A stretch of DNA of 64,000 nucleotides, taken from Nonlabens xylanidelens (GTDB lineage Bacteria; Bacteroidota; Bacteroidia; Flavobacteriales; Flavobacteriaceae). The position numbers and the translations under genes were made by a program. Position 1 is the first letter of the stretch. Each line of letters opens with the position of its first letter. The notes beneath the pieces were generated by a model. That model did not search any database. It was not told where the DNA came from and saw only the letters and a list, made by a program, of their open reading frames with translations. The DNA is taken from positions 129,392-193,391 of the forward strand of contig NZ_PTJE01000002.1 in the NCBI RefSeq assembly GCF_002934445.1, read 5' to 3'. Positions 1-64,000 of this stretch are shown here, piece by piece.

Positions 1-104
1 GCGTATCAATAGAAGAGGCCTGTAAAAACACTAAACGATACATAGAACAATTTTTAACTTCTAACGAGACTTTATTAGGTACTCATAATTATGAAAATTC
101 ATGA
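1..104 (+). CDS. thiD: C-terminal end of hydroxymethylpyrimidine/phosphomethylpyrimidine kinase (partial)
   Basis: Only the last 33 codons of an open frame entering from the left edge are present (read from base 3, stop TGA at 102-104). The tail IEEACKNTKRYIEQF resembles the C-terminal helix of ThiD kinases, which phosphorylate HMP and HMP-P in thiamine synthesis. The stop overlaps the start of thiE by 4 bp (ATGA), so the two are translationally coupled. The identity rests on a short tail plus its thi neighbours and is therefore an inference. Confidence 0.6.
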   Translation, partial: VSIEEACKNTKRYIEQFLTSNETLLGTHNYENS

Positions 105-724
105 TCGATACGTTACAATACATCACACAAGGAAATTCACCTCAAGATCATATAGACAACCTGTTTAAGGCGTGTAATTACGGTATAAAATGGGTGCAAT
201 TGCGTGTGAAAAATACGGATGATGCAACTGTCTTAAATACAGCTATAAAAGCTAGAGAAATTACAAACGAGTATGGGGTTAAATTGATTATAAACGATCA
301 TTATAAAATCGCAAAAGAGGTACAAGCAGATGGTGTACATCTAGGTAAAACCGATGCCTGTCCCCTATTAGCTCGTGAATATTTAGGTAATGATTTTATC
401 ATAGGTGGTACGGCAAATACTCTAGAAGACTGTAGAGTTTTGCTAGAAAAAAAAGTAGACTATATAGGCCTAGGGCCTTACCAATTCACTGAAACTAAAA
501 AGAATTTAAGTCCAGTACTAGGAGTTAAGGGTTATCGAGATATACTTAAAGAATTGAAAACCAAAACACCTATAATCGCTATAGGTGGTATTGCTCTTAA
601 TGATGTAGCTGCTATTCTAAAAACTGGTGTTTATGGTATAGCAGTTTCTGGAGTGATAACGAGTAACATGTCTAGTATAAAAGAGTTTCAGGATATTTTA
701 AAGGCCACGTATTTATCAGAATAA
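101..724 (+). CDS. thiE: Thiamine-phosphate synthase
   Basis: This cytosolic TIM-barrel enzyme joins HMP diphosphate to thiazole phosphate to give thiamine phosphate. The 207-aa protein has the usual length and keeps the family motifs: VQLRVK (residues 32-37), IINDH (substrate and Mg site), DGVHLGKTD, a GLGPY loop followed by T-x-TK, and IAIGGI near the C-terminus. The ATG overlaps the thiD stop by 4 bp, and thiG follows after 37 bp. It is the catalytically intact member of two ThiE-like proteins here; the paralogue at 11923 has lost these motifs. Any TPP riboswitch would lie upstream of the window. Confidence 0.95.
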   Translation: MIDTLQYITQGNSPQDHIDNLFKACNYGIKWVQLRVKNTDDATVLNTAIKAREITNEYGVKLIINDHYKIAKEVQADGVHLGKTDACPLLAREYLGNDFIIGGTANTLEDCRVLLEKKVDYIGLGPYQFTETKKNLSPVLGVKGYRDILKELKTKTPIIAIGGIALNDVAAILKTGVYGIAVSGVITSNMSSIKEFQDILKATYLSE

Positions 725-761
725 ACGTGCGAATAGAAAGTCAAAATTTTAAAAAGAAAAA

Positions 762-1532
762 ATGAACAACCTACTAAAGATTGCCGATAAAGAATTTAGC
801 TCTCGTTTATTTACAGGAACAGGAAAATTTAGCTCTTCACAAATAATGAAAGAGGCATTACTAGCTTCTCAAAGTGAATTGATAACCGTTGCTTTAAAAA
901 GAGTCGATGTTCAAAATGAAAATGACGATATTCTATCTCATTTAAATCATAAACATATCAACTTACTGCCTAACACATCTGGAGTTAGAACTGCCAAAGA
1001 AGCCATTTTTGCTGCAAAATTATCTAGAGAAGCGTTAGGAACAAATTGGGTGAAATTAGAAATACATCCAGATCCAAGATATTTATTACCAGACCCTATA
1101 GAAACATTAAAAGCGGCAGAAGAATTAGTAAAGTTAGGTTTTGTCGTGATGCCTTACATTCATGCAGATCCTGTTTTATGTAAACGTCTAGAAGATGTAG
1201 GTGTGCAATGTGTCATGCCTCTAGGTGCTCCTATAGGAAGCAATAAAGGATTAAAAACTCAAGATTTTCTAGAGATAATAATAGAACAATCTAATGTGCC
1301 GGTAATAATTGATGCTGGTATAGGCGCACCATCACACGCAGCATATGCGATGGAATTAGGCGCAGATGCTGTTCTAGTAAACACAGCGATTGCAGTATCT
1401 CAAGATCCAATTAAAATGGCTGTGGCTTTTAAAATGGCGGTTGAGGCTGGTAGAATGGCATACGAAGCAAAACTTGCACCTATAAATAAAAAGGCTGCTG
1501 CAAGTAGTCCATTAACTAGTTTCTTAAATTAA
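762..1532 (+). CDS. thiG: Thiazole synthase
   Basis: ThiG condenses deoxyxylulose phosphate, dehydroglycine and ThiS-thiocarboxylate sulfur into the thiazole ring. The 256-aa protein shows FTGTGKF at residues 18-23, the Schiff-base lysine K98 in [10 protein letters not shown], the phosphate-binding PIGSNKG loop and [12 protein letters not shown]. It lies between thiE and thiH; thiH starts 3 bp after its stop, so one transcript and probable complex formation with ThiH are expected, as in other bacteria. Confidence 0.97.
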
Positions 1533-1535
1533 AGT

Positions 1536-2660
1536 ATGAGTCATTTTAAAGATTTATTTGACACCTATAATTGGGATATTACTCTAAAGAGCATTTATGA
1601 TAAAACGGCTCTAGAGGTGAGCGCTGCTTTATCAAAAGATAAACTGGATATGGAAGATTTTAAAGCACTACTTTCTCCAGCCGCACAACCTTTTATTGAA
1701 GAGATGGCACAAAAAAGCCAACTCTTAACTAAAAAACGTTTTGGCAATACCATGCAAATGTACGTGCCTATGTATCTAAGTAATGAGTGTCAAAACATCT
1801 GTACCTATTGCGGATTTAGTATGACTAACAAAATCCCTAGAAGGACGTTAACCGATGCTGAAATTTTAAAAGAAGTAGCTTTTCTAAAAGCAAAAGGCTA
1901 CGATCATATTTTATTGGTTACTGGAGAAGCAAATAGAACTGTAGGTGTTGAGTATTTAAAGAATGCTATTCAATTGATACGTGCTCAATTTTCAAATATT
2001 ACTATTGAAGTCCAGCCTTTAGATCAAGATGAATATGAGTTGTTGGTAGAAAATGGGCTGTATGCAGTGCTCGTATATCAAGAGACTTATCACAGAGAGG
2101 AGTATAAAAAACACCATCCCAAAGGGAGAAAATCTAATTTTGATTATCGATTAGACACTCCAGACAGATTAGGGAAAGCTGGTATTCATAAAATAGGATT
2201 GGGTGCTTTATTTGGCCTAGAGGACTGGCGTGCCGATAGTTTTTTTACCGCTTTACATTTAAAATATTTACAGAAAAATTATTGGAAAACGAAGTACTCG
2301 ATTTCTTTTCCAAGATTGCGACCACATTCTAGTGGTTTAGAACCTAAAGTAGAAATGACAGATGCCGATTTAGTCCAATTAATATGTGCTTTTAGGCTGT
2401 TTGATGAAGATATAGAGCTATCGATGTCTACCAGAGAAAGTGAGCTGTTTAGAGATCATATCGTAGAACTAGGTATTACATCTATTAGTGCAGAATCTAA
2501 GACCAATCCTGGTGGTTATTCTGTAGAGCCGCAATCATTAGAACAATTTGAAATATCTGATGAAAGAAGTACAGAAGAAATCGTTTCTATGCTTAAAAGT
2601 AAAGACCTAGAAGTGGTATGGAAAGATTGGGAACACTTTGAAAACGCATCAACATCATGA
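1536..2660 (+). CDS. thiH: 2-iminoacetate synthase (radical SAM tyrosine lyase)
   Basis: ThiH cleaves tyrosine to dehydroglycine and p-cresol for thiazole formation, the oxygen-independent route. The radical SAM cluster motif C-x3-C-x2-C is C85, C89, C92 (CQNICTYC). The C-terminal half (SFPRLRPHSSG onward) fits the BATS domain of the family. Length 374 aa is normal. Its TGA stop overlaps the ATG of the following thiF gene by 4 bp. Confidence 0.96.
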   Translation: MSHFKDLFDTYNWDITLKSIYDKTALEVSAALSKDKLDMEDFKALLSPAAQPFIEEMAQKSQLLTKKRFGNTMQMYVPMYLSNECQNICTYCGFSMTNKIPRRTLTDAEILKEVAFLKAKGYDHILLVTGEANRTVGVEYLKNAIQLIRAQFSNITIEVQPLDQDEYELLVENGLYAVLVYQETYHREEYKKHHPKGRKSNFDYRLDTPDRLGKAGIHKIGLGALFGLEDWRADSFFTALHLKYLQKNYWKTKYSISFPRLRPHSSGLEPKVEMTDADLVQLICAFRLFDEDIELSMSTRESELFRDHIVELGITSISAESKTNPGGYSVEPQSLEQFEISDERSTEEIVSMLKSKDLEVVWKDWEHFENASTS

Positions 2661-3712
2661 GTCTAACTAGAGAAGAGAGAAAACAATACGACCGTCACAT
2701 ATTACTTGATGAAATAGGCGAAAAAGGACAGCTGAAATTAAAAAAAGCGAGAGTCTTAGTCATAGGTGCTGGTGGATTAGGTTGTGCTATTTTACAATAT
2801 CTAACTGCTGCAGGAATTGGAACAATAGGTGTAATAGACGATGATGTGATAGAACAAAGCAATCTACAACGTCAGATTTTATATACTATAGATGATGTAG
2901 GGAAATCTAAGGCAGCAACAACAATAAAGCGTTTATCAAGGTTAAATCCATTTATTAATTTTCATCTATTTCAAGAAAAATTGAATTCAAAAAATGCGAT
3001 TGAATTATTTAATGATTATGACATTATAGTAGATGGCAGTGATAATTTCCCTACTCGTTATCTAGCTAACGATGCAGCTGTAATAACTAACAAACCTCTA
3101 GTTTATGGAGCTATTTTTAAATTTGAAGGTCAAGTAAGTGTATTCAATTATAAAGGCAGTGCAACATATAGGTGTTTATATCCAACATCACCTGATCCAA
3201 AAGATTCACCTAATTGCTCAGATATAGGTGTTCTAGGTGTGCTACCTGGAATTATAGGTAGTTTACAAGCCAATGAAGTTATTAAGATGGTGTGCGGCAT
3301 AGGTAACGTGTTATCTAACCAACTATTAACCTATAATATGCTCACCATGCAACAAATGGTATTGACTTATAAAAAGAACACTTCTATAGAAATCAATGAA
3401 TTAAATCCTGATTATAATTATGCTTGCGGTATAAAAGTCGATGATTATGGGATTACTAAAAATCAATTAAAAGCACTTCATGAAAATTATGATTTATTAG
3501 ATGTAAGAGAACTTCATGAAAGAGAATTACATCATATAGGCGGTCACCATATACCATTAAGTGAGTTAGAAAAAAGAAGTTCAGAAATAACTACTGATCG
3601 AGACCTCGTAGTGTATTGTAAATCTGGAATACGCAGTAAAAAAGCCGTTCAAATACTTAAACAAATTGGGTTTAAAAACACATTGTTTTACCTGAACGAC
3701 TCTATATTTTAA
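2657..3712 (+). CDS. thiF: ThiF/MoeB/HesA-family adenylyltransferase with C-terminal rhodanese domain
   Basis: The N-terminal 250 residues are an E1-like domain that adenylates the ThiS C-terminus: GAGGLGC (37-43) nucleotide loop, DGSDNFPTR, and the reactive Cys C187 in the PNCSDIGVLGVLPG segment. Residues about 270-351 form a rhodanese domain with active Cys C321 in YCKSGIRS, likely relaying sulfur. The two CxxC pairs that bind zinc in E. coli MoeB/ThiF are incomplete: T170-Y-R-C173 and a single C257 after NPDYNYA. A MoeB role is possible, but position at the end of the thi operon favours thiamine synthesis. Confidence 0.88.
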   Translation: MSLTREERKQYDRHILLDEIGEKGQLKLKKARVLVIGAGGLGCAILQYLTAAGIGTIGVIDDDVIEQSNLQRQILYTIDDVGKSKAATTIKRLSRLNPFINFHLFQEKLNSKNAIELFNDYDIIVDGSDNFPTRYLANDAAVITNKPLVYGAIFKFEGQVSVFNYKGSATYRCLYPTSPDPKDSPNCSDIGVLGVLPGIIGSLQANEVIKMVCGIGNVLSNQLLTYNMLTMQQMVLTYKKNTSIEINELNPDYNYACGIKVDDYGITKNQLKALHENYDLLDVRELHERELHHIGGHHIPLSELEKRSSEITTDRDLVVYCKSGIRSKKAVQILKQIGFKNTLFYLNDSIF

Positions 3713-3783
3713 TTAATTGATTTAAAAATGATTAAGATACATTAAGTAAACTAGTTATTCATATAAATAATTATCTCAAATCA

Positions 3784-3814
3784 TTTAACCATCTTGAGAT
3801 TAAAGATGGTTTAA
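3784..3814. terminator. Convergent terminator between thiF and fructokinase
   Basis: Inverted repeat TTAACCATCTT - 7-nt loop - AAGATGGTTTAA sits between two convergent genes and includes the last codon region of the minus-strand kinase. Flanking T-runs are short, so it may act weakly in both directions. Confidence 0.5.
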
Positions 3815-4698
3815 GAATTCATAAAATCAATAATATCTTGTTCTATAATTTGTGGGTTTGCACCTTCACTACTTGCGACTAACGCTCCTACTGCACAAGC
3901 ATAATTAATAGCTTCTTGTGGTAGATTTTCTTTAAGTAACTTACTGATTAAAGTTGCCAAAAAGGAATCTCCAGCACCTACGGTATCCACGACTTCTACT
4001 TGATAACCACTGTTATAATAGAAGGTATCATTATAATATAAAATAGCACCGTGACGTCCTTTTGTAACACAAATAGTTTTTGTATCGGTAAAGTCTGCAA
4101 TGAATTTAATATTCTGTTCTAAAGAGTGAGTTTTTGATTCGAGCTTCTCTCCTATTTCAAAAATCTCATCATCATTAAATTTAATAAAATCTGCTTGTTC
4201 CATTAAATGAGCTAAAACCTCTTTTGTATAATACGGCTCTCTCAGGTTCACATCAAATATTTTATAAGATGCCAGCTTTAAAAGCTCGTATAAGGTATGT
4301 CTAGACGTTTCATCTCTTGCAGCCAAACTACCGTAGATAAAAGCATCGGCGTTTTCGGTCAATTTCTCGTTTTCTTCAGTCAACTGGATTTTATCCCAAG
4401 CTCTAGGATACATAATATCGTAAGAAGCAGAACCTTTCTGGTTAAGCATAACCTTTACTTTTCCTGTTTTTAACTCTTTATGAACTTGGATATGATCAGC
4501 ATTTACACCTTGTTCTACTGTGTATTCTTTTATTTCGCTACCTTTTTTATCATCTCCTATACTGCTGATAACAGAAACTGAATTACCTAAAGATTGTAAA
4601 CGCAAGGCAACGTTTAAGGGAGCTCCACCTATTTTTTTATGTGTAGGAAAAACGTCCCAAAGCACTTCACCATAACAAACTATATTCTTCATTTCCAT
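3811..4698 (-). CDS. PfkB-family carbohydrate kinase, probable fructokinase
   Basis: This is a ribokinase-fold sugar kinase (295 aa). It has GEVLWDVFP at the N-terminus, the GGAPLNVA motif (24-31) and the ATP and catalytic signature DTVGAGDSF with base D244. The N-terminus resembles bacterial fructokinases. It is the last gene of the polyol operon, 4 bp after the mannitol dehydrogenase, so fructose formed from mannitol would be phosphorylated to fructose 6-phosphate. Fructose specificity is inferred from context. Confidence 0.88.
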   Translation of the reverse strand: MEMKNIVCYGEVLWDVFPTHKKIGGAPLNVALRLQSLGNSVSVISSIGDDKKGSEIKEYTVEQGVNADHIQVHKELKTGKVKVMLNQKGSASYDIMYPRAWDKIQLTEENEKLTENADAFIYGSLAARDETSRHTLYELLKLASYKIFDVNLREPYYTKEVLAHLMEQADFIKFNDDEIFEIGEKLESKTHSLEQNIKFIADFTDTKTICVTKGRHGAILYYNDTFYYNSGYQVEVVDTVGAGDSFLATLISKLLKENLPQEAINYACAVGALVASSEGANPQIIEQDIIDFMNS

Positions 4699-4702
4699 CT
4701 GT

Positions 4703-6187
4703 TTAATTCTTAGCGTTTAAGTTGATCACAGATTGCTCTACTCCATTCTTTGTAATATCTTGATATGCTTTTGTAAATGCATCTTTAAAAATAGTAGAAG
4801 AAGATAAATTTCCAAAAATAGACTCTAGCGTTAAAAAGCTAGCAGGCTCTATAACAGAAGCAACAGCTTTTTCATGAAGCTGTGATTTCATCGCATCCTT
4901 TATTACTAATTCCTTTCCATTTTCATCCTTACCTAAACTATAAATAGCCCATGCTGCTACTACAAAAGCTGCAAGCTCTACCGATCCTTTTTCAACTAAC
5001 TGTGCTTTTACAGTTGGTAAAATAAAGATGGGAAACTTTGCTGAACTCTCTGAACAAATACGGTCGATTTGATCTTTAATGTTGATATTTCCAAAGCGTT
5101 CTATTAACGAGTCTTTATATTCTTTTAAATTAATCCCTTCTAGATCACCTAATGTAGGAGTCACCTCTATATCCATATAGTTATGCAAAAATGTACTGAT
5201 ATTAGAGTTAGAAACAGACTCATCTATGGTATCATATCCTATTAATGCTCCCAGAATCCCTAACACAGAATGTCCTGCGTTAAGCAAACTCAATTTCATT
5301 TTTTCGTAAGGTTCTACATTTTCTACAAATTGCGCACCTACAGTCTCCCATGCCGGTCTACCTTCTATAAAATCATCTTCTATGACCCATTGCTTAAAAG
5401 GTTCACAAACTACAGGCCATGCATCTTGTACCCCTGTGGTTTCTTTTAAATTAGTAATATCACTAGCAGCTGTTGCAGGAGTAATTCTATCTACCATTGC
5501 ATTAGGGAAAGATACATGACACTCTATCCAGTCTACTAACTCTGGAACTGCTTTAGCCACATAACTCAATAACATTCTTTTAGTCATGTGACCATTTCCT
5601 TGAATATTATCACATGACTGAATAGTACAACCTTTTAAACCACGCTCTTTTCTTAATTTTAATGCTTGTGTTAAATAACCAAATATTGTTTTAGGAGCAT
5701 CAGGATTCTCTAAATCATGTTGTATGGATGGAGTACTAAAATCAAATTCTTTGGTAGCCTCATTATAATTATAACCACCTTCTGTAATGGTCAATGATAT
5801 AATTTTAACCTCTGGACTGGCCATTTTTTCTATTACAGCAAGCGTATTCTCTGGTGCATATAGATATTCTACTATAGAGCCTATAACTCTAGTAGTTTGT
5901 GTACCATCTAGTTCTTTAACTATTAATGTGTACAGTCCATTTTGATTCTTTAAGGTTTGATAAATTTTAGTATCAAATTCTAGTAATGCAATTCCGCAAA
6001 TTCCCCATTCAGAAGCTGAAGGATCATGCAATAATTGATCGGTATAAAACGCTTCATGAGATCTGTGAAAACCACCTATACCTACATGTACAATTCCTGT
6101 TTTAACCTTTGTTCTATCGTATGTGGGTACAGCGATACTTTCTGAAATTTTTGAAAGGTTTTCTGTATTAAGTTGATAATTTTTCAT
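4703..6187 (-). CDS. Mannitol 2-dehydrogenase family (long-chain polyol dehydrogenase)
   Basis: This predicted NAD-dependent oxidase of D-mannitol (or D-arabitol) to the ketose has 494 aa, normal for the family. The nucleotide site is GIVHVGIGGFHRSH (31-44). The catalytic Lys-Asn-His triad is visible as K298, N303 and H306, with the same spacing as the Pseudomonas enzyme (K295/N300/H303, from memory). It lies between the ABC permease (13 bp gap) and the kinase (4 bp gap), so it handles the transported substrate. Fructuronate/altronate reductases are relatives, but the absence of uronate genes makes that unlikely. Confidence 0.92.
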   Translation of the reverse strand: MKNYQLNTENLSKISESIAVPTYDRTKVKTGIVHVGIGGFHRSHEAFYTDQLLHDPSASEWGICGIALLEFDTKIYQTLKNQNGLYTLIVKELDGTQTTRVIGSIVEYLYAPENTLAVIEKMASPEVKIISLTITEGGYNYNEATKEFDFSTPSIQHDLENPDAPKTIFGYLTQALKLRKERGLKGCTIQSCDNIQGNGHMTKRMLLSYVAKAVPELVDWIECHVSFPNAMVDRITPATAASDITNLKETTGVQDAWPVVCEPFKQWVIEDDFIEGRPAWETVGAQFVENVEPYEKMKLSLLNAGHSVLGILGALIGYDTIDESVSNSNISTFLHNYMDIEVTPTLGDLEGINLKEYKDSLIERFGNINIKDQIDRICSESSAKFPIFILPTVKAQLVEKGSVELAAFVVAAWAIYSLGKDENGKELVIKDAMKSQLHEKAVASVIEPASFLTLESIFGNLSSSTIFKDAFTKAYQDITKNGVEQSVINLNAKN

Positions 6188-6200
6188 CTGAATAGTTTAA

Positions 6201-7169
6201 TTATTTGCTTTCAAATCTTTGAAGTAAAACGGCAAATATGATAATCGCTCCTTTTACCACTTGTTGAGGGTAAGAAGGAACATTTAATAGGTTAAGAATA
6301 TTACTGATAAGTCCTAAAATTAGAACTCCCATAAGCGTATTTATAGCAGTACCTCTACCACCATTTAAGCTAGCACCACCTATAACTACTGCTGCAATAG
6401 CATCTAGCTCCCAAGACATTCCCATATTAGGAGATCCTAAATTTGTTCTAGAAGCAACTATAATAGCAGCTGTCGCAGCTAGCGCTCCAGATATAGCATA
6501 AACTAAAAACTTATATTTATTTACCTTAATACCTGATAATCGAGAAGCCTCTTCATTACTACCTATAGCTATGATCAAACGACCAAAAACATTATAACGA
6601 AGCATCACCATAGCAGCGATAACGATTAGAAAAAATACAATAGCGATATTTGGTACTCCTAGCGTAGAATTGTTTGCAAAGTCAGACATAAAAACACCAC
6701 CTGCCGTTTTAAAAGTTACTGGTGATCCTTTAGAATAAATAAAACCTAAACCTCTAGCTATAGTCATTAACGCTAGTGTGGCTACAAAAGGAGCCATTTT
6801 TTGATAGGCGACTAGATAACCTGAAATACTACCTAAACTAAAACCAATAACTATGGTTAGTAATATAGCTAGTGGCAAGACGACTAGATTAACCAATATG
6901 GCAAAAGTTACTGCCAGCAATGCGACCAGCGAGCCTACAGATAAATCAATACCACCAGTAAGAATTACGATTAACATACCGATACTAATAATACCTATTC
7001 CAGATACTTGCTTGAGTAAATTAGTAATATTTGCCGATGTGAAGAACACATCAGAAATTAATGCTGAAAATATAACGAGTAAAATAAAAATGAATACCGT
7101 ATTATATTTGACTAAAAACTTAAGAATCCCACCAGGACTGCTCAGTTGTTCTTTTAATGTTAAAGCCAT
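6201..7169 (-). CDS. Sugar/polyol ABC transporter permease (RbsC-like)
   Basis: This inner-membrane permease of 322 aa has about eight to ten hydrophobic segments from residue 20 to the end. Family signatures include GGIDLSVGS (about 70-78), the cytoplasmic-loop stretch ASRLSGI, and AVVIGGASLNGGRGT. It is a single gene and would work as a homodimer with the RbsA-type ATPase located 10 bp upstream. Substrate is inferred from the downstream mannitol dehydrogenase. Confidence 0.94.
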   Translation of the reverse strand: MALTLKEQLSSPGGILKFLVKYNTVFIFILLVIFSALISDVFFTSANITNLLKQVSGIGIISIGMLIVILTGGIDLSVGSLVALLAVTFAILVNLVVLPLAILLTIVIGFSLGSISGYLVAYQKMAPFVATLALMTIARGLGFIYSKGSPVTFKTAGGVFMSDFANNSTLGVPNIAIVFFLIVIAAMVMLRYNVFGRLIIAIGSNEEASRLSGIKVNKYKFLVYAISGALAATAAIIVASRTNLGSPNMGMSWELDAIAAVVIGGASLNGGRGTAINTLMGVLILGLISNILNLLNVPSYPQQVVKGAIIIFAVLLQRFESK

Positions 7170-7179
7170 AACGTGAATT

Positions 7180-8718
7180 TTATATAGTTTGAGTTTGTTG
7201 TTTTAATCGTTTACCTATAGAGTAACGTAGTATATTTTCTTCTGTAAATTGGTCTTTTTGTAGCTCTCCATAAATAGTACCTTGATGCATCACTAGAATA
7301 CGGTCTGAGATCCCCATAATCTCTGGCATGTCAGACGATATAACCACTACTCCTACTCCTTTTTTTGCCACTTCATTGATGAGATTATAGATTTCGATTT
7401 TTGCACCGACATCTACACCACGAGTAGGCTCATCTATAAATATCACTTTACTATCGATACTCAGCCATTTTGCTAATGCCACTTTTTGTTGATTTCCACC
7501 ACTTAGATTTTTTACATTTACCTCAGAACTTGGTGTTTTAATGTTTAATTTTTCAATAAGGCCTAATACCTTTTTGTACTCGTTTTCTACATTAATAAAA
7601 CCTAATTTACCAGAGATGGATTTAAAGCTCGTGACGCTTATATTACGTCTTATAGAAAGCGGTAAAAACACTCCTTCTTCCTTTCTATCTTCTGATACAA
7701 AACCTATTTGAAAAGCTGCAGCATCAACTGGAGATTTAGTTTTAATCTCTTTACCGTCTAGGATTAACGTTCCTGATTTCTTTTTATCTGCTCCAAAAAT
7801 TAATTTTGCAGTTTCTGTTCTCCCACTACCACCTAAACCAGCAATTCCCAACACTTCTCCAGGTCGTACACAAAAAGAAACATCATGTACAATAGTATCT
7901 CTAGCTGTTAGGTTTTTAACTTGAAAAACAGGCTCGGTTCCTATTTCTACATTTCTAGCAGGAAATAAATCTTTTAAATCACGTCCTATCATTAATCTGA
8001 TAATACCATCTGTATCGGTCTCTGATATAGGCATACTTCCTGTATCTACTCCATCTCTAAGAACTGTGACAGAGTCTGCTATTTTGATAATTTCGTCTAG
8101 ATGGTGTGATATATAGATGATAGAAATTCCTTTCTCTTTTAGTCTAAACAGATTATCAAATAACTTTTTAGTATCGGTAGGATCAAATACCGTTGTTGGT
8201 TCGTCTAACACCAGTACTTTAGTGTCTTCTGACAGTGCTTTTGCAATCTCGACCACTTGCTTTTGCACAATGCTTAGATCTCTCACTTTCGCGGAAGCGT
8301 CAATAGTAAAGCCTAATGAATCTAATAACTCTTGGGCATCTCTAGTGATCTTATCCCAATTCATCCAGAATTTGCTAGCACCTAGTTTGTGTAAATAAAC
8401 ATTTTCTGCTACCGAGAGATCGTTTACAAGAGATAGCTCTTGATAGACCACACTTATTCCTAAAACCTGACCTTCATGAGTGTTTTTAGGATTAATCTCT
8501 TGTCCATTTAAACGTACCGTACCGGTATCCTTGTGATGGACACCACTCAAAATCTTGATCAATGTCGATTTACCAGCGCCATTCTCTCCTAGTAAAGCAT
8601 GGATCTCTCCTGGCTTTACTTTTAAATTCACATCTTTAAGAACAGACACCACACCAAAACTTTTTGATATTCCTGTCATTTCTAGACGATAGTCGTTTTC
8701 TGAATTTTTCATAACCAT
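7180..8718 (-). CDS. Sugar ABC transporter ATP-binding protein (RbsA-like, tandem ATPase)
   Basis: Two fused ATPase domains make up the 512-aa protein. The first has Walker A GENGAGKST, a degenerate signature (LSIVQKQ) and Walker B VLVLDEPTT. The second has a degenerate Walker A (GLGGSGRTE), an intact NLSGGNQQK signature and FIDEPTRGVD. This asymmetry is typical of RbsA/MglA/XylG. The gene is 12 bp after the binding-protein gene. A degenerate copy of the recurrent palindrome lies inside it at 8285-8300. The start could be codon 1 or the Met at codon 3. Confidence 0.95.
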   Translation of the reverse strand: MVMKNSENDYRLEMTGISKSFGVVSVLKDVNLKVKPGEIHALLGENGAGKSTLIKILSGVHHKDTGTVRLNGQEINPKNTHEGQVLGISVVYQELSLVNDLSVAENVYLHKLGASKFWMNWDKITRDAQELLDSLGFTIDASAKVRDLSIVQKQVVEIAKALSEDTKVLVLDEPTTVFDPTDTKKLFDNLFRLKEKGISIIYISHHLDEIIKIADSVTVLRDGVDTGSMPISETDTDGIIRLMIGRDLKDLFPARNVEIGTEPVFQVKNLTARDTIVHDVSFCVRPGEVLGIAGLGGSGRTETAKLIFGADKKKSGTLILDGKEIKTKSPVDAAAFQIGFVSEDRKEEGVFLPLSIRRNISVTSFKSISGKLGFINVENEYKKVLGLIEKLNIKTPSSEVNVKNLSGGNQQKVALAKWLSIDSKVIFIDEPTRGVDVGAKIEIYNLINEVAKKGVGVVVISSDMPEIMGISDRILVMHQGTIYGELQKDQFTEENILRYSIGKRLKQQTQTI

Positions 8719-8730
8719 ACTAGTTAGACA

Positions 8731-9798
8731 TTAAAATAATGCATTGGGATTATAGTACTGCTCTGCATTTTCTTTGGTAATGAGCAATGGAACAGTAAAA
8801 GATTTTTTAGGGAAATCTCTTTTACCGTTCATGTATTCCATTGCGTATTTTACAGAGTTGATACCTATTTGAACTGGACTATTCATAGCTGTACAACCAT
8901 AAAAGTCCGTTTCCATGATGTATTTAATGGCTTCTTTCTGACCATCTGCACCAGCGACTATTAAAATATCATCTGTTTTACCTGCTTGGGCTATAGCTTT
9001 TATGGCACCTAGAACACAAACATCTGATTCTGTTATTACTACGTTTACATCTGGATGAGCAACGAGAATGTCTTCCATAGCTTTTAAACCACCTGCATAA
9101 GACCATTCTGTATAAGCTTGTGTCTTTATATTAAGATCTATTTTACCTTGTGTTCTCAGTTGCTCTTCTGTAATACCTTGTAACAAGCCTTGTTTACGTG
9201 TTCTCCCTACAGGATTACCGGCATTACCACTCAATAAAGCAATATTCATTTCTTTATTTCTCATTTCCTTTGCCAGCCACTCTCCAGCAAGTTCTCCATT
9301 TGCTAGATTATTAGACTGTATGGTAGTTACAACGTTTGCGCTATCGTCTATAGAACTGTCTATAATAAACACAGGTATTCCTGCATCCGTAGCGATGTTA
9401 GTGATTCCTACCAGTGCATCAGGATCCTTTGGATTTAACAATAAAGCGTCTACACCTTTAGTAATAAGATCTTCGACAGCAGCTATTTGTTTAGTAATAT
9501 CGTCCTGACCGTCGGCAGATAAGAATATCATTCCATTCTTCTCTGTAGTAGATTTAATACTTTGTAATAACGCCTGATAATATGGAGCATTTAAAGATGG
9601 TGTACAATAGCCTATTTTCTTACCTGTTAGATCCAGCTCACTATCAAAAATATCTCCTGTAGATTCCTGACTACTTGAATCTGTTGTGGTACCTGCATCT
9701 AGATGTTCTACACAGCTAGAAAAAGTCGTACAAAAAACGACCAATACTGCTGGTAAAAACAAGCTCTTAAAAGCAGACTTTAAGTTTATATTTTTCAT
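8731..9798 (-). CDS. Sugar/polyol-binding lipoprotein of ABC transporter (RbsB-like)
   Basis: This periplasmic-binding protein of the ribose/galactose class has 355 aa. An N-terminal helix ends in the lipobox FSSC (Cys about 29), followed by a Ser/Thr-rich linker. The type I fold starts at KKIGYCTPSLNAPYYQ and contains ADGQDDITKQ, DALLLNPKDP and VIDSSID-like elements. It probably captures mannitol or a related polyol. It is second in the operon, 88 bp behind the outer-membrane protein. Confidence 0.93.
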   Translation of the reverse strand: MKNINLKSAFKSLFLPAVLVVFCTTFSSCVEHLDAGTTTDSSSQESTGDIFDSELDLTGKKIGYCTPSLNAPYYQALLQSIKSTTEKNGMIFLSADGQDDITKQIAAVEDLITKGVDALLLNPKDPDALVGITNIATDAGIPVFIIDSSIDDSANVVTTIQSNNLANGELAGEWLAKEMRNKEMNIALLSGNAGNPVGRTRKQGLLQGITEEQLRTQGKIDLNIKTQAYTEWSYAGGLKAMEDILVAHPDVNVVITESDVCVLGAIKAIAQAGKTDDILIVAGADGQKEAIKYIMETDFYGCTAMNSPVQIGINSVKYAMEYMNGKRDFPKKSFTVPLLITKENAEQYYNPNALF

Positions 9799-9886
9799 GA
9801 TTTAAATATTTGAATAAATAATAAATTCTTAGTATAAATTAATGATTTTCATTTTATTACTATAAATATAAGGACTATTTCACACT

Positions 9887-10804
9887 TTAAAACAGCGTGA
9901 TATCCAGTTGTAAAACAGTTCTTTCTTGCTCAGGATTCCACATAGCTGTTACTGCCACAGGCACTTGATATTCTAGTACAGAAAACCTCTTGCTGTAGGT
10001 TGCTCCTACATTAATAATATTACCAGAACTCTCTGTGTAGAACGTTTTATCAGTAAAGAAAGACCAGGCACCACCAGCAAAAACAGATAAATCAGCTGTC
10101 TCATTTTGCCATACTTTACTACTTACCTCAAAGTATTGCGTCCACGAGTTCTTTAAATTACCATCTTCTTCTATCTCAAAATCTCCAGAACCGCCATTTA
10201 TAATAGTGGCTAGATATAATAAGGTATTAGGAGTTACATTATAACCGAAGTTGACATCTACAAAGTTGTACCCTTGCGTTCTATCATAACTCCAGTAACT
10301 TAATTCATCACCACGTTCTTCTACACCAGTATAGTTATTATGAGAAACAGCCTCTATAAAAAACCGATCAGAAAAACGGTATTTGGTATAAATAGAAAAT
10401 TCTCTATAATAAGCGCTTTCATTCTCTCCAGTAGTTATGTTCTCTACATCTACAGAAGAAAAACTCGCTCCACCCCAAACACCAAATGTAAATTTCTTAT
10501 TTCTAGTATTGTATTCTAGACTCGTAGCAAACAGCGCACCTGGATGTACGACAAATCCATGCCAGGTATGCATGTTTTTTAAATGACCGCTTATACTAAA
10601 AGGCTCATAACTGTCCATCTCATTATCTACCGTAATCATTTCTTTTTCTACCACTTCATTCTCTACGGTAGTTACATCTTGTGCTTGTACATTAAACCCT
10701 CCTGCAAACAACATCATGCTTATAGAAACTAGAATAAAAGACCTTTTATAAAAGGATTGCTTTTTACACGCTTTCGTTTCCATCAATTGATTATTATCTA
10801 ACAT
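9887..10804 (-). CDS. Putative outer-membrane beta-barrel protein of the polyol operon
   Basis: No family is recognised with confidence. A basic N-terminus and hydrophobic segment end in FNVQAQ (signal peptide). The rest is rich in alternating aromatic strands typical of an outer-membrane barrel (TFGVWGGASF, FSDRFFIEAV, and the C-terminal strand VLQLDITLF ending in Phe). At 305 aa it is promoter-proximal and may be the outer-membrane channel for the transported polyol. The start may instead be the Met at codon 8. Confidence 0.75.
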   Translation of the reverse strand: MLDNNQLMETKACKKQSFYKRSFILVSISMMLFAGGFNVQAQDVTTVENEVVEKEMITVDNEMDSYEPFSISGHLKNMHTWHGFVVHPGALFATSLEYNTRNKKFTFGVWGGASFSSVDVENITTGENESAYYREFSIYTKYRFSDRFFIEAVSHNNYTGVEERGDELSYWSYDRTQGYNFVDVNFGYNVTPNTLLYLATIINGGSGDFEIEEDGNLKNSWTQYFEVSSKVWQNETADLSVFAGGAWSFFTDKTFYTESSGNIINVGATYSKRFSVLEYQVPVAVTAMWNPEQERTVLQLDITLF

Positions 10805-10834
10805 AATTAAGCTTTTTAATAAGACATATTTTAT

Positions 10835-10853
10835 AAACGTCTTTTTTACGTTT
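10835..10853. promoter_or_regulatory. Inverted-repeat operator of the polyol operon
   Basis: The perfect inverted repeat AAACGT - 7 nt - ACGTTT lies 7 bp downstream of the minus-strand -7 box, so it would cover the transcription start of the operon. The divergent Nudix-family regulator at 11067 is the natural candidate to bind it. Binding is inferred. Confidence 0.55.
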
Positions 10854-10859
10854 GTTTTT

Positions 10860-10867
10860 CAAATGTA
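10860..10867 (-). promoter_or_regulatory. -7 promoter box of the polyol operon
   Basis: On the minus strand this reads TACATTTG, a full match to the Bacteroidetes -7 consensus TAnnTTTG, about 55 bp upstream of the outer-membrane protein start. No clear -33 TTG element is seen. Confidence 0.6.
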
Positions 10868-11066
10868 TTACAATTAATGGATTAAACACTATAATATCTA
10901 AATATTTGTGTAGTATTTTATCACATAACTGCTTTATATTGATAAAATAGAGCGTAAAATGACAAAATCGTAAATTAAAAAATACCGTTTAAATGACGTT
11001 TAATAGCATTTCAAAAAAGATAATGTATATATTGCGATCACTTAGTCTTATAAATAACTTAAGAAT

Positions 11067-11804
11067 ATGAACTCAAAAAAAATAGATAACATATCGGTAG
11101 ATTGTGTTGTTTTCGGCTATGATATAAATGCAAAATCATTAAACGTCTTATTGATTAAGCGTTATCTAGAATCAAAAACTACACAAGAGGTTCTTGTAAA
11201 CGATCATGTTCTTACCGGTTACCATGTACATAAAGAAGAGACACTCGACCAGACCGCAACACGTGTTCTTAAAGAATTAACTGGACTTACAGACCAGTAT
11301 AAAAAGCAATTTAAGGCATTTGGTAATCCAGATCGTTTAACTAGTAAGAAAGACTTGTTATGGATAGAAAACGAAGGTTTTAACTCTAGAACCATAACCA
11401 TAGCCTATTATTTTCTATTAAAAACAGAAGATGTAGATCTTGAAAATAACCCATACAGTGCTACCTGGTTTCCTGTAACAGCATTGCCAGAACTAGGTTT
11501 TGACCATGAAAAGATAATTCTAGAAGCCTATAAAGATCTTAAAGTAAAATGCCTGTCAGAGCCTATTATCTTTAAATTATTACCAGATAAATTTACCATC
11601 AACGAGGTACAAGACCTCTACCAGTCTATATTAGGTATAGAAATAGACAACCGTAATTTCAGAAGAAAACTCATCAATAAAAAGTACATTATCGCACTAG
11701 ATGAAAAACAAGTAGGTGTTTCTAAAAAACCAGCTCAACTCTACATGTTCAGTAAAGATGTATATGATAAGGTATTTGAAAAAAATTACTTGATCAGCAT
11801 TTAA
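11067..11804 (+). CDS. Nudix-domain transcriptional regulator (NrtR/AraR-like) with C-terminal winged helix
   Basis: Residues about 8-150 are a Nudix fold (VDCVVFGYD, TWFPVTALPEL). The Nudix box GYHVHKEETL...RVLKELTGL lacks the two metal-binding Glu of the REUxEE core, so it should not hydrolyse. Residues about 165-245 form the winged-helix region seen in NrtR-type repressors (FTINEVQDLYQSILG, FRRKLI). It is divergent from the polyol operon with 262 bp between, which implies local regulation by a sugar or polyol effector, as for Bacteroidetes AraR. Confidence 0.88.
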   Translation: MNSKKIDNISVDCVVFGYDINAKSLNVLLIKRYLESKTTQEVLVNDHVLTGYHVHKEETLDQTATRVLKELTGLTDQYKKQFKAFGNPDRLTSKKDLLWIENEGFNSRTITIAYYFLLKTEDVDLENNPYSATWFPVTALPELGFDHEKIILEAYKDLKVKCLSEPIIFKLLPDKFTINEVQDLYQSILGIEIDNRNFRRKLINKKYIIALDEKQVGVSKKPAQLYMFSKDVYDKVFEKNYLISI

Positions 11805-11883
11805 AGATGAGTTATCAACACTCTTGTGTTATCATTTATTTAATCTTTTAACTTTTTAAAATATAAGAGCGCTGTAAATATTT

Positions 11884-11891
11884 TATTTTTG
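11884..11891 (+). promoter_or_regulatory. -7 promoter box of the thiE-like gene
   Basis: TATTTTTG matches TAnnTTTG, 31 bp upstream of the ATG at 11923. The -33 region is not distinct. Confidence 0.5.
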
Positions 11892-11922
11892 TTTATTCCA
11901 AATAAACACTAAACAGCCCATA

Positions 11923-12558
11923 ATGATCCCCAAACTACATTACCGTTCTCAAGCCAGTTCTACCATAGACCACCTACAAAACATTCAAAAAGCATGTAGC
12001 TGTGGTGTAGAATTAGTACAACTGGACTTAGATCACATACCTGTAAAAGATCATTTGAACCTGGCCGAAGAGGTTATAAAAATAACCGCACATTTTCAAA
12101 CCAGGCTAGTCATAAAGACCCATTATAAAATTGCACACGAGATTAAGGCAGACGGTATTTTTCTAGAACCTCAAGACCACAGCATTGAACATGCTAGAAA
12201 ACATCTCTATACATGGCAAACGATAGGCGCTACAGCGCATACCTTGCAAGACTGTGAAAATCTTATATCTAAAGATGTAGATTACATCGCATTAGGACCA
12301 TATAAAGCTATAAACGACTCTACTATAACACCTTTAGGAATAAATGGTTATACTGCAATAGTAGACGCATTAGAAACCTTTACTCCTATTCTAGGTTATG
12401 GTAACGTCACCACAGAAGATGTAAACGATATACTTGAGACAGGAGTCTCTGGATTATTAGTTGCACAAGGTTTACATGCCGATTTTAACAGCATTAAAAA
12501 ATTCAATCAACTCTTAGGAGCATCTGTGGTGGAGGAAATGCGCCATTCTTTTAAATAA
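11923..12558 (+). CDS. Degenerate ThiE paralogue (TenI/ThiE fold), probably not a thiamine-phosphate synthase
   Basis: It aligns end to end (211 aa) with the ThiE at 101: HLQNIQKACSCGVELVQL versus the HIDNLFKAC region, DYIALGPY versus DYIGLGPY. The diagnostic residues have changed: VQLRVK is VQLDLD, IINDH is VIKTH, and DGVHLG is DGIFLE. Mg2+ and diphosphate binding is therefore probably lost, yet the frame is intact and has its own -7 box. It may be a TenI-like or pseudo-enzyme role; function unknown. Confidence 0.8.
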   Translation: MIPKLHYRSQASSTIDHLQNIQKACSCGVELVQLDLDHIPVKDHLNLAEEVIKITAHFQTRLVIKTHYKIAHEIKADGIFLEPQDHSIEHARKHLYTWQTIGATAHTLQDCENLISKDVDYIALGPYKAINDSTITPLGINGYTAIVDALETFTPILGYGNVTTEDVNDILETGVSGLLVAQGLHADFNSIKKFNQLLGASVVEEMRHSFK

Positions 12559-12655
12559 TTACTTCATACTCAAAGTACACAACACAGTTTTAAAAAGGTA
12601 ATACCTTCTATGTATAGAATAAGGTAGTTAATGACCTGCCTAGTAATGACTATCC

Positions 12656-12711
12656 CATTTAATGAGTTACTATTTTTTACTATTAAGTAATAATCAGTAA
12701 CTCATTAAATG
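12656..12711. repeat. 56-bp hairpin with 16-bp perfect arms
   Basis: The arms CATTTAATGAGTTACT and AGTAACTCATTAAATG are exact reverse complements. The loop itself contains partly complementary TACT/AGTA stretches, allowing a longer stem. There is no T-run at the foot, so it is not a standard terminator. Confidence 0.6.
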
Positions 12712-12759
12712 TGCACTTCATTTATTTCATTTTATACCCATTAAAACAGCCGTATCCAT

Positions 12760-12767
12760 TAACTTTG
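12760..12767 (+). promoter_or_regulatory. -7 promoter box of lipoprotein gene
   Basis: TAACTTTG fits TAnnTTTG. Transcription would begin near 12774, so an ATG at 12776 would be nearly leaderless; this favours the downstream ATG at 12821. Confidence 0.55.
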
Positions 12768-12820
12768 AATAGAAGATGAAATCCGTTGGGTTTTATGATT
12801 TTATCTTAAAAGCAGATCTT

Positions 12821-13429
12821 ATGAAAAATAGTATTTTTATTATAGGCATCCTGATACTTTGCGCCAGCTGTTCTACCTCAAAAATGACCACTGCCTCATG
12901 GAAATCAGACGGTTTTGATAACCAGACCATCGATAAGATATTAGTATATGCTAATACCGATGACCAGAAACTGCAAAAAGAATTTGAAGACCAAACCGCC
13001 CAAATTCTAATAAAAGAAGGCATTTTTACCTATAAAATGCACGATATCTTTCCAGACATTGTTTATAAAGAAGTAAGAACCCAAGAAGAAATAGCTGCCT
13101 TTGTAGAAGACTGCAAAGAAAAACAAATCAGTAAAATTCTTTTTGCGACAAAAAAATCACAGACCGTAGATACCGTAATGAGTAAATCACTACACAATTA
13201 CATGAACGGTTTACATACATTAAGTCTAGAGCGTTATAATGAAGATGAGCCAGAGTACGACACAAAACAAGTAACCACCTATGTCATAGAAGCTGCGGTT
13301 TATGATATTAATGAACCGTCACAAAATGCTCCCATTGCCACCACCAGCGTTACCGCAACAGACCCAAAATCTTTAGATAAAATAAAAGATCAATTACTTA
13401 AATCTATTAAACAACTCTTTAATAAGTAA
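12821..13429 (+). CDS. Hypothetical lipoprotein
   Basis: Starting at 12821 gives MKNSIFIIGILILCASC, a clean lipoprotein signal with Cys 17 in the lipobox CASC. The longer ORF from 12776 puts 15 non-signal residues in front and starts at the transcription start, so it was rejected. The mature part (about 185 aa) has an alpha/beta pattern (IDKILVYANTDDQ, ISKILFATKK, TYVIEAAVYD) like small Bacteroidetes cell-surface proteins of unknown function. Confidence 0.75.
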   Translation: MKNSIFIIGILILCASCSTSKMTTASWKSDGFDNQTIDKILVYANTDDQKLQKEFEDQTAQILIKEGIFTYKMHDIFPDIVYKEVRTQEEIAAFVEDCKEKQISKILFATKKSQTVDTVMSKSLHNYMNGLHTLSLERYNEDEPEYDTKQVTTYVIEAAVYDINEPSQNAPIATTSVTATDPKSLDKIKDQLLKSIKQLFNK

Positions 13430-13482
13430 ACCAGTACCCCTTTTTCCATTTACTTAAAGCAATAGAACCCCTATATTTCTAT

Positions 13483-13570
13483 GGGCGTTTCCCTAAAAAA
13501 GGTCCCGCTTTCCACTATATCTTTTGTTTTAAAAGAAAAACAAAAGGATGCCGTTGCAATCGGTAACGCG
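13483..13570. repeat. REP-like dispersed element of Bacteroidetes type
   Basis: The block begins GGGCGTTTCCC, continues through GCTTTCCACTATATC, then the near-perfect hairpin ATCTTTTGTTTT ... AAAACAAAAGGAT (one extra G), and ends CAATCGGTAACGCG. From memory, many Bacteroidetes genomes carry dispersed copies with this GGGC...TTCCGCT...(hairpin)...AATCCCTNACGC layout. Only one copy was noticed here. It lies 65 bp upstream of the next gene. Confidence 0.5.
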
Positions 13571-13635
13571 AGTAGAAAAAAAGCAATCCATACACTAGAT
13601 AGTAGATCTTATATAACCAGCAAAGTACCATAAAA

Positions 13636-14091
13636 ATGAGCGACACCTTACCCATTAGTATAGACACTATAGTAGTAAAAGATCTCGATGGTAATACGGT
13701 AGATCTCATGCAAGAGCACAAAAACCAAGTGCAGTTATTACTTATCTATAACAACGACTGTCTGGGTTGCACAGGTCGCGCCATACCACTCGCCTATGAG
13801 TTTCAACTGCAATATCCCAGTATACAAGTAGCCGCCATACACAGCGATTTTAAAAACCGCGAGGGAAACACAGAAAACATAAAAAGCATATTTACCACCG
13901 GCCAGATTCCCTTCCCTATTTACATAGACCAGTATCACAAAGTCTACGACCAGTTTAAAGCAGAAGGCACACCACAATGGCTACTAATCACCAAAACTGG
14001 TAACCTCTACCGTTCTGTATTTGGATCACAGGATAACGCTAAGAATCGATTGTTTTATGCGTTGGAGAGTTTGGTGGTAATAGAAGAATAA
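13636..14091 (+). CDS. Cytoplasmic thioredoxin-like/AhpC-like protein with CxxC
   Basis: The protein of 151 aa has a thioredoxin-fold pattern: beta strand LLLIYNNDCLGC with redox motif C-L-G-C about residues 40-43, then AIHSDF and the cis-Pro region EGTPQWLLI. There is no signal peptide, so it should be cytosolic, unlike the TlpA-type lipoprotein at 50403. It is a single-gene unit downstream of the REP-like element. Confidence 0.8.
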   Translation: MSDTLPISIDTIVVKDLDGNTVDLMQEHKNQVQLLLIYNNDCLGCTGRAIPLAYEFQLQYPSIQVAAIHSDFKNREGNTENIKSIFTTGQIPFPIYIDQYHKVYDQFKAEGTPQWLLITKTGNLYRSVFGSQDNAKNRLFYALESLVVIEE

Positions 14092-14268
14092 TAAAAAACA
14101 AATTTACTTCACTGATCAAAAATTTCGTTATTAATATCAACAAGTACAAAAGGATCCTGTGACTATTGCCTATTAAAATAATCCTGAACAGACCTAGATC
14201 GGTCTTTGCTTGCAGAGTAGATGAAAAGAGTGATATTAGTCAATTAAAAAAAAGTTTAAATTTTTAAT
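14092..14268. other. Intergenic stretch without recognised features
   Basis: AT-rich 177 bp between convergent genes. No clear terminator hairpin, promoter box or ORF was seen. Confidence 0.5.
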
Positions 14269-15444
14269 TTAATTATCGATGAAATCGTTAAAAGAATCCA
14301 ACAGATCATTAGATATTGAAATGCTTATAACAATATTTTTAACAAGTTCATCTAATTTATTTTTTAAATCAGATTTAGCCATATTTATTTCCTTAGACAT
14401 TCTGGGTAAGTCTTCGATTGATTGAACAAATTCCTGAGTAGCAGGTAATGCACCATTCATTTCGATTATTAATTCAATCAAACTTTCTTTAGTTTCTAAT
14501 GCTTCATCTTGATCAACTCTAAAATCAGATCGATATATTTCTAATGTCTTTTGCATTGCATTAATAGCATTTTGAAAGTTGTCAAAGAAAATAGGTGTTT
14601 CCGTTTCTATTCTTTTACCGAAAGTTCCCATAGACTTGGAAATCCTCACCATTATACTTCTAACTGTTTTTCTTGAAGGTGGATTATTGATTTTAGAGGA
14701 TAACTCAGTAATCTCAATTGTTTTCTTTGAGAATTGATCACTGATCCAATTCATAGATTCAGTTATCCTTGATAAAGCTTGATTAGAATTTTCTATAGAT
14801 TCTTCAAACTGTTCTTGATAATCGATAAGACCATATTCTTCTTCAATTAAAATATCTGAAGTATAAACTTCATCTATTACAACTTCACTAATTTCTTTCT
14901 TATTAGATTGATTATTATGAATCTGTAATATTCGTTTAGGTATGTGTATTCTTAAAAAAGAGCTTAATTGCTCACCATCTGAGTAATCACCATATAATAC
15001 ATTCTTATTGATGATATCTTTTTTAAATTTTTGAACTTTTCCCAATTGAACTAAATCAACATCAGGTGTAATTGGAGCGTTTTTAAAATAAAAAAGTATT
15101 TGTAAAGAATTTGGATTATTTTGAAAACGATCATAAGCATGCAAAAACTCTTCTTCTGTTCCTGACTCAGCCTTATTGGTCGGAGTTCCAAATCTTTTCC
15201 ATAAAAGACCAATAAACAGGTCATAACTTTGGCCAATATCATTATTAATTATCTCTTGTACATGATTATCAGTAACAGCAGGAGCAGAATGTGTTTCCCA
15301 TTTCAATAATTGAAGACTTATTTGATTAGGCATACCGAATGTAATATTCAATTCTTTTATTACGTCTTCAATTAATGTTCTTTCATCTGACAATTCACCG
15401 GGAGATCCTAAAAATATTTGATATTGTGTAATTGGTAAAGGCAT
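14269..15444 (-). CDS. Solitary DUF4062 protein with helical C-terminal half (possible defence protein)
   Basis: Residues 1-170 match the DUF4062 pattern: ITQYQIFLGSPGELSDERTL, LLKWETHSAP, DLFIGLLWKRFGTPT (75-89), SGTEEEF (94-100) and ILFYFKNAP. DUF4062 is usually seen as the N-terminal module of STAND-type or other conflict proteins. Here residues 171-391 carry no NTPase motifs but are predicted helical or coiled-coil by eye, with repeated I/L spacing and no membrane segment. It is a single gene with unusually AT-rich coding sequence, flanked by 177- and 346-bp gene-free stretches. A defence role is inference. Confidence 0.75.
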   Translation of the reverse strand: MPLPITQYQIFLGSPGELSDERTLIEDVIKELNITFGMPNQISLQLLKWETHSAPAVTDNHVQEIINNDIGQSYDLFIGLLWKRFGTPTNKAESGTEEEFLHAYDRFQNNPNSLQILFYFKNAPITPDVDLVQLGKVQKFKKDIINKNVLYGDYSDGEQLSSFLRIHIPKRILQIHNNQSNKKEISEVVIDEVYTSDILIEEEYGLIDYQEQFEESIENSNQALSRITESMNWISDQFSKKTIEITELSSKINNPPSRKTVRSIMVRISKSMGTFGKRIETETPIFFDNFQNAINAMQKTLEIYRSDFRVDQDEALETKESLIELIIEMNGALPATQEFVQSIEDLPRMSKEINMAKSDLKNKLDELVKNIVISISISNDLLDSFNDFIDN

Positions 15445-15518
15445 ACTTAAAATTTAGCTTAAAAATAAATGGATAAGAATAATATTTAACCAAAAGTAAC
15501 TAATCCTAAAAGAAATCA

Positions 15519-15536
15519 ATTACGGGAATCCGTAAT
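15519..15536. promoter_or_regulatory. Short inverted repeat upstream of DUF4062 gene
   Basis: Perfect 7-bp arms ATTACGG / CCGTAAT with a 4-nt loop, 75 bp upstream of the minus-strand start at 15444. It could be an operator; no binding partner is evident nearby. Confidence 0.3.
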
Positions 15537-15613
15537 AAACTTTCACTAAATCAAAGAACTAAGTAAATAACTTTTCTGAAAAACAAATCTATCAATAGAT
15601 CATTAAACAACCC

Positions 15614-15629
15614 CTCTTTCGCGAAAGCG
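15614..15629. repeat. Recurrent palindrome CGCTTTCGCGAAAGCG, intergenic copy (1 mismatch)
   Basis: CTCTTTCGCGAAAGCG. Lies between the DUF4062 and DUF4494 genes. Confidence 0.9.
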
Positions 15630-15761
15630 GAACTGTAGAGAACAAAGAACTTTTAAAATTTTAAAATCTCTAAACTGCTAGAAGCAAACGACCTAAAGGG
15701 ACGTGATTCAATTTGTGAATATCTATTCGGTTTTTTAAAGATTTGGGTTGTTGTGCTAGGG

Positions 15762-15769
15762 TATATTTG
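15762..15769 (+). promoter_or_regulatory. -7 promoter box of DUF4494 gene
   Basis: TATATTTG fits TAnnTTTG, with TTTG at 15742-15745 as a possible -33 element. Because transcription begins after it, the upstream ATG at 15743 cannot be used, fixing the start at 15791. Confidence 0.6.
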
Positions 15770-15790
15770 GCACCCATAAAAACAAAAAAG

Positions 15791-16357
15791 ATGAGCGCAA
15801 CCTGGTACGAATGTAAAGTGAAATATAGAAAATTTGATGAAGCGTCAGGAACACAAAAGATAAAGACAGAACCGTTTCTAGTAGATGCGATTTCTTATAC
15901 AGAGGCTGAGAGTAGAATCACTCATGAAATGGCGGCTTACTTGCCAGAGAGTGAAGAGATTAAGATTACTAATATTAAGGTGGCAAACTTTGCAGAGATC
16001 CACCCTTTTGAGAATACGGATAGATGGTTCAAGTCGCGTGTGTCTCTTATCGCCTTTGACGAAGAAAGCGGTAAGGAACGTAAGACTAATTTATATTTAC
16101 TAGTGCAAGCTAACGATGTAAAAGAGGCTTATGACAACACGGTAAGCACGATGGCAGACACGATGGGAGAATACACGATTCCTGCAATTTCAGAGTCGCC
16201 TATTATGGATGTATTTCCATATTTTACTGGAGAAGAGAATGATATGGAGCGTTTAAAGGCTTTTGTCGCATTAAAAGATTCTACTCCAGAACCGGTAGGA
16301 ATTATCGATGCACAACTGGACCATGATGATGTTCTCGCTGCTGCCGAAGAGGAATAA
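15791..16357 (+). CDS. DUF4494 domain-containing protein
   Basis: This 188-aa protein of a Bacteroidetes family begins with the typical MSATWYECKVKYRK and has the FLVDAISYTEAESRI segment. Two related halves are visible (WYECKVKYRKFDEASG... and WFKSRVSLIAFDEESG...), suggesting an ancient internal duplication. Cytosolic, acidic C-terminus, function unknown. The start at 15791 was chosen because the promoter lies downstream of the longer ORF's ATG. Confidence 0.9.
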   Translation: MSATWYECKVKYRKFDEASGTQKIKTEPFLVDAISYTEAESRITHEMAAYLPESEEIKITNIKVANFAEIHPFENTDRWFKSRVSLIAFDEESGKERKTNLYLLVQANDVKEAYDNTVSTMADTMGEYTIPAISESPIMDVFPYFTGEENDMERLKAFVALKDSTPEPVGIIDAQLDHDDVLAAAEEE

Positions 16358-16421
16358 CTTATTCTATTTAAAATAGTATACCACATATGTAATTGCAGTA
16401 TTATATAAATTACTGATGTTT

Positions 16422-16463
16422 AAAATCCCTTAGAAATGAAAGAATCATTTTTAAGGGATTTTC
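16422..16463 (+). terminator. Rho-independent terminator after DUF4494 gene
   Basis: The stem AAAATCCCTTAgAAAT / ATTTtTAAGGGATTTT with a short loop is followed by a T-rich tail (TTTTCTTT), 65 bp after the stop. Confidence 0.7.
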
Positions 16464-16573
16464 TTTATGTAATTAGATCTTAAACACTCCATTATCAGGA
16501 TAAGATAGTCGTGATTTAATAGAGTCGCTATAAATAACCTTGTTAAAGAATGTGCTATCTATTTTATGATGCC

Positions 16574-16581
16574 TAATTTTG
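16574..16581 (+). promoter_or_regulatory. -7 promoter box of MscS-type channel gene
   Basis: TAATTTTG fits TAnnTTTG, 63 bp upstream of the ATG at 16645. Confidence 0.45.
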
Positions 16582-16644
16582 TACACTCTTTGAGGTTTTA
16601 GCGTTTTTATACCCTACGCTAGAATTATTAAAAACAGCCTTATT

Positions 16645-17901
16645 ATGTATGCAAAACACTTTTTATACGATTATCTAATTGAGATGGGCATGTCGGTCAC
16701 TTATGCTAGATATATCAATATGATCGCGCTACTTATCGCTTTATTGATAGTAGCATTACTCGTAGATTATATAGTGAAAAGAATTATTGTAAATCTGTTT
16801 ACCCAGTTTACAATTAAGACTAAAACAAAGTTTGATAATTTCTTGGTGACCAACAAAGTACCCAAAAATGTGGCGCACATTATACCGCTTATTCTTGGTC
16901 TAGAGTTTATACCAGTAGTCTTTGCCGATTTTCCATATTTTGAGAATATGGTAGAAAAGGGTTTTAAGGTTTTTGCCATAATTCTTACCCTATGGATCGC
17001 ACGTAGTTTATTGAGTGCACTCAAGGATTATTTTAAAACACTATCTAGATTAAAGGATAAACCTATAGATAGCTACATACAGGTATTTATGATTTTTGCT
17101 TGGGTAATCGGTATATTTTCTGCTTTTGCGATTATCACTGGTATAGAATTCATAAAATTCATGACCACACTGGGTGCGGCGTCTGCTATAATCATACTTG
17201 TTTTTAGAGATACGATATTAGGTTTTGTAGCCAGTATACAGGTTTCTATTAATGATATGGTGCGTATAAGCGACTGGATTACTTTTGAAAAATACGGTGC
17301 AGACGGTACGGTGGTAGAGATTAATCTATCTACGGTAAAGGTGCAAAACTTTGATAAAACCATTACTACTATTCCTACTTATGCGCTCATATCTGACTCG
17401 TTTAAAAACTGGCGAGGCATGGAAAACTCTCCTGGTAGACGTATAAAAAGAGCCTTAAACATTAAGTTAGATAGCATCACTTATCTATCTAAAGATGACG
17501 TAGATACCTTAAAAAAAATCGACCTCATTTCTAGCTATGTAGAAAAGCGCCAGGCAACTATCGATAGCTATAATGAGAAAAATAATATCAATAAAGAACT
17601 TCCCTTGAATGGACGCAATATGACTAACATAGGCGTTTTTAGAAAATACATAGAGACCTATATTGAGAACCATTCTGGTATCAATAAAGACATGATGATT
17701 ATGGTGCGACAGCTCGCTCCTACTAGTCAGGGCATGCCGCTAGAGATCTATGCCTTCAGTAGTGATAAGAGATGGGAAAACTATGAATACATCATGGCAG
17801 ATATCTTTGACCATACCATTGCAGCTGTTCCTTATTTTAATCTAGAACTCTTTGAAGAACCGAGTAATTCTAGTTTTAAGAAACTTAAACCGCTTTCTTA
17901 A
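16645..17901 (+). CDS. MscS-family mechanosensitive ion channel (YbdG-like)
   Basis: The protein has 418 aa with five hydrophobic helices between residues 20 and 200, then the MscS pore-lining and beta domain: TTLGAASAIIILVFRDTILGF, SIQVSINDMVRISDWITFEK and GADGTVVEINLSTVKV. The C-terminal cytoplasmic portion (GRNMTNIGVFRKYIETY) resembles the YbdG/MscM subgroup. It would act as an osmotic release valve in the inner membrane. Transcribed alone. Confidence 0.92.
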   Translation: MYAKHFLYDYLIEMGMSVTYARYINMIALLIALLIVALLVDYIVKRIIVNLFTQFTIKTKTKFDNFLVTNKVPKNVAHIIPLILGLEFIPVVFADFPYFENMVEKGFKVFAIILTLWIARSLLSALKDYFKTLSRLKDKPIDSYIQVFMIFAWVIGIFSAFAIITGIEFIKFMTTLGAASAIIILVFRDTILGFVASIQVSINDMVRISDWITFEKYGADGTVVEINLSTVKVQNFDKTITTIPTYALISDSFKNWRGMENSPGRRIKRALNIKLDSITYLSKDDVDTLKKIDLISSYVEKRQATIDSYNEKNNINKELPLNGRNMTNIGVFRKYIETYIENHSGINKDMMIMVRQLAPTSQGMPLEIYAFSSDKRWENYEYIMADIFDHTIAAVPYFNLELFEEPSNSSFKKLKPLS

Positions 17902-18206
17902 TTACAGTATAGCATATAGATTTTTGTGTGTTCCGCTTTCGCGAAAGCGGAATTTACATTCCCACACCTAGATTTTATTACATCATTTTGATAATTCTTA
18001 AAGTGATGGCTGTATAGATTCTTACTTCTAGCATCACTCCTTTTCTATCATTTACTTGTCAGCACGCCACTAATATCTTGCTATAAGCTTATTTTAACAT
18101 AATAGACCTCTTATTATAAAAGTTATGATAAACCCATGTTGAGATATTGTTAAACGGTATTCTTACGGCGTTCTTGTTGCCTATCTTTAAGAAAAGACAA
18201 GATATT
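17902..18206. other. Intergenic region with extended palindrome
   Basis: It contains a perfect 22-bp form of the recurrent palindrome at 17931-17952 and, near 18173-18180, the -7-like TATCTTTA before the small gene at 18207. No other feature seen. Confidence 0.5.
17931..17952. repeat. Recurrent palindrome, extended 22-bp copy
   Basis: The perfect 16-bp core (17934-17949) is extended symmetrically by TTC/GAA. Intergenic, 29 bp after the MscS-type gene. Confidence 0.95.
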
Positions 18207-18506
18207 ATGAAAAAGGAAACCACAAAAACAGAAAAAGAATTAACCTACAATCCAGAAATAACGCAGCACGATAAAGATCTATTAAATCAGGACAATGCTA
18301 ACTTGCACAGCGATAATAATGCAGACCAGCAACTCATCGATAGAAAAGAAAAAGTAGATTTTACAGGTGGTGATCTAGATATACCTGGTAGAACTGCAGC
18401 CCAAAAAGGCAACGGTACACCAGCCTTAAATGATGAGGAGAACAAGTTACACAGTCAGGGCGGTGACCGTCATAATAATCTAGAAAGAGATGACGCTGCT
18501 AGATAG
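18207..18506 (+). CDS. Small hydrophilic, probably disordered protein
   Basis: The 99 residues are rich in D, N, K, Q and E, with no Cys and no hydrophobic core; likely intrinsically disordered and cytosolic. The ATG at 18207 follows an A-rich leader and a promoter-like TATCTTTA, whereas the longer ORF from 18147 begins upstream of that box. Similar short acidic proteins are common in flavobacteria and are thought to be stress-related; function unknown. Confidence 0.65.
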   Translation: MKKETTKTEKELTYNPEITQHDKDLLNQDNANLHSDNNADQQLIDRKEKVDFTGGDLDIPGRTAAQKGNGTPALNDEENKLHSQGGDRHNNLERDDAAR

Positions 18507-18528
18507 TAAACGTCGCTAATTTTTAAAT

Positions 18529-18570
18529 AAAAAAAGCTTTCTACAGAGAACCTGTTAGAAAGCTTTTTTT
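18529..18570. terminator. Bidirectional terminator
   Basis: The 13-bp arms AAAAAGCTTTCTA / TAGAAAGCTTTTT with a 12-nt loop have A and T tracts on both sides. It separates the convergent genes at 18207 and 18603. Confidence 0.85.
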
Positions 18571-18602
18571 ATGCATTCGTATTAAAGCTATCTATACTAT
18601 AC

Positions 18603-19226
18603 TTAGTTTTTAATAAGGTCAAATGATAATTTAATACCTTGAATAATCATACCTGTACCTATTATCGCGATAATAAGTCCCATAATTTTACCAATTACAG
18701 ATATTACGTTATTTCCTACTATTCTCACAATTAGATCACTCAATTTAAAGGTGAAATAAGTAAGCAAACTCATAAAACCAAAAATAGCGATCACTAAAAT
18801 AATTTGTAACATCTCAACTTTAGACACAAAATTCATCGCGGTAACGATAGTACCGGGACCTGCAAGAATAGGAATAGCAAGTGGTGATACGGCTATGTTC
18901 TCATCTATGTTTACATTATCAATGCTTTTTACACTAGACTGCTTAGACTGCAGCATGTCAAAACCTATGAAGAATATCAAAATACCACCAGTAATTTTAA
19001 AGGCAGGAATACTGATGTTGAACAATTCAAAAATAAATTTACCTAGAAGAACAAACACGGTCACAATAATAAAAGCAATAATGTTTGCTCTTCTATTAAT
19101 GTCGAGTTTTGTTTTTTTATCTGCTCCTTGAGTAAGCGATAAAAAAACGGTCATGTTAGATATAGGATTAGTTATCGCAAAAAAACCTGTAAACACAGTG
19201 ATACAAAAGGTTAGTAAGTTATCCAT
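18603..19226 (-). CDS. MarC family integral membrane protein
   Basis: This 207-aa protein has six hydrophobic segments and MarC-family signatures: FAITNPISNM (about 17-26), ITGGILIFFIGFDML and AIPILAGPGTIVTAMNF. Inner-membrane protein of unknown transport role. Single gene ending at a bidirectional terminator. Confidence 0.9.
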   Translation of the reverse strand: MDNLLTFCITVFTGFFAITNPISNMTVFLSLTQGADKKTKLDINRRANIIAFIIVTVFVLLGKFIFELFNISIPAFKITGGILIFFIGFDMLQSKQSSVKSIDNVNIDENIAVSPLAIPILAGPGTIVTAMNFVSKVEMLQIILVIAIFGFMSLLTYFTFKLSDLIVRIVGNNVISVIGKIMGLIIAIIGTGMIIQGIKLSFDLIKN

Positions 19227-19383
19227 ACTATTAAGTCTTAATTATTTCATCTCGTAAATACGAGGCGGCAATATTAGATATATTACCGCTAACTATAACA
19301 CAATTAAGAGTTTATAATGCATTTTATGATATCAATTCAATTTGCCTATTTTACTTGAATATACCACAATTTAAGAAGGAGTT

Positions 19384-20388
19384 TTAAGCCAATTCTTTCA
19401 TTATTTCTGAAAATAACTCATAAGATCTTATTCGGTCATTTGTGTCATAAATATTAGTAACAGCAATTAATTCATCTACCCCAGTTTTTTCAATAAAGTC
19501 TTTTACTTGTGCTTTAACTTTACTCTTACTACCTATAAAAGAATACTTCAACATTTGATGTACTTTATGATGTTTTAATAGCTCTCTAAATTCATCATTC
19601 ATCTCTGTCCCAGGTTGTACATAATCACGGTTACCAGTGAAGATTCCTACTATCATGCGTATTAATGAGGTGGACATTCTTTCTGCTTCTTCGTCAGTGT
19701 CTGCTATAATAATGTTGACACCTGCCATTACATAAGGTTTTTCTAGATCTTGTGATGGTGTAAACTCATTGCGATAGATCTGTATAGCCTCCATTAAATG
19801 AGTTGTAGCAAAATGACTTGCAAATGCATAAGGCAACCCTTTTCTAGCCGCAAGGTGTGCACTGTCTGTACTAGAACCGAGTATATAAATAGGTACTTCT
19901 ACACCTTCGGCAACGGTAGCTCTTACTTGCGCAGTGGCATTATCTTTAGAAAAATAAGTTTGTATTTTTTCTAATTCGGCTGGAAAAGAGTGCGCTGCCT
20001 GCATGAAATCAGATCGTATAGCTTGTGCGGTTTCTCTATCGGTACCTGGTGCTCTACCCAGTCCTAGATCTATACGATTAGGATATAAAGATGCTAGCGT
20101 GCCGAATTGCTCTGCAACGATAAGTGGCGAGTGATTGGGCAACATGATACCTCCAGAACCTATGCGCAAAGTGTTGGTACTTTGTGCTACATATCCTATC
20201 AATATAGATGTGGCACTACTAGCAATATTAGAAGCATTATGATGCTCTGCCAGCCAGTAGCGCGTATAACCGTACAATTCTGCATGTTGAGCAAGTCTCA
20301 AAGCATTGTTATAGGTTTCTTTAAGTGTATGACCTTGAGAAACTAATGCTAGGTCTAGAATGGAATATAAAACAGGTTTTGTATTCAT
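19384..20388 (-). CDS. LLM-class (luciferase-like) flavin-dependent oxidoreductase
   Basis: The protein has 334 aa and a bacterial luciferase-like TIM barrel. Typical stretches are RYWLAEHHN, LRIGSGGIMLPNHSPL, AEQFGTLASLYPNRIDLGLG and RAPGTD. It resembles the YhbW/MsnO8 group, which uses reduced FMN. Its neighbour at 20485 is a nitroreductase-family flavoprotein on the same strand with 96 bp between; a joint redox role is possible but not shown. Confidence 0.92.
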   Translation of the reverse strand: MNTKPVLYSILDLALVSQGHTLKETYNNALRLAQHAELYGYTRYWLAEHHNASNIASSATSILIGYVAQSTNTLRIGSGGIMLPNHSPLIVAEQFGTLASLYPNRIDLGLGRAPGTDRETAQAIRSDFMQAAHSFPAELEKIQTYFSKDNATAQVRATVAEGVEVPIYILGSSTDSAHLAARKGLPYAFASHFATTHLMEAIQIYRNEFTPSQDLEKPYVMAGVNIIIADTDEEAERMSTSLIRMIVGIFTGNRDYVQPGTEMNDEFRELLKHHKVHQMLKYSFIGSKSKVKAQVKDFIEKTGVDELIAVTNIYDTNDRIRSYELFSEIMKELA

Positions 20389-20484
20389 AAAATATAAGTT
20401 GCTCAGTGATCAACTATCGAGTAATAGAAATATTGTAATGTATCTATAAAACTAAAATCATTCTTATAAGATCTATAAGCAAAA

Positions 20485-21162
20485 TTAGGATTTCCAACTT
20501 ACAATTTCTTCTAGTTCTCTTCTAGTTTTTGGGTGTTCTGGATCTGCTTTTCTATAACCGAATGCAGTCATAAATGACAAGCCATATTTATTGATATCTA
20601 CACCAAATTTATCTTGTAATAAAGCCTCTGCTTTTTCTTGATGAAAACCTTCTATAGGACAAGAATCGATACCGATCAATGCTGCAGCAGTCATCATGTT
20701 ACCTAATGCGATATAAGTCTGTTTTGACGACCAGTCGAATAATTTCTTATCTGTATTAAGGTTAAAATCACGTTCTTGAAATTCTCTATAAAACTTAGAA
20801 TACATCTCCATCACATCTTCTGGCAGTTGCTTAACATCTTTCATCATACGTGTGATATAATCTGCATCATGTTTTATCATAGGTGCTTTCATACTTAGTC
20901 CTAAAACAAAATGACTAGCTGTATCTAATTTTAAAGGAGCACCCCAAGCCACAGGTTTTAATAATTCACGTAGCTCTTTATTTTGGACAACTATAAAATG
21001 CCATGGTTCAAAACCAAACGAACTAGGTGATAGTTGTGCGGTTTTAAGAATAAACTCCATATCTTCATTAGATACTATTTTAGAAGCATCAAATTCTTTT
21101 GTTGCATGTCTATAACGGAATGCGTTGAGTATTTCTTCTTTTGAAATGTTAGGTGTGTTCAT
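20485..21162 (-). CDS. NAD(P)H-dependent nitroreductase family oxidoreductase
   Basis: An FMN-binding nitroreductase fold of 225 aa: FRYRHATKEFD (FMN phosphate-binding Arg), LSPSSFGFEPWHFIVVQN, and the C-terminal IGIDSCPIEGFHQEKAE segment of the NfsB/FRase group. Cytosolic. It is divergent from an AraC regulator (160 bp between starts), suggesting control by that regulator. Confidence 0.93.
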   Translation of the reverse strand: MNTPNISKEEILNAFRYRHATKEFDASKIVSNEDMEFILKTAQLSPSSFGFEPWHFIVVQNKELRELLKPVAWGAPLKLDTASHFVLGLSMKAPMIKHDADYITRMMKDVKQLPEDVMEMYSKFYREFQERDFNLNTDKKLFDWSSKQTYIALGNMMTAAALIGIDSCPIEGFHQEKAEALLQDKFGVDINKYGLSFMTAFGYRKADPEHPKTRRELEEIVSWKS

Positions 21163-21322
21163 GAATTTAAAATTTGCTATTTATACAGGCACAAAGATAT
21201 TAGTACCAACAAGCTTAATTAAGGTATTAATAAAGGATATATAGGTACAAATCAAGGTTAATTACCTATATAATAGATAACCATAGAGGGAATTGATTAA
21301 ATTTGATCAAAATACCAGATAA

Positions 21323-22207
21323 ATGAATGTTATAGAAACATATAAACCTTTTGAAATACAAGAAATAGAATTAACAGAATGGAAGCCTCGCCCTGTTAAA
21401 AATAATTTCTTTGAACTGGTACTTATAAAATCTGGAGAAGGCACCCAATGCATTAATTACAACCTCTCACCTTATCATAAAAACAGCCTGTTTCTATTAC
21501 CACCTTTAAAATGCCATTCTTTTACGGTAGAGAAACCTACCACATTTGTCTTTTTAAAATTTACAGATTCCTTTTTCAAGGATATAGGGAAAATTAATAT
21601 TGATAGAAATGAATGGTTTAAAGAAGCATCTTTTATTCTATCTAATTATAATCAGTTGCCAGGTGATATAATTAAAGACGAAATAGATAGAAAACATCTC
21701 GAGAGTATTGTACAAATTATACTAGCCGAGTCGAGAAACTATGGATCTACTTCTATTAACCTAATAACTAGTTTAATGACTAGTATACTAGAAATTTTAA
21801 TAAGAAATATAAAAAAAGGAACTTACAGCGAAGTTTCAGATAACACTACAGATCAAAGAATCACAAAAATGCTTAACTACATCAATGAGAACATTGATAA
21901 AACAGAACTTTTAAAAGTTGATCACCTCGCTAGTGTATTTATGATGTCACCTACCTATGTTAGTGAGTATTTTAAAAAACAAGTAAATATGTCCTTAAGA
22001 GAATATATTATTAAAGCAAAACTCAAACTTGTAGAGATACGTCTTCTTAACTCTAACTTTACACTTACTCAAATAGCAGATGATCTAGGTTTTACAGACA
22101 TAAGCCATTTATCAAAAACCTTTAAACGTTATACAGGTATATCTATAAGAGAATTTAAAAGAAATGGCGAGTATATGTTGTTAAAACGAGCTCGATGTAC
22201 TGGTTAA
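21323..22207 (+). CDS. AraC-family transcriptional regulator
   Basis: The protein has 294 aa. Residues 1-150 are a cupin-like sensor; the C-terminal hundred residues carry two helix-turn-helix motifs: DHLASVFMMSPTYVSEYFKK and the signature LTQIADDLGFTDISHLSKTF followed by FKRYTGISIREFK. It is divergent from the nitroreductase at 20485 and may regulate it together with the downstream monooxygenase. Confidence 0.93.
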   Translation: MNVIETYKPFEIQEIELTEWKPRPVKNNFFELVLIKSGEGTQCINYNLSPYHKNSLFLLPPLKCHSFTVEKPTTFVFLKFTDSFFKDIGKINIDRNEWFKEASFILSNYNQLPGDIIKDEIDRKHLESIVQIILAESRNYGSTSINLITSLMTSILEILIRNIKKGTYSEVSDNTTDQRITKMLNYINENIDKTELLKVDHLASVFMMSPTYVSEYFKKQVNMSLREYIIKAKLKLVEIRLLNSNFTLTQIADDLGFTDISHLSKTFKRYTGISIREFKRNGEYMLLKRARCTG

Positions 22208-22247
22208 AAGACCTTTAAAAAAATCTATCTTGTTAAATTTCAGTAAA

Positions 22248-22547
22248 TTACAATTTTCCTGTAAATATTAAAAAAACCATATACAGAAATGGAAGTATGC
22301 TCAGGAATATCCAGAATGATTGCTTAGACAGCTTACGTTTATACCTATTCATTAACAAGCCTGTATTAACTAGTGACCAGAATACGGTAGCAAAAAGTAT
22401 GATTATAGAAATAAGGTTTAATTTACCGTAGGTAAGAGTCCCCTCATAAGAAGGAGCTATATATCCACACACTGTACCCACAGATAAAATTAGTAGGATA
22501 AGAAGGGTAAGTTTCTTGAAAATATTAAGATTTTGAAACCAAGTCAT
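22248..22547 (-). CDS. Small membrane protein with three transmembrane segments
   Basis: No family is recognised for these 99 residues. Hydrophobic helices lie at about 12-30, 42-62 and 77-95, separated by short charged loops (NRYKRKLSKQ). Convergent with the AraC gene, 40 bp apart. Probably a genuine inner-membrane protein. Confidence 0.65.
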   Translation of the reverse strand: MTWFQNLNIFKKLTLLILLILSVGTVCGYIAPSYEGTLTYGKLNLISIIILFATVFWSLVNTGLLMNRYKRKLSKQSFWIFLSILPFLYMVFLIFTGKL

Positions 22548-22836
22548 TTATTAAATAAGTTAATTGAAAGATAAGTTTTGTTTAACAAAAGGTAAAAATA
22601 TTTCATTCTTTTGAGAACATTTTACGGTTTCCCTCATTTAACAAAAAACTAGTTTAAAAACATCAAAATTCACCTTTCAACGTCTAATAATTTGTTAAAA
22701 CGACCTGTGACACTTCTTTGAGTATGTAGAAATAAGTAAGAATTGACAAAATTCCCATCACAAAAATAGAATGACTTAAAAAAAAACGAGAACCTATTAC
22801 TAGATTCTCGTTTTCTAAAAATATGTTTTGGAAAAA
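22548..22836. other. Intergenic region with terminator
   Basis: AT-rich 289 bp; the only clear feature is the hairpin at 22783-22814 that ends the lipoprotein gene at 22837. Confidence 0.5.
22783..22814 (-). terminator. Terminator of lipoprotein gene
   Basis: The arms AAAACGAGAA / TTCTCGTTTT carry a 12-nt loop. Read on the minus strand, the stem is followed by a run of T residues. Confidence 0.75.
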
Positions 22837-23667
22837 CTACTCTCCTGGCATAGGTACTACAACACCATTTTCTGGTTGTGCATAGAATGCAGCTGGAGTT
22901 TCTACAAACTCAACATTTGTAATAGATGCTACACCTATCTCATTAGTATAACCTTCTTCTTTACTCCAGTTACGGAAAGACCATTTAGACGCAAATGGCA
23001 CACCATCTACAACAGTAAGTTCTTCATATTTTGCAAAATGAGGCTCTTCTTCTGCAGCTTCAACACCTTTTCCATAACTAACAATGTATGCAACACCGTC
23101 AAGTACGTTTGTTTTAGGATCTTTATATACCACATACCAGTCATCTGACGTGTCTCCTACTCCATTCTCAAAAGATAATCTAGAAGTTGGATATTGTGTA
23201 TCTCCATAAGTAAGCATTTCTTCACTAGACCAATGTGTACCTGGATCATTTAATTTATACGGCATTGCAAAGAAATAAGACCATGTGAAAATGTGAAATC
23301 TAGTCATAGGGTTTGCAGCTAACTCTTCATTACTTGCATACACCTTATCTCCATCAAAAACGATTACACTACCGTCTTTGTTATCTATGCGTACCATAGA
23401 ACCATCTGTCTTTTGAGTAATTTTACCATCTAATAAAGTATTACCACCAAAGGCAACGGTAAAATCATAAGCTACCGCATCATTAGATAGAAAAGCTTCT
23501 TTCTTATGTGCTAATTCTATACTGTTAGTAAACGCTGTGATTTCTGATTGCGCTTCTGGCATCTCTGTAGTTGCAGCAGGTGCTTCAACCATTTCTTTTA
23601 CCTCTTTTTCTTCTTTACAACTAGTAAGAATGCTTATAGCCGCTAGTAGGAATAAAACTTTTTTCAT
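22837..23667 (-). CDS. Secreted lipoprotein, DUF6503-like
   Basis: The signal MKKVLFLLAAISILTSC gives lipobox Cys 17, followed by an acidic/Pro-Ala linker (EAPAATTEMPEAQSE). The mature domain of about 230 aa is beta-rich and matches, by memory, lipoproteins labelled DUF6503 (WSYFFAMPYKLNDPGTHW, DGVPFASKW). Likely periplasmic or surface-anchored; function unknown. Monocistronic. Confidence 0.7.
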   Translation of the reverse strand: MKKVLFLLAAISILTSCKEEKEVKEMVEAPAATTEMPEAQSEITAFTNSIELAHKKEAFLSNDAVAYDFTVAFGGNTLLDGKITQKTDGSMVRIDNKDGSVIVFDGDKVYASNEELAANPMTRFHIFTWSYFFAMPYKLNDPGTHWSSEEMLTYGDTQYPTSRLSFENGVGDTSDDWYVVYKDPKTNVLDGVAYIVSYGKGVEAAEEEPHFAKYEELTVVDGVPFASKWSFRNWSKEEGYTNEIGVASITNVEFVETPAAFYAQPENGVVVPMPGE

Positions 23668-23780
23668 GGATATTATGTATTTGATTTATTTAAGAATACA
23701 AAAGACTAAGTTATTTGTCACATAATGAGCTATTAGGCTGTTAAACTTGTGCTAAGAAATATAGGCCGCTATGTGCATCT

Positions 23781-23788
23781 TAAATTTG
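23781..23788 (+). promoter_or_regulatory. -7 promoter box of EamA transporter gene
   Basis: TAAATTTG fits TAnnTTTG, 31 bp upstream of the ATG at 23820. Confidence 0.5.
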
Positions 23789-23819
23789 GTCAACTGTATC
23801 AAAAAACTATCTTCGCGGC

Positions 23820-24719
23820 ATGTGGATGTATTTAGGTCTTTTGGCCGCTTTATTTTTAGGCTTACATAACTTATGTAAGAAGCATGCCGTACAAGGAAAT
23901 GAGGTTTTCCCTGTGTTATTAGGCACCATAACAGCTGGATTTCTTTTTATAGTACCGTTTTATATAGGTTCTATTTTCTATCCAGATATTACTAGAGAAC
24001 TAGGTTTTTATATAGAAACTATTCCATGGACCACGCACGGTTTTATACTTATAAAATCTATGATCATGGCATCTTCCTGGATACTCGCTTACCAGGCATT
24101 AAAACACTTACCACTTACCATAGTCACTCCTATACGCTCTGCAGGACCATTTTTTACCTTTATAGGTGCCATTGTTATTTATAAAGAAGCACCTAACAAC
24201 TGGCAGTGGTTGGGCTTTTTTATGATTATTCTATCGGTGATTATGTATTCACAAATAGGTAAAAAAGAAGGCATACATTTTAAAAGTAACAAATGGATTT
24301 TTGCCATAATAGGCGCTACTTTTCTAGGTGCATCTAGTGGTTTATATGATAAATTCCTGATTCAGGGGCTTTTACTTAATCCGCAAACGTTGCAATTCTG
24401 GTTCTGTTTTTACACCATATTAATATTGCTCCTTATACTATCCATAACGTGGTTTCCATATGCTAGTAAAAGAAAAGCTTTCAAATTTCGCTGGACCATT
24501 CCTGCAGTAGGAATCCTATTACAAACAGCAGACTACTTCTACTTTAAAGCACTTCAAGATCCAGAGGCTTTGATCATGTTATTGAGTGCCATAAAACGCA
24601 GTCAGATAATCATAGCTGTTGTTTTGGGAGGTATTTTATTTAAAGAAAAGAACAAACGCAAAAAACTGATTCCTCTAGCGGGCATCATGATAGGCGTGTT
24701 TTTGATTTTGTATTCTTAG
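23820..24719 (+). CDS. EamA-family (DMT superfamily) transporter
   Basis: This 299-aa inner-membrane protein has ten hydrophobic helices in two related halves, as usual for EamA proteins. Conserved features are the N-terminal LLAALFLGLHNLCKKHAV, PLTIVTPIRSAGPFFTFIGA at the end of the first half, and IKRSQIIIAVVLGGILFKEK in the second. Substrate unknown; likely a small metabolite. Confidence 0.88.
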   Translation: MWMYLGLLAALFLGLHNLCKKHAVQGNEVFPVLLGTITAGFLFIVPFYIGSIFYPDITRELGFYIETIPWTTHGFILIKSMIMASSWILAYQALKHLPLTIVTPIRSAGPFFTFIGAIVIYKEAPNNWQWLGFFMIILSVIMYSQIGKKEGIHFKSNKWIFAIIGATFLGASSGLYDKFLIQGLLLNPQTLQFWFCFYTILILLLILSITWFPYASKRKAFKFRWTIPAVGILLQTADYFYFKALQDPEALIMLLSAIKRSQIIIAVVLGGILFKEKNKRKKLIPLAGIMIGVFLILYS

Positions 24720-24735
24720 AGTTAGATAAAAGTTC

Positions 24736-24751
24736 CGCTTTCGCGAAAGCG
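24736..24751. repeat. Recurrent palindrome, intergenic copy
   Basis: Perfect CGCTTTCGCGAAAGCG, 16 bp after the EamA gene stop. Confidence 0.95.
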
Positions 24752-24794
24752 TACACCATCACCATTATTTCTAAGCAAATACTGAGAACTTCAG

Positions 24795-24802
24795 TAAATT
24801 TG
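24795..24802 (+). promoter_or_regulatory. -7 promoter box of zinc-ribbon gene
   Basis: TAAATTTG fits TAnnTTTG, 34 bp upstream of the ATG at 24837. Confidence 0.5.
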
Positions 24803-24836
24803 CATCATTAATTCAGACATTTATACCTATTAAAAC

Positions 24837-25136
24837 ATGATCAACAACATACCATGTCCTTCTTGTGCTACGCCTATACTTGTAAACACAGAAGAATTTT
24901 TAAAAGGCACCTCTTTTGCATGTTCTAATTGTGATGTAAAGTTAGGCATAGAAGAAAAAACAGATTTAGATCAAGAGAAACTAGACCTATTCAAGAAGTT
25001 TACCAAAACTAAAAAGGAAAGAATGTCTGTCATTCCATGTCCAGATTGTGGTGCAGCCATTACATTTTATGAGAGAGATTTAAAAAAAGGTGAAACCATC
25101 TCCTGCTCCAGTTGCAATGCTAGCGTTGCTTTATAA
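24837..25136 (+). CDS. Double zinc-ribbon protein
   Basis: The 99 aa consist of two near-repeated zinc ribbons. The first has CPSC and CSNC (residues about 7-32), the second CPDC and CSSC (about 67-95), joined by a charged helix. The repeat units IPCPSCATPI and IPCPDCGAAI point to internal duplication. Cytosolic; probably a nucleic-acid- or protein-binding adaptor, function unknown. Confidence 0.8.
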   Translation: MINNIPCPSCATPILVNTEEFLKGTSFACSNCDVKLGIEEKTDLDQEKLDLFKKFTKTKKERMSVIPCPDCGAAITFYERDLKKGETISCSSCNASVAL

Positions 25137-25175
25137 CTTAAAAGAAACTGCGAGATTCTTAATTATGTTGAGAGT

Positions 25176-26201
25176 TTATTCTTCAAAACTCTCTTCTCGA
25201 CCATCACTATGTAGCGCAAATCTGCCTTTAGTTCGATCATGTACTTGCTCTTGTTGAGGCCACGGCCAGCCACCGAATTGTGTCTCTTGATAATCTGCAA
25301 AGGCTTCTCTTATTTCTTGTTGTGTATTCATGACAAATGGCCCGTGCTGCGCCACCGGTTCATTAATAGGTTTACCCTGTAAAACAAGAATATAAGAGTC
25401 TGATGTGCTATTTGTTATCTCTAAATCTACAGCGGCATTTACTTCTATAGAGTGATTTTCATACACCGCAGTGCCAGCGATATGGATAGCTGTCCCACGA
25501 TAATAATATAAAGTCCTTGTAGTTGTACTCGATTTTGCTTTGGGCAGTGTATAACTTGCACCGGCTTCCATCTTTATAGTTACCACAAGCACTTCGTTAT
25601 CTTCATGCGCTGCCCATGAATCTGGTGTAGGATCTAGCGCACGCAATTGATTGATCTCTCCAGCAATAAGATCTACCGTTGTGATTTTATCCTGACTATC
25701 TCTATAATTAATAGTCGGAATATTCTCTTTCCACAGCATTTTAAAATGTGGCGGCACCATTTTACTTGCTCGAGGTAAATTGAGCCATACTTGAAACATC
25801 TCTAGTGTATTCTCCTTATCTTCTTGTAATAAGGGAAACATCTCACTGTGTAATATACCTTTTCCGGCAGTCATCCACTGAACATCTCCTGCACCAAAAC
25901 GACCTGCACCACCTAATGAGTCAGAATGATCTACAAAACCTTCTTTATTTATAGTTATGGTTTCAAAACCACGATGTGGATGGTATGGGAAACCAGGCAC
26001 ATTACTACCATGGTACATTCTATAACCGTCTTTAATTGTAAAATCATTGCCTATATTTCTACCAGCTTTTTCTCTTTCAGGAACACCTAGATCTGCATTG
26101 CCTGCCGGATAATAGTCTCTGTGATGAGCACAAAATAAGAATGGATCTTGCGTTTTCCATGGAAAACCTAGTGGTGAAATGTTTTTTATTACAGTAGACA
26201 T
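25176..26201 (-). CDS. Pirin family protein (bicupin)
   Basis: The protein has 341 aa with the pirin N-terminal cupin: FPYHPHRGFETITI (metal-binding His pair), HSDSLGGAGRFGAGDVQWM and TAGKGILHSE. A C-terminal cupin follows (VAQHGPFVMNT). The longer N-terminus with FLFCAHHRDYYPAGN is of the flavobacterial type. A quercetinase-like or redox-sensing role is known for relatives; role here unknown. Confidence 0.93.
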   Translation of the reverse strand: MSTVIKNISPLGFPWKTQDPFLFCAHHRDYYPAGNADLGVPEREKAGRNIGNDFTIKDGYRMYHGSNVPGFPYHPHRGFETITINKEGFVDHSDSLGGAGRFGAGDVQWMTAGKGILHSEMFPLLQEDKENTLEMFQVWLNLPRASKMVPPHFKMLWKENIPTINYRDSQDKITTVDLIAGEINQLRALDPTPDSWAAHEDNEVLVVTIKMEAGASYTLPKAKSSTTTRTLYYYRGTAIHIAGTAVYENHSIEVNAAVDLEITNSTSDSYILVLQGKPINEPVAQHGPFVMNTQQEIREAFADYQETQFGGWPWPQQEQVHDRTKGRFALHSDGREESFEE

Positions 26202-26311
26202 ATACGTTTCTATTATTTATCGTCTTCATTAAAGACACGTAAAAATGAGCCAAAGAAATTTAAAAAACACTTATAGAATCCATAAAATTACAGAAAGTTT
26301 GTTGTGGTATT

Positions 26312-26327
26312 CGCTTTCGCGAAAGCG
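26312..26327. repeat. Recurrent palindrome, intergenic copy
   Basis: Perfect core in the pirin/Crp divergent region. Confidence 0.95.
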
Positions 26328-26412
26328 GAAACATAACATTATTAAATTTAAAATCAATTGTTAGCCGTTTACCAGAAAGAAATAACACTTAATAAAATAG
26401 ACTTAAAATACT

Positions 26413-26428
26413 ACCTCTCTAAAGAGGT
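26413..26428. promoter_or_regulatory. Putative operator ahead of the Crp-family gene
   Basis: Perfect 6-bp arms with a 4-nt centre, ending 16 bp upstream of the -7 box, thus over the -33 region. Autoregulation by the Crp/Fnr-like protein is a plausible inference. Confidence 0.4.
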
Positions 26429-26444
26429 TTTAATGAAATCCTCT

Positions 26445-26452
26445 TATCTTTG
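26445..26452 (+). promoter_or_regulatory. -7 promoter box of Crp/Fnr-family gene
   Basis: TATCTTTG, a full match to TAnnTTTG, 26 bp upstream of the ATG at 26479. Confidence 0.6.
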
Positions 26453-26478
26453 ATATGGAATAAGATTTAATATTCTTA

Positions 26479-27051
26479 ATGCAACAAATTAAACAACATC
26501 TTGAGGGCATCGCGCACATTACAGATAAGGATTGGGAATTCTTTATCTCAAAATTGACGCATCGATTAATACCTAAAAAGACTGTTTTTTTGGGTTTAAA
26601 TGAGGTAGAAAATCACATTTCTTTTATTCAATCTGGTGTGGTGCGTCTTTTTATACCTAAGGATGATACAGAAAAGGAAATCACTTTTGGCTTTAGTTTT
26701 AAAAACCAATTTGTGAGTGCTTATGATTCTTTTCTTACCAGACAGCCTTCTTCTTATCAATTACAAGCACTTACAGAAACAAGTATTTTAAGCATTACCT
26801 ACGACGATTTACAAGACGTTTACAAAAACACACAGATAGGAAATCTAATAGGTAGACTCACAGCAGAACGTCTTTTCTTACTTAAATCTAGTAGAGAACA
26901 AAATTTACTAAACCTCACAGCAGAAGAACGTTACCTTAAGCTATTTAAAGAAAGACCTGAGCTATTAAGAATTATGCCTCTCAAATATATAAGTTCTTAT
27001 ATAGGTGTAACCGCACAGGCTTTGAGCCGTATTAGAAAACGAATTTCTTGA
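26479..27051 (+). CDS. Crp/Fnr-family transcriptional regulator
   Basis: The 190-aa protein has an N-terminal cyclic-nucleotide-binding-type beta roll (residues 20-115, ENHISFIQSGVVRLF, ITFGFSFKNQFVSAY) and a short C-terminal helix-turn-helix (PLKYISSYIGVTAQALSRIRKR). It is typical of the Bacteroidetes Crp group that often lacks the cAMP-binding Arg. The adjacent desaturase and pirin genes are possible targets. Confidence 0.88.
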   Translation: MQQIKQHLEGIAHITDKDWEFFISKLTHRLIPKKTVFLGLNEVENHISFIQSGVVRLFIPKDDTEKEITFGFSFKNQFVSAYDSFLTRQPSSYQLQALTETSILSITYDDLQDVYKNTQIGNLIGRLTAERLFLLKSSREQNLLNLTAEERYLKLFKERPELLRIMPLKYISSYIGVTAQALSRIRKRIS

Positions 27052-27084
27052 TCTAGGTTCATAGTTTAAGAACACAACTGCTTT

Positions 27085-27092
27085 TACCTTTG
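27085..27092 (+). promoter_or_regulatory. -7 promoter box of desaturase gene
   Basis: TACCTTTG fits TAnnTTTG, 15 bp upstream of the ATG at 27108, so the desaturase can be transcribed independently of the regulator. Confidence 0.55.
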
Positions 27093-27107
27093 TAAAAAAA
27101 ATAGATT

Positions 27108-27842
27108 ATGGCAGTTATACTTCTAGTACTGGTACTATGGTACGGTGGGCTTTTCTTTCAATCCTTCTTTTTACATAGATATGCAGCGCATCAAGTTTTT
27201 ACAATGTCTAAAACCATGGAACGCATCACTTTTGTACTTACATGGATTTTTCAAGGCTCTAGTTATCTAAGTGCTTATGGATATGGAATCATGCACAGAA
27301 TGCATCATGCTTTTACAGACACAGAAAAAGATCCACACTCACCATCTTATGATGATAATATGTTTGCGATGATGTGGAAAACAAAGACTACGTATCAAGA
27401 CATTAATAAAAATCGAGTTCCAGTTGAGGCTAGATTTACTAAGAATGTACCACAATGGAAAGCGTTTGACTCTTTTGCAAGTTCTCGTTTTTCTAGATTG
27501 TTATGGATCACGCTTTACATATTATTCTTTGCATACTTTGCTACAGCATGGTGGCAGTGGTTATTATTACCTATCACTTTTATGATGGCACCTATACATG
27601 GTGTGATTATCAACTGGTTCGGTCATATATATGGCTATGTTAACTTTAAAATGAAGAATACTAGTAAAAATCTTTTTAGATTTGATTTCTTAATGATGGG
27701 TGAAGGATATCACAATAATCACCATAAATATGCAAATAGAGCTAATTTTGGTGTGAAATGGTACGAAATTGATGTAACTTACCTCATTATTAGATTACTG
27801 AATACTGTAGGTATTATTCAATTAAAAAGAACAGGACATTAA
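27108..27842 (+). CDS. Membrane acyl-CoA/fatty acid desaturase (delta-9 type)
   Basis: The three histidine boxes that hold the di-iron centre are present: HRYAAH (23-28), HRMHH (63-67) and GYHNNHH near residue 205. Hydrophobic segments lie at 1-20, 45-60 and 140-175. At 244 aa it is of the compact bacterial type. It would introduce a double bond into acyl chains, adjusting membrane fluidity; it follows a Crp-type regulator. Confidence 0.93.
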   Translation: MAVILLVLVLWYGGLFFQSFFLHRYAAHQVFTMSKTMERITFVLTWIFQGSSYLSAYGYGIMHRMHHAFTDTEKDPHSPSYDDNMFAMMWKTKTTYQDINKNRVPVEARFTKNVPQWKAFDSFASSRFSRLLWITLYILFFAYFATAWWQWLLLPITFMMAPIHGVIINWFGHIYGYVNFKMKNTSKNLFRFDFLMMGEGYHNNHHKYANRANFGVKWYEIDVTYLIIRLLNTVGIIQLKRTGH

Positions 27843-27870
27843 AGCACAGCCCTTTTTTTTTAAGAAGAGG

Positions 27871-27912
27871 AATCCTCTCTACGGTATCCAAACCTGTAGG
27901 GGGATTTTGTTC
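27871..27912 (+). terminator. Imperfect terminator after desaturase
   Basis: A stem between AATCCTCTCTAC and GTAGGGGGATT, with wobble pairs and a bulge, is followed by TTTTGTTCTT. Confidence 0.45.
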
Positions 27913-28007
27913 TTAAATTAAAGTTGACCGAGAGCAACCAGATCATTTACGTAATTCTTTAGTTAGAATTGTGATTGCTTACTTACTAAAACCAAGCTCT
28001 TTTCAAC

Positions 28008-28037
28008 TAAAAAAGCCAAGTCTAACGACTTGGCTTT
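28008..28037. terminator. Bidirectional terminator
   Basis: Perfect 12-bp arms AAAAAGCCAAGT / ACTTGGCTTTTT with a 6-nt loop between the desaturase and the convergent PepSY gene. Confidence 0.85.
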
Positions 28038-28073
28038 TTAATTTAATAACGATATCTATTACTTCTTATCCTA

Positions 28074-28583
28074 TTATATAAACAACAAAATAAGAGTAAG
28101 CACTAGCCCTGCTGCTGCAAATATGATTCCTTTTCTAAATATCTGAGTACCTGGCATGAACATCCAGAAGGCCGATATAACAAAGAATAAAAGCGATACA
28201 CCAAAGAAAATATTAAGAAAGAACAATGGCTCTCCTGATTTTGCTTTATGAAAATGCGTCATTTTATCAAGTATGTAAGGAAGTTCTTTTTTTACAAAAC
28301 TAGCTTCTCCAGTAATGCTATTATAACTACCACCTTTAAAGTAGTAAACGCCGGCTTCTTCTTTACTTATTTTAAGATTTTTGATTTTGAGAGCAGGTCC
28401 TACCTTATCCTTAGATAAACGAGCTTCTACTGTTTTCTCAATTTTAATTTCGTTCTTTAATGCATCTGTATCTCTGAAGATCAAAGCGACTCCACTAATA
28501 GCATAAACGGCCATGATTCCTGCCAAAAAGAAGCCTAAGTGCCTGTGTAATTCGCGCATTTTTTGAGATGTCTTTCTGCCCAT
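28074..28583 (-). CDS. PepSY-associated transmembrane protein
   Basis: The 169-aa protein has an N-terminal cytosolic helix MRELHRHLGFFLAG leading into a first membrane helix, a periplasmic domain (about 40-115), then helices at about 118-140 and 150-169. The RKLHRHLG-type start and HFHKAKSG segment are typical of PepSY-TM proteins, often linked to siderophore or iron reduction. No iron gene is adjacent. Confidence 0.8.
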   Translation of the reverse strand: MGRKTSQKMRELHRHLGFFLAGIMAVYAISGVALIFRDTDALKNEIKIEKTVEARLSKDKVGPALKIKNLKISKEEAGVYYFKGGSYNSITGEASFVKKELPYILDKMTHFHKAKSGEPLFFLNIFFGVSLLFFVISAFWMFMPGTQIFRKGIIFAAAGLVLTLILLFI

Positions 28584-28977
28584 AATAAAGTATTGTCTAG
28601 ATTTATGTTAAATGACAAATCTAATGGACTAAAAAAGAAAATGACGCACTTTTTTATAAAAAAATATGGATCAAAAATAAATGAACCAAAAACAGCTCAC
28701 AAAAATTATGAGTTAGTACCACTACTGTAATTATAGAATGCCTAGCATGGAATAGAATCGATGAAATACTCTTTGCGATACCTTATAACTACAACTAATA
28801 CAGACCACTGTAGACAAATAAAAACAGTTGTTCATCCTGATACACAATTGATTAATAACTATTAAAATTTGTTTTCTCATAATCATTTACTAGTTAAAGT
28901 TTGAAAAAATAGATGAATTCGTAATTATTATACGAATAAATCAATAATTTGGTAACAACCTTTAAATCAATTATCAA
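28584..28977. other. 394-bp intergenic region upstream of subtilase
   Basis: AT-rich divergent spacer. The one clear structure is ATTCGTA - 7 nt - TACGAAT at 28917-28937, 40 bp before the subtilase start. No ORF of note. Confidence 0.5.
28917..28937. promoter_or_regulatory. Putative operator upstream of subtilase
   Basis: Perfect inverted repeat ATTCGTA-N7-TACGAAT, 21 bp, located where a repressor could block the subtilase promoter. Regulator unknown. Confidence 0.35.
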
Positions 28978-30468
28978 ATGAAAAAACTATCCTTATTAGT
29001 TCTATCCATTTTCATTTTTACAGCTTGTAATAATGAAGAGGCAGACTTTCAGGCAGAAACACCTGTAAGTAGTAAAACCCTCACCATTCAAGAAGTGAAT
29101 CAATACATATCTGACCAGTTGCAACAATCTGGAGATGTAGACTGGACACATGCACCTGCAAACGTACTGTACAGTGCTATAATGCATGGTGATGGTATTC
29201 TTAGTTTAGGTTATGGACAGCCAGGTGAGCATTTTGCACAAGTAAAAACAACAGACCTAATTACAGCAAAACAAAACGCTATCTCAATTGCTGCTAATAA
29301 AGAAGGAATCAATAAAACAGAAGATTTCCTTATTGCCGATGATGATTTACTTAACTCTATCGAACTTAAAATTAACAATTTAGAAACTGTAATCGCTTTA
29401 CAAACTGCTAACAACATACGTTATATAGATCCTATAGGCTATGGTTTATATGTAGATCCTAATGGAGTCGTTTTAAAATCTAGTTCTGGCTGTGATCAAA
29501 GCGGACAAAGTATCAATAGCAATGACTATACAGTTATATCACCTAACGCATGGAAACCATGGAATTACAACATACACAACATAGACGATGCCTGGAATTA
29601 TAGTACAGGTGCTGGTGTTACCGTAGGACTTATCGATACAGGAATAAGTGCTAATCAAAGATTATTAGGTAGTGATTTTAATGACGGCGCTTCTTCTGGA
29701 CGTAGTATTCAAAAATTCGGAACCTTTATAGATTCTAACTGGTGGTGGAGCAATAATACAGATGGACCTAATGACCGTTGTGGTCATGGGACAACTATGG
29801 CATCTACTATAGCCAGCCCACGTAATAATGACGCAATGCCAGTAGGTGTGGCTTATAACTCTAACATGGTAGCCTATCGCGGTACAGAAGACGTGCTTCT
29901 TAATGACTATCATGAACGTAAAGGTGTAAGTAACGCTCTCAAGGCTCTAGGTAACCGCAGCGATGTAAAGATAATCTCTATGTCTATAGGTTATGTATGG
30001 AGCATAGGTAATGTAAAAGATGCTGTAAAATATGCCTACTCTCGCAACAAGATGATAGTTGCCGCAGGTGGTACGTCTACATCACTTACTAGCTGGTACG
30101 GTGTTATTTTTCCTGCAAGTATGAGTGAGACAGTTGCCGTTACTGGATTAAAAGATAATGGATATAACCGTTGCGATATTTGTCATGAAGGTAGCGAGAT
30201 AGATTTTACAATTATCATGCAACGTGCTAGTGACGAGTCTAGAACTGTACCTACTTTAGGATTCAATAATGGGACACGTAAATACGTAGGTGGTAGCTCT
30301 GTCGCGACCGCTACAACGGCAGGAATTGCTGCGCTAATATGGAGCAAAAATCCTAGCTGGTCTAGAGAGCAAGTTTTAAATAAAATGAAGCAGTCTAGTG
30401 AGTTCTATCCTAGTCGTAATTCAAGATTTGGTTATGGAAATATAGATGCTTTACAAGCAGTTCAATAG
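28978..30468 (+). CDS. S8-family serine peptidase (subtilase), lipoprotein
   Basis: The signal ends in lipobox FTAC (Cys 17), so the enzyme is lipid-anchored on the outer surface. Residues about 30-185 look like a prodomain. The catalytic triad is D220 (VGLIDTG), H270 (CGHGTTMAS) and S441 (GGSSVATATTAG). The serine motif deviates slightly from GTSMA. Length 496 aa. A terminator follows 20 bp after the stop. Probable role: extracellular proteolysis. Confidence 0.94.
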   Translation: MKKLSLLVLSIFIFTACNNEEADFQAETPVSSKTLTIQEVNQYISDQLQQSGDVDWTHAPANVLYSAIMHGDGILSLGYGQPGEHFAQVKTTDLITAKQNAISIAANKEGINKTEDFLIADDDLLNSIELKINNLETVIALQTANNIRYIDPIGYGLYVDPNGVVLKSSSGCDQSGQSINSNDYTVISPNAWKPWNYNIHNIDDAWNYSTGAGVTVGLIDTGISANQRLLGSDFNDGASSGRSIQKFGTFIDSNWWWSNNTDGPNDRCGHGTTMASTIASPRNNDAMPVGVAYNSNMVAYRGTEDVLLNDYHERKGVSNALKALGNRSDVKIISMSIGYVWSIGNVKDAVKYAYSRNKMIVAAGGTSTSLTSWYGVIFPASMSETVAVTGLKDNGYNRCDICHEGSEIDFTIIMQRASDESRTVPTLGFNNGTRKYVGGSSVATATTAGIAALIWSKNPSWSREQVLNKMKQSSEFYPSRNSRFGYGNIDALQAVQ

Positions 30469-30487
30469 ATCAATTAATTATTAACTT

Positions 30488-30522
30488 AAAAGCCTTTATC
30501 TTATTGAAGATAAAGGCTTTTT
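30488..30522. terminator. Terminator after subtilase
   Basis: Perfect 15-bp arms AAAAGCCTTTATCTT / AAGATAAAGGCTTTT with an ATTG loop. Confidence 0.85.
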
Positions 30523-30574
30523 GAATTTTAAAAACTAAGTATAGACATTGCCTATAGTACGAGAATATGTTAAA

Positions 30575-31210
30575 TTACAACTTGTCTAAGATCTCTTTTG
30601 GATCGGCACGGAGCTTGTAATCTTCTTCTATAAAATGGTACTCAATAATACCATTTTTTCCTATTACATAAGTAGCCGCAAGAGGTAATTCTTGGCTAGT
30701 ATTTCCCTGCGTTCCATCTAGATCAATACCGAATTTTTTATACAGATTTTGTAAGTCTTCTGGAAGTGTAAAAACCAGATTCATGGCTCTAGCTAGTTCA
30801 TTATTTTTATCGGTAAGAATGTCAAATGTGAGCTCATTCTTCTCGTGAGTAGTCATAGAATTATCTGGAGTCTCTGGAGTAATTGCGATAAGCCTCGCTC
30901 CTTTTTCTTCCATCTCTGGTAAAAAATGTTGCAGTGCTTTTAATTCTAGATTACAATAGGGACACCATCCACCACGGTAAAATGAAAGTACTACTTTGTC
31001 AGTTTTTAAAATCTCGTTGACATCTACCAGTTCGTTATTTTGATTAGGTAATTGAATTGCTGGTATTTTATCTCCTGTCTTCAGAGATTTAGAAACGATA
31101 TGAGACGCTTTAAGCTCTTCAATACCCTTAGACATGATTTCTTGTGATTCCCCTGGATGACGTGATGCGCTACCTTCTGCTAGAGACTGTAATTGTGCTA
31201 TAAGATTCAT
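30575..31210 (-). CDS. Peroxiredoxin-like family protein (AhpC/TSA)
   Basis: A thioredoxin fold with FYRGGWCPYCNLEL carrying both Cys, and cis-Pro region LPLAATYVIG. The N-terminal helix NLIAQLQSLAEGSASRHPGE is typical of the flavobacterial group. The Met at 31210 was chosen because it gives the family N-terminus (MNLIAQLQ) and has an A-rich leader; the longer ORF adds a basic stretch of nine residues. Predicted cytosolic peroxide or disulfide reductase. Confidence 0.88.
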   Translation of the reverse strand: MNLIAQLQSLAEGSASRHPGESQEIMSKGIEELKASHIVSKSLKTGDKIPAIQLPNQNNELVDVNEILKTDKVVLSFYRGGWCPYCNLELKALQHFLPEMEEKGARLIAITPETPDNSMTTHEKNELTFDILTDKNNELARAMNLVFTLPEDLQNLYKKFGIDLDGTQGNTSQELPLAATYVIGKNGIIEYHFIEEDYKLRADPKEILDKL

Positions 31211-31344
31211 TTTATTTCCTTTTTTATGGTTACCCAATATTAAAAGATAAATCTCACAGAAGTATAAATTCCTAATTAAAGAAAACCTAAATTTTAGATT
31301 TTAGGCGGTAATAGCTGTGTAATCTTAATAAACACACCTCGCTC

Positions 31345-32148
31345 CTATTTCTTATTTCGTTTTGCTTTGCGTGCTTTTTTCTCTCTGTATTCCTTAATAC
31401 GTTGCGCTCTCGCAGACAGTTGTATGCTATCATAAGACTCTGGCAGGTTATTCTCATACTCCTTCCAGTTTTTACGAGCCTTAAAGTAGTCAAATTCTAT
31501 CGCCGCTTCTTGGTCTTCTAACTTATCGTCTGTAATGCTGTTTAATAAGATATCTTCTATGTAAAAGTCTTCTATAACAGCCTCAGGACTGTATTCTTCT
31601 TTTAACGAGATATCAAAAAGGCTCGCTGTTTTATCAAACCAGAAAGCACTCCAGCCACTACGCAGTCTTCTCAAAAGCGCATAAGCGGTGTCACCGGTCT
31701 GTCTATGAATGAGTTTTATGAGTATTTGTCCTTCGGTTTTTGTTAGTTTCTTAAGTTCGGCAGTAAATTCTTCTTCTATGTATTTTTCTACCATTTTAGA
31801 GTATTTCTTCTTTTGGTTTTTAGTCCTAAGAGAAGACAGTCGTTGATCTAGAACAGTAAGTCGTTCTGCCGCAAGTTTTGCATACGGCCACACTTTTAAT
31901 ACTTTACGTTTTAAAATCAGGTATTTAATACGCTCGTATCTGCTCTCAAATTTTAGATCTTGTAAGAGCAGGACACTATTTAATTCTATCGCATTGATAG
32001 AATCTCCATCTACATAAAAATACTCGGCAGGAGATTTTATGATCGAGTCCTTTGATACAGGCTGTGGTGATGGTGTCTGTTGCGCTTTCGCGAAAGCGAG
32101 ACCACAAAAAACCATTAATAAAACGATAACCTTATTCATTATATCCAT
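31345..32148 (-). CDS. DUF4294 domain-containing secreted protein
   Basis: The signal peptide NKVIVLLMVFCGLAFAKAQQ has a cleavage site encoded by a perfect copy of the recurrent palindrome (32083-32098). The mature domain (YERIKYLILKRKVLKVWPYA, LIKLIHRQTGDTAYALLRRL) matches DUF4294. The C-terminus is highly basic. Met at codon 4 is an equally good start. Role unknown; the family is widespread in Bacteroidetes. Confidence 0.85.
   Translation of the reverse strand: MDIMNKVIVLLMVFCGLAFAKAQQTPSPQPVSKDSIIKSPAEYFYVDGDSINAIELNSVLLLQDLKFESRYERIKYLILKRKVLKVWPYAKLAAERLTVLDQRLSSLRTKNQKKKYSKMVEKYIEEEFTAELKKLTKTEGQILIKLIHRQTGDTAYALLRRLRSGWSAFWFDKTASLFDISLKEEYSPEAVIEDFYIEDILLNSITDDKLEDQEAAIEFDYFKARKNWKEYENNLPESYDSIQLSARAQRIKEYREKKARKAKRNKK
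32083..32098. repeat. Recurrent palindrome inside DUF4294 signal peptide
   Basis: Perfect core, read in the minus-strand gene as part of LAFAKAQ. Confidence 0.95.
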
Positions 32149-32242
32149 TTACACACTAAAAGTATTCCAAAAATAAGAAACCCTATAATATACAAGCGTT
32201 TTTGAGCATAGATTATTATCTTCACGTTCTAAAATTTATCAC

Positions 32243-33352
32243 ATGGCTGAAAAAAGCATTTTAAATAAAAAATCTCTCGACTTTCTTGAAAAATACCTAA
32301 ATACGGCCTCTCCTACTGGTTATGAATGGAACGGTCAAAAGGTGTGGATGGACTACTTGAAACCATATGTAGATGAGTTTATTACTGATAATTATGGTAC
32401 TGCAGTAGGTGTTATTAATCCTGATGCAAAGTTTAAAGTCGTTATAGAAGGACATGCTGACGAGATCTCGTGGTATGTAAATTACATTACAGATGATGGT
32501 CTTATTTATGTGGTGCGCAATGGTGGTTCTGACCATCAAATAGCACCTTCTAAAAAGGTAAACATTCATACTAAGAAAGGAATTGTGACTGGAGTCTTCG
32601 GATGGCCGGCAATTCACACACGTTCTCGTGCCAAAGAACAACCGCCTAAACCTGACAACATCTTTATAGATACTGGTTGTGAGACTAAGGAAGAGGTGCT
32701 AGAACTAGGTGTAGATGTAGGTTGTGTAATCACGTATCCAGATGAGTTTTTTGTGTTGAACAAAAACAAATTTGTATGTCGTGCGCTAGATAACCGTATG
32801 GGTGGTTTTATGATAGCCGAGGTGGCTCGTTTATTAAAGGAAAATAAGCAAGAATTAGATTTCGGTCTATATGTAACTAATTCTGTACAAGAAGAGATAG
32901 GATTGCGTGGTGCAGAGATGATTACTCAAACCATAAAACCTAATGTTGCGATTGTTACCGATGTGACTCACGATACTACAACACCTATGATTGATAAAAA
33001 ATCAAATGGTGATGCAGCTATAGGAAAAGGACCTGTCCTGGCCTATGCTCCTGCTATACAGAATAACCTGCGCAACCTAATTATGGACGCGGCAGATGCT
33101 AAGGATATCCCTTACCAGCGTCGTGCAACATCACGTTCTACTGGTACAGATACAGATGCCTTTGCTTATTCTAACGGTGGTGTACCTAGTGCGCTTATCT
33201 CATTACCTTTACGTTACATGCATACTACGGTAGAAATGGTACATAGAGATGACGTTGAGAATGTCATTAAGATGATTTATGAATCTTTATTGAAAATTGA
33301 GAACAATCATGATTTTAATTACTTCTCTAATAAGAATGAAGGTTTATACTAA
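32243..33352 (+). CDS. M42-family metallopeptidase (aminopeptidase/endoglucanase-type)
   Basis: Di-metal peptidase of 369 aa: EGHADEISWYV (first metal His and Asp), CRALDNRMGG (bridging Asp), VQEEIGLRGA (catalytic Glu), TDVTHDTTT and the C-terminal PLRYMHTTVEM His. An embedded PDZ-like domain (about 95-160) is normal for the family. Cytosolic peptide degradation is expected. Confidence 0.94.
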   Translation: MAEKSILNKKSLDFLEKYLNTASPTGYEWNGQKVWMDYLKPYVDEFITDNYGTAVGVINPDAKFKVVIEGHADEISWYVNYITDDGLIYVVRNGGSDHQIAPSKKVNIHTKKGIVTGVFGWPAIHTRSRAKEQPPKPDNIFIDTGCETKEEVLELGVDVGCVITYPDEFFVLNKNKFVCRALDNRMGGFMIAEVARLLKENKQELDFGLYVTNSVQEEIGLRGAEMITQTIKPNVAIVTDVTHDTTTPMIDKKSNGDAAIGKGPVLAYAPAIQNNLRNLIMDAADAKDIPYQRRATSRSTGTDTDAFAYSNGGVPSALISLPLRYMHTTVEMVHRDDVENVIKMIYESLLKIENNHDFNYFSNKNEGLY

Positions 33353-33403
33353 ATCATAAAAAGATCTTTTAAGTAAATAATTACTTAAATAGATTGTAAT
33401 TAC

Positions 33404-33442
33404 AAATCCCTACTGGCGCTAGCCAGTAGGGATTTGTTTTTT
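33404..33442 (+). terminator. Strong terminator after M42 peptidase
   Basis: Perfect 14-bp arms AAATCCCTACTGGC / GCCAGTAGGGATTT with a 4-nt loop, then GTTTTTT. Confidence 0.9.
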
Positions 33443-33558
33443 AAGGGAGTTTAAGGTGATTAATTTTAACTTAGATTGTTGAAAACTCGGCTTTTAGTTG
33501 AGGGGAGATTTGTCTAGTTTTAAGACTTATTAATCAATGCTTTAATCAATAAAAAAGA

Positions 33559-34035
33559 ATGGATACAATATTAAATATATTAACAATTGGTTTAAGACCT
33601 TTATATTATAAACATTATTCCTTTTATCTTATAATAATAAATTTCCGAAATAAGTTACCTCGAAAACAGAATCAAGCCCAAAAGTTAAATAAAAATATAG
33701 AAAAAATAATTTTGAAAGATAATTACAATCTTTTCTCAGTAATTGATTTATCAACTCAAAAAGTAAATTTTACGGAATCTGATGTTGATCTATTTTATAA
33801 TCAATTGAATCATTTTGATTATAACTTTGTAATATTTAAAAATTACTACAAATCAATTGTAAAAAACTTAAATCGGTTTAATCCAAAAGCCAATGATCAG
33901 TCTTTTGATACTGCGATGTTGATAGACATATTAAAAGACCAAAAATCGAAACCGTACAAACCTTTCCCTATTTTATGGTATCATATAAAATATAAATACA
34001 AACTAACTTCTTGGATTTTTAGACATTTCAACTAA
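33559..34035 (+). CDS. Hypothetical protein, AT-rich
   Basis: The 158 residues belong to no recognised family. They are basic and rich in N, K, F and Y; a hydrophobic stretch is limited to YYKHYSFYLIIINF near residue 20. No signal peptide. Base composition is even more AT-rich than the neighbours. First of four small same-strand genes of unknown function. Confidence 0.55.
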   Translation: MDTILNILTIGLRPLYYKHYSFYLIIINFRNKLPRKQNQAQKLNKNIEKIILKDNYNLFSVIDLSTQKVNFTESDVDLFYNQLNHFDYNFVIFKNYYKSIVKNLNRFNPKANDQSFDTAMLIDILKDQKSKPYKPFPILWYHIKYKYKLTSWIFRHFN

Positions 34036-34137
34036 ATCATTAATTGTATAAAAAAATTGTAAATAGAATTAGCTTAATTTTAAAATCTGTATAAGAATTA
34101 AAATATTTAAAGTCGAATTTATTAACCAAACCCAAAA

Positions 34138-34839
34138 ATGAAACCCTTACTCCTATTACTATTTATATCCAACTTTGCTTGTTCTCAATACTGGGGCGGC
34201 CAAGAAATTAAAGAAAGTCAATTGGAAAATTGGATTCCAAAATTTGTATTAAAATATGCCGGTTCTTATCATTTTGGTGAAAGTGAAAGTGAATCTGAAT
34301 TACATTTATATTTCAGTGGAGATGTTATCATAGGTCAGGTGCATAATGCCTATTGGGAAGAAAAAAAGGTATTATCTCGCAAGCGTAATTTTATCAATCT
34401 TACTCATATTGAAATAGACAAGAAAGGGAATTTTACCAGCGACCAGTATCATGGTAAGTTTGTGACTTTTACTAATGAGTCTGGAGAGGTCTACAAAGCC
34501 TTAAAAATAGATAACCCATGGACCAGCTGGATAGAAGACAGCGCATATGAAATAGGAACTAAAACAAGGTTAGTTTTTGAACACATCTATTACGGTAACT
34601 ATCCAAAATCTTCTTACAGAAAATTAGAACCCAATGAATTAAAAAAGATGTCTAAAAATGAGCTGACCATTATGCGAAATGAAATATATGCTCGATATGG
34701 GTATATCTTTATTAAAAATGGCAAGATGGATCAATATTTCAGAAAGCAAGACTGGTACCATGCAGAGCATAAGAATGTAGATCGCTTTTTGAATGAAATT
34801 GAAATATTTAATATTCAATTAATTAAGAGTCTGGAATAG
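34138..34839 (+). CDS. Secreted YARHG-domain protein
   Basis: The signal peptide PLLLLLFISNFACSQ may be SPI-type; FAC could also act as a lipobox. The C-terminal 65 residues form a YARHG domain: ELTIMRNEIYARYGYIF followed by FRKQDWYHAEH. This domain is found in secreted bacterial proteins of unknown function, probably binding cell-wall material. 233 aa. Confidence 0.8.
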   Translation: MKPLLLLLFISNFACSQYWGGQEIKESQLENWIPKFVLKYAGSYHFGESESESELHLYFSGDVIIGQVHNAYWEEKKVLSRKRNFINLTHIEIDKKGNFTSDQYHGKFVTFTNESGEVYKALKIDNPWTSWIEDSAYEIGTKTRLVFEHIYYGNYPKSSYRKLEPNELKKMSKNELTIMRNEIYARYGYIFIKNGKMDQYFRKQDWYHAEHKNVDRFLNEIEIFNIQLIKSLE

Positions 34840-34898
34840 TGATATAAAATACCAATAACCAGAATTCAATAAAACAATTCCATACCAACCACTCTATT

Positions 34899-35372
34899 AT
34901 GAAAACCACCCAACTAAGATATTTAATCATAACTTGCGTTCTATTAACAACAGTACAACATGGTATCTCTCAAAACATTTACGATAACAAATTAGGAGAT
35001 TGTGACACATCCAGATTTGGACTAGAAAGTAAAGTAGAACAGGCAAAAATAGAAGACTCTAAAATCATAGATGCTATTAAGAACAGCCTTAATGGAAAAG
35101 CTTTTCAAAAACTAAGAGGTGTATTAAAATTACAGATTATCGTCTATACTGATGGCTCTTCCTGTTTATTCAGTTATGAGAATGAGACCAATTTAAAGGC
35201 AAGTGAGTTAGATATAGATTATATAAAAACTGCTGTAGATACTGATCTAGTATGGAACAAGGTCGAAGAAAACGTTACCGCTTTATTAGAAATAAATTTT
35301 AAAAAGCGAAAAACAGTAATTAGAAGAATGGGGATTCATGGCGATCTAGGCTGGCATATACTTAAAAAGTAA
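34899..35372 (+). CDS. Hypothetical secreted protein
   Basis: The 157 aa start with a signal peptide (LIITCVLLTTVQHGISQ). The mature part has a helix and a beta segment (LKLQIIVYTDGSSCLFSYENE) reminiscent of TonB C-terminal-like folds, but no firm family match. The next gene starts 3 bp after its stop, indicating coupling. Confidence 0.6.
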   Translation: MKTTQLRYLIITCVLLTTVQHGISQNIYDNKLGDCDTSRFGLESKVEQAKIEDSKIIDAIKNSLNGKAFQKLRGVLKLQIIVYTDGSSCLFSYENETNLKASELDIDYIKTAVDTDLVWNKVEENVTALLEINFKKRKTVIRRMGIHGDLGWHILKK

Positions 35373-35375
35373 AAC

Positions 35376-35606
35376 ATGCCTTTTCTAGGACAGCAAGGGT
35401 TTGGGATATTATTAGATCGCTTTATAGAATTCTCTAGTGTTAGAGGTCTTGTGGGCGGTTCTTTACTCTTTTTTTGTGCAGTGACTCTTTGGATTTTTGA
35501 GAATGAACTTTTAATTCATATCCTACTCATTTTAGGAATCATATTAGGTATTTCATTGATATTATGGAAAGTTCTTGAAAAAAGTAAGGATAAAGACCTG
35601 TCCTAA
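35376..35606 (+). CDS. Small two-helix membrane protein
   Basis: The 76 aa have hydrophobic helices at about 25-43 and 46-65 and a charged C-terminus. Starts 3 bp after the preceding secreted-protein gene, so likely co-expressed. No family recognised. Confidence 0.6.
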   Translation: MPFLGQQGFGILLDRFIEFSSVRGLVGGSLLFFCAVTLWIFENELLIHILLILGIILGISLILWKVLEKSKDKDLS

Positions 35607-35639
35607 TTTAAAACTAGTGTAGAATATTTTAACAGCTAC

Positions 35640-36512
35640 TTATAATTCTAAAATAGATTTAATCAAGTCGTTATTCAGTATCTCATCAATAATTTTAGAC
35701 GCTTGTATAGGTGTTTGAGCAGGATGGCTTTGAAATACTTTCTTATTCAACTCTTCTACGGTGTCTGTAAATGGTATTGCCTTATTTATGGACATCTCCC
35801 TTATGGTAGATTTATATCTCGTATTAAAATTAAGATTATCAGGATCTACCTTTCCTTCTTTAATATAACCTCTCATTTTTTTAGAACATCTACAGGGGTT
35901 CTTCACATTAACGAGTCCGCATTTTTTATTCATCCAGTTGTATAGCTCCTGCCTGGTCCTCATTAATTTGATTCTAAAATTACCTGGTGTAATTCCTAGT
36001 ATCTCACCACCTAGATTGTGATCTATGTCAAACATTTCTCCCAGGATGTAAATCATGCGTTGTTCCTTAGATAAACAGAGCAACATACCTGTAGTACAAT
36101 TAATTCTTATCTCTTCAATAGAATCTTTAAATTCCTTTTGTTCTTGGTCGTTTAATTCAAAACTAGGCACAGAATCTATAGAGTTAAAATAACTCTCAAA
36201 GCTCACTAATTTTAATTTTGCATTTTGTTTTTTACTATTCAAAAAATGGTTTACCGTAATGCGGTACAACCATGTAGTAAATTTACTTTTACCTTTAAAT
36301 TGAGAAAGAACCGTAATTACCTTTATAAAAACCTCTTGAGTTAAATCTTCAGCATCTTGTGTATTACCAGCCATTTTAAGAGCTAGATTATATACAAACA
36401 TCTGGTGTCTAATAATTAAGCCTTGTAACGCTTTTTTATCTCCATCTATCGATAGTTCTACAAGTTGTGTATCGGTATAGTCGGAATAATTACCTGATAA
36501 AAGATTCTTCAT
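35640..36512 (-). CDS. ECF-like RNA polymerase sigma factor with Cys-containing C-terminal extension
   Basis: Region 2 spans about residues 28-95 (DAEDLTQEVFIKVI, TWLYRITVNHFLNSKK) and region 4 about 140-195 (LSKEQRMIYILGEMFDIDH, GITPGNFRIKLMRTRQEL). An extension of about 95 aa begins with C198 GLVNVKNPC207 RC209 and runs to residue 290. The CGLxxxxNPCRC signature recurs in a subset of ECF-like sigma factors and may bind metal. No anti-sigma gene is adjacent. Confidence 0.88.
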   Translation of the reverse strand: MKNLLSGNYSDYTDTQLVELSIDGDKKALQGLIIRHQMFVYNLALKMAGNTQDAEDLTQEVFIKVITVLSQFKGKSKFTTWLYRITVNHFLNSKKQNAKLKLVSFESYFNSIDSVPSFELNDQEQKEFKDSIEEIRINCTTGMLLCLSKEQRMIYILGEMFDIDHNLGGEILGITPGNFRIKLMRTRQELYNWMNKKCGLVNVKNPCRCSKKMRGYIKEGKVDPDNLNFNTRYKSTIREMSINKAIPFTDTVEELNKKVFQSHPAQTPIQASKIIDEILNNDLIKSILEL

Positions 36513-36526
36513 AATTTGAATTTTAA

Positions 36527-36559
36527 AAGCCTCATTTCAAACAAATTGAAACAAGGCTT
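36527..36559 (-). terminator. Hairpin between SDR and sigma genes
   Basis: AAGCCT-ca-TTTCAA / TTGAAA-ca-AGGCTT with a 5-nt loop. Read on the minus strand it is followed by TTTTAAAATT, so it may attenuate read-through into the sigma gene. Confidence 0.55.
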
Positions 36560-36587
36560 AATTTAAGAAATAATAAATTCTTTACAA

Positions 36588-37337
36588 TTATATAGAGTTA
36601 ATTCCACCTTGTACAGCAATTTCTTCACCGATGATATAAGAAGAATCATCAGATGCTAAAAACAATACTGCTTTTGCTACCTCTTCTGGATCACCAAAAC
36701 GCTTTAAAGCTGTTTGTGCTGTAATAGCCTCTGCAGCTCCAGTAAGAACATCATCTGGTAAACCGATTTTACCCCAAAATGGAGTACCGATAGGTCCAGG
36801 ACTTACTGCATTCACTCGTATTCCTCTAGGAGCAAGCTCTGCAGACGCAACACGTACAACAGATCTAAGAGCTGCTTTACTAGCACTTAATAAACTACTA
36901 CCACCGAAACCAACTTCGTTTAAATAAGAAGTAGTCATAATAACAGACGCCTTATCATTTAAGCTTTTGATACCTTTTTGTAAAGTGAAGTAAGAACCTT
37001 TAAAGTTCACATCCATCATATCATCAAAAAATGCTTCATCAGTATCTTCTACAGGAGCCAGTTTTCCTTTACCTACATTTACAAATAGAGTATCTACTCC
37101 ACCATATTTTGATGTTGTTTCAGAAAACAATCTTTCTAAATCTGCGTGATTAGTAACATCACCTTGAACCGCATAACTGTTAGAACCTAATTGTTCTACA
37201 GCAGCATCTAGCGCCTCTTGTCCTCTACTGAAGATAACTACTTTAGCGCCATTATTAATAAATTCTTGAGCCGTTGCAAGACCTATTCCACTTGCTCCAC
37301 CTGTAATTACTGCTACTTTACCTTCTAATTTTCCCAT
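36588..37337 (-). CDS. SDR-family protein lacking the catalytic tyrosine
   Basis: Rossmann fold with VITGGASGIGLATA and NVGKG in place of NNAG; VNFKGSYFT and SPGPIGTPF are present. In the YxxxK catalytic motif the sequence is LLSASKAAL, so Tyr is replaced by Leu four residues before the conserved Lys (codon at 36888-36890). The Met giving MGKLEGKVAV (start 37337, A-rich leader) is preferred over the upstream ATG at 37367. It may be a binding protein or an enzyme using another base. Confidence 0.85.
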   Translation of the reverse strand: MGKLEGKVAVITGGASGIGLATAQEFINNGAKVVIFSRGQEALDAAVEQLGSNSYAVQGDVTNHADLERLFSETTSKYGGVDTLFVNVGKGKLAPVEDTDEAFFDDMMDVNFKGSYFTLQKGIKSLNDKASVIMTTSYLNEVGFGGSSLLSASKAALRSVVRVASAELAPRGIRVNAVSPGPIGTPFWGKIGLPDDVLTGAAEAITAQTALKRFGDPEEVAKAVLFLASDDSSYIIGEEIAVQGGINSI

Positions 37338-37367
37338 TGTTCTATTTTTTTTAAATATTTTAAACAT

Positions 37368-37872
37368 ATTAATAGTGTATCTATAACTTGGACAACAGAT
37401 AAATGGACGTGTTACAAAACTATTTTTAAAACAATGATTAAAGACAATAGATGATTCTAAAAATATGTAAGATAGAATGCTATTCTCACTGGCTTGTAAA
37501 AGAGACTAACCATTGCTCAACATATGACTATCATTACATTCTATAACTTAAAGGAGAAATTAAAAAACTGAATTCTAAGTGATTTATTTAAGAATAAAAA
37601 AGTGTCAAATTATATTTAATAATTTTAAAAACTATCTGAATAAAAAGTAGATTTAATGTTATTCACTCTATTAATTGACGCAAATCTAGCCTTGCGTGAT
37701 GAGCTTATTAAAAAAGCTAGGTTGAATAAGGATATAAAAGATTAATTATGGGCAAATGAGGTTAAAGAATTTGGAATTATTTTTTATAACATGCACTTTA
37801 TCGTAAAAAAATAAAAATATCTAGTTATTAAAATATTCTTGTATATCTTTTAACTTCATTAAAGTATTTCTT
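37368..37872. other. 505-bp divergent intergenic region
   Basis: AT-rich, with no strong -7 box or hairpin identified. A 29-codon ORF (37656-37745) reading LIDANLALRDELIKKARLN is possible but unsupported. Confidence 0.4.
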
Positions 37873-40005
37873 TTGACGAATAAGCTACTCCTTATCTTAC
37901 TACTATTTTGCTATAGCGCATCTACTTTTTCTCAAAACAGTACAAGTAAGGTTGCAGATAGTGTGAACGTTTTAATTTCCTTATCTAAGAATAAAAATAT
38001 AAGTGGTAACTATAAAGATGGATTGAAATTTGCAACTTCAGCAGTGCAACATGCAAATAAAACTACGGATAAACTATTGCAAGCACGGGCTTATGTGAGT
38101 CTAGCTAACACCTATCAAGCCATTAATGATAGTGATAATGCAAAAGAGTATTACCAAATAGCACTAGACAAAAAAACAGATGACTATTTTGTAAATGTAG
38201 CCTCACTTAATGGATTAGGTAATATATATTCAATAGATAAGAGTACAGCAGATAAAGCTGCAGGTTATTTTGAAAGATCGATATCATACACTCTAGAAGC
38301 AGGAAAAAATGAACATTCATTTTACACCTACTATAACATAGCTGGTATGTATTTAAATTTTAAAAATCCAGACAAAGCATATCCTTTTATTCTTAAAGCT
38401 AATGAGCTACTACCTAGAATTGAAAAAGAAAACCCTTTGCATCCATTATTACAAAATTTAAACTTTGCTATTTATCACAACCAAAAAAAAGATCATAGCC
38501 TTGCACTTATATATATTAATAAAGCGCTTAAAATAGCAGAAGAACATGCGCTTAATAAAGAACTCATAGATATATATGATTTCAAAAGCGAAATACATGA
38601 AGCGTTAGGAGCTTATGACCTGGCCTTAGCAAGTCTTAAGAAAATGCATTATTATAAAGATCTAGACTTTAATACAGAAAAAAGTCTTCAGGTAGAAGAA
38701 GTAACAGCAGATTTTAAGGTTAATGAATTTAAAGAAAAAGCTGAAGCCTCTCAATTAAAGGCAAATTTTATTACCGTAGTGGGAATCGGTACGTTACTAT
38801 TTCTAAGTACTTCCTTTCTTATTTTTTACAACTATAAGAAGCAATTGTCTTATCAAAAACTTGAAAAAAAGAATAAAGCACTTGCACGAGCTAAGAATGA
38901 AGCTGAACATGCTAATAAATTAACATCAGACCTATTAATAAATATTAGCCACGATTTAAGAACACCGTTGTATGGAATTATGGGTATTACCGGAATGCTT
39001 ATTGAAAACCCATCAATAATAAATACAAAAAAAGGGCTTTTAAATTCTCTAAAATTTTCTGGAGACCATTTAAAAGTCGTTATAAATAATATTCTTAAAA
39101 TTAAGGAGGTAGAATCTAATAAAATCAATTTAAAAGTAGCTAAAACCAATTTACACGATTTATTAAGAAACATAATAAATTCATTAAATTATCTAGCCGA
39201 TCAACAAGAAACTCAATTAACACTTGATATTTCAGATGACATATTAGAACACTATATTATAGATGGTAATAGTCTATCAGAAGTAATCACTAAGCTCATT
39301 GATAATGCTATAAAGCATACTACAAATGGTGCTGTTACCTTTTCCATAAAAATGATAAATAAAGAGGCTACAAAGCATTATATTGAATTTAAAGTTTCTG
39401 ACACAGGATCAGGGATTTCAAAAGAGGATCTGTCTATTATTTTTGATAATTTTAATCAAGGTAATCTAGAAGAAAATACTTCTTATGGAATAGGTTTAGG
39501 ACTACCCATTGTAAAATCTCTAATAAAGATGATGGGCAGCAAATTATATGTTAAGAGTGATGTAGGTATAGGATCTGAATTCTCTTTTATACTAGAATGT
39601 GAAGTTCCAAATGGAGAAACCGCACGATATACTAGTACAGAACATAAAAGTCTACAAATATTAGTTGTCGAGGATAATAAAATCAATCAAATAGTAACTC
39701 AAAAACTAATAAATTTGCTAGGGCATGACTGTACCATTGCCATCAACGGACAAGAAGCTCTAAAAGAATTTAACAGTAACCATTTTGACTTAATCCTAAT
39801 GGATCTCAACATGCCTATTATGAATGGGTTTCAAGCCTCAAAAGCAATTACTGCACAAAACAAAAATATTCCAATAATAGCGTTAACAGCCTTACAAATC
39901 AGTGAAGTAAAAGAACGATGCAATAATGTTGGAATACTAGATATTATCAATAAACCAATAGATAAAGAAACTTTAAAAGCTATTATACAGAGTGTTTACA
40001 GTTAA
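37873..40005 (+). CDS. Hybrid sensor histidine kinase/response regulator with periplasmic TPR sensor
   Basis: The start is a TTG giving a signal sequence (LLLILLLFCYSASTFSQ); no upstream ATG fits. Residues 30-285 contain TPR-like helical repeats, 298-320 a membrane helix, 328-352 a coiled coil, then HisKA with H360 (NISHDLRTPLYG), HATPase motifs (IDNAIKHT, SDTGSGIS, GIGLGLPIVKSL) and a receiver domain with D644 (LILMDLNMP). No output DNA-binding domain; a partner regulator must be elsewhere. Confidence 0.93.
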   Translation: MTNKLLLILLLFCYSASTFSQNSTSKVADSVNVLISLSKNKNISGNYKDGLKFATSAVQHANKTTDKLLQARAYVSLANTYQAINDSDNAKEYYQIALDKKTDDYFVNVASLNGLGNIYSIDKSTADKAAGYFERSISYTLEAGKNEHSFYTYYNIAGMYLNFKNPDKAYPFILKANELLPRIEKENPLHPLLQNLNFAIYHNQKKDHSLALIYINKALKIAEEHALNKELIDIYDFKSEIHEALGAYDLALASLKKMHYYKDLDFNTEKSLQVEEVTADFKVNEFKEKAEASQLKANFITVVGIGTLLFLSTSFLIFYNYKKQLSYQKLEKKNKALARAKNEAEHANKLTSDLLINISHDLRTPLYGIMGITGMLIENPSIINTKKGLLNSLKFSGDHLKVVINNILKIKEVESNKINLKVAKTNLHDLLRNIINSLNYLADQQETQLTLDISDDILEHYIIDGNSLSEVITKLIDNAIKHTTNGAVTFSIKMINKEATKHYIEFKVSDTGSGISKEDLSIIFDNFNQGNLEENTSYGIGLGLPIVKSLIKMMGSKLYVKSDVGIGSEFSFILECEVPNGETARYTSTEHKSLQILVVEDNKINQIVTQKLINLLGHDCTIAINGQEALKEFNSNHFDLILMDLNMPIMNGFQASKAITAQNKNIPIIALTALQISEVKERCNNVGILDIINKPIDKETLKAIIQSVYS

Positions 40006-40149
40006 CATACCTAAACGATAACTTTTAAATTACAAAAATTATAAATCAATACTCGTTGTATCATTAGCTTCATTTATTCTTGCTATAATTCTAGACGGCA
40101 TGATTCAAACTCTTAAATTTGCAGCCAGATAGTAAATGAGAGAATTACA

Positions 40150-40872
40150 TTGCAAGAAGAATTAAAACAGCATAGAAACCAGTGTTATACTTGTATGAGG
40201 CCAGTAAGCACTTGCATTTGTAACCTTATTAAACCGTTGACAACTAACACTCGCTTTGTTATCTTAATGCATCCTAAAGAGTATAAGAAACAGAAAAACG
40301 GTACCGGTCACATGACCCACCTACAGCTGGAAAATGCAGAAATTATAGTAGGTGTTGATTTTAATAAGCATCAACGTGTTAATGAAATTCTTTCAGATCA
40401 AAATAACGCTTCCTTCCTACTCTATCCTGGTAAAGAAAGTTTCAACTTATCCACCAGTAATAGTACAGAAATGAATGATTTTATGGGACAGCATCCCTAT
40501 CTATTTATACTAGATGGTACCTGGCCATGTGCTCGTAAAATGCTTAAACTGAGTAAGAACTTACAACAGCTTAGAAGAGTGAGCTTTGACAATACTATTA
40601 AATCAAAGTTTATCATCAAGCAGCAACCAGAACCTCTATGCTTAAGTACGATTGAATCTGTTTACACAGTAATTAATTTGCTTAAAACTAACAATTTAGA
40701 AAATTGTGATGCGAGTAAATTTCTCGTTCCGTTTGAAAAAATGATTGAATATCAACTGGAATATTTTCTTAATCCAAATAGTAAGAACTATTCTACAACA
40801 ACAAACAAAGAGATCATTCCCAAAAATCAGTACAAAAAGAATACGCAAAGAAGTACTATTCTAGAGTCGTAG
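40150..40872 (+). CDS. DTW-domain tRNA-uridine aminocarboxypropyltransferase (TapT-like)
   Basis: The protein has 240 aa with N-terminal Cys cluster CYTCMRPVSTCIC, the ILMHPKE motif, and the name-giving DTW variant LDGTWPCARKML. Known relatives transfer an aminocarboxypropyl group from SAM to tRNA U47. The start is read as TTG at 40150; an ATG at 40136 is out of frame. The C-terminal tail is basic and extended. Confidence 0.85.
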   Translation: MQEELKQHRNQCYTCMRPVSTCICNLIKPLTTNTRFVILMHPKEYKKQKNGTGHMTHLQLENAEIIVGVDFNKHQRVNEILSDQNNASFLLYPGKESFNLSTSNSTEMNDFMGQHPYLFILDGTWPCARKMLKLSKNLQQLRRVSFDNTIKSKFIIKQQPEPLCLSTIESVYTVINLLKTNNLENCDASKFLVPFEKMIEYQLEYFLNPNSKNYSTTTNKEIIPKNQYKKNTQRSTILES

Positions 40873-41013
40873 TTTTCAACAAGAAATTTATAATACAAAT
40901 ACTTCTTTTTACTCATTAAAAACTAAACCAATTTAGGACACTGCGTTTAGAATACATAGTACTAACTCAAATATCGAGTAACACAAAACACTATAAGAGA
41001 TAGATGTTTAATT

Positions 41014-41029
41014 CGCTTTCGCGAAAGCG
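41014..41029. repeat. Recurrent palindrome, intergenic copy
   Basis: Perfect core between the DTW-domain gene and the bicupin gene. Confidence 0.95.
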
Positions 41030-41133
41030 ATAACACATTACCAAATAGGCAATTGTATTATACTTGTCTATTGTAGTACTTTAAGAATTTTAATAAGTTG
41101 TATATTTTCTTATAATATCTAAAACCTTAACAA

Positions 41134-41976
41134 ATGAAAAAGAATATTTTATCGTTACTAACTCTCTTTGCCATTTTTCCAGTTATACAAGCACAAGAAA
41201 TCCCCTTAGAACAATTAGAAACACAATCGATTAGTAATTCTAAGATGAATTCAAAGTCTATTTTAGAAAATGAAATAGAAGGAATTCATGTGGATCACGT
41301 CGCTTTAGGAGATGATAAAACTCAAGTAGATACATACCAAGAAGGTTATAGAACCATTTATTTATTCATGAAAGGATCAGGAAAAGTCATTGCGGCAGAT
41401 AAAAGCTATGAAATTGTGCCTGAGACTATATTTTTACCTAATGCTATTGATCATATTAAAATAGAAACGACACCTAGTGAAACGTTGCACTATTTAAAGA
41501 TAACCAGTAAATTAACGGATCAAGATATAATGGACTTAAAAGAATTCCCTAAAGAGAATACTGAAAATGTATATTATGCAAAATTCACCGATTGTAAATC
41601 TTATACAGAGCCAATTAAAAGTCCTAATACAGTAAGTCGTACTATTTTACCTAATAAAATTATTCCTAGAATAGCTATGGGAACCGTGCAAACTACTGGT
41701 CCTGATAAAGTAGGTGCTCATGAACACCCTATGTTAGAACAATTATTCTTAGGTTTAACTGATAATGATTGTACCGTGTATGCAGACGACGCTCAAGTAG
41801 ATTTTCCAGAATACTCTGTTTTACACATCCCTCTAGGCTCTAGTCACTCCGTAACTGTAGAAGAAGATAAAGTTTTATATTATGTATGGATGGACTTCTT
41901 TAAAGATAAAAAGGGCGAAGAATGGCTGAAAACTCATAATCAAGATGAGGATAAGGATCACAAAAAAAAGAAGTAA
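41134..41976 (+). CDS. Secreted bicupin protein
   Basis: The signal peptide ends near VIQAQ. Two cupin modules follow: residues about 75-140 (TIYLFMKGSGKVIAADKSYE) and about 190-260 (KVGAHEHPMLEQLFLGL with HEH...E metal ligands, then VLHIPLGSSHSV). Lysine-rich tail. Only the second cupin keeps the His/Glu set. Substrate unknown. Confidence 0.8.
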   Translation: MKKNILSLLTLFAIFPVIQAQEIPLEQLETQSISNSKMNSKSILENEIEGIHVDHVALGDDKTQVDTYQEGYRTIYLFMKGSGKVIAADKSYEIVPETIFLPNAIDHIKIETTPSETLHYLKITSKLTDQDIMDLKEFPKENTENVYYAKFTDCKSYTEPIKSPNTVSRTILPNKIIPRIAMGTVQTTGPDKVGAHEHPMLEQLFLGLTDNDCTVYADDAQVDFPEYSVLHIPLGSSHSVTVEEDKVLYYVWMDFFKDKKGEEWLKTHNQDEDKDHKKKK

Positions 41977-42000
41977 GATTCAAACAACTTCATATAATTA

Positions 42001-42044
42001 AAAAAATCTCCCAAAAACCACGAGTTGTTTTTGGGAGATTTTTT
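42001..42044. terminator. Strong bidirectional terminator
   Basis: Perfect 18-bp arms (42001-42018 and 42027-42044) with an 8-nt loop and flanking A/T tracts between two convergent genes. Confidence 0.9.
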
Positions 42045-42066
42045 AATCTGAGATATCTATAACTAA

Positions 42067-43209
42067 TTATCTTACAAATAGTTGTACTCTATCTACTGGT
42101 GTAGAGTTAGAAGGAAGACCTCCATTCCAGGAGTTAACACTACCTATAGAATAAAACCAGTTACCACTGTTAACTGTTCCATCTAGATAGGTATTACCAC
42201 CAGAAGATTCTAGTCCACCCCATCCATTGTTAGTCATAGAAATATTTATAGGTGTGTAACCAGTTACAGGACTTGTACTAGATGCTCCACTTCTAGGGTC
42301 AAATGTCTGGCTCCAGTGATTTGTTAAGTTTAAGGTTGGGTAGTGCAATCTAAATTCATAACCTGCTGCAGATTTGACTTCATCTAGTTTGCTTAAAATA
42401 GAATATTTGTTTGTGGATAATCCTGGAGAGGCTACATTAAATTCGTTTGCTTCTGAATCGTTTGAAAAATAACCACCAGCTGTATTATGAGCAAATACTA
42501 AAGTCCAACCACCGCCATCGTTAGTCATATCACAATAACAATCATAAGATGGGTTACTACCAGCACCATCAGGATCTATCGTATAAACACCGTCAGTTCT
42601 AGCGCCAGCATTATAATAAGCGAGACAGGATTCAAACACATTAGTCACAGTAGTACTTGCACTACAACTAGCGCCACGCCCCATTAAGGTAACTGTAAAA
42701 TTATCTGTTTGTTGATTTATAGGAGTACCAGTACCGTTTAATGTAATCGTATTTAAACCTATAGAAGTAAATGCTCCAGATGCAGAAAAGCTATATCCAT
42801 TCACAGTACCGGTAGTAATGGTATAAGGTTCTATCACATTAACAAATACGTCTACCGTTAGTGTATTACTAAGATTTAAAGGACTTCCCGCTTGGTAACC
42901 TCCATTTATGCTAGTAGAAGAACAATCTAATGAGTTAATAGGCATTTCTCCTAAACATCCAGACCAAGAAGAGCCTTTATAGTATTGAAAACAATTACTG
43001 TCTAGATTATAAATAAAAAGACCTTCGGCAGGAGATAGAATATTATCCCTTTGTACTTCAGTCATTCTAGGTAATAAAACACCTTGATCTGTAGATTCTA
43101 TATGTAATGCACTAGAAGCATCTGGAGCCGCAGTTCCTATACCTACTTGTGAAAAACCAACATTAAAACTAATCAGAACAATTATTAATACGCAATGAAA
43201 CTTGAGCAT
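42067..43209 (-). CDS. Secreted fibrinogen-like domain protein
   Basis: After a signal peptide (IVLISFNVGFSQ), residues 21-80 carry the VGIGTAAPDASSALHIES segment common in flavobacterial surface proteins. A middle region (about 95-190) looks like an Ig/SprB-like repeat. The last 190 residues resemble a fibrinogen C-terminal domain: SCLAYYNAGARTDGVYTIDP, YDCYCDMTNDGGGWTLVF. A carbohydrate-binding or adhesion role is plausible by analogy. 380 aa, monocistronic. Confidence 0.82.
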   Translation of the reverse strand: MLKFHCVLIIVLISFNVGFSQVGIGTAAPDASSALHIESTDQGVLLPRMTEVQRDNILSPAEGLFIYNLDSNCFQYYKGSSWSGCLGEMPINSLDCSSTSINGGYQAGSPLNLSNTLTVDVFVNVIEPYTITTGTVNGYSFSASGAFTSIGLNTITLNGTGTPINQQTDNFTVTLMGRGASCSASTTVTNVFESCLAYYNAGARTDGVYTIDPDGAGSNPSYDCYCDMTNDGGGWTLVFAHNTAGGYFSNDSEANEFNVASPGLSTNKYSILSKLDEVKSAAGYEFRLHYPTLNLTNHWSQTFDPRSGASSTSPVTGYTPINISMTNNGWGGLESSGGNTYLDGTVNSGNWFYSIGSVNSWNGGLPSNSTPVDRVQLFVR

Positions 43210-43531
43210 AGAATTTAACTTAATATTAATAGTATTACCCTACAATTATAAGTCATTAAATCATTTAACTTTAGATAATTAATAAGAAATTTTAATAATA
43301 ATTAGATTCCTTCATGTAACCAATTATAAACCGTTTTAAATAGTATAAATTATACTGTATTTAATCGATAAATGTAGTATTTACAAGTGTTTACAAAGCT
43401 AAAGGCACTTATTTAAAGCACTTTTGTTTCATTAAATAGTACCAAATTTAATTTTTAATTAAACACTATAATCATTCTTACATGTTACAGAAAGCTACAA
43501 GTGCTTTACCTTTGTATTAAGAACTTATTTT
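43210..43531. other. 322-bp divergent intergenic region
   Basis: AT-rich. Contains the -7 box TACCTTTG at 43507-43514 for the pseudouridine synthase gene. No ORF or other repeat identified. Confidence 0.5.
43507..43514 (+). promoter_or_regulatory. -7 promoter box of RluA-family gene
   Basis: TACCTTTG fits TAnnTTTG, 17 bp upstream of the ATG at 43532. Confidence 0.55.
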
Positions 43532-44218
43532 ATGTCCCTTACCCATCGCATTCTTTTTGAAGACAATCATCTTATAGCGATTAATAAACAATCTGGTGAT
43601 CTAGTTCAAGGAGATAAAACTGGAGATGAAATACTGCCAGATTTAATTAAAGACTATATCGCAAAGAAATATGATAAACCAGGCGCTGTATTTTTAGGCG
43701 TTGTACATAGGCTAGATAGACCTACTAGTGGTGTAGTGATATTTGCTCGTACCTCAAAAGCATTGCCTAGAATGAATAAACTTTTTTCTGAGCATAAAAC
43801 AGAAAAAACTTACTGGGCGATTATAGAAGGTAAAGCTCCTAATAAAACCGCTCGACTAGAGCATTACCTCGTGCGCAATCCTAAACAGAATAAAAGTTAT
43901 GCTCACGACCACGAAGTGCCTAATTCAAAAAAGGCTGCACTTTCCTATACTGTAATTAAAGAATTAGATCGTTACACCTTATTAGAAGTTAAATTAGAAA
44001 CTGGTAGACACCATCAAATAAGATCTCAATTAAGCAAGATAGGTTGTGTTATCAAAGGCGATTTAAAATATGGTGCAAAACGCAGCAACAAAGATGGCAG
44101 TATACACCTACATGCTAGGTTTTTAGAATTTATCCATCCGGTAAAAAAAGAAGCTGTAAAAATTACCGCACCAGTAAATGTTAAAGACCCTATCTGGAAA
44201 GCTGTTTCAAAGCTTTAA
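43532..44218 (+). CDS. RluA-family RNA pseudouridine synthase
   Basis: This 228-aa catalytic domain without S4 domain has the signature VVHRLDRPTSGVVIFAR with the catalytic Asp, KTYWAIIEG, and LETGRHHQIRSQLS. It modifies a uridine in rRNA or tRNA; the exact target cannot be told from sequence. Followed by an aldehyde dehydrogenase gene after 72 bp. Confidence 0.93.
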   Translation: MSLTHRILFEDNHLIAINKQSGDLVQGDKTGDEILPDLIKDYIAKKYDKPGAVFLGVVHRLDRPTSGVVIFARTSKALPRMNKLFSEHKTEKTYWAIIEGKAPNKTARLEHYLVRNPKQNKSYAHDHEVPNSKKAALSYTVIKELDRYTLLEVKLETGRHHQIRSQLSKIGCVIKGDLKYGAKRSNKDGSIHLHARFLEFIHPVKKEAVKITAPVNVKDPIWKAVSKL

Positions 44219-44290
44219 TTCTTATGTTTTCTTAATGGTCATCATTTAACGTTGATTATTTCTTAGCTTTACTTTTCATAGTCACAAAAT

Positions 44291-45664
44291 ATGAATGCAA
44301 AGCAACTCCATAAATCACAACTAGACTTTTTTAAGACTCGTAAAACGGTAGATGTATCTTATCGCATTAAGAGTTTACAACGACTTAAAACTGCCATAGA
44401 AAGTCGAGAAAAAGAGATCTATAAAGCACTTGCTACCGATCTTTCTAAGAGTGAATTTGAAGCTTTTCTTACCGAGTACAATGTTATCTTAGGAGAACTT
44501 AAAAGCTATATTAAGAAAACTCGTAAACTATCTCAACCTAAAATTGTTAGACCTTCTATACTCAACTTTCCATCTAGGTCAAGAAGATATCCAGAACCTT
44601 ATGGTAATACATTAATTATCTCACCGTGGAACTATCCATTTCAACTCGCATTAGGCCCATTAATAGGTGCGGTAGCTGCTGGTAACACAGTGGTGTTAAA
44701 ACCGAGCGAATTCACCACTGCTACCTCTCAATTATTAAGTGATATTATAGAAGAAGCTTTTGTAAAAGAGCATGTTTGTGTTGCTCTAGGTGATGCTACC
44801 GTGGCACAAGAATTAACTGCTTTGCCATGGAATTACATCTTTTTTACAGGTAGTCCGGCCGTAGGTAAAAAAATATATCAGGCCGCGGCAAAACACCTCA
44901 CTCCTGTGACTCTAGAATTAGGTGGTAAAAATCCATGTGTCGTAGATAATACTGCGCATATAAAAGTTGCTGCAAAACGTATCGTCTGGGCAAAATTCTT
45001 AAATGCAGGACAGACTTGCATTGCTCCAGATTACTTACTCGTGCACAAAGATGTAAAGAATAAGCTAGTTAATGAGATTAAGAATCAAATTCATGAATTC
45101 TTTGGAGCCGATGTAAAAAACTCTCCAGACTTACCTCGCGTTATAAGAAACGATCAGTTTGATAGACTCATGGAAATGTTAGAAAATGAAACTATTCTAC
45201 AAGGTGGTGATAATGACAGGGCATCGTTATACCTCGCTCCTACTTTGATAGATGAGCCTAGTCGTGAGAGTAAGGTGATGGAACAAGAAATTTTTGGTCC
45301 TATTTTACCTGTCATCAGTTATGAAAACAAAGAAGACCTTGAACAGTGGATAGATAGTTATGAAAAACCTCTAGGTGCTTATTGTTTTACCAGCAATTCT
45401 AAATTTGAGAAATGGTTTTTGAACAGATTTTCCTTTGGCGGTGGTGTTATTAACGACAGTATCGTTCAGTTTATAAATGACCGCCTTCCCTTTGGTGGTG
45501 TCGGTAACAGTGGTATGGGATCGTACCATGGAGAAAAAACGTTTGAAACTTTTTCACATTATAAGAGTGTTGTACATCGTGGCACCTGGATAGATTTACC
45601 TTTAAAATATGCACCATATCAAGGGAAATTGAAAACTATAAAAAAATTACTTCAGTGGTTATAA
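44291..45664 (+). CDS. Aldehyde dehydrogenase family protein
   Basis: The 457-aa protein is of the class-3-like short type. Catalytic C243 lies in LNAGQTCIAPD and general base E209 in TLELGGKNP; NAD site FFTGSPAVGK. The C-terminal hydrophobic tail (about 440-457) suggests membrane association as in class 3 enzymes. It probably detoxifies fatty or aromatic aldehydes; context gives no substrate. Confidence 0.93.
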   Translation: MNAKQLHKSQLDFFKTRKTVDVSYRIKSLQRLKTAIESREKEIYKALATDLSKSEFEAFLTEYNVILGELKSYIKKTRKLSQPKIVRPSILNFPSRSRRYPEPYGNTLIISPWNYPFQLALGPLIGAVAAGNTVVLKPSEFTTATSQLLSDIIEEAFVKEHVCVALGDATVAQELTALPWNYIFFTGSPAVGKKIYQAAAKHLTPVTLELGGKNPCVVDNTAHIKVAAKRIVWAKFLNAGQTCIAPDYLLVHKDVKNKLVNEIKNQIHEFFGADVKNSPDLPRVIRNDQFDRLMEMLENETILQGGDNDRASLYLAPTLIDEPSRESKVMEQEIFGPILPVISYENKEDLEQWIDSYEKPLGAYCFTSNSKFEKWFLNRFSFGGGVINDSIVQFINDRLPFGGVGNSGMGSYHGEKTFETFSHYKSVVHRGTWIDLPLKYAPYQGKLKTIKKLLQWL

Positions 45665-45720
45665 TCTTAATCGCAGCATTCACAAAATGGTCATAAAGTG
45701 TCGTTAAGATGTTGTTAGCA

Positions 45721-45736
45721 CGCTTTCGCGAAAGCG
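45721..45736. repeat. Recurrent palindrome, intergenic copy
   Basis: Perfect core, 30 bp before the DUF2945 gene. Confidence 0.95.
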
Positions 45737-45766
45737 GAACCACAACTATCTTTAAAGAAAAAAGAC

Positions 45767-45979
45767 ATGATTAAGGAAGGGTCTATGGTAAAGTGGAAAT
45801 GGGGAAACGGTACCGCAACAGGTAAAGTAGAGTCTACGTTTACTAAGAAAGTAACGAGAAAGATCGATGGAAATGAAGTCACTAGAAATGGTGAAGAAGG
45901 AAACAAAGCACTTTATATTAAACAGGAAGATGGTGATAGTGTTTTAAAACTAGAAAGTGAAGTAGAACGTGCCTATTAA
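45767..45979 (+). CDS. DUF2945 (HVA1-type Tudor) small protein
   Basis: These 70 aa match the DUF2945 pattern: GSMVKWKWGNGTATGKVEST, then a lysine-rich strand and the C-terminal VLKLESEVERA. Fungal relatives are the hypervirulence-associated proteins. A perfect recurrent palindrome ends 30 bp upstream of the start (45721-45736). Cytosolic, function unknown. Confidence 0.85.
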   Translation: MIKEGSMVKWKWGNGTATGKVESTFTKKVTRKIDGNEVTRNGEEGNKALYIKQEDGDSVLKLESEVERAY

Positions 45980-46020
45980 TCATTTTAAATGACTAAATTT
46001 AACCATATAATATACCCATT

Positions 46021-46329
46021 TTGGATCTATCTTTAATTACATCACAACAATTGCTAGCGTCTAGCGCACAAAGCCTTTTGGGCTTGCTATTTATAGCGAG
46101 TATTATTGTGGTCGCCTGGTTGTGGTTTTTAAAAAGTCAACGCTCAAATACCGACGCTCCTAAGAGCTCTGTTTCTATAAAAATAGATAGAAACGGAAAA
46201 TATAGATACGAAGCAGTACCTAATTCTGGTAATAGCAATCTTAAATTTTGGATTAAAATAATTATTGCAATTATGGCACTTGCTTTTTTATGGATTCCTA
46301 TAAAATCGTTTATCAATCCGCAGTATTAA
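46021..46329 (+). CDS. Small membrane protein (TTG start)
   Basis: The 102 aa have hydrophobic helices at about 15-36 and 78-97 separated by a polar segment (SVSIKIDRNGKYRYEA). No in-frame ATG precedes the first helix, so TTG at 46021 is used. It ends 3 bp before the next start and is probably co-transcribed. No family recognised. Confidence 0.6.
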   Translation: MDLSLITSQQLLASSAQSLLGLLFIASIIVVAWLWFLKSQRSNTDAPKSSVSIKIDRNGKYRYEAVPNSGNSNLKFWIKIIIAIMALAFLWIPIKSFINPQY

Positions 46330-46332
46330 ATT

Positions 46333-46950
46333 ATGGCACAGTTAATTAAAATTTACGAGGATAATCCTAATCAAAAAGAACTAGAACGCATAGTTAAAGC
46401 AATGCGCGCTGGTGCTCTAGTTATATATCCTACAGATACTGTCTATGGTCTAGGGTGTGATATTACTAATAAACCTGCCTTAGAAAAAATTGCTAGAATT
46501 AAAGGTGTGAAACTAGAAAAGGCTAACTTTTCTTTTATCTGTGAAGACTTAAGTAATCTAAGTGATTATGTAAGCCAGATAGACTCTCATACTTTTAAAA
46601 TATTAAAGCGCAACCTGCCAGGTCCTTATACCTTTATTTTACCAGGTAATAACAATTTACCGACTGTTTTTAAGAAAAAGAAAACGGTAGGAATACGTGT
46701 GCCGGATAATAATATTGCTATAGAATTAGTAAAACTATTAGGCAATCCTATTATCTCTACTTCTATTAAAGATGAAGATGAAGTGGTAGAATACACTACA
46801 GACCCTAGTCTTATTGCAGAGAAATGGGATAACCTAGTGGACTATGTTATAGATGGTGGTTATGGTGGTAATATAGGATCTACTATAGTAGATCTTACTG
46901 AAGATGAGCCAATAATCATACGTGAAGGAAAAGGATCTATAGATTTATAA
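46333..46950 (+). CDS. YrdC/Sua5/YciO-family protein (threonylcarbamoyladenylate synthase-like)
   Basis: The 205-aa protein carries the YrdC fold: GALVIYPTDTVYGLGCD (ATP/threonine site), LPGPYTFILPG, VGIRVPDN, and the SxxxxxxG-type segment GSTIVDLTED. The residues after the first motif (RIKGVKLEKANFSFICEDL) fit YciO more than canonical TsaC (KR-rich loop absent), so activity in t6A formation is uncertain. Confidence 0.85.
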   Translation: MAQLIKIYEDNPNQKELERIVKAMRAGALVIYPTDTVYGLGCDITNKPALEKIARIKGVKLEKANFSFICEDLSNLSDYVSQIDSHTFKILKRNLPGPYTFILPGNNNLPTVFKKKKTVGIRVPDNNIAIELVKLLGNPIISTSIKDEDEVVEYTTDPSLIAEKWDNLVDYVIDGGYGGNIGSTIVDLTEDEPIIIREGKGSIDL

Positions 46951-47025
46951 ACCTTTATTTCTAGATTTCATAAGACAGAGTTTTATACTAGTATTCTAAT
47001 TTTTGCGATTAGCATTATTACTTAT

Positions 47026-47436
47026 ATGTATGTTTTATCAGAAACTATACATTTAAGAGAGTCTACAATGGATATCAATATTCATGACACCTATTACCTT
47101 TTTTCTTCTATTGATTTCTTTACTCTTATTCTTATTTTCGGAATTATTTCAAGTTTGATAATTTTTATTTTAAGCTTGAAAAAATTTAAAGCTTTTTCAT
47201 TACTATTATTAATATTTACAGTTAGTTTTTCTTTATTTGTCTATTCTAGTTTATCAAATTTTGTATACTCAACAATTTATTTGCCTGATCTTCCAAAACG
47301 GTATTACATAAATACAGTTTTTCCAGAAGAAAATAACTTTAGGTTACTTATTATCATCTCTTTACTTATCTCTTTTCTTTCTTTATTGATTTTAATAGTT
47401 TGTAAACTCCTGAGAGTTAAAAAGAAGGTTAATTAA
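47026..47436 (+). CDS. HDTYY-motif membrane protein with doubtful start
   Basis: From the ATG at 47026 the 136-aa protein has helices at about 30-50, 58-78 and 105-128, after a DINIHDTYYLFS motif. In frame and upstream of the ATG, codons 46978-47025 read EFYTSILIFAISIITY, a good membrane helix, but the frame holds no ATG/GTG/TTG start before the preceding stop (46948-46950). Either a rare ATT start (46957) is used or the first helix has lost its start. Confidence 0.55.
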   Translation: MYVLSETIHLRESTMDINIHDTYYLFSSIDFFTLILIFGIISSLIIFILSLKKFKAFSLLLLIFTVSFSLFVYSSLSNFVYSTIYLPDLPKRYYINTVFPEENNFRLLIIISLLISFLSLLILIVCKLLRVKKKVN

Positions 47437-47538
47437 CTCCTGTTTACTTTACTCACAAAGCTTTCTTATTTCACACTTTCTTATTAGAATGGTATCTATT
47501 TAATCTCTAATTTTAGAAGAAATAAAAACACTATAATA

Positions 47539-48372
47539 ATGTCTTATTTAGAAAAAGAAACTGCACAACAAGATGCTAACGTAAGTATCTATTTTGAAGA
47601 TCACGGTAGCGGACAACCTATAATTTTAATACATGGATGGCCATTAAGTGGCGCACAATGGGAATATCAAGTACCTGTACTAGTAGATGCTGGTTATCGT
47701 GTAATTACTTATGACCGTAGAGGTTTTGGTCGTTCTTCTAGACCATATAATGGTTATGATTATAACACTATGGCTAGCGACCTACATGACTTAATTGAAC
47801 AATTAGATCTAGATAACGTTATTCTTGCTGGTTTTTCTATGGCAGGTGGTGAGCTGGCTCAATATGTAGATACTTATGGAACTAGTAAAATAGACAAGTT
47901 AATTTTTATAAGCTCCATCGCTCCTTACCTACTCAAAACAGATGACAACCCAAACGGTGCTCCTGACGAAGTATTTAAAGGAATGGAAGATAACGTGAGA
48001 AAGGATCGCACAGGATTCTTAAAAGGTTTTGGTAATGGGTTTGTGAACTATGACGATAATAAAGATCGCATTTCTCAAGGTCAGCTGGACTATAATTTTC
48101 AGATAGCAGCTAGTGCAAGTCCTAAAGGCTCGCTGGATTGCATCAACGCATTCGGTAGAACAGATCTTCGTCAGGCACTAGAAAAAATAGATGTCCCTAC
48201 CCTATTTATACATGGTGATGCCGATAATATTGTACCTATAGAACCTAGTTCTAAACAAGGACACGAGATAGTAAAAGACTCAAAATTAGAAATTATCAAA
48301 GGTGCTCCACATGGACTTTATGTTACTCATAAAGAAGAACTTAATCAACTGCTATTAGATTTTATCAAATAA
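47539..48372 (+). CDS. Alpha/beta hydrolase (non-haem chloroperoxidase-like)
   Basis: The 277-aa hydrolase has the oxyanion motif LIHGWPLSG, nucleophile S100 in AGFSMAGGE, acidic residue in HGDADNIVPIEP and His in GAPHGLYVTH. The YDRRGFGRSSRP strand is typical of the bromo-/chloroperoxidase-like esterases. Cytosolic; natural substrate unknown. Confidence 0.92.
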   Translation: MSYLEKETAQQDANVSIYFEDHGSGQPIILIHGWPLSGAQWEYQVPVLVDAGYRVITYDRRGFGRSSRPYNGYDYNTMASDLHDLIEQLDLDNVILAGFSMAGGELAQYVDTYGTSKIDKLIFISSIAPYLLKTDDNPNGAPDEVFKGMEDNVRKDRTGFLKGFGNGFVNYDDNKDRISQGQLDYNFQIAASASPKGSLDCINAFGRTDLRQALEKIDVPTLFIHGDADNIVPIEPSSKQGHEIVKDSKLEIIKGAPHGLYVTHKEELNQLLLDFIK

Positions 48373-48378
48373 CATTTT

Positions 48379-49341
48379 TTAAAAATCTAAAACTTCATAG
48401 CGCTCTAGAGATTTTTCTAGAGCGTTTATTTTTTGCTCTATTTTATTGAAAAAACGTGCACGCTCTTTAGAATTAGAATGTGATAAGGAAGTAGCCTGTT
48501 TCAACTGGTGTTTAAAATATCCTTCAATGCGGTGCAACATATTACTAGCCGTAAATCTTATGTAACCCAACATGGTCATAGTGACAAAGCCAGCCACAGG
48601 CTTGCCATGCTTATAAGCAATAGAATTATTGGTCATTATTAATAATTCATGATAGTGTATGTCATAACGATCTGTAAGCAGTTCTTTTTGCTTTAAAGCA
48701 ATTAGGTTTTTAATGTCTTTACACAATATTCTAGCGTCTTCTAGTCGTAACATTCCTGCGGTAAGAAAATAATCAATCTGCTTGAGACTGCTAGTTACTG
48801 TAGTATCATTCCATATTTCACACACCTCAAATCGTTCAATGAGTTGTGCTATTTCCTTCATCGCCGACTTCATTTCCATAGTCAGGTGAAAGTTCTCATA
48901 TTTAGTATCCATAAATGTAGGATCCATAAGTTGCAACCACACATAAATTTTAAACCTAGCCAGTTCACTATTATCAAAATGATGGTACACAGGAATATCC
49001 TTTGCACTGTACTCAAAACGCACTCCATCTTTTCCTAGTTGTCTTAGGTTTCTTACTGTTTCTACTAGATATTCTTCCATACTCTTAATAGAATTTACAT
49101 GAGTAGTAGCCTCGCCTAGTGCACTTAATTTTACATCTTGCACCATAATATTATCCAGTGAGAACTGCCCTGTTTTTGCCAGTTCCATAGCTTCATCTGC
49201 TGTTAATTTTGCCTTGCCTTGAATACGTCTATAGGCAGCATCATAACTTATATCTAAGACATTTGCTACTTGTTGTATAAAAGATGTTTGATCGGTTACG
49301 CTTTCGCGAAAGCGATTAATAATTAAGTCTTGTTTTTTCAT
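48379..49341 (-). CDS. HTH-type regulator with large ligand-like domain (BetR-like)
   Basis: Residues 10-70 form a helix-turn-helix like those called BetR or Cro-like: FIQQVANVLDISYDAAYRRI followed by LTADEAMELA. The rest (about 80-320) is helical without a recognised domain. A perfect recurrent palindrome (49299-49314) lies in frame at the N-terminus and encodes RFRESV. It faces the alpha/beta hydrolase gene, 6 bp apart at the 3' ends. Confidence 0.75.
   Translation of the reverse strand: MKKQDLIINRFRESVTDQTSFIQQVANVLDISYDAAYRRIQGKAKLTADEAMELAKTGQFSLDNIMVQDVKLSALGEATTHVNSIKSMEEYLVETVRNLRQLGKDGVRFEYSAKDIPVYHHFDNSELARFKIYVWLQLMDPTFMDTKYENFHLTMEMKSAMKEIAQLIERFEVCEIWNDTTVTSSLKQIDYFLTAGMLRLEDARILCKDIKNLIALKQKELLTDRYDIHYHELLIMTNNSIAYKHGKPVAGFVTMTMLGYIRFTASNMLHRIEGYFKHQLKQATSLSHSNSKERARFFNKIEQKINALEKSLERYEVLDF
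49299..49314. repeat. Recurrent palindrome inside HTH-regulator gene
   Basis: Perfect core, in the minus-strand reading frame as RFRESV near the N-terminus. Confidence 0.95.
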
Positions 49342-49442
49342 TTTGCGTTATTCACAAATTAAAAGTACGAAATACTTATTTAACGCAAATCTTGTTTTAA
49401 AAAACACAATAGATTTGGAATATAATAAAAAAACTACCTATT

Positions 49443-50042
49443 ATGAATATTCCTAAAGTGCTCATTCTATTCCGTTTATTACTTGCTCCCATTATTTTAG
49501 GACTTGCCTATTTTATAGGTGACGATTCTAAAACAACCATAATAGTGCTCATGTATCTAGGGTTGATCTCTGACATTCTAGATGGTATAGTAGCTAGAAA
49601 ACAAGGTGTCTCCAGTACTAGTTTAAGAAGAATGGATAGTCAGACAGATATGGTGTTTTGGCTTTCTATAGGATTTGCCACGTGGATACTCTATCCACAA
49701 CTTATTGCAAATAATTACGTTTCTATATATGTAATTCTTGTCATGGAGGTAGCATGTTATGTGATAAGTCTGGTTAAGTTTAAAAAGGAGACTTGTACGC
49801 ATGCATTTCTATCAAAATTGTGGGGTATTACTTTACTCGTTGCTTTTACATCGTTGATAGGTTTTAATCATTCAGGAATTCCCTTTGCACTAGCGATAGT
49901 CATGGGAATTATATCACATATAGATAGAATACTTATCACTATCATACTTCCTAAATGGACGCATGATATACCGAGTGCATACCATGCTTATTTGATAAGA
50001 AAGGGTATCGATTTTAAAAGAAATGATTTATTAAACGGCTAA
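49443..50042 (+). CDS. CDP-alcohol phosphatidyltransferase family protein
   Basis: This membrane protein of 199 aa has five or six hydrophobic helices. The CDP-alcohol motif is seen as DGIVARKQGVSSTSLRRMD followed by SQTD; all Asp metal ligands are present but the central Gly (position before the final x3-D-x3-D) is Leu. It would transfer a phosphatidyl or related group from a CDP donor. The next small gene follows after 15 bp. Confidence 0.85.
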   Translation: MNIPKVLILFRLLLAPIILGLAYFIGDDSKTTIIVLMYLGLISDILDGIVARKQGVSSTSLRRMDSQTDMVFWLSIGFATWILYPQLIANNYVSIYVILVMEVACYVISLVKFKKETCTHAFLSKLWGITLLVAFTSLIGFNHSGIPFALAIVMGIISHIDRILITIILPKWTHDIPSAYHAYLIRKGIDFKRNDLLNG

Positions 50043-50057
50043 CTAAAGACAATAATT

Positions 50058-50411
50058 ATGAAAAACCTAGTACAACAATATTATGCCATATTTGAAGAAA
50101 AGGTATCTACTACTACATTTACACAACTGTGGATTATGCTACAAAAAAATCTAGGCACAAGTTACTTAGACTTAAAGCTAGACGAATTGTGCAACACAAA
50201 GAGAAAACAATTACTCTCTTTAATGCCTAGCCACATAAAGGTAGGAAAAGAGTCGGTATTGAGTATTCAATTAACCAATTCTAAAATTGAAGAATTGAGA
50301 ATGGTTTTATTAACCTCTGGACTTTCTTTACTTAAATTAATTAGAATACCTGTTACTATGAAAGAGCAAGAACTCGCTATACCACCACAAATAATGAGAG
50401 ATCTATTCTAG
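50058..50411 (+). CDS. Hypothetical small cytosolic protein
   Basis: The 117 residues belong to no recognised family. Predicted alpha-helical, no membrane segment, no Cys pair apart from one Cys (LCNTKRKQ). Starts 15 bp after the phosphatidyltransferase gene, so probably its operon partner. Its 3' end overlaps the convergent lipoprotein gene by 9 bp. Confidence 0.6.
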   Translation: MKNLVQQYYAIFEEKVSTTTFTQLWIMLQKNLGTSYLDLKLDELCNTKRKQLLSLMPSHIKVGKESVLSIQLTNSKIEELRMVLLTSGLSLLKLIRIPVTMKEQELAIPPQIMRDLF

Positions 50412-51641
50412 AGTTTCTGCTTGCAGTTCTCCTAAGAACTCGTAGAATTCTTCTTTAAATCGTTCATGCTTCTGACCAGTTGCCAGTCCATTATAACCGG
50501 TGTGTATACGTCTCACTTTACCAAATTTATCTATATAAATACTGGTAGGGTATGATAATACATGGTTAAGCATTGGCAACTTTTCATTTGCTGTTTTCTT
50601 ATCTGTAGAACCATATTGAGCTAATAAAATAGGATACGTAACATTCTCTGCATCAATAAGTCTTTTTATAGATTGCAAAGCAGCTTTTTCGGTAGGTGCA
50701 TATTCAAATGCTAGACCTATAAATTTTACATTAGGGTTTTGAGAGTTGATATATTCTTGAAAAAATCTAGTCTCTTCTAGACAGTTAGGACACCAGCTAC
50801 CTAATAACTGCACTACAACAACCTGATCTTTAAATTCTGCATCTTGTAAGCTAACTTGCTTTCCATTTACATCTTTAAAACTAAAATCTACAGAATCATA
50901 CCCTTCTTTTAAATAAGTAAGCGTTGTAGCATCTGGTAGATTATAATCGTTATTAAGAATTGCAGTAAATGGTTCTTTCCAGTGATTACCACTATAAAAA
51001 TATCCTTCTAGAACACTGTCTTTTACAGCTGCTTCAAATAGAAAAGCATGAGCACCGTCAAAGGTGGATAACTTTAAAGTATCATTTACCACAGCACCTT
51101 CAAGAAATCTATAATCTCCGGTTGTAGTTTCAAAAGTACCTGTAACTTTATTTCCTTCTTGAGTAAAAACACCTTTTGCAATGTAACGATCTGATTCACT
51201 GTCTGGACTGAAAACAGTTTCATAGCTACCAGATAAAAAGGAAGATGTTGTAGCATCTTCAATCGACGCAAAACGATAATCTTTTCCTGCAGTCATTGTA
51301 AATGGTACTACTCTATCTAGACTAGGTTTAACGTGTTCTCCTGTTATTAACTCATTAGATTGAAATTCACCTTTAAAGTATCCTTCAAAAACTGGAGGTT
51401 TTATAAAAATAGAGTCTCCTTCTATGGTGATCTCTGTAACGATAATTTCTTCATTTGCATTAAACATCGTTAAGGTATGGTCTTCATTTACCTTTAATTG
51501 TACCGGTAATTCTTTGTCATTACCTAAATCAAAGGTTAGTCTCCAGTTGCCAGGAGATAATGATAAAGCTACGGCTTGGGTAGACTCTTCTTTACAAGAG
51601 GAAAGTAGTATAACGAGCGAAAGAAATAGTAATTTTTTCAT
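50403..51641 (-). CDS. TlpA-like thioredoxin-family lipoprotein
   Basis: The lipoprotein signal LFLSLVILLSSC gives Cys 16. Residues about 25-245 form a DUF4369-like beta-rich N-terminal region; the C-terminal 160 residues are a thioredoxin domain with GSWCPNCLEET (redox C-x2-C) and cis-Pro LSYPTSIYID. Typical of Bacteroidetes TlpA-type proteins acting in the periplasm in thiol exchange. 412 aa. Confidence 0.9.
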   Translation of the reverse strand: MKKLLFLSLVILLSSCKEESTQAVALSLSPGNWRLTFDLGNDKELPVQLKVNEDHTLTMFNANEEIIVTEITIEGDSIFIKPPVFEGYFKGEFQSNELITGEHVKPSLDRVVPFTMTAGKDYRFASIEDATTSSFLSGSYETVFSPDSESDRYIAKGVFTQEGNKVTGTFETTTGDYRFLEGAVVNDTLKLSTFDGAHAFLFEAAVKDSVLEGYFYSGNHWKEPFTAILNNDYNLPDATTLTYLKEGYDSVDFSFKDVNGKQVSLQDAEFKDQVVVVQLLGSWCPNCLEETRFFQEYINSQNPNVKFIGLAFEYAPTEKAALQSIKRLIDAENVTYPILLAQYGSTDKKTANEKLPMLNHVLSYPTSIYIDKFGKVRRIHTGYNGLATGQKHERFKEEFYEFLGELQAETLE

Positions 51642-51736
51642 ACTGCAAGTTTATTGCATAATTATCACGTAATTATTACGATTCAATTTATTAATATTTA
51701 TTTAGTAAATCGGCTATATTTTAAGAACTTCGCCAC

Positions 51737-52312
51737 ATGGAGCATCGACACTTTTTAATCTACAAACCTTATAAAATGCTTAGTCAGTTCATGACTAACG
51801 ACAGGCATCAAAAAAACAAGAAGTTTTTAGGAGAGCTATTTGATTTCCCGACAGATAGCATGGCTGTAGGCAGACTAGATGAAACTAGTGAAGGCCTATT
51901 AATGATTACTACAGACGGCAAATTAAGCAGTCATATTAATAAACACGGTAAGGTAGAGAAAGAATACTATGCACAAGTAGATGGAGTGATTACAAAAGAG
52001 GCAATTGAAAAAATAACCTCTGGACTAGAGATAAGTATAAATGGCTCTATTTACTTAACCAAAGAATGTCAGGCAAAAATAGTAGAACAAACCCCTGATT
52101 TACCAGCAACGTTACAACGTGTACGAGACGATCGCCACGGTCCTACTTCTTGGGTTTCTGTGACTTTAAAAGAAGGAAAATTTAGACAGGTACGTAAGAT
52201 GTGCGCTGCAGTAGGATTTCCTGTATTGCGACTTGCTCGTGTACGCATAGGAGCATTTACCTTAGAAAATCTTAATAAAAAAACTGTTGTGGAAATTACC
52301 GACCTATTATAG
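51737..52312 (+). CDS. RsuA/RluE-family pseudouridine synthase
   Basis: A protein of 191 aa without an S4 domain. The catalytic motif is VGRLDETSEGLLMITTDG; the C-terminal WVSVTLKEGKFRQVRKMCAA matches the family. The compact size resembles E. coli RluE (23S rRNA U2457), but the target is inferred. Ends 17 bp inside the convergent gene at 52296. Confidence 0.9.
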   Translation: MEHRHFLIYKPYKMLSQFMTNDRHQKNKKFLGELFDFPTDSMAVGRLDETSEGLLMITTDGKLSSHINKHGKVEKEYYAQVDGVITKEAIEKITSGLEISINGSIYLTKECQAKIVEQTPDLPATLQRVRDDRHGPTSWVSVTLKEGKFRQVRKMCAAVGFPVLRLARVRIGAFTLENLNKKTVVEITDLL

Positions 52313-53102
52313 TTTTCCTAACGAGAGGATCTACTTCTTTCCATGGATTTGTAATTGATCTCCATTCAGAAGCAGTGTTTTTTAATCCATTCATAGCCAT
52401 TGCAGTGGATTTTATTTCATAACTCAAATTGGGATCAAATCGCATATTACCACCACATTCCCAATAACCTATTTCAAAATTGCCTTGATAGGGCTTCAAA
52501 TAAGTCCTAAACATTTCTCCTTTTGAATTTCTTATAGTAACCTCATACCAGACCTTATAACTCAAGAGAAAATAATTAGGCTCGAAGCCCACCAAAAGTG
52601 TAAAACCTACTGAAGATGATTGCTTTAATTCCTTTGCACCTACTATCTCTTTGTAATCTAAGTGTAAATCTTTGTGTACACTATAATCCTTTACAGAGTC
52701 TACAATAAAAAATTTACCTTTCCATCTTTTTTTTTCAAACCATTCATCAGGTAAGTCAGCAAATTTTTCATCATTATATTTAAACTGAGAATAAAAAAAA
52801 TACTTAGTTCCCATTTTTAATGGACAGTCAGGCTTTAATAGTATTTGAGCATGTAAATTTATTCTTGTAGAATCAAAAATAAGTAGGTCGATTATTTCAC
52901 CTTGTTCAGATCTTAAGGAGTAATCAAAATTATTAATAGAAAATAGGCTCTTCTCAGTTTCCATTCCATTTTGTAGCATAAATAGTTGATCTACATCAAT
53001 ATTATGATTTTCAGGAAATAACTGCGTAGTACTTATTCCGCACTCCATTCCTAAAGATAAAAATGGAATAAAAAATAAAATTACTACTAAAGCCTTACTC
53101 AT
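52296..53102 (-). CDS. Hypothetical secreted protein
   Basis: The 268 aa begin with a signal peptide (LVVILFFIPFLSLG). The mature part has beta-rich stretches (WYEVTIRNSKGEMFRTYLK) but no known domain. Overlaps the preceding gene (53095-53706) by 8 bp, so the two are translationally coupled and probably work together. Confidence 0.65.
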   Translation of the reverse strand: MSKALVVILFFIPFLSLGMECGISTTQLFPENHNIDVDQLFMLQNGMETEKSLFSINNFDYSLRSEQGEIIDLLIFDSTRINLHAQILLKPDCPLKMGTKYFFYSQFKYNDEKFADLPDEWFEKKRWKGKFFIVDSVKDYSVHKDLHLDYKEIVGAKELKQSSSVGFTLLVGFEPNYFLLSYKVWYEVTIRNSKGEMFRTYLKPYQGNFEIGYWECGGNMRFDPNLSYEIKSTAMAMNGLKNTASEWRSITNPWKEVDPLVRKTIIGR

Positions 53103-53706
53103 TCTTCAAAATAATCAAAGTAGCTTTTACACCAGACGCAAGGTTCCATATGTTTTGTTGTACTACTTTACCTTTAGTATCCATCACTTTAAACTCTGCT
53201 GTGTTGGGACCAGAAGACCCTTGGTTTAAGGCTTCAATTTCTATTTTATTGAATCCATCTTTAAGAGGTATACTAACTCCTTGATAGACATTTCTTAGGT
53301 ATATTTTTTCCACAAGAATCTTATCATCTTGCCATATACGCACTAGATCTCCATCTTCAAATTGGTGATCTCTACAAACAAGCCTAAGTAATTTCTCACC
53401 GGTTCTTATTTCGCCTAGAAAAGTATCACTTCTAAAACCTGCACCTACCGGAGCATCTTTTTTAAATTTTTGCTTTTGATACTTAATACCTGGATCTACA
53501 AGATCGGTCTCTTGACGCATTTTGATCTCGTTATTTTCTTTGGGTCTGGTATATGTTTTAGTCTCCTTCTTTTCTGGAAACAACATAGATCCACCTGTAG
53601 TAGTTTGTGGAACTGGTTCTATAGTACGTGGAGCTGTGTTAGGAATCTCTTGTGCAAAAGAATACCCTGTAGATAAAATAAATATGAATGCAATAACCTT
53701 TCTCAT
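53095..53706 (-). CDS. Hypothetical secreted protein
   Basis: The 203 aa carry the signal peptide RKVIAFIFILSTGYSFAQ, a Pro/Thr-rich linker (20-75), then a beta-sandwich-like domain with LVCRDHQFEDGDLVRIWQDD and IPLKDGFNKIEIEALNQG. The DGDxVxIW pattern recalls calcium-binding or Ig-like surface domains, but no family is assigned. Coupled with the following gene. Confidence 0.65.
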   Translation of the reverse strand: MRKVIAFIFILSTGYSFAQEIPNTAPRTIEPVPQTTTGGSMLFPEKKETKTYTRPKENNEIKMRQETDLVDPGIKYQKQKFKKDAPVGAGFRSDTFLGEIRTGEKLLRLVCRDHQFEDGDLVRIWQDDKILVEKIYLRNVYQGVSIPLKDGFNKIEIEALNQGSSGPNTAEFKVMDTKGKVVQQNIWNLASGVKATLIILKNE

Positions 53707-53835
53707 ACCTGCAAGTTATCAAATTCCCTGCCTAAAATGATCACAGAGAAGTTATTTTAAGTTAAAATGTCGTGATAACTCGTTGTTTTTAAGCAAGATT
53801 TAAACAAATGAAATTTATTATTAATTATCTATTCT

Positions 53836-53861
53836 GGTTACGCTTTCGCGAAAGCGTAACC
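53836..53861. repeat. Recurrent palindrome, extended 26-bp copy
   Basis: The core 53841-53856 is extended to a perfect 26-bp palindrome by GGTTA/TAACC. It lies between the secreted-protein gene and murA. Confidence 0.95.
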
Positions 53862-53890
53862 TAAAACAGAAAAATTATAGCTTTTAAATT

Positions 53891-55201
53891 TTAATCTAAT
53901 CGCTTGATTTTGGCACCTATTGCACGCAGTCTGCTATCTATGTTTTGATAACCACGATCGATTTGTTCAATGTTGTGGATGGTACTTGTCCCTTTTGCAC
54001 TTAAAGCGGCGATAAGTAAAGAAATACCAGCTCTAATATCTGGGCTAGTCATAGTGGTAGCCTTTAATTGAGATTCAAAATCATAACCTATTACACTTGC
54101 TCTATGTGGATCGCAAAGAATAATTTTTGCTCCCATATCGATAAGCTTATCCACAAAGAATAAACGGCTTTCAAACATTTTCTGGTGTATTAATACACTA
54201 CCTCTAGCCTGTGTTGCTACAACTAGAACGATACTCAATAAATCTGGAGTAAAACCTGGCCATGGAGCGTCAGAAATGGTAAGAATAGAACCATCGATGT
54301 AATTCTGGATTTCATAACCATCATTGTGTGCAGGAATAAAAATATCATCTCCACGACGTTCTATAGTAATCCCTAGTTTTCTGAAAGTTGCTGGAATGAT
54401 ACCCAACTCGTCATAAGCTACATTTTTAATGGTAACCTCTGACTTAGTCATCGCAGCAAGACCTATCCAGCTACCTATTTCAATCATATCAGGTAGAATG
54501 CGGTGTGTTGTACCACCTAATTTTTCCACTCCTTCTATAATCAGCATATTAGAACCTATACCAGAGATATTTGCACCCATGCGCACTAGCATGTTACATA
54601 GTTGCTGTAAATAAGGCTCACATGCAGCGTTGTAAATAGTTGTTTTTCCTTTGGCAAGAACTGCTGCCATAACAATATTTGCTGTACCTGTAACTGATGC
54701 CTCATCTAGTAGCATATACGCTCCATGAAGCTCGTCTGCCTCTACACCATAGAAATATTCTTCTTTGTTGTATCTGAATTTTGCTCCTAGTTTAATGAAA
54801 CCTTCAAAGTGTGTGTCTAGACGACGACGTCCTATTTTATCACCACCTGGACGTGGAATATATCCTTTTCCAAAACGTGCTAATAATGGACCTACTAACA
54901 TGATAGAACCACGTAGTCCACGACCTTGTATTTTATACTCTTCAGACTGTAACCAGTCTAGATTTATATTATCTGCTTGAAAAGTGTAAGATTCCGGACC
55001 ATTTTTAGTCACTTTTACACCTAGGTTATTCAATAAAGCAATCAGTTTATTAACGTCGATAATGTTCGGAACATTATTAATCTCTACTGGCTGGTCTGTT
55101 AGTAAAACGGCACAAAGTATTTGAAGTGCTTCATTTTTAGCTCCTTGTGGTTGTATATCACCTTTTAATTGATGTCCACCTTCTATTATAAATGTTCCCA
55201 T
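53891..55201 (-). CDS. murA: UDP-N-acetylglucosamine 1-carboxyvinyltransferase, Asp-type (fosfomycin-insensitive predicted)
   Basis: The first committed peptidoglycan enzyme transfers enolpyruvate from PEP to UDP-GlcNAc. The 436-aa protein has the EPSP-synthase fold, with GAKNEALQ at 20-27 and the active-site loop PRPGGDKIGRRRLDTH (116-131). D121 replaces the Cys (C115 in E. coli) that fosfomycin alkylates. Its leader contains one copy of a 59-bp direct repeat. Monocistronic on the minus strand. Confidence 0.96.
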   Translation of the reverse strand: MGTFIIEGGHQLKGDIQPQGAKNEALQILCAVLLTDQPVEINNVPNIIDVNKLIALLNNLGVKVTKNGPESYTFQADNINLDWLQSEEYKIQGRGLRGSIMLVGPLLARFGKGYIPRPGGDKIGRRRLDTHFEGFIKLGAKFRYNKEEYFYGVEADELHGAYMLLDEASVTGTANIVMAAVLAKGKTTIYNAACEPYLQQLCNMLVRMGANISGIGSNMLIIEGVEKLGGTTHRILPDMIEIGSWIGLAAMTKSEVTIKNVAYDELGIIPATFRKLGITIERRGDDIFIPAHNDGYEIQNYIDGSILTISDAPWPGFTPDLLSIVLVVATQARGSVLIHQKMFESRLFFVDKLIDMGAKIILCDPHRASVIGYDFESQLKATTMTSPDIRAGISLLIAALSAKGTSTIHNIEQIDRGYQNIDSRLRAIGAKIKRLD

Positions 55202-55230
55202 GTATTTCTTTAATTGTAATTTTTAAAAAT

Positions 55231-55289
55231 AACGAACTCGCCGAAGTTTTTAAAACATTATGAAGGTTATAATTCATAATTAATGAACA
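55231..55289. repeat. 59-bp direct repeat, copy 1 (murA leader)
   Basis: Starts AACGAACTCGCCGAAG and ends ATTAATGAACA; identical base for base to 59927-59985. Lies 30 bp upstream of the murA start, so it probably includes murA promoter sequence. Confidence 0.95.
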
Positions 55290-55333
55290 AGATTTTTAAG
55301 TACTTAATAGAAGTAGAAATCAAGTTCAAATAA

Positions 55334-55375
55334 CAAAAAAAGCTTCAAATAATTATTACTAATTATTTGAAGCTT
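55334..55375 (-). terminator. Terminator of porin operon
   Basis: Perfect 15-bp arms AAGCTTCAAATAATT / AATTATTTGAAGCTT, 6-nt loop; on the minus strand a T-run follows. Confidence 0.9.
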
Positions 55376-55398
55376 ACTAACTAAGTAGTTTTTATTAA

Positions 55399-56571
55399 CT
55401 ATAAATTAAATTGCAGCCCTAATCTTATCTGTTGATTCCAGTCCAAAGGATCTAAACTCTCCTGATCGTTTAGGTTATTGAAGTATTGCAATTTTACCAT
55501 CGCGTCAAATCCATCGATTTGATATGCTATGGCAGCAGACATTCTTTTTGAATCACCGGCATTAAGATCATTAAGATCTAATTGTTCATAACGAACAGAA
55601 ACAATGGTATTATAATCCTTTACAAAATAATTAAGTTGTGAGAAGTATCCACCTGCAAGGACTCTACCCTCTGTTTGTGCAGGAGTAAGTCCTAAAAATA
55701 AAGGATCGTTCTCATTTTGTGGTTGTGCATTAATTTGATGAATTTCAAACTGCCCAGAAAAGCCTTTATATTGAAAAGTAAAATCCATACCATAAGTATA
55801 TTTTTTACCATCCACAATCTTTAATCCATATTCACCAGCTGCGCCGTCAGGAAAAGCCTCACCATCTGGTAAATTTTTATTAGTATAACGTCCATTGAGA
55901 CCTAATGAAAAAAGCGGTATCGATGAGTGTACATAATCGATTTCACGATTTTTCATAGGTGCTGGATAAGATACATCTACCCTAGCTACAAATTCTGGAT
56001 TACCACTAGCATCATTATCACCTGAAAGGGAAGATTCACCTAGACCTGTATAAACACCAGCAAAAGCGTTTACACGTTTTTGCCAGAAATCTTTATAAAG
56101 TGTAACTCCTACATCTCTACGACTAAAGAAATCACCACGAACAATCTGTGCTCGTTGCCAGTACGTTGAATAAGGAAATGGAGTTATAGAACTTCTAGAA
56201 TAAGGTAATTTACTGTAACCTAATTTAATATTGAACGCTTCTAATCCTTTGTAAGTAACAAAAGCATCCATCAGACCTGGGTTTTCAGCATCAATCTCAC
56301 CAGTGTTATTAGAACCTATGTCTGCAAAATCTACTTGCACTTCATATTCCCAATCGTCTCTGATACGACCTTCAATAATAAGTTGTGCATCTCTTAATCT
56401 AAACCTGTTCTTATCGCGCTCTTCTTCACCAGGTTTTAAAAAACGCTGGTTGTAATAAGTAGATATTCTTGAAGAAATCTCTATGTTATGTTCACCATTA
56501 GAAATTGATATTTGTGCTTGTCCAAGACTTCCAATCAATAGAATGAAAAGTAAGTAAATTGTTTTTTTCAT
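55399..56571 (-). CDS. OprO/OprP-like porin (phosphate-selective porin family)
   Basis: The signal peptide ends near LGQAQ. The 390-aa barrel fits the O/P porin family: FRLRDAQLIIEGRIRDDWEYEVQVDF, KLGYSKLPYSRSS, TYWQRAQIVRGDFFSRRDVG, and a C-terminal strand ending QIRLGLQFNL. It probably passes phosphate or polyphosphate, though family members vary in selectivity. It is the last gene of a three-gene operon (2 bp gap) bracketed by 59-bp repeats. Confidence 0.88.
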   Translation of the reverse strand: MKKTIYLLFILLIGSLGQAQISISNGEHNIEISSRISTYYNQRFLKPGEEERDKNRFRLRDAQLIIEGRIRDDWEYEVQVDFADIGSNNTGEIDAENPGLMDAFVTYKGLEAFNIKLGYSKLPYSRSSITPFPYSTYWQRAQIVRGDFFSRRDVGVTLYKDFWQKRVNAFAGVYTGLGESSLSGDNDASGNPEFVARVDVSYPAPMKNREIDYVHSSIPLFSLGLNGRYTNKNLPDGEAFPDGAAGEYGLKIVDGKKYTYGMDFTFQYKGFSGQFEIHQINAQPQNENDPLFLGLTPAQTEGRVLAGGYFSQLNYFVKDYNTIVSVRYEQLDLNDLNAGDSKRMSAAIAYQIDGFDAMVKLQYFNNLNDQESLDPLDWNQQIRLGLQFNL

Positions 56572-56573
56572 CT

Positions 56574-57302
56574 CTAATTATTTTCTGGATTGCTGAAATA
56601 GTATAAACGTTGTAATGCGTCAGACGCTACAATGAAATTTCCTTTTGCGTCAAAGGCAAGACCTTCTGCATTTAAAACAGGAATTTTCCATTTAGAAATA
56701 ACACTGTAATCATTTGGATTTAGTTTAAAAACAGTACTGTCCTCATCACTCAATAACCACAAATGGTTATCGTAATAAGTCGCTGAAGAAATATCTCTAG
56801 CGATGTCGCCTAGATTAATTTCATTTACTTTTTCCAACTTCTCATTCAGTTCAAAAACATAAATCGGATCCTTTTCTACTACTAATGTAAAAACGCCTTT
56901 GGCTTTGTTATAAGTAAACCCTTCATAAGCCTTGTTTCTAGCACCATTATAAGGCACATTCACTGTTTTTTCCAATACTAAATCTGGCAGTCTGAACATT
57001 TTTATTTTACGTGAGAATTCCTCAACAACATAAACATGAGATTCATTTACATAAACAGCCTCATCATCAAGACCTTTATAATCTGCCTTACGTAAAATGG
57101 TTCCTTCTAGATCTGTTTCAAACAAATAACCATTATCACTTACCATAAAGAGGCTTTTACCATCTACACTAAAGGCTATGTCTGATGGTTCAGGAACCTG
57201 AATGCATTTTTTCTGAGTAGGCTTTAATTTTATGATCTCTTGAGCATGAACGCTAGAGAAACACAATCCTATTCCTAAGATGGCAATTATTGTTTTTTTC
57301 AT
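56574..57302 (-). CDS. SdiA-regulated-type beta-propeller protein (phytase-like fold)
   Basis: The 242 aa carry the signal peptide TIIAILGIGLCFSSVHAQ. The body shows propeller repeats (PSDIAFSVDGKSLFMVSD, GLDDEAVYVNESHVYVVEE, AYEGFTYN, AEGLAFDAKGNFIVASD). The SdiA-regulated family resembles 3-phytases and strictosidine-synthase propellers. Between lipoprotein and porin genes (29 and 2 bp gaps); phosphoester hydrolysis is an inference. Confidence 0.78.
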   Translation of the reverse strand: MKKTIIAILGIGLCFSSVHAQEIIKLKPTQKKCIQVPEPSDIAFSVDGKSLFMVSDNGYLFETDLEGTILRKADYKGLDDEAVYVNESHVYVVEEFSRKIKMFRLPDLVLEKTVNVPYNGARNKAYEGFTYNKAKGVFTLVVEKDPIYVFELNEKLEKVNEINLGDIARDISSATYYDNHLWLLSDEDSTVFKLNPNDYSVISKWKIPVLNAEGLAFDAKGNFIVASDALQRLYYFSNPENN

Positions 57303-57331
57303 AAGTTTATAATTGGGTAGTCTAATAAAAT

Positions 57332-59005
57332 CTATAAGCTGTCTCCTTCTAGGCTTAAATTGTCAAAACGACTATTTCCGCTAGTTGCCGCTGCACTAAT
57401 TGCATCAAAGGTTATTCGTACCTTAAAATTTGCATTGTTATTCACATCAGTTATAGAACTTAAATCAAATTCACGCAGTTCATAATCTTCTATAACTGTG
57501 TACGTAGTAGGACTAATACCAGTATCTATATAATTGGTTCCATCTACAGTGTAAGCTATATCAAAGGTCTGAGAACCACTTCCAGAACGTGTCACTGCAA
57601 ATTTGAGAGAGAGATTTTTATATCCTGTAGATGGAAGATTCATGATAAAATCACCTGATGGATTTCTTAATCGCAATGCTCTACCATCAGCATCCATATT
57701 TCTTGCGTTGATATCGCTACCACCTACGTCATCAAAAGAAGCGCCATTGTATTCTAACACTCCATTACCTACATTAGGTGTGATTAATGTCACTAAGTCA
57801 GTATCATCATTAAAATTCCAATATTGAAACAACTCAAATTGTGAATTAGATGCCTGTGGCGTACTGTTATCCACTTCTCCTTCTACACTTAAATTATCAA
57901 AACGGCTATTACCGCTAGTTGCAGTACTACTAGTTTGATCAAAAGTAAGTTTTACCTTAAAATTAGGATTATTATCAACTCCAGCGATACCAGTAAAGTC
58001 AAATTCTCTTAATTCATAAGATTCTATAATAAGAAAATTAGAAAGAGAAAGACCAGCATCTGTATATGTTGTACCATCTGTAGTGTAAGAAATATTAAAA
58101 TCTTGTGAGCCACTACCAGAACGCGTTATAGCAAATTTAACTTCAATATTTTTACGACCTGTAGTAGGTATATTCATTATAAAATCAGCAGACGGATTAC
58201 GCAATCTCAATCCTTTTCCTGCATCAGCCAGATTTCTCGCGTTTAAATCGCTACCGTTTACATCATCAAAAGTAGCACCAAAATAAGATAAACTTCCATC
58301 GCCCACATTAGGCGTTATAAGTGTAATTAAATCCGTATCATCATTAAAATCCCAATAGTGAAACAATTCACTTTGTCCAGCAGCGTCAACTGTAGGAACA
58401 GCATCTAGAGTAAAATTATCAAAGCGAGAATTACCGGTAGATCCATCTGCATTGATGTTAAATTCAATTCTTATTTTAAAATTAGGATTATTATCAGCCT
58501 CTGGAATGTTTGTAAAATCAAACTGGCGTAAAACATAAGTCTCCGTAACCCCATAGCTGGTGTTTTCTAATCCAGCCTGAGTAAAAGTTGTACCGTCCGT
58601 AGTATAAAAAAACGTTTGTTGTTGAGCACCACTACCAGAACGTTTTGCAGCATAAGTAACTATTGCATCTTCATAACCGTTCGTAGGAAGATCTACTGTA
58701 AAGTTGCCAGAAGGGTTTCTTAACCTCAAAGCATCTCCTTCAATATCATTATTCCTTGCGTTCAGTAAAATAGAATCATCTACGTCATCAAATCGATCTC
58801 CTTCATAAGTCATTAACGCTCCTCCTGTAGTTTGAGTAGGTGCAATCAATGTCTCAAGACTTGATATATCATTAAAATTCCAATAATGAACCAACTCAAA
58901 AGTAGGATCTTCAGGAGCTGTTATACTATCAATTTCAAAATCCCTATCTGTCGTGCATGCAAACAGAATTGAAACAAAAGCAATTAGAGCAAGGTATTTA
59001 TTCAT
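57332..59005 (-). CDS. Surface lipoprotein with three tandem domains
   Basis: The lipobox LFAC gives Cys 17. Three repeats of about 170 residues follow (about 36-212, 213-390, 391-557). Each starts with (F/L)-HYWNFND-like sequence, contains ARN...LRLRNPSG(D/N)F, RSGSG, Y(T)TDGT, and ends GNSRFDNL. Units 2 and 3 are the most alike. The fold is likely a jelly-roll. It may bind substrate at the cell surface for the downstream propeller and porin. Confidence 0.75.
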   Translation of the reverse strand: MNKYLALIAFVSILFACTTDRDFEIDSITAPEDPTFELVHYWNFNDISSLETLIAPTQTTGGALMTYEGDRFDDVDDSILLNARNNDIEGDALRLRNPSGNFTVDLPTNGYEDAIVTYAAKRSGSGAQQQTFFYTTDGTTFTQAGLENTSYGVTETYVLRQFDFTNIPEADNNPNFKIRIEFNINADGSTGNSRFDNFTLDAVPTVDAAGQSELFHYWDFNDDTDLITLITPNVGDGSLSYFGATFDDVNGSDLNARNLADAGKGLRLRNPSADFIMNIPTTGRKNIEVKFAITRSGSGSQDFNISYTTDGTTYTDAGLSLSNFLIIESYELREFDFTGIAGVDNNPNFKVKLTFDQTSSTATSGNSRFDNLSVEGEVDNSTPQASNSQFELFQYWNFNDDTDLVTLITPNVGNGVLEYNGASFDDVGGSDINARNMDADGRALRLRNPSGDFIMNLPSTGYKNLSLKFAVTRSGSGSQTFDIAYTVDGTNYIDTGISPTTYTVIEDYELREFDLSSITDVNNNANFKVRITFDAISAAATSGNSRFDNLSLEGDSL

Positions 59006-59021
59006 TATAATAAATTTTGCG

Positions 59022-59029
59022 CAAAACTA
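59022..59029 (-). promoter_or_regulatory. -7 promoter box of the porin operon
   Basis: On the minus strand TAGTTTTG fits TAnnTTTG, 16 bp upstream of the lipoprotein ATG. Confidence 0.5.
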
Positions 59030-59063
59030 CTCTGGTATTGATGACCTAATGTTATCTCTACAT

Positions 59064-59081
59064 TAACTTATGGTTAACTTG
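59064..59081 (-). promoter_or_regulatory. PhoB-box-like direct repeat
   Basis: On the minus strand AAGTTAA-CCAT-AAGTTAA: two identical 7-bp units with an 11-bp period, 34 bp upstream of the -7 box. The geometry matches sites of OmpR/PhoB-type activators; the sequence is not the enterobacterial consensus. Confidence 0.4.
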
Positions 59082-59110
59082 TAAATGATTTATAAATATG
59101 ATAAAAAGTT

Positions 59111-59126
59111 CGCTTTCGCGAAAGAG
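59111..59126. repeat. Recurrent palindrome, intergenic copy (1 mismatch)
   Basis: CGCTTTCGCGAAAGAG, inside the 59-bp-repeat-bracketed segment. Confidence 0.9.
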
Positions 59127-59218
59127 GAATAGTATTATCTATCCTAATTTATATTTTCATTCAATCAATTATCTAAAATAGTGCTGTAAAAAATAGTCTT
59201 TTTAAAGATGGTAATTGA

Positions 59219-59623
59219 TTAGCCTTTTTTGTCTTTTAAGTATTTCAGAAGATCTACAAAATGTTGCTCAGAGTGAATTTGCATTAAATTACAGAAAACC
59301 CATATAGCGTTCTTTTGAGTAGTATTTTCAAAACACCATTTTACTTCTAGTAGATCTTTAATTATATCTGTTAAGTCGTTAATGGCATCTCCTGTTACTA
59401 AAGAAGTATCTGGCAGGATTTTATGTGATTCTTGAACAGAATGATACCAATCAAAATCAGGGAGATTTGCCTCAACATTTTTCTTTATGATATCATAATC
59501 AAAAGATGGTTCTCCGTCAAATTCTGCTTCTAAATTCAAATATTCAGAATAAAGTCTCACCAAGAGTTGCTGGATTTCAAATTCTTTGTTGTTCGATTGA
59601 ATTTTGTCATTAAGACCGAACAA
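59219..59623 (-). CDS. DUF5063-like hypothetical protein
   Basis: The 134-aa acidic, helical protein without signal peptide has LLVRLYSEYL near the start. The C-terminal half (TGDAINDLTDIIKDLLEV, then IHSEQHFVDLLKYL) resembles the DUF5063 pattern from memory. Its function is unknown. It is the most upstream gene within the 59-bp-repeat-bracketed segment, 213 bp from the lipoprotein gene. Confidence 0.6.
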   Translation of the reverse strand: MFGLNDKIQSNNKEFEIQQLLVRLYSEYLNLEAEFDGEPSFDYDIIKKNVEANLPDFDWYHSVQESHKILPDTSLVTGDAINDLTDIIKDLLEVKWCFENTTQKNAIWVFCNLMQIHSEQHFVDLLKYLKDKKG

Positions 59624-59926
59624 TGTAATTCTATTGATTATTTCTTTTAAAGTATGCTGAGTTCAACCCATAAGTGCAACGCATTTATTATTTATTTTAA
59701 TCTTGATACTAAAAAAGATTTTCCTACGGCAAGATAAATAATTATGATATCGATTATAGAAGTGTATTTGTGAGAAATTAGGTAGATTTCATTTGTTTTT
59801 ACTGCTATTATTTACTGAGTTTAATTATTTTAACTGTATATCCGTTAAATATCATAACCCTGTAATGTTAGCAATAACTACTCTTTCAAAGAGTCTGTCT
59901 TCAAAATATCTTCGATTGATCTTGTA

Positions 59927-59985
59927 AACGAACTCGCCGAAGTTTTTAAAACATTATGAAGGTTATAATTCATAATTAATGAACA
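59927..59985. repeat. 59-bp direct repeat, copy 2
   Basis: Identical to 55231-55289 in the same orientation; the flanking bases differ immediately on both sides. About 4.7 kb separates the copies. Confidence 0.95.
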
Positions 59986-60056
59986 TGCTAGATTCTTACC
60001 TTAATATCTATTTTAAAAGCGGTTTATATCTCTTAAAATAGTATAGAATTATATTT

Positions 60057-60064
60057 TACATTTG
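60057..60064 (+). promoter_or_regulatory. -7 promoter box of DUF3857 gene
   Basis: TACATTTG fits TAnnTTTG, 22 bp upstream of the GTG at 60087. Confidence 0.55.
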
Positions 60065-60086
60065 TTACCAACCAAAACCAACCTTA

Positions 60087-62171
60087 GTGAAAACCATTAC
60101 CTTATCCATTGCCTTTTTACTTACAGCTTTATTCTCAATAGCTCAAGTAGAAACGGGAATCGCACCCAACTGGCTAGAAAAAGTAACTTACAGCCCTACT
60201 CCAGATGTTAATTATGATGATTTAAATCAAGGAACCTTAACCTTAATTTACGATCATCAAGTAAACATACCTAAACAAGAGTCCTACACAAAATATGCTA
60301 CTAAAATATTTGAAAATGTAGGCGTACAACAAGCATCTACCATAAATGTAAGTTATGACCCTAAGTATCAAACCTTAAAATTCCATTCTATAAAAGTCCT
60401 TAGAGATGGAGAAGTTATCGATAAATTAAAGCCAGATAATTTTCAATTAATGCGCCGTGAATCTGATGCAGAAAATTATATGTACGACGGTACAATGTCT
60501 GCCGTTATGAATATTTCTGACGTTAGGTCAGATGATATAGTGGAATACAGTTATACTATTAAAGGTTTTAACCCTATTCATAAAAACAAATTTTCTGACT
60601 CTTATTACCTCAATAGTTATGAACCTATAGGTAAAATGTCTATCACATTACTATCAGAAAATGAGTTACATATTAAAGGTATCAACAACCCTAGTGAGCC
60701 ACAAATCACTACTGTTAATGGTTTAAAAAAATACCACTGGAATAATGAGAACACAAAAACAGTTACTTATGAAGATTACAGTCCTAACTGGAAAATAGAT
60801 TACCAACTAGTAATTGTTAGTGATTATGATTCATGGAAAGACGTGGTAAAATGGGGAATCGATACTTTTACCTTAAAAGAAAAACCAAATAAAGAATTAT
60901 TAAAAACAATTAATAACATCAAACAAGAAAATTCTACTGATGGAGAGAAAATAGCTGCTACTTTAAATTTTGTTCAAGATGATATCAGGTATCTAGGTCT
61001 TGAAGACGGTATAGGAGCCTATAAACCTTTTATGCCTAATCAGGTCATTGAGCAGCGCTTTGGTGACTGTAAAGATAAAAGTTTACTCATGTCTTCTATG
61101 CTCAATGAAATGGGAATAGAAGCCTACCCTATGTTAGTTAGTAGTTTTTTAAAGCAATCTATCACAGAGTTTCTTCCATCACCTATTTTCTTTGATCACT
61201 GTGTAGTAAAAGTTATTGATGCTGCAGGAACAGATTTATATTATGACCCTACCATAAGCAATCAAGGTGGTGTTTATGATAAAACACATTTCCCAGATTA
61301 CCAGTATGGACTGGTTATTAAACCAGAAAACACAGACTTAGATCAAATTACGAGTCATTCTAAGAACACAGTAGAGGTTTATGATGTCTATGAACTAGAA
61401 GAAACTGGCAAAGGAGCTACTTTAAAAATTAAAACTGTCTTCTATGACTATGAGGCAGATGCTATGCGAGGATACTTTAAAAACAATAGTATCAATACGA
61501 TAACCAAAGAATATAAAAACTATTATTCTAACTATTATTACAATATTGAGTCTACTAAAAAACCAGAGTTTAAAGACGATTTAGAGCTCAATAAATTTGA
61601 AGTAACCGAAGAATACAAGATCGATAGTCTATGGAGACCTATGCCAGAAAAAGATGGCTACATCATGGCACATTTTACACCTTCTAGCATAGAAGGTATT
61701 TTATATACTCCTAATAAGGAAGAGCGCAATGATCCTTTAGATTTATATTACCCATCAACTAAGCAACATAAAATCAAAGTGATATTAGGCTCTAGATGGG
61801 ATGTGAATAACGAGCAAGAAGAATTTAACTGTACTGCTTTTGACTATAAATGGGATGTAAAATATAACAAGCGTAAAAACGAAATAGACCTTACCTACTT
61901 ATTGAAGTACAAAAAAGACCATATCAACCCATCTGAATTTAAGGAATATTCAAAACAAGTAAATAAAGTAAATGAAACCCTAGGTTACCAGATATACATC
62001 CCTTCTAGCATGGCTGTAGGAAATAGTTTCATTAATAAAGCTAGTAAATCTTCTAATACAGTAGAGACTTTTATGATCATGCTTTTAGTTCTATTTGTAA
62101 TCATTGTTATCATCTTATTAATAGTCTGGTACAGTCAGCGTAATAAGAAACATATCGACCCTTTTTATTAA
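60087..62171 (+). CDS. DUF3857/transglutaminase-like membrane-anchored protein
   Basis: A GTG start yields a signal peptide ending near LFSIAQ. Residues about 50-220 form the DUF3857 beta domain (VLRDGEVIDKLKP, DDIVEYSYTIKGFNP), about 280-400 the transglutaminase-like core with Cys in RFGDCKDKSLL and His in FFDHCVV; a C-terminal helix (about 662-684) anchors it. 694 aa, normal for the family. Periplasmic; peptidase or crosslinking activity unproven. Confidence 0.88.
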   Translation: MKTITLSIAFLLTALFSIAQVETGIAPNWLEKVTYSPTPDVNYDDLNQGTLTLIYDHQVNIPKQESYTKYATKIFENVGVQQASTINVSYDPKYQTLKFHSIKVLRDGEVIDKLKPDNFQLMRRESDAENYMYDGTMSAVMNISDVRSDDIVEYSYTIKGFNPIHKNKFSDSYYLNSYEPIGKMSITLLSENELHIKGINNPSEPQITTVNGLKKYHWNNENTKTVTYEDYSPNWKIDYQLVIVSDYDSWKDVVKWGIDTFTLKEKPNKELLKTINNIKQENSTDGEKIAATLNFVQDDIRYLGLEDGIGAYKPFMPNQVIEQRFGDCKDKSLLMSSMLNEMGIEAYPMLVSSFLKQSITEFLPSPIFFDHCVVKVIDAAGTDLYYDPTISNQGGVYDKTHFPDYQYGLVIKPENTDLDQITSHSKNTVEVYDVYELEETGKGATLKIKTVFYDYEADAMRGYFKNNSINTITKEYKNYYSNYYYNIESTKKPEFKDDLELNKFEVTEEYKIDSLWRPMPEKDGYIMAHFTPSSIEGILYTPNKEERNDPLDLYYPSTKQHKIKVILGSRWDVNNEQEEFNCTAFDYKWDVKYNKRKNEIDLTYLLKYKKDHINPSEFKEYSKQVNKVNETLGYQIYIPSSMAVGNSFINKASKSSNTVETFMIMLLVLFVIIVIILLIVWYSQRNKKHIDPFY

Positions 62172-62248
62172 TATTAACCCTTTACATTTTTCGACTATTC
62201 ATTCTGTATAAATAATAAATAGAAAAATATCTGATTAAGTACAAACTT

Positions 62249-62289
62249 AAAAAGGCTGAAAACTATACCGTATAGTTTTCAGCCTTTTT
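62249..62289. terminator. Bidirectional terminator
   Basis: Perfect 19-bp arms (62249-62267 and 62271-62289) around a CCG loop, with A and T tracts; between convergent genes. Confidence 0.92.
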
Positions 62290-62327
62290 ATATATCAACT
62301 ATTTAAAGTTCGTAGTAATTAAATTCC

Positions 62328-63146
62328 TTAATACTGCTCCTCATCATTAGGAAAATCTACAGCCTTAACATCCTTAACGTAATTAGCAACAGCATTACCC
62401 ATCTCTTCATAAAGATTTAAATAGCGTCGTAAAAAACGTGGGTTAAACTCATGTGTCATACCGAACATGTCGTGAGATACAAGAACCTGTCCATCTACAC
62501 CAGCGCCTGCCCCTATACCTATTACAGGAATAGTAAGCTGCTCTGCAACCTTTTGTGCAAGTGCAGCAGGTACTTTTTCTAGTACTAGAGCAAAACAACC
62601 CCATCTTTCTAACGCTAGCGCGTCTTGTACTAGTTTTTCAGCCTCTTCAGCTTCTTTAGCTCTTACCGTATACGTACCAAATTTATAAATAGATTGTGGC
62701 GTTAGACCTAGATGTCCCATAACCGGTATACCAGCATGTAGAATACGTTTAATAGATTCTTTTACCTCGCTACCACCTTCTAACTTCACACTATGGCCAC
62801 CACTCTCTTTCATAATACGTATCGCACTACGTAAAGCCTCTTTTGGGTCACTTTGATAACTACCGAATGGTAAATCTACCACAACCAGTGCACGCTCCAC
62901 AGCTCTCACCACACTACTCGCATGATAAATCATCTGGTCCAGCGTTATAGGTAACGTAGTCTCATGTCCAGCCATTACATTACTCGCACTATCACCTACC
63001 AGAATAACATCTATACCAGCACTATCGATAATCTTTGCCATGGTATAGTCATAAGCCGTTAACATCGAGATCTTCTCGTTGTTTGCTTTCATTTCAGTAA
63101 GTGATTTTACAGTCACTCTTTTATATTGCTTCTTTGCAGTAGACAT
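62328..63146 (-). CDS. panB: 3-methyl-2-oxobutanoate hydroxymethyltransferase
   Basis: PanB makes ketopantoate from ketoisovalerate and methylene-THF in pantothenate/CoA synthesis. Motifs: [33 protein letters not shown] (metal and substrate), [26 protein letters not shown] and VIGIGAG. Starting at 63146 ([11 protein letters not shown]) gives 272 aa, the usual length; the longer ORF would extend into the leader of the divergent gene. No panC/panD nearby. Confidence 0.96.
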
Positions 63147-63206
63147 AAAACTTGTTTTAAGTGTAGCAAAAGTACTAATATTACAGCTCAATTAAATTGT
63201 AAGATT

Positions 63207-63695
63207 ATGAGACATCTATTTATTATTGTTTTCGTTCTCGCTTTCGCGAAAGCTAACTCTCAACAAACTGTACCACAAGACACTACACAAGTAGAAATTA
63301 AAGAAGAAATAAAAACACCTACCGCTGTAGATGCCGTAAAAAGCTTTTTTAAGAATTTTCATGCCCGCGATACTAGCGCATTGAAAGAATCGATGCTTCT
63401 AGATATCCAACTCACGTCTATGACCATAAAAGGAGAAGAACGTAAAATAAGTACTACAGGAACCTCTCTTTTCTTAAAAAATCTAGCCGCAATACCAGAC
63501 AGCATTCCATTTGAAGAGCGACTTATCGAGCTTAGTTATGACAGCGATTCTCAAATAGCGACCGTTACCGCTACCTATGAGTTCTATTATAATGAATTTC
63601 TATCCCACATAGGAACAAATAAGTTCACGCTGTTTTTTATAGACGACAAATGGGTGATCGTAGGTATTGCTGATACTCGTATTTATGGGTCGTAG
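63207..63695 (+). CDS. Small secreted NTF2/SnoaL-like protein
   Basis: The ATG at 63207 gives the signal peptide RHLFIIVFVLAFAKANSQQ, whose AFAKA is encoded by a one-mismatch copy of the recurrent palindrome (63239-63254). The mature region (AVDAVKSFFKNFHARDTSAL, EFLSHIGTNKFTLFFIDDKWVIVG) fits a cone-shaped NTF2-like fold. 162 aa, divergent from panB. Function unknown. Confidence 0.78.
   Translation: MRHLFIIVFVLAFAKANSQQTVPQDTTQVEIKEEIKTPTAVDAVKSFFKNFHARDTSALKESMLLDIQLTSMTIKGEERKISTTGTSLFLKNLAAIPDSIPFEERLIELSYDSDSQIATVTATYEFYYNEFLSHIGTNKFTLFFIDDKWVIVGIADTRIYGS
63239..63254. repeat. Recurrent palindrome inside NTF2-like signal peptide (1 mismatch)
   Basis: CGCTTTCGCGAAAGCT, read in frame as part of LAFAKAN. 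Confidence 0.9.
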
Positions 63696-64000
63696 ATAAA
63701 TTTAAACTTAAACCTAAACTTAAGTTGAAGTTGAAGCTGAAAATTACTTTGCAAACAGATTCAAGGCTTCATTCCTTAGAACATTTTGTAAAGCTCTTTT
63801 ATTACTTGCAGCAATGCGCATTGCAAATGCTCAGATAGTTCAAACGTATCACAGATGCGCTCGACTTAGTAAAAATTAAAAATGTATTTATGATTGATTA
63901 ATTTCAGGAGGTAATTATAAAAATATCTAAATACAGTATTTCCCTTCAGATGAAGGGAAAAAAGTTAAGTAGCTTGCTACTAACGAAAAGGGTTTGACAC
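63696..64000. other. Right-edge non-coding region
   Basis: It begins with a degenerate run of AACTTAAACCTAAACTT-like hexamers (63697-63742), has no supported ORF, and carries the hairpin TTTCCCTTCA-GA-TGAAGGGAAA at 63939-63960 of unknown purpose. Confidence 0.45.

Follow-up and report, generated by a model that had tools for sequence, protein, structure and literature searches.

The locus examined here lies in the genome of Nonlabens xylanidelens (G000, the genome holding the window, the window being the whole stretch of 64,000 nucleotides that was analysed). Two perfect direct repeats of 59 bp enclose a segment of DNA with a porin operon, between murA and a gene for a DUF3857 protein. The question raised by this arrangement is how the segment came to lie there, and whether the repeats are attachment sites of a mobile element or the trace of another kind of recombination. 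The outer features are as follows.

55231..55289, minus strand: left 59-bp copy, the upstream control region of murA, in the direction of murA
59927..59985, minus strand: right 59-bp copy, without the adjoining TTATTTTTA block
53891..55201, minus strand: murA, 436 aa, EPSP_synthase fold family (PF00275, E=1.3e-63)
60087..62171, plus strand: gene for a DUF3857/transglutaminase-like membrane protein (PF12969, E=1.1e-35), which adjoins murA in G022
62328..63191, minus strand: panB-like gene, ketopantoate hydroxymethyltransferase (PF02548, E=1.2e-114), which adjoins murA in G010, G011 and G018

These profile matches agree with the outer genes named in an earlier note on this DNA, murA and DUF3857; the gene at 53891..55201 is one which we take to be murA from knowledge of its family. 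As that note had stated, the two copies were 100% identical along all 59 bp, and their outer flanks diverged immediately on both sides. They are direct repeats whose starts lie 4,696 bp apart. A chance origin was rejected, as an exact pair of 59-mers would be expected about 1e-24 times in 64 kb (hand calculation, match probability ~0.28 per site). The 59 bp might instead have been a common dispersed repeat, which the earlier note had named as evidence against its reading; this was also rejected, as a genome-wide search found two copies only in G000. The other 11 matches in G000, obtained when the E limit was relaxed to 1, were fragments of 15-22 bp. The remaining direct-repeat families of at least 35 nt in the window were the domains of the lipoprotein described below and segments that surround the dispersed CGCTTTCGCGAAAGCG palindrome.

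The repeat had been described as AT-rich intergenic DNA, but it is not anonymous: it is part of the upstream region of murA, at about -30 to -88. In ungapped alignment at 29 bases from the murA start, 57/59 bases agreed in G017 and 45/59 in both G010 and G011; at the same offset, agreement was 40/59 in G004, 38/59 in G005 and, weakly, 34/59 in G022. The 59 bp was found at this place in 6 of 10 relatives tested, with a best score elsewhere of no more than 29-32 (about 10 kb each). For the other four (G018, G012, G019 and G007), the murA-upstream score was no better than that elsewhere, or one above it. murA itself was matched in all 23 genus genomes including G000, with that of G014 present as two fragments on two contigs. 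The 59-bp repeat is murA's own upstream region, owned by the host, and not an element's end; it presumably has a promoter or control function. Two blocks in this region were kept in most of 22 genus genomes.

55224..55232, minus strand: TTATTTTTA block, just upstream of murA
55271..55289, minus strand: TGTTnATTAnnnnTGAATA block, at the repeat's distal edge

The TTATTTTTA block, possibly a -7-like element in function, overlaps the left copy by 2 bases and is absent beside the right copy. The last base of the TGTTnATTAnnnnTGAATA block departs in G000. In a check for these blocks beyond the genus, TGTTnATTAnnnnTGAATA, with up to 2 mismatches allowed, was found in 1/80 murA-upstream stretches (the Nonlabens one) against 0/80 random stretches; the figures for TATTTTTA were 1/80 and 5/80. 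Distally, the repeat stops where the conserved block stops, which is also where the flanks of any two alleles cease to match. At sites 3 and 32, the two G000 copies share bases that are absent from G017, G004, G005, G010 and G011 (at site 3, G022 has the G000 base). Because these two common bases differ from G017, the duplication is either young or homogenised, in line with the recent duplication or recombination proposed in the earlier note.

The segment between the copies contains the following features.

55337..55373, minus strand: terminator-like palindrome after the operon; homology to G013 begins at 55336
55399..56571, minus strand: porin, Porin_O_P, 390 aa, outer membrane (PF07396, E=7.7e-13)
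56574..57302, minus strand: SdiA-regulated / phytase-like beta-propeller, 242 aa (PF06977, E=2.8e-18; PF13449, E=4.2e-7)
57332..59005, minus strand: surface lipoprotein, 557 aa, three tandem domains of ~175 aa; called a lipoprotein by eye
59219..59623, minus strand: DUF5063-like ORF, apparently N-terminally shortened, 61% at the amino-acid level to G022:C9
59646..59694, no strand assigned: isolated 3' end of a transposase gene (HTH_38 + rve) with the adjoining IS end, 92% to G013:C196
59730..59800, no strand assigned: degenerate dispersed repeat (IS110-family transposase gene end / attC-like)

This content had been read as a single 4.6-kb nutrient-acquisition cassette. The operon of porin, propeller and three-domain lipoprotein was recovered, but the DUF5063-like gene is absent from the G013 operon and lies outside the operon. 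A role in nutrient acquisition is plausible only, from the Porin_O_P and SdiA-regulated/Phytase-like families. The single cassette itself was not supported, as the right 0.85 kb consists of a shortened ORF and insertion-sequence debris. The DUF5063-like ORF matched positions 63-162 of 167 of the PF16702 profile with 21.3 bits, below the 27-bit cut-off. Compared with its homologue in G022 it is missing the start region, DNA homology to G022 stops at 59650, and the ORF abuts the 3' end of the transposase gene. This transposase remnant, presumably of the IS30 type, amounts to 49 bp in the insert, and the whole ORF is carried by G013:C196.

The operon was found in 2/23 genus genomes (G000 and G013), and a relative of the lipoprotein was present in one of the 23 besides G000. 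The lipoprotein matched no family above cut-off in Pfam and NCBIfam and had no match on plasmids at E 1e-5; the predicted structure of one of its domains (mean pLDDT 59.7) was too poor for a fold search. Relatives of the porin were detected at 89% in G013 and at 34% in G376, from another genus. In G376, too, the porin gene has an SdiA-regulated propeller gene immediately upstream, and the run also includes a gene for a secreted protein. That gene is of another secreted-protein kind, a lamin-tail protein gene placed last, whereas the lipoprotein gene comes first in G000, and a divergent pyrophosphatase gene adjoins the porin-propeller pair in G376. DNA identity of the operon between G000 and G013 was 83%; the same comparison gave 68-75% for four stretches matching 44200-53100 of the window, and 81.3% for murA. 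The operon was probably acquired horizontally. Its 83% is not far above the value for murA, the best-kept core gene. The G013 contig with the operon relative carried no 59-bp copy, and the possibility that this 3,979-bp contig represents the operon as a free circle was unsupported, its ends showing no overlap (11-200 bases tried). No donor with the operon beside murA was found.

The junction was compared in close relatives, as the earlier note had suggested. The sister genome G017 has a single 59-bp copy and no operon, and in G022 murA directly adjoins the DUF3857 gene (order murA, DUF3857 gene, panB-like gene, without the insert), which supports an addition of the segment relative to these relatives. 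Beyond the junction, G000, G017 and G022 are all different from one another. Across 22 genomes (G014 was left out, its murA being fragmented), the content upstream of murA followed one order in 11, had the panB-like gene next in three and the DUF3857 and panB-like genes in one; the remaining genomes were G000 and six others.

The junction in G017 consists of the left flank of the left copy and the right flank of the right copy; once the first 22 nt of the right flank are passed, G017 and G000 carry different content. Loss of the segment by recombination between the repeats would be possible, and the structure seen in G017 is what such an event would leave. An ancestor of G000 and G017 might thus have held the operon between two copies, with G017 later recombining to left flank, one copy and right flank. 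The type of the left outer flank, but not that of the right one, recurs in G011 and G022, which are more distant, and this also fits an old insertion. This history appears rather unlikely, however, as the two bases common to the G000 copies and absent in G017 would require homogenisation after the split, G017 has no trace of the operon other than short repeat matches, and the origin of the second copy is unexplained. The G017 junction would also be obtained by joining the G000 sequence differently, if the 59 bp were misresolved and the true genome had murA, the 59 bp and the right flank, together with a separate operon circle. Such an assembly effect is highly improbable, as reads of at least 100 bp span the 59 bp, the 512-kb contig C2 runs through, and the two copies would in any case exist.

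The attL and attR sites of genomic islands and integrative elements are direct repeats at both ends that keep a host gene sequence whole. The present locus is similar in having direct repeats at both ends and an intact host gene sequence, and the earlier note had compared its ends with such sites. The 59 bp might be an att site and the segment the remnant of an integrative element, its recombinase having acted in trans or been lost; the single-copy empty site in G017, the variable gene content upstream of murA among relatives and a short inverted repeat within the 59 bp are in agreement with this. The hairpin, however, hardly exceeded shuffles (z -1.1 and -1.4). Family profile searches detected no recombinase among the four proteins of the insert, consistent with the reported absence of an integrase, nor among 10 ORFs upstream of murA in three relatives (six in G005, two in G004 and two in G017; part of the ORFs there), five of which had no family and one of which was a GIY-YIG protein. 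The integron integrase profile TIGR02249 gave 12 hits in G000, none over the cut-off, and was uninformative, as 14/14 control genomes behaved alike. The 59 bp had no match in phage and plasmid collections at E 0.01, and unlike an att site the repeat is a host control region that is absent from the G013 operon contig. No second copy of the murA-upstream region was observed in stretches of seven relatives (about 10-13.6 kb, where copies lying farther away, strongly diverged copies or short ones might have escaped detection), and an att hotspot with repeated ends in relatives was rejected. G012 has an unrelated pair of 57 nt, 213 bp apart, at 150-420 bp upstream of murA. Site-specific integration is therefore quite improbable, and the reading of the ends as attL/attR-like is not supported.

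The two outer flanks were also compared with those of relatives.

55290..55315, no strand assigned: left-copy flank, resembling the murA-upstream flank of G011 and, when gapped, of G022
59986..60007, no strand assigned: right-copy flank, resembling the flank beside murA in G017 (15/22 ungapped)

For the left flank (AGAT...TTAAGTACT), in gapped comparison over 30 nt, random AT-rich 30-mers scored as high in 0/400 cases against G011 and in 2/400 against G022, the latter pair standing out only with gaps (ungapped 474/800). For the right flank and G017, 0/800 random 30-mers reached 15 in the first 22, and 2/400 did as well with gaps; all of these flanks are short (22-30 nt), and 12 pairings were included in the random 30-mer comparison. 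The same pairs were weaker in a shuffle test (right-G017 14/300, left-G011 3/300, left-G022 9/300), where an unrelated pair, G017-G004, reached 6/300. The left and right flanks are somewhat alike (shuffle 9/300; random 30-mers 17/400) and may thus derive from a single flank by divergence.

The explanation that we favour, with a probability of about one half, is an insertion of the operon anchored by homology in the murA control region, without a dedicated recombinase and with flanks originating from two alleles. The rare porin-propeller-lipoprotein operon would have been brought in beside murA by recombination, with the conserved upstream region of murA as the homology anchor. An older murA-upstream flank type (left, G011/G022-like) would have lain beside the operon, either on the incoming DNA or on another allele of the locus, and the resident chromosome would have had the flank that now lies beside murA in G017 (right). 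When the two were joined, murA would have kept a whole control region, with a truncated second copy at the opposite end of the insert. Because the left copy lacks G011-type bases, a G011-like donor would need a crossover confined to the final few bases of the repeat. We infer that no recombinase took part in the act, that the flanks come from two alleles, and that selection has kept the murA control region whole. A plain duplication in break repair or template switching, in which a non-homologous insertion received a copy of the 59 bp at its far end and only one allele took part, would explain young identical copies and the absence of a recombinase; the patchwork of remnants that makes up the right part of the insert also fits it. 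This appears unlikely, as the match of the left flank to G011 and G022 is left unexplained and the coincidence of the repeat edge with a conserved block becomes accidental. As its repeats are two copies of the murA upstream sequence, the operon looks like a recombination scar rather than a mobile element with attachment sites.

Among known systems, integrase-free hotspots of horizontal gene transfer flanked by core genes are common (Oliveira et al. 2017, PMC5635113). They resemble the present locus in having accessory genes by a core gene, variable content among relatives and no visible recombinase, but those hotspots were scored statistically within species, whereas here there is one junction with a duplicated core-gene control region. 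Homology-facilitated illegitimate recombination, as presented in PMC3240628 and PMC5361080, combines homology at one end with an illegitimate join of foreign DNA at the other, as may be the case here. Its products mostly have 3-10 bp of microhomology and generally delete ~1 kb of resident DNA, whereas here 59 bp were duplicated, with no known deletion; this usual deletion (PMC3240628) counts against the favoured explanation. A literature search on the murA-operon locus found nothing, which does not show that the locus is unpublished.

It is conceivable, though doubtful, that the murA control region is a reusable anchor in the genus for gene capture without a recombinase. Foreign genes would be stitched in at its edge, survivors would keep the region whole, and the duplicate copy would permit later loss, such that the locus gains and drops operons. 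In our view, junctions that still reveal the route of gene entry are rarely at hand. In this one a scar is preserved: part of a core-gene control region is present twice, and the outer flanks of the two copies differ. Should strains that carry the operon and strains that lack it be found, the locus would be a testable case for recombinase-free gene entry beside an essential gene, and would also show whether the repeats later drive gene loss.

The 59-bp sequences at 55231-55289 and 59927-59985 were identical, in direct orientation and 4,696 bp apart, with flanks unlike from the first base onward, which bore out the earlier note's description of them as perfect direct repeats whose flanks diverge at once. 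The window belongs to a 512,302-bp contig (C2) of the Nonlabens xylanidelens genome (G000; 3.28 Mb, 99.96% complete), where a whole-genome search found the sequence in these two copies only and a looser search added just fragments of 15-22 bp. It is thus not the common dispersed repeat that the note had named as an objection to its reading. A wrongly resolved repeat is very improbable. The features of the region are as follows.

53891-55201, minus strand: murA
55231-55289: left copy of the repeat
Between the copies: operon for a Porin_O_P porin, an SdiA-regulated/phytase-like propeller and a lipoprotein with three tandem domains
59080-59926: 28.0% G+C stretch with a DUF5063-like ORF lacking the start region present in its homologue in G022, a comparison genome
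59646-59694: solo 3' end of a transposase gene (HTH_38 and rve), which we take to be IS30-type
59730-59800: degenerate dispersed repeat, elsewhere overlapping the end of IS110-family transposase genes
59927-59985: right copy of the repeat
60087-62171, plus strand: DUF3857 gene
62248-62290: perfect 21-bp inverted repeat with a 1-nt loop, probably a terminator serving both convergent genes beside it
62328-63191, minus strand: panB-like gene

The left copy occupies positions -30 to -88 relative to the murA start. In ungapped alignment at the equal murA offset, the sequence was conserved in place in six of ten relatives tested (57/59 identical in G017, 45/59 in G010 and G011, 40/59 in G004, 38/59 in G005 and 34/59 in G022), against a best match elsewhere of at most 29-32 in about 10 kb of each; it was not above background at this offset in G018, G012, G019 and G007 (25-30 versus 29-30). 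Two blocks, TGTTnATTAnnnnTGAATA and TTATTTTTA, were kept in most of the 22 murA-upstream regions of the genus (23 genomes minus G014, where murA is in fragments). The 59 bp extend from the first block a short way into the second, and the right copy is without the TTATTTTTA block. Beyond the genus, the blocks were not found upstream of murA; the first occurred in one of 80 stretches, that one from Nonlabens. From this conservation and position, we infer that the 59 bp represent the murA control region.

The comparison of the murA-DUF3857 junction proposed in the earlier note supported an insertion relative to close relatives. G017 has a single copy adjoining murA and no operon. At its junction, the 59 bp have the left-hand flank of the left copy on one side and, on the other, a sequence matching the right-copy flank (88.9% over 81 bp; 15/22 matching past the repeat); no DUF3857 gene was found in G017 at E 1e-20. 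In G022, murA and the DUF3857 gene (50% at the amino acid level) are divergent neighbours, with the panB-like gene next. The latter adjoins murA in G010, G011 and G018, and another gene order upstream of murA was common to 11 of the 22 genomes. The orders in G004, G005, G007, G012, G017 and G019 were unlike these and mostly unlike one another, with one small ORF common to G004 and G005 at the murA locus, the panB-like gene about 9 kb farther on in G005, and one G017 ORF clustering with a gene found in the vicinity of the panB-like gene. These gene orders indicate that the region upstream of murA varies across part of the genus, and that the operon has been added to the locus in G000. An old insertion with later loss in G017 is unlikely, if conceivable.

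Upstream of murA, EcsC-like, GIY-YIG/DUF4357 and short-chain dehydrogenase proteins were encoded in G005 (L138), a PLD-like protein in G004 (L137) and an aldo/keto reductase in G017 (L103); five of the ten ORFs scanned at these loci had no family. The stretch 150-500 bp ahead of murA in G012 (L150), which is outside the murA control region, contains a 14-bp tandem array and a 57-nt pair (9582-9638 and 9795-9851) whose members are 89% alike and separated by 213 bp.

The 30 nt beyond each copy (from 55290, left, and 59986, right) were compared with relatives in 12 pairings, against random AT-rich 30-mers of the window. The left flank with G011 scored above 400/400 random 30-mers when gapped (5/800 as high ungapped), and with G022 above 398/400 (474/800 as high ungapped). 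For the right flank with G017, 2/400 were as high gapped and 0/800 ungapped over 22 positions. Other gapped pairings were not outstanding (left-G017, 76/400; left-G010, 22/400; right-G011, 286/400; right-G022, 102/400). A shuffle test was weaker (left-G011, 3/300; left-G022, 9/300; right-G017, 14/300), yet gave 6/300 for G017-G004, and the two flanks were slightly alike (9/300 by shuffling; 17/400 with random 30-mers). Taken together, these scores hint, without proving it, that the structure joins two alleles of the region upstream of murA.

The two G000 copies and G022 carry C at site 3, where G017, G004, G005, G010 and G011 carry A; at site 32, both G000 copies carry G, with T in G017, G004, G010, G011 and G022 and A in G005. 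As the two copies have the same bases at both sites, they would be younger than these changes or homogenised later, and the recent duplication or recombination suggested earlier stands in that form. The murA genes of G000 and G017 are 93.9% identical in DNA. A simple duplication during repair is rather improbable.

The operon insertion would have been anchored by homology in the murA control region, and the far side joined by an illegitimate or single-crossover event. We give this account, which explains the structure without a recombinase, a probability of about one half; a circle carrying the 59 bp, entering by a single crossover, would give an identical product. An att-type element is a poor candidate. 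Homology-facilitated illegitimate recombination has been described in competent bacteria, with DNA deletion as a general outcome (PMC3240628; PMC5361080); the murA-adjacent insertion fits this process loosely, and membership is not proven.

Elsewhere in G000, two small-ORF arrays, a ParD-ParE pair among them (L171, C3:187000-194000; L172, C2:402500-416500), have ORFs separated by repeats of about 100 bp, 84-96% alike and ending TTTGTTR, which overlap the ends of IS110-family transposase ORFs. The arrays look like attC-like cassette arrays with IS110/IS1111-type insertions; no integron integrase was above the cut-off, and three folds of two single repeats gave z of -1.2 to -1.3. Copies of the palindrome CGCTTTCGCGAAAGCG, or of its core, are scattered through relatives' loci and the window (in the latter around 17913, 24715, 26291, 32062, 40993, 45721, 49278, 53820 and 63217).

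Counting G000 itself, the porin and the lipoprotein each occurred in two of the 23 genomes of the genus. Among 397 Flavobacteriaceae genomes drawn, evidently without G013, the lipoprotein matched in G000 alone (E 1e-30) and the porin in two, G000 and G376 (E 1e-25). In G376 (L183), a lamin-tail protein gene comes after the SdiA-regulated propeller and porin genes, with a divergent inorganic pyrophosphatase gene beside them, an arrangement that hints at phosphorus uptake. The G013 copy of the operon is 83% identical in DNA from 55336 (a terminator-like palindrome) to 59080 (upstream of the lipoprotein gene), and its 3,979-bp contig holds no copy of the 59 bp. The 4.6-kb segment did not hold up as one cassette including the DUF5063-like gene, since its right part (59080-59926) lies outside the operon as present in G013 and contains IS debris. 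Four stretches of G013 matched window positions 44200-53100 at 68-75% identity, and the murA genes of G000 and G013 are 81.3% identical; set against these values, the 83% of the operon suggests, without proving, its lateral transfer. Judging by its protein families, the operon could plausibly serve the uptake of phosphorus or organic esters.
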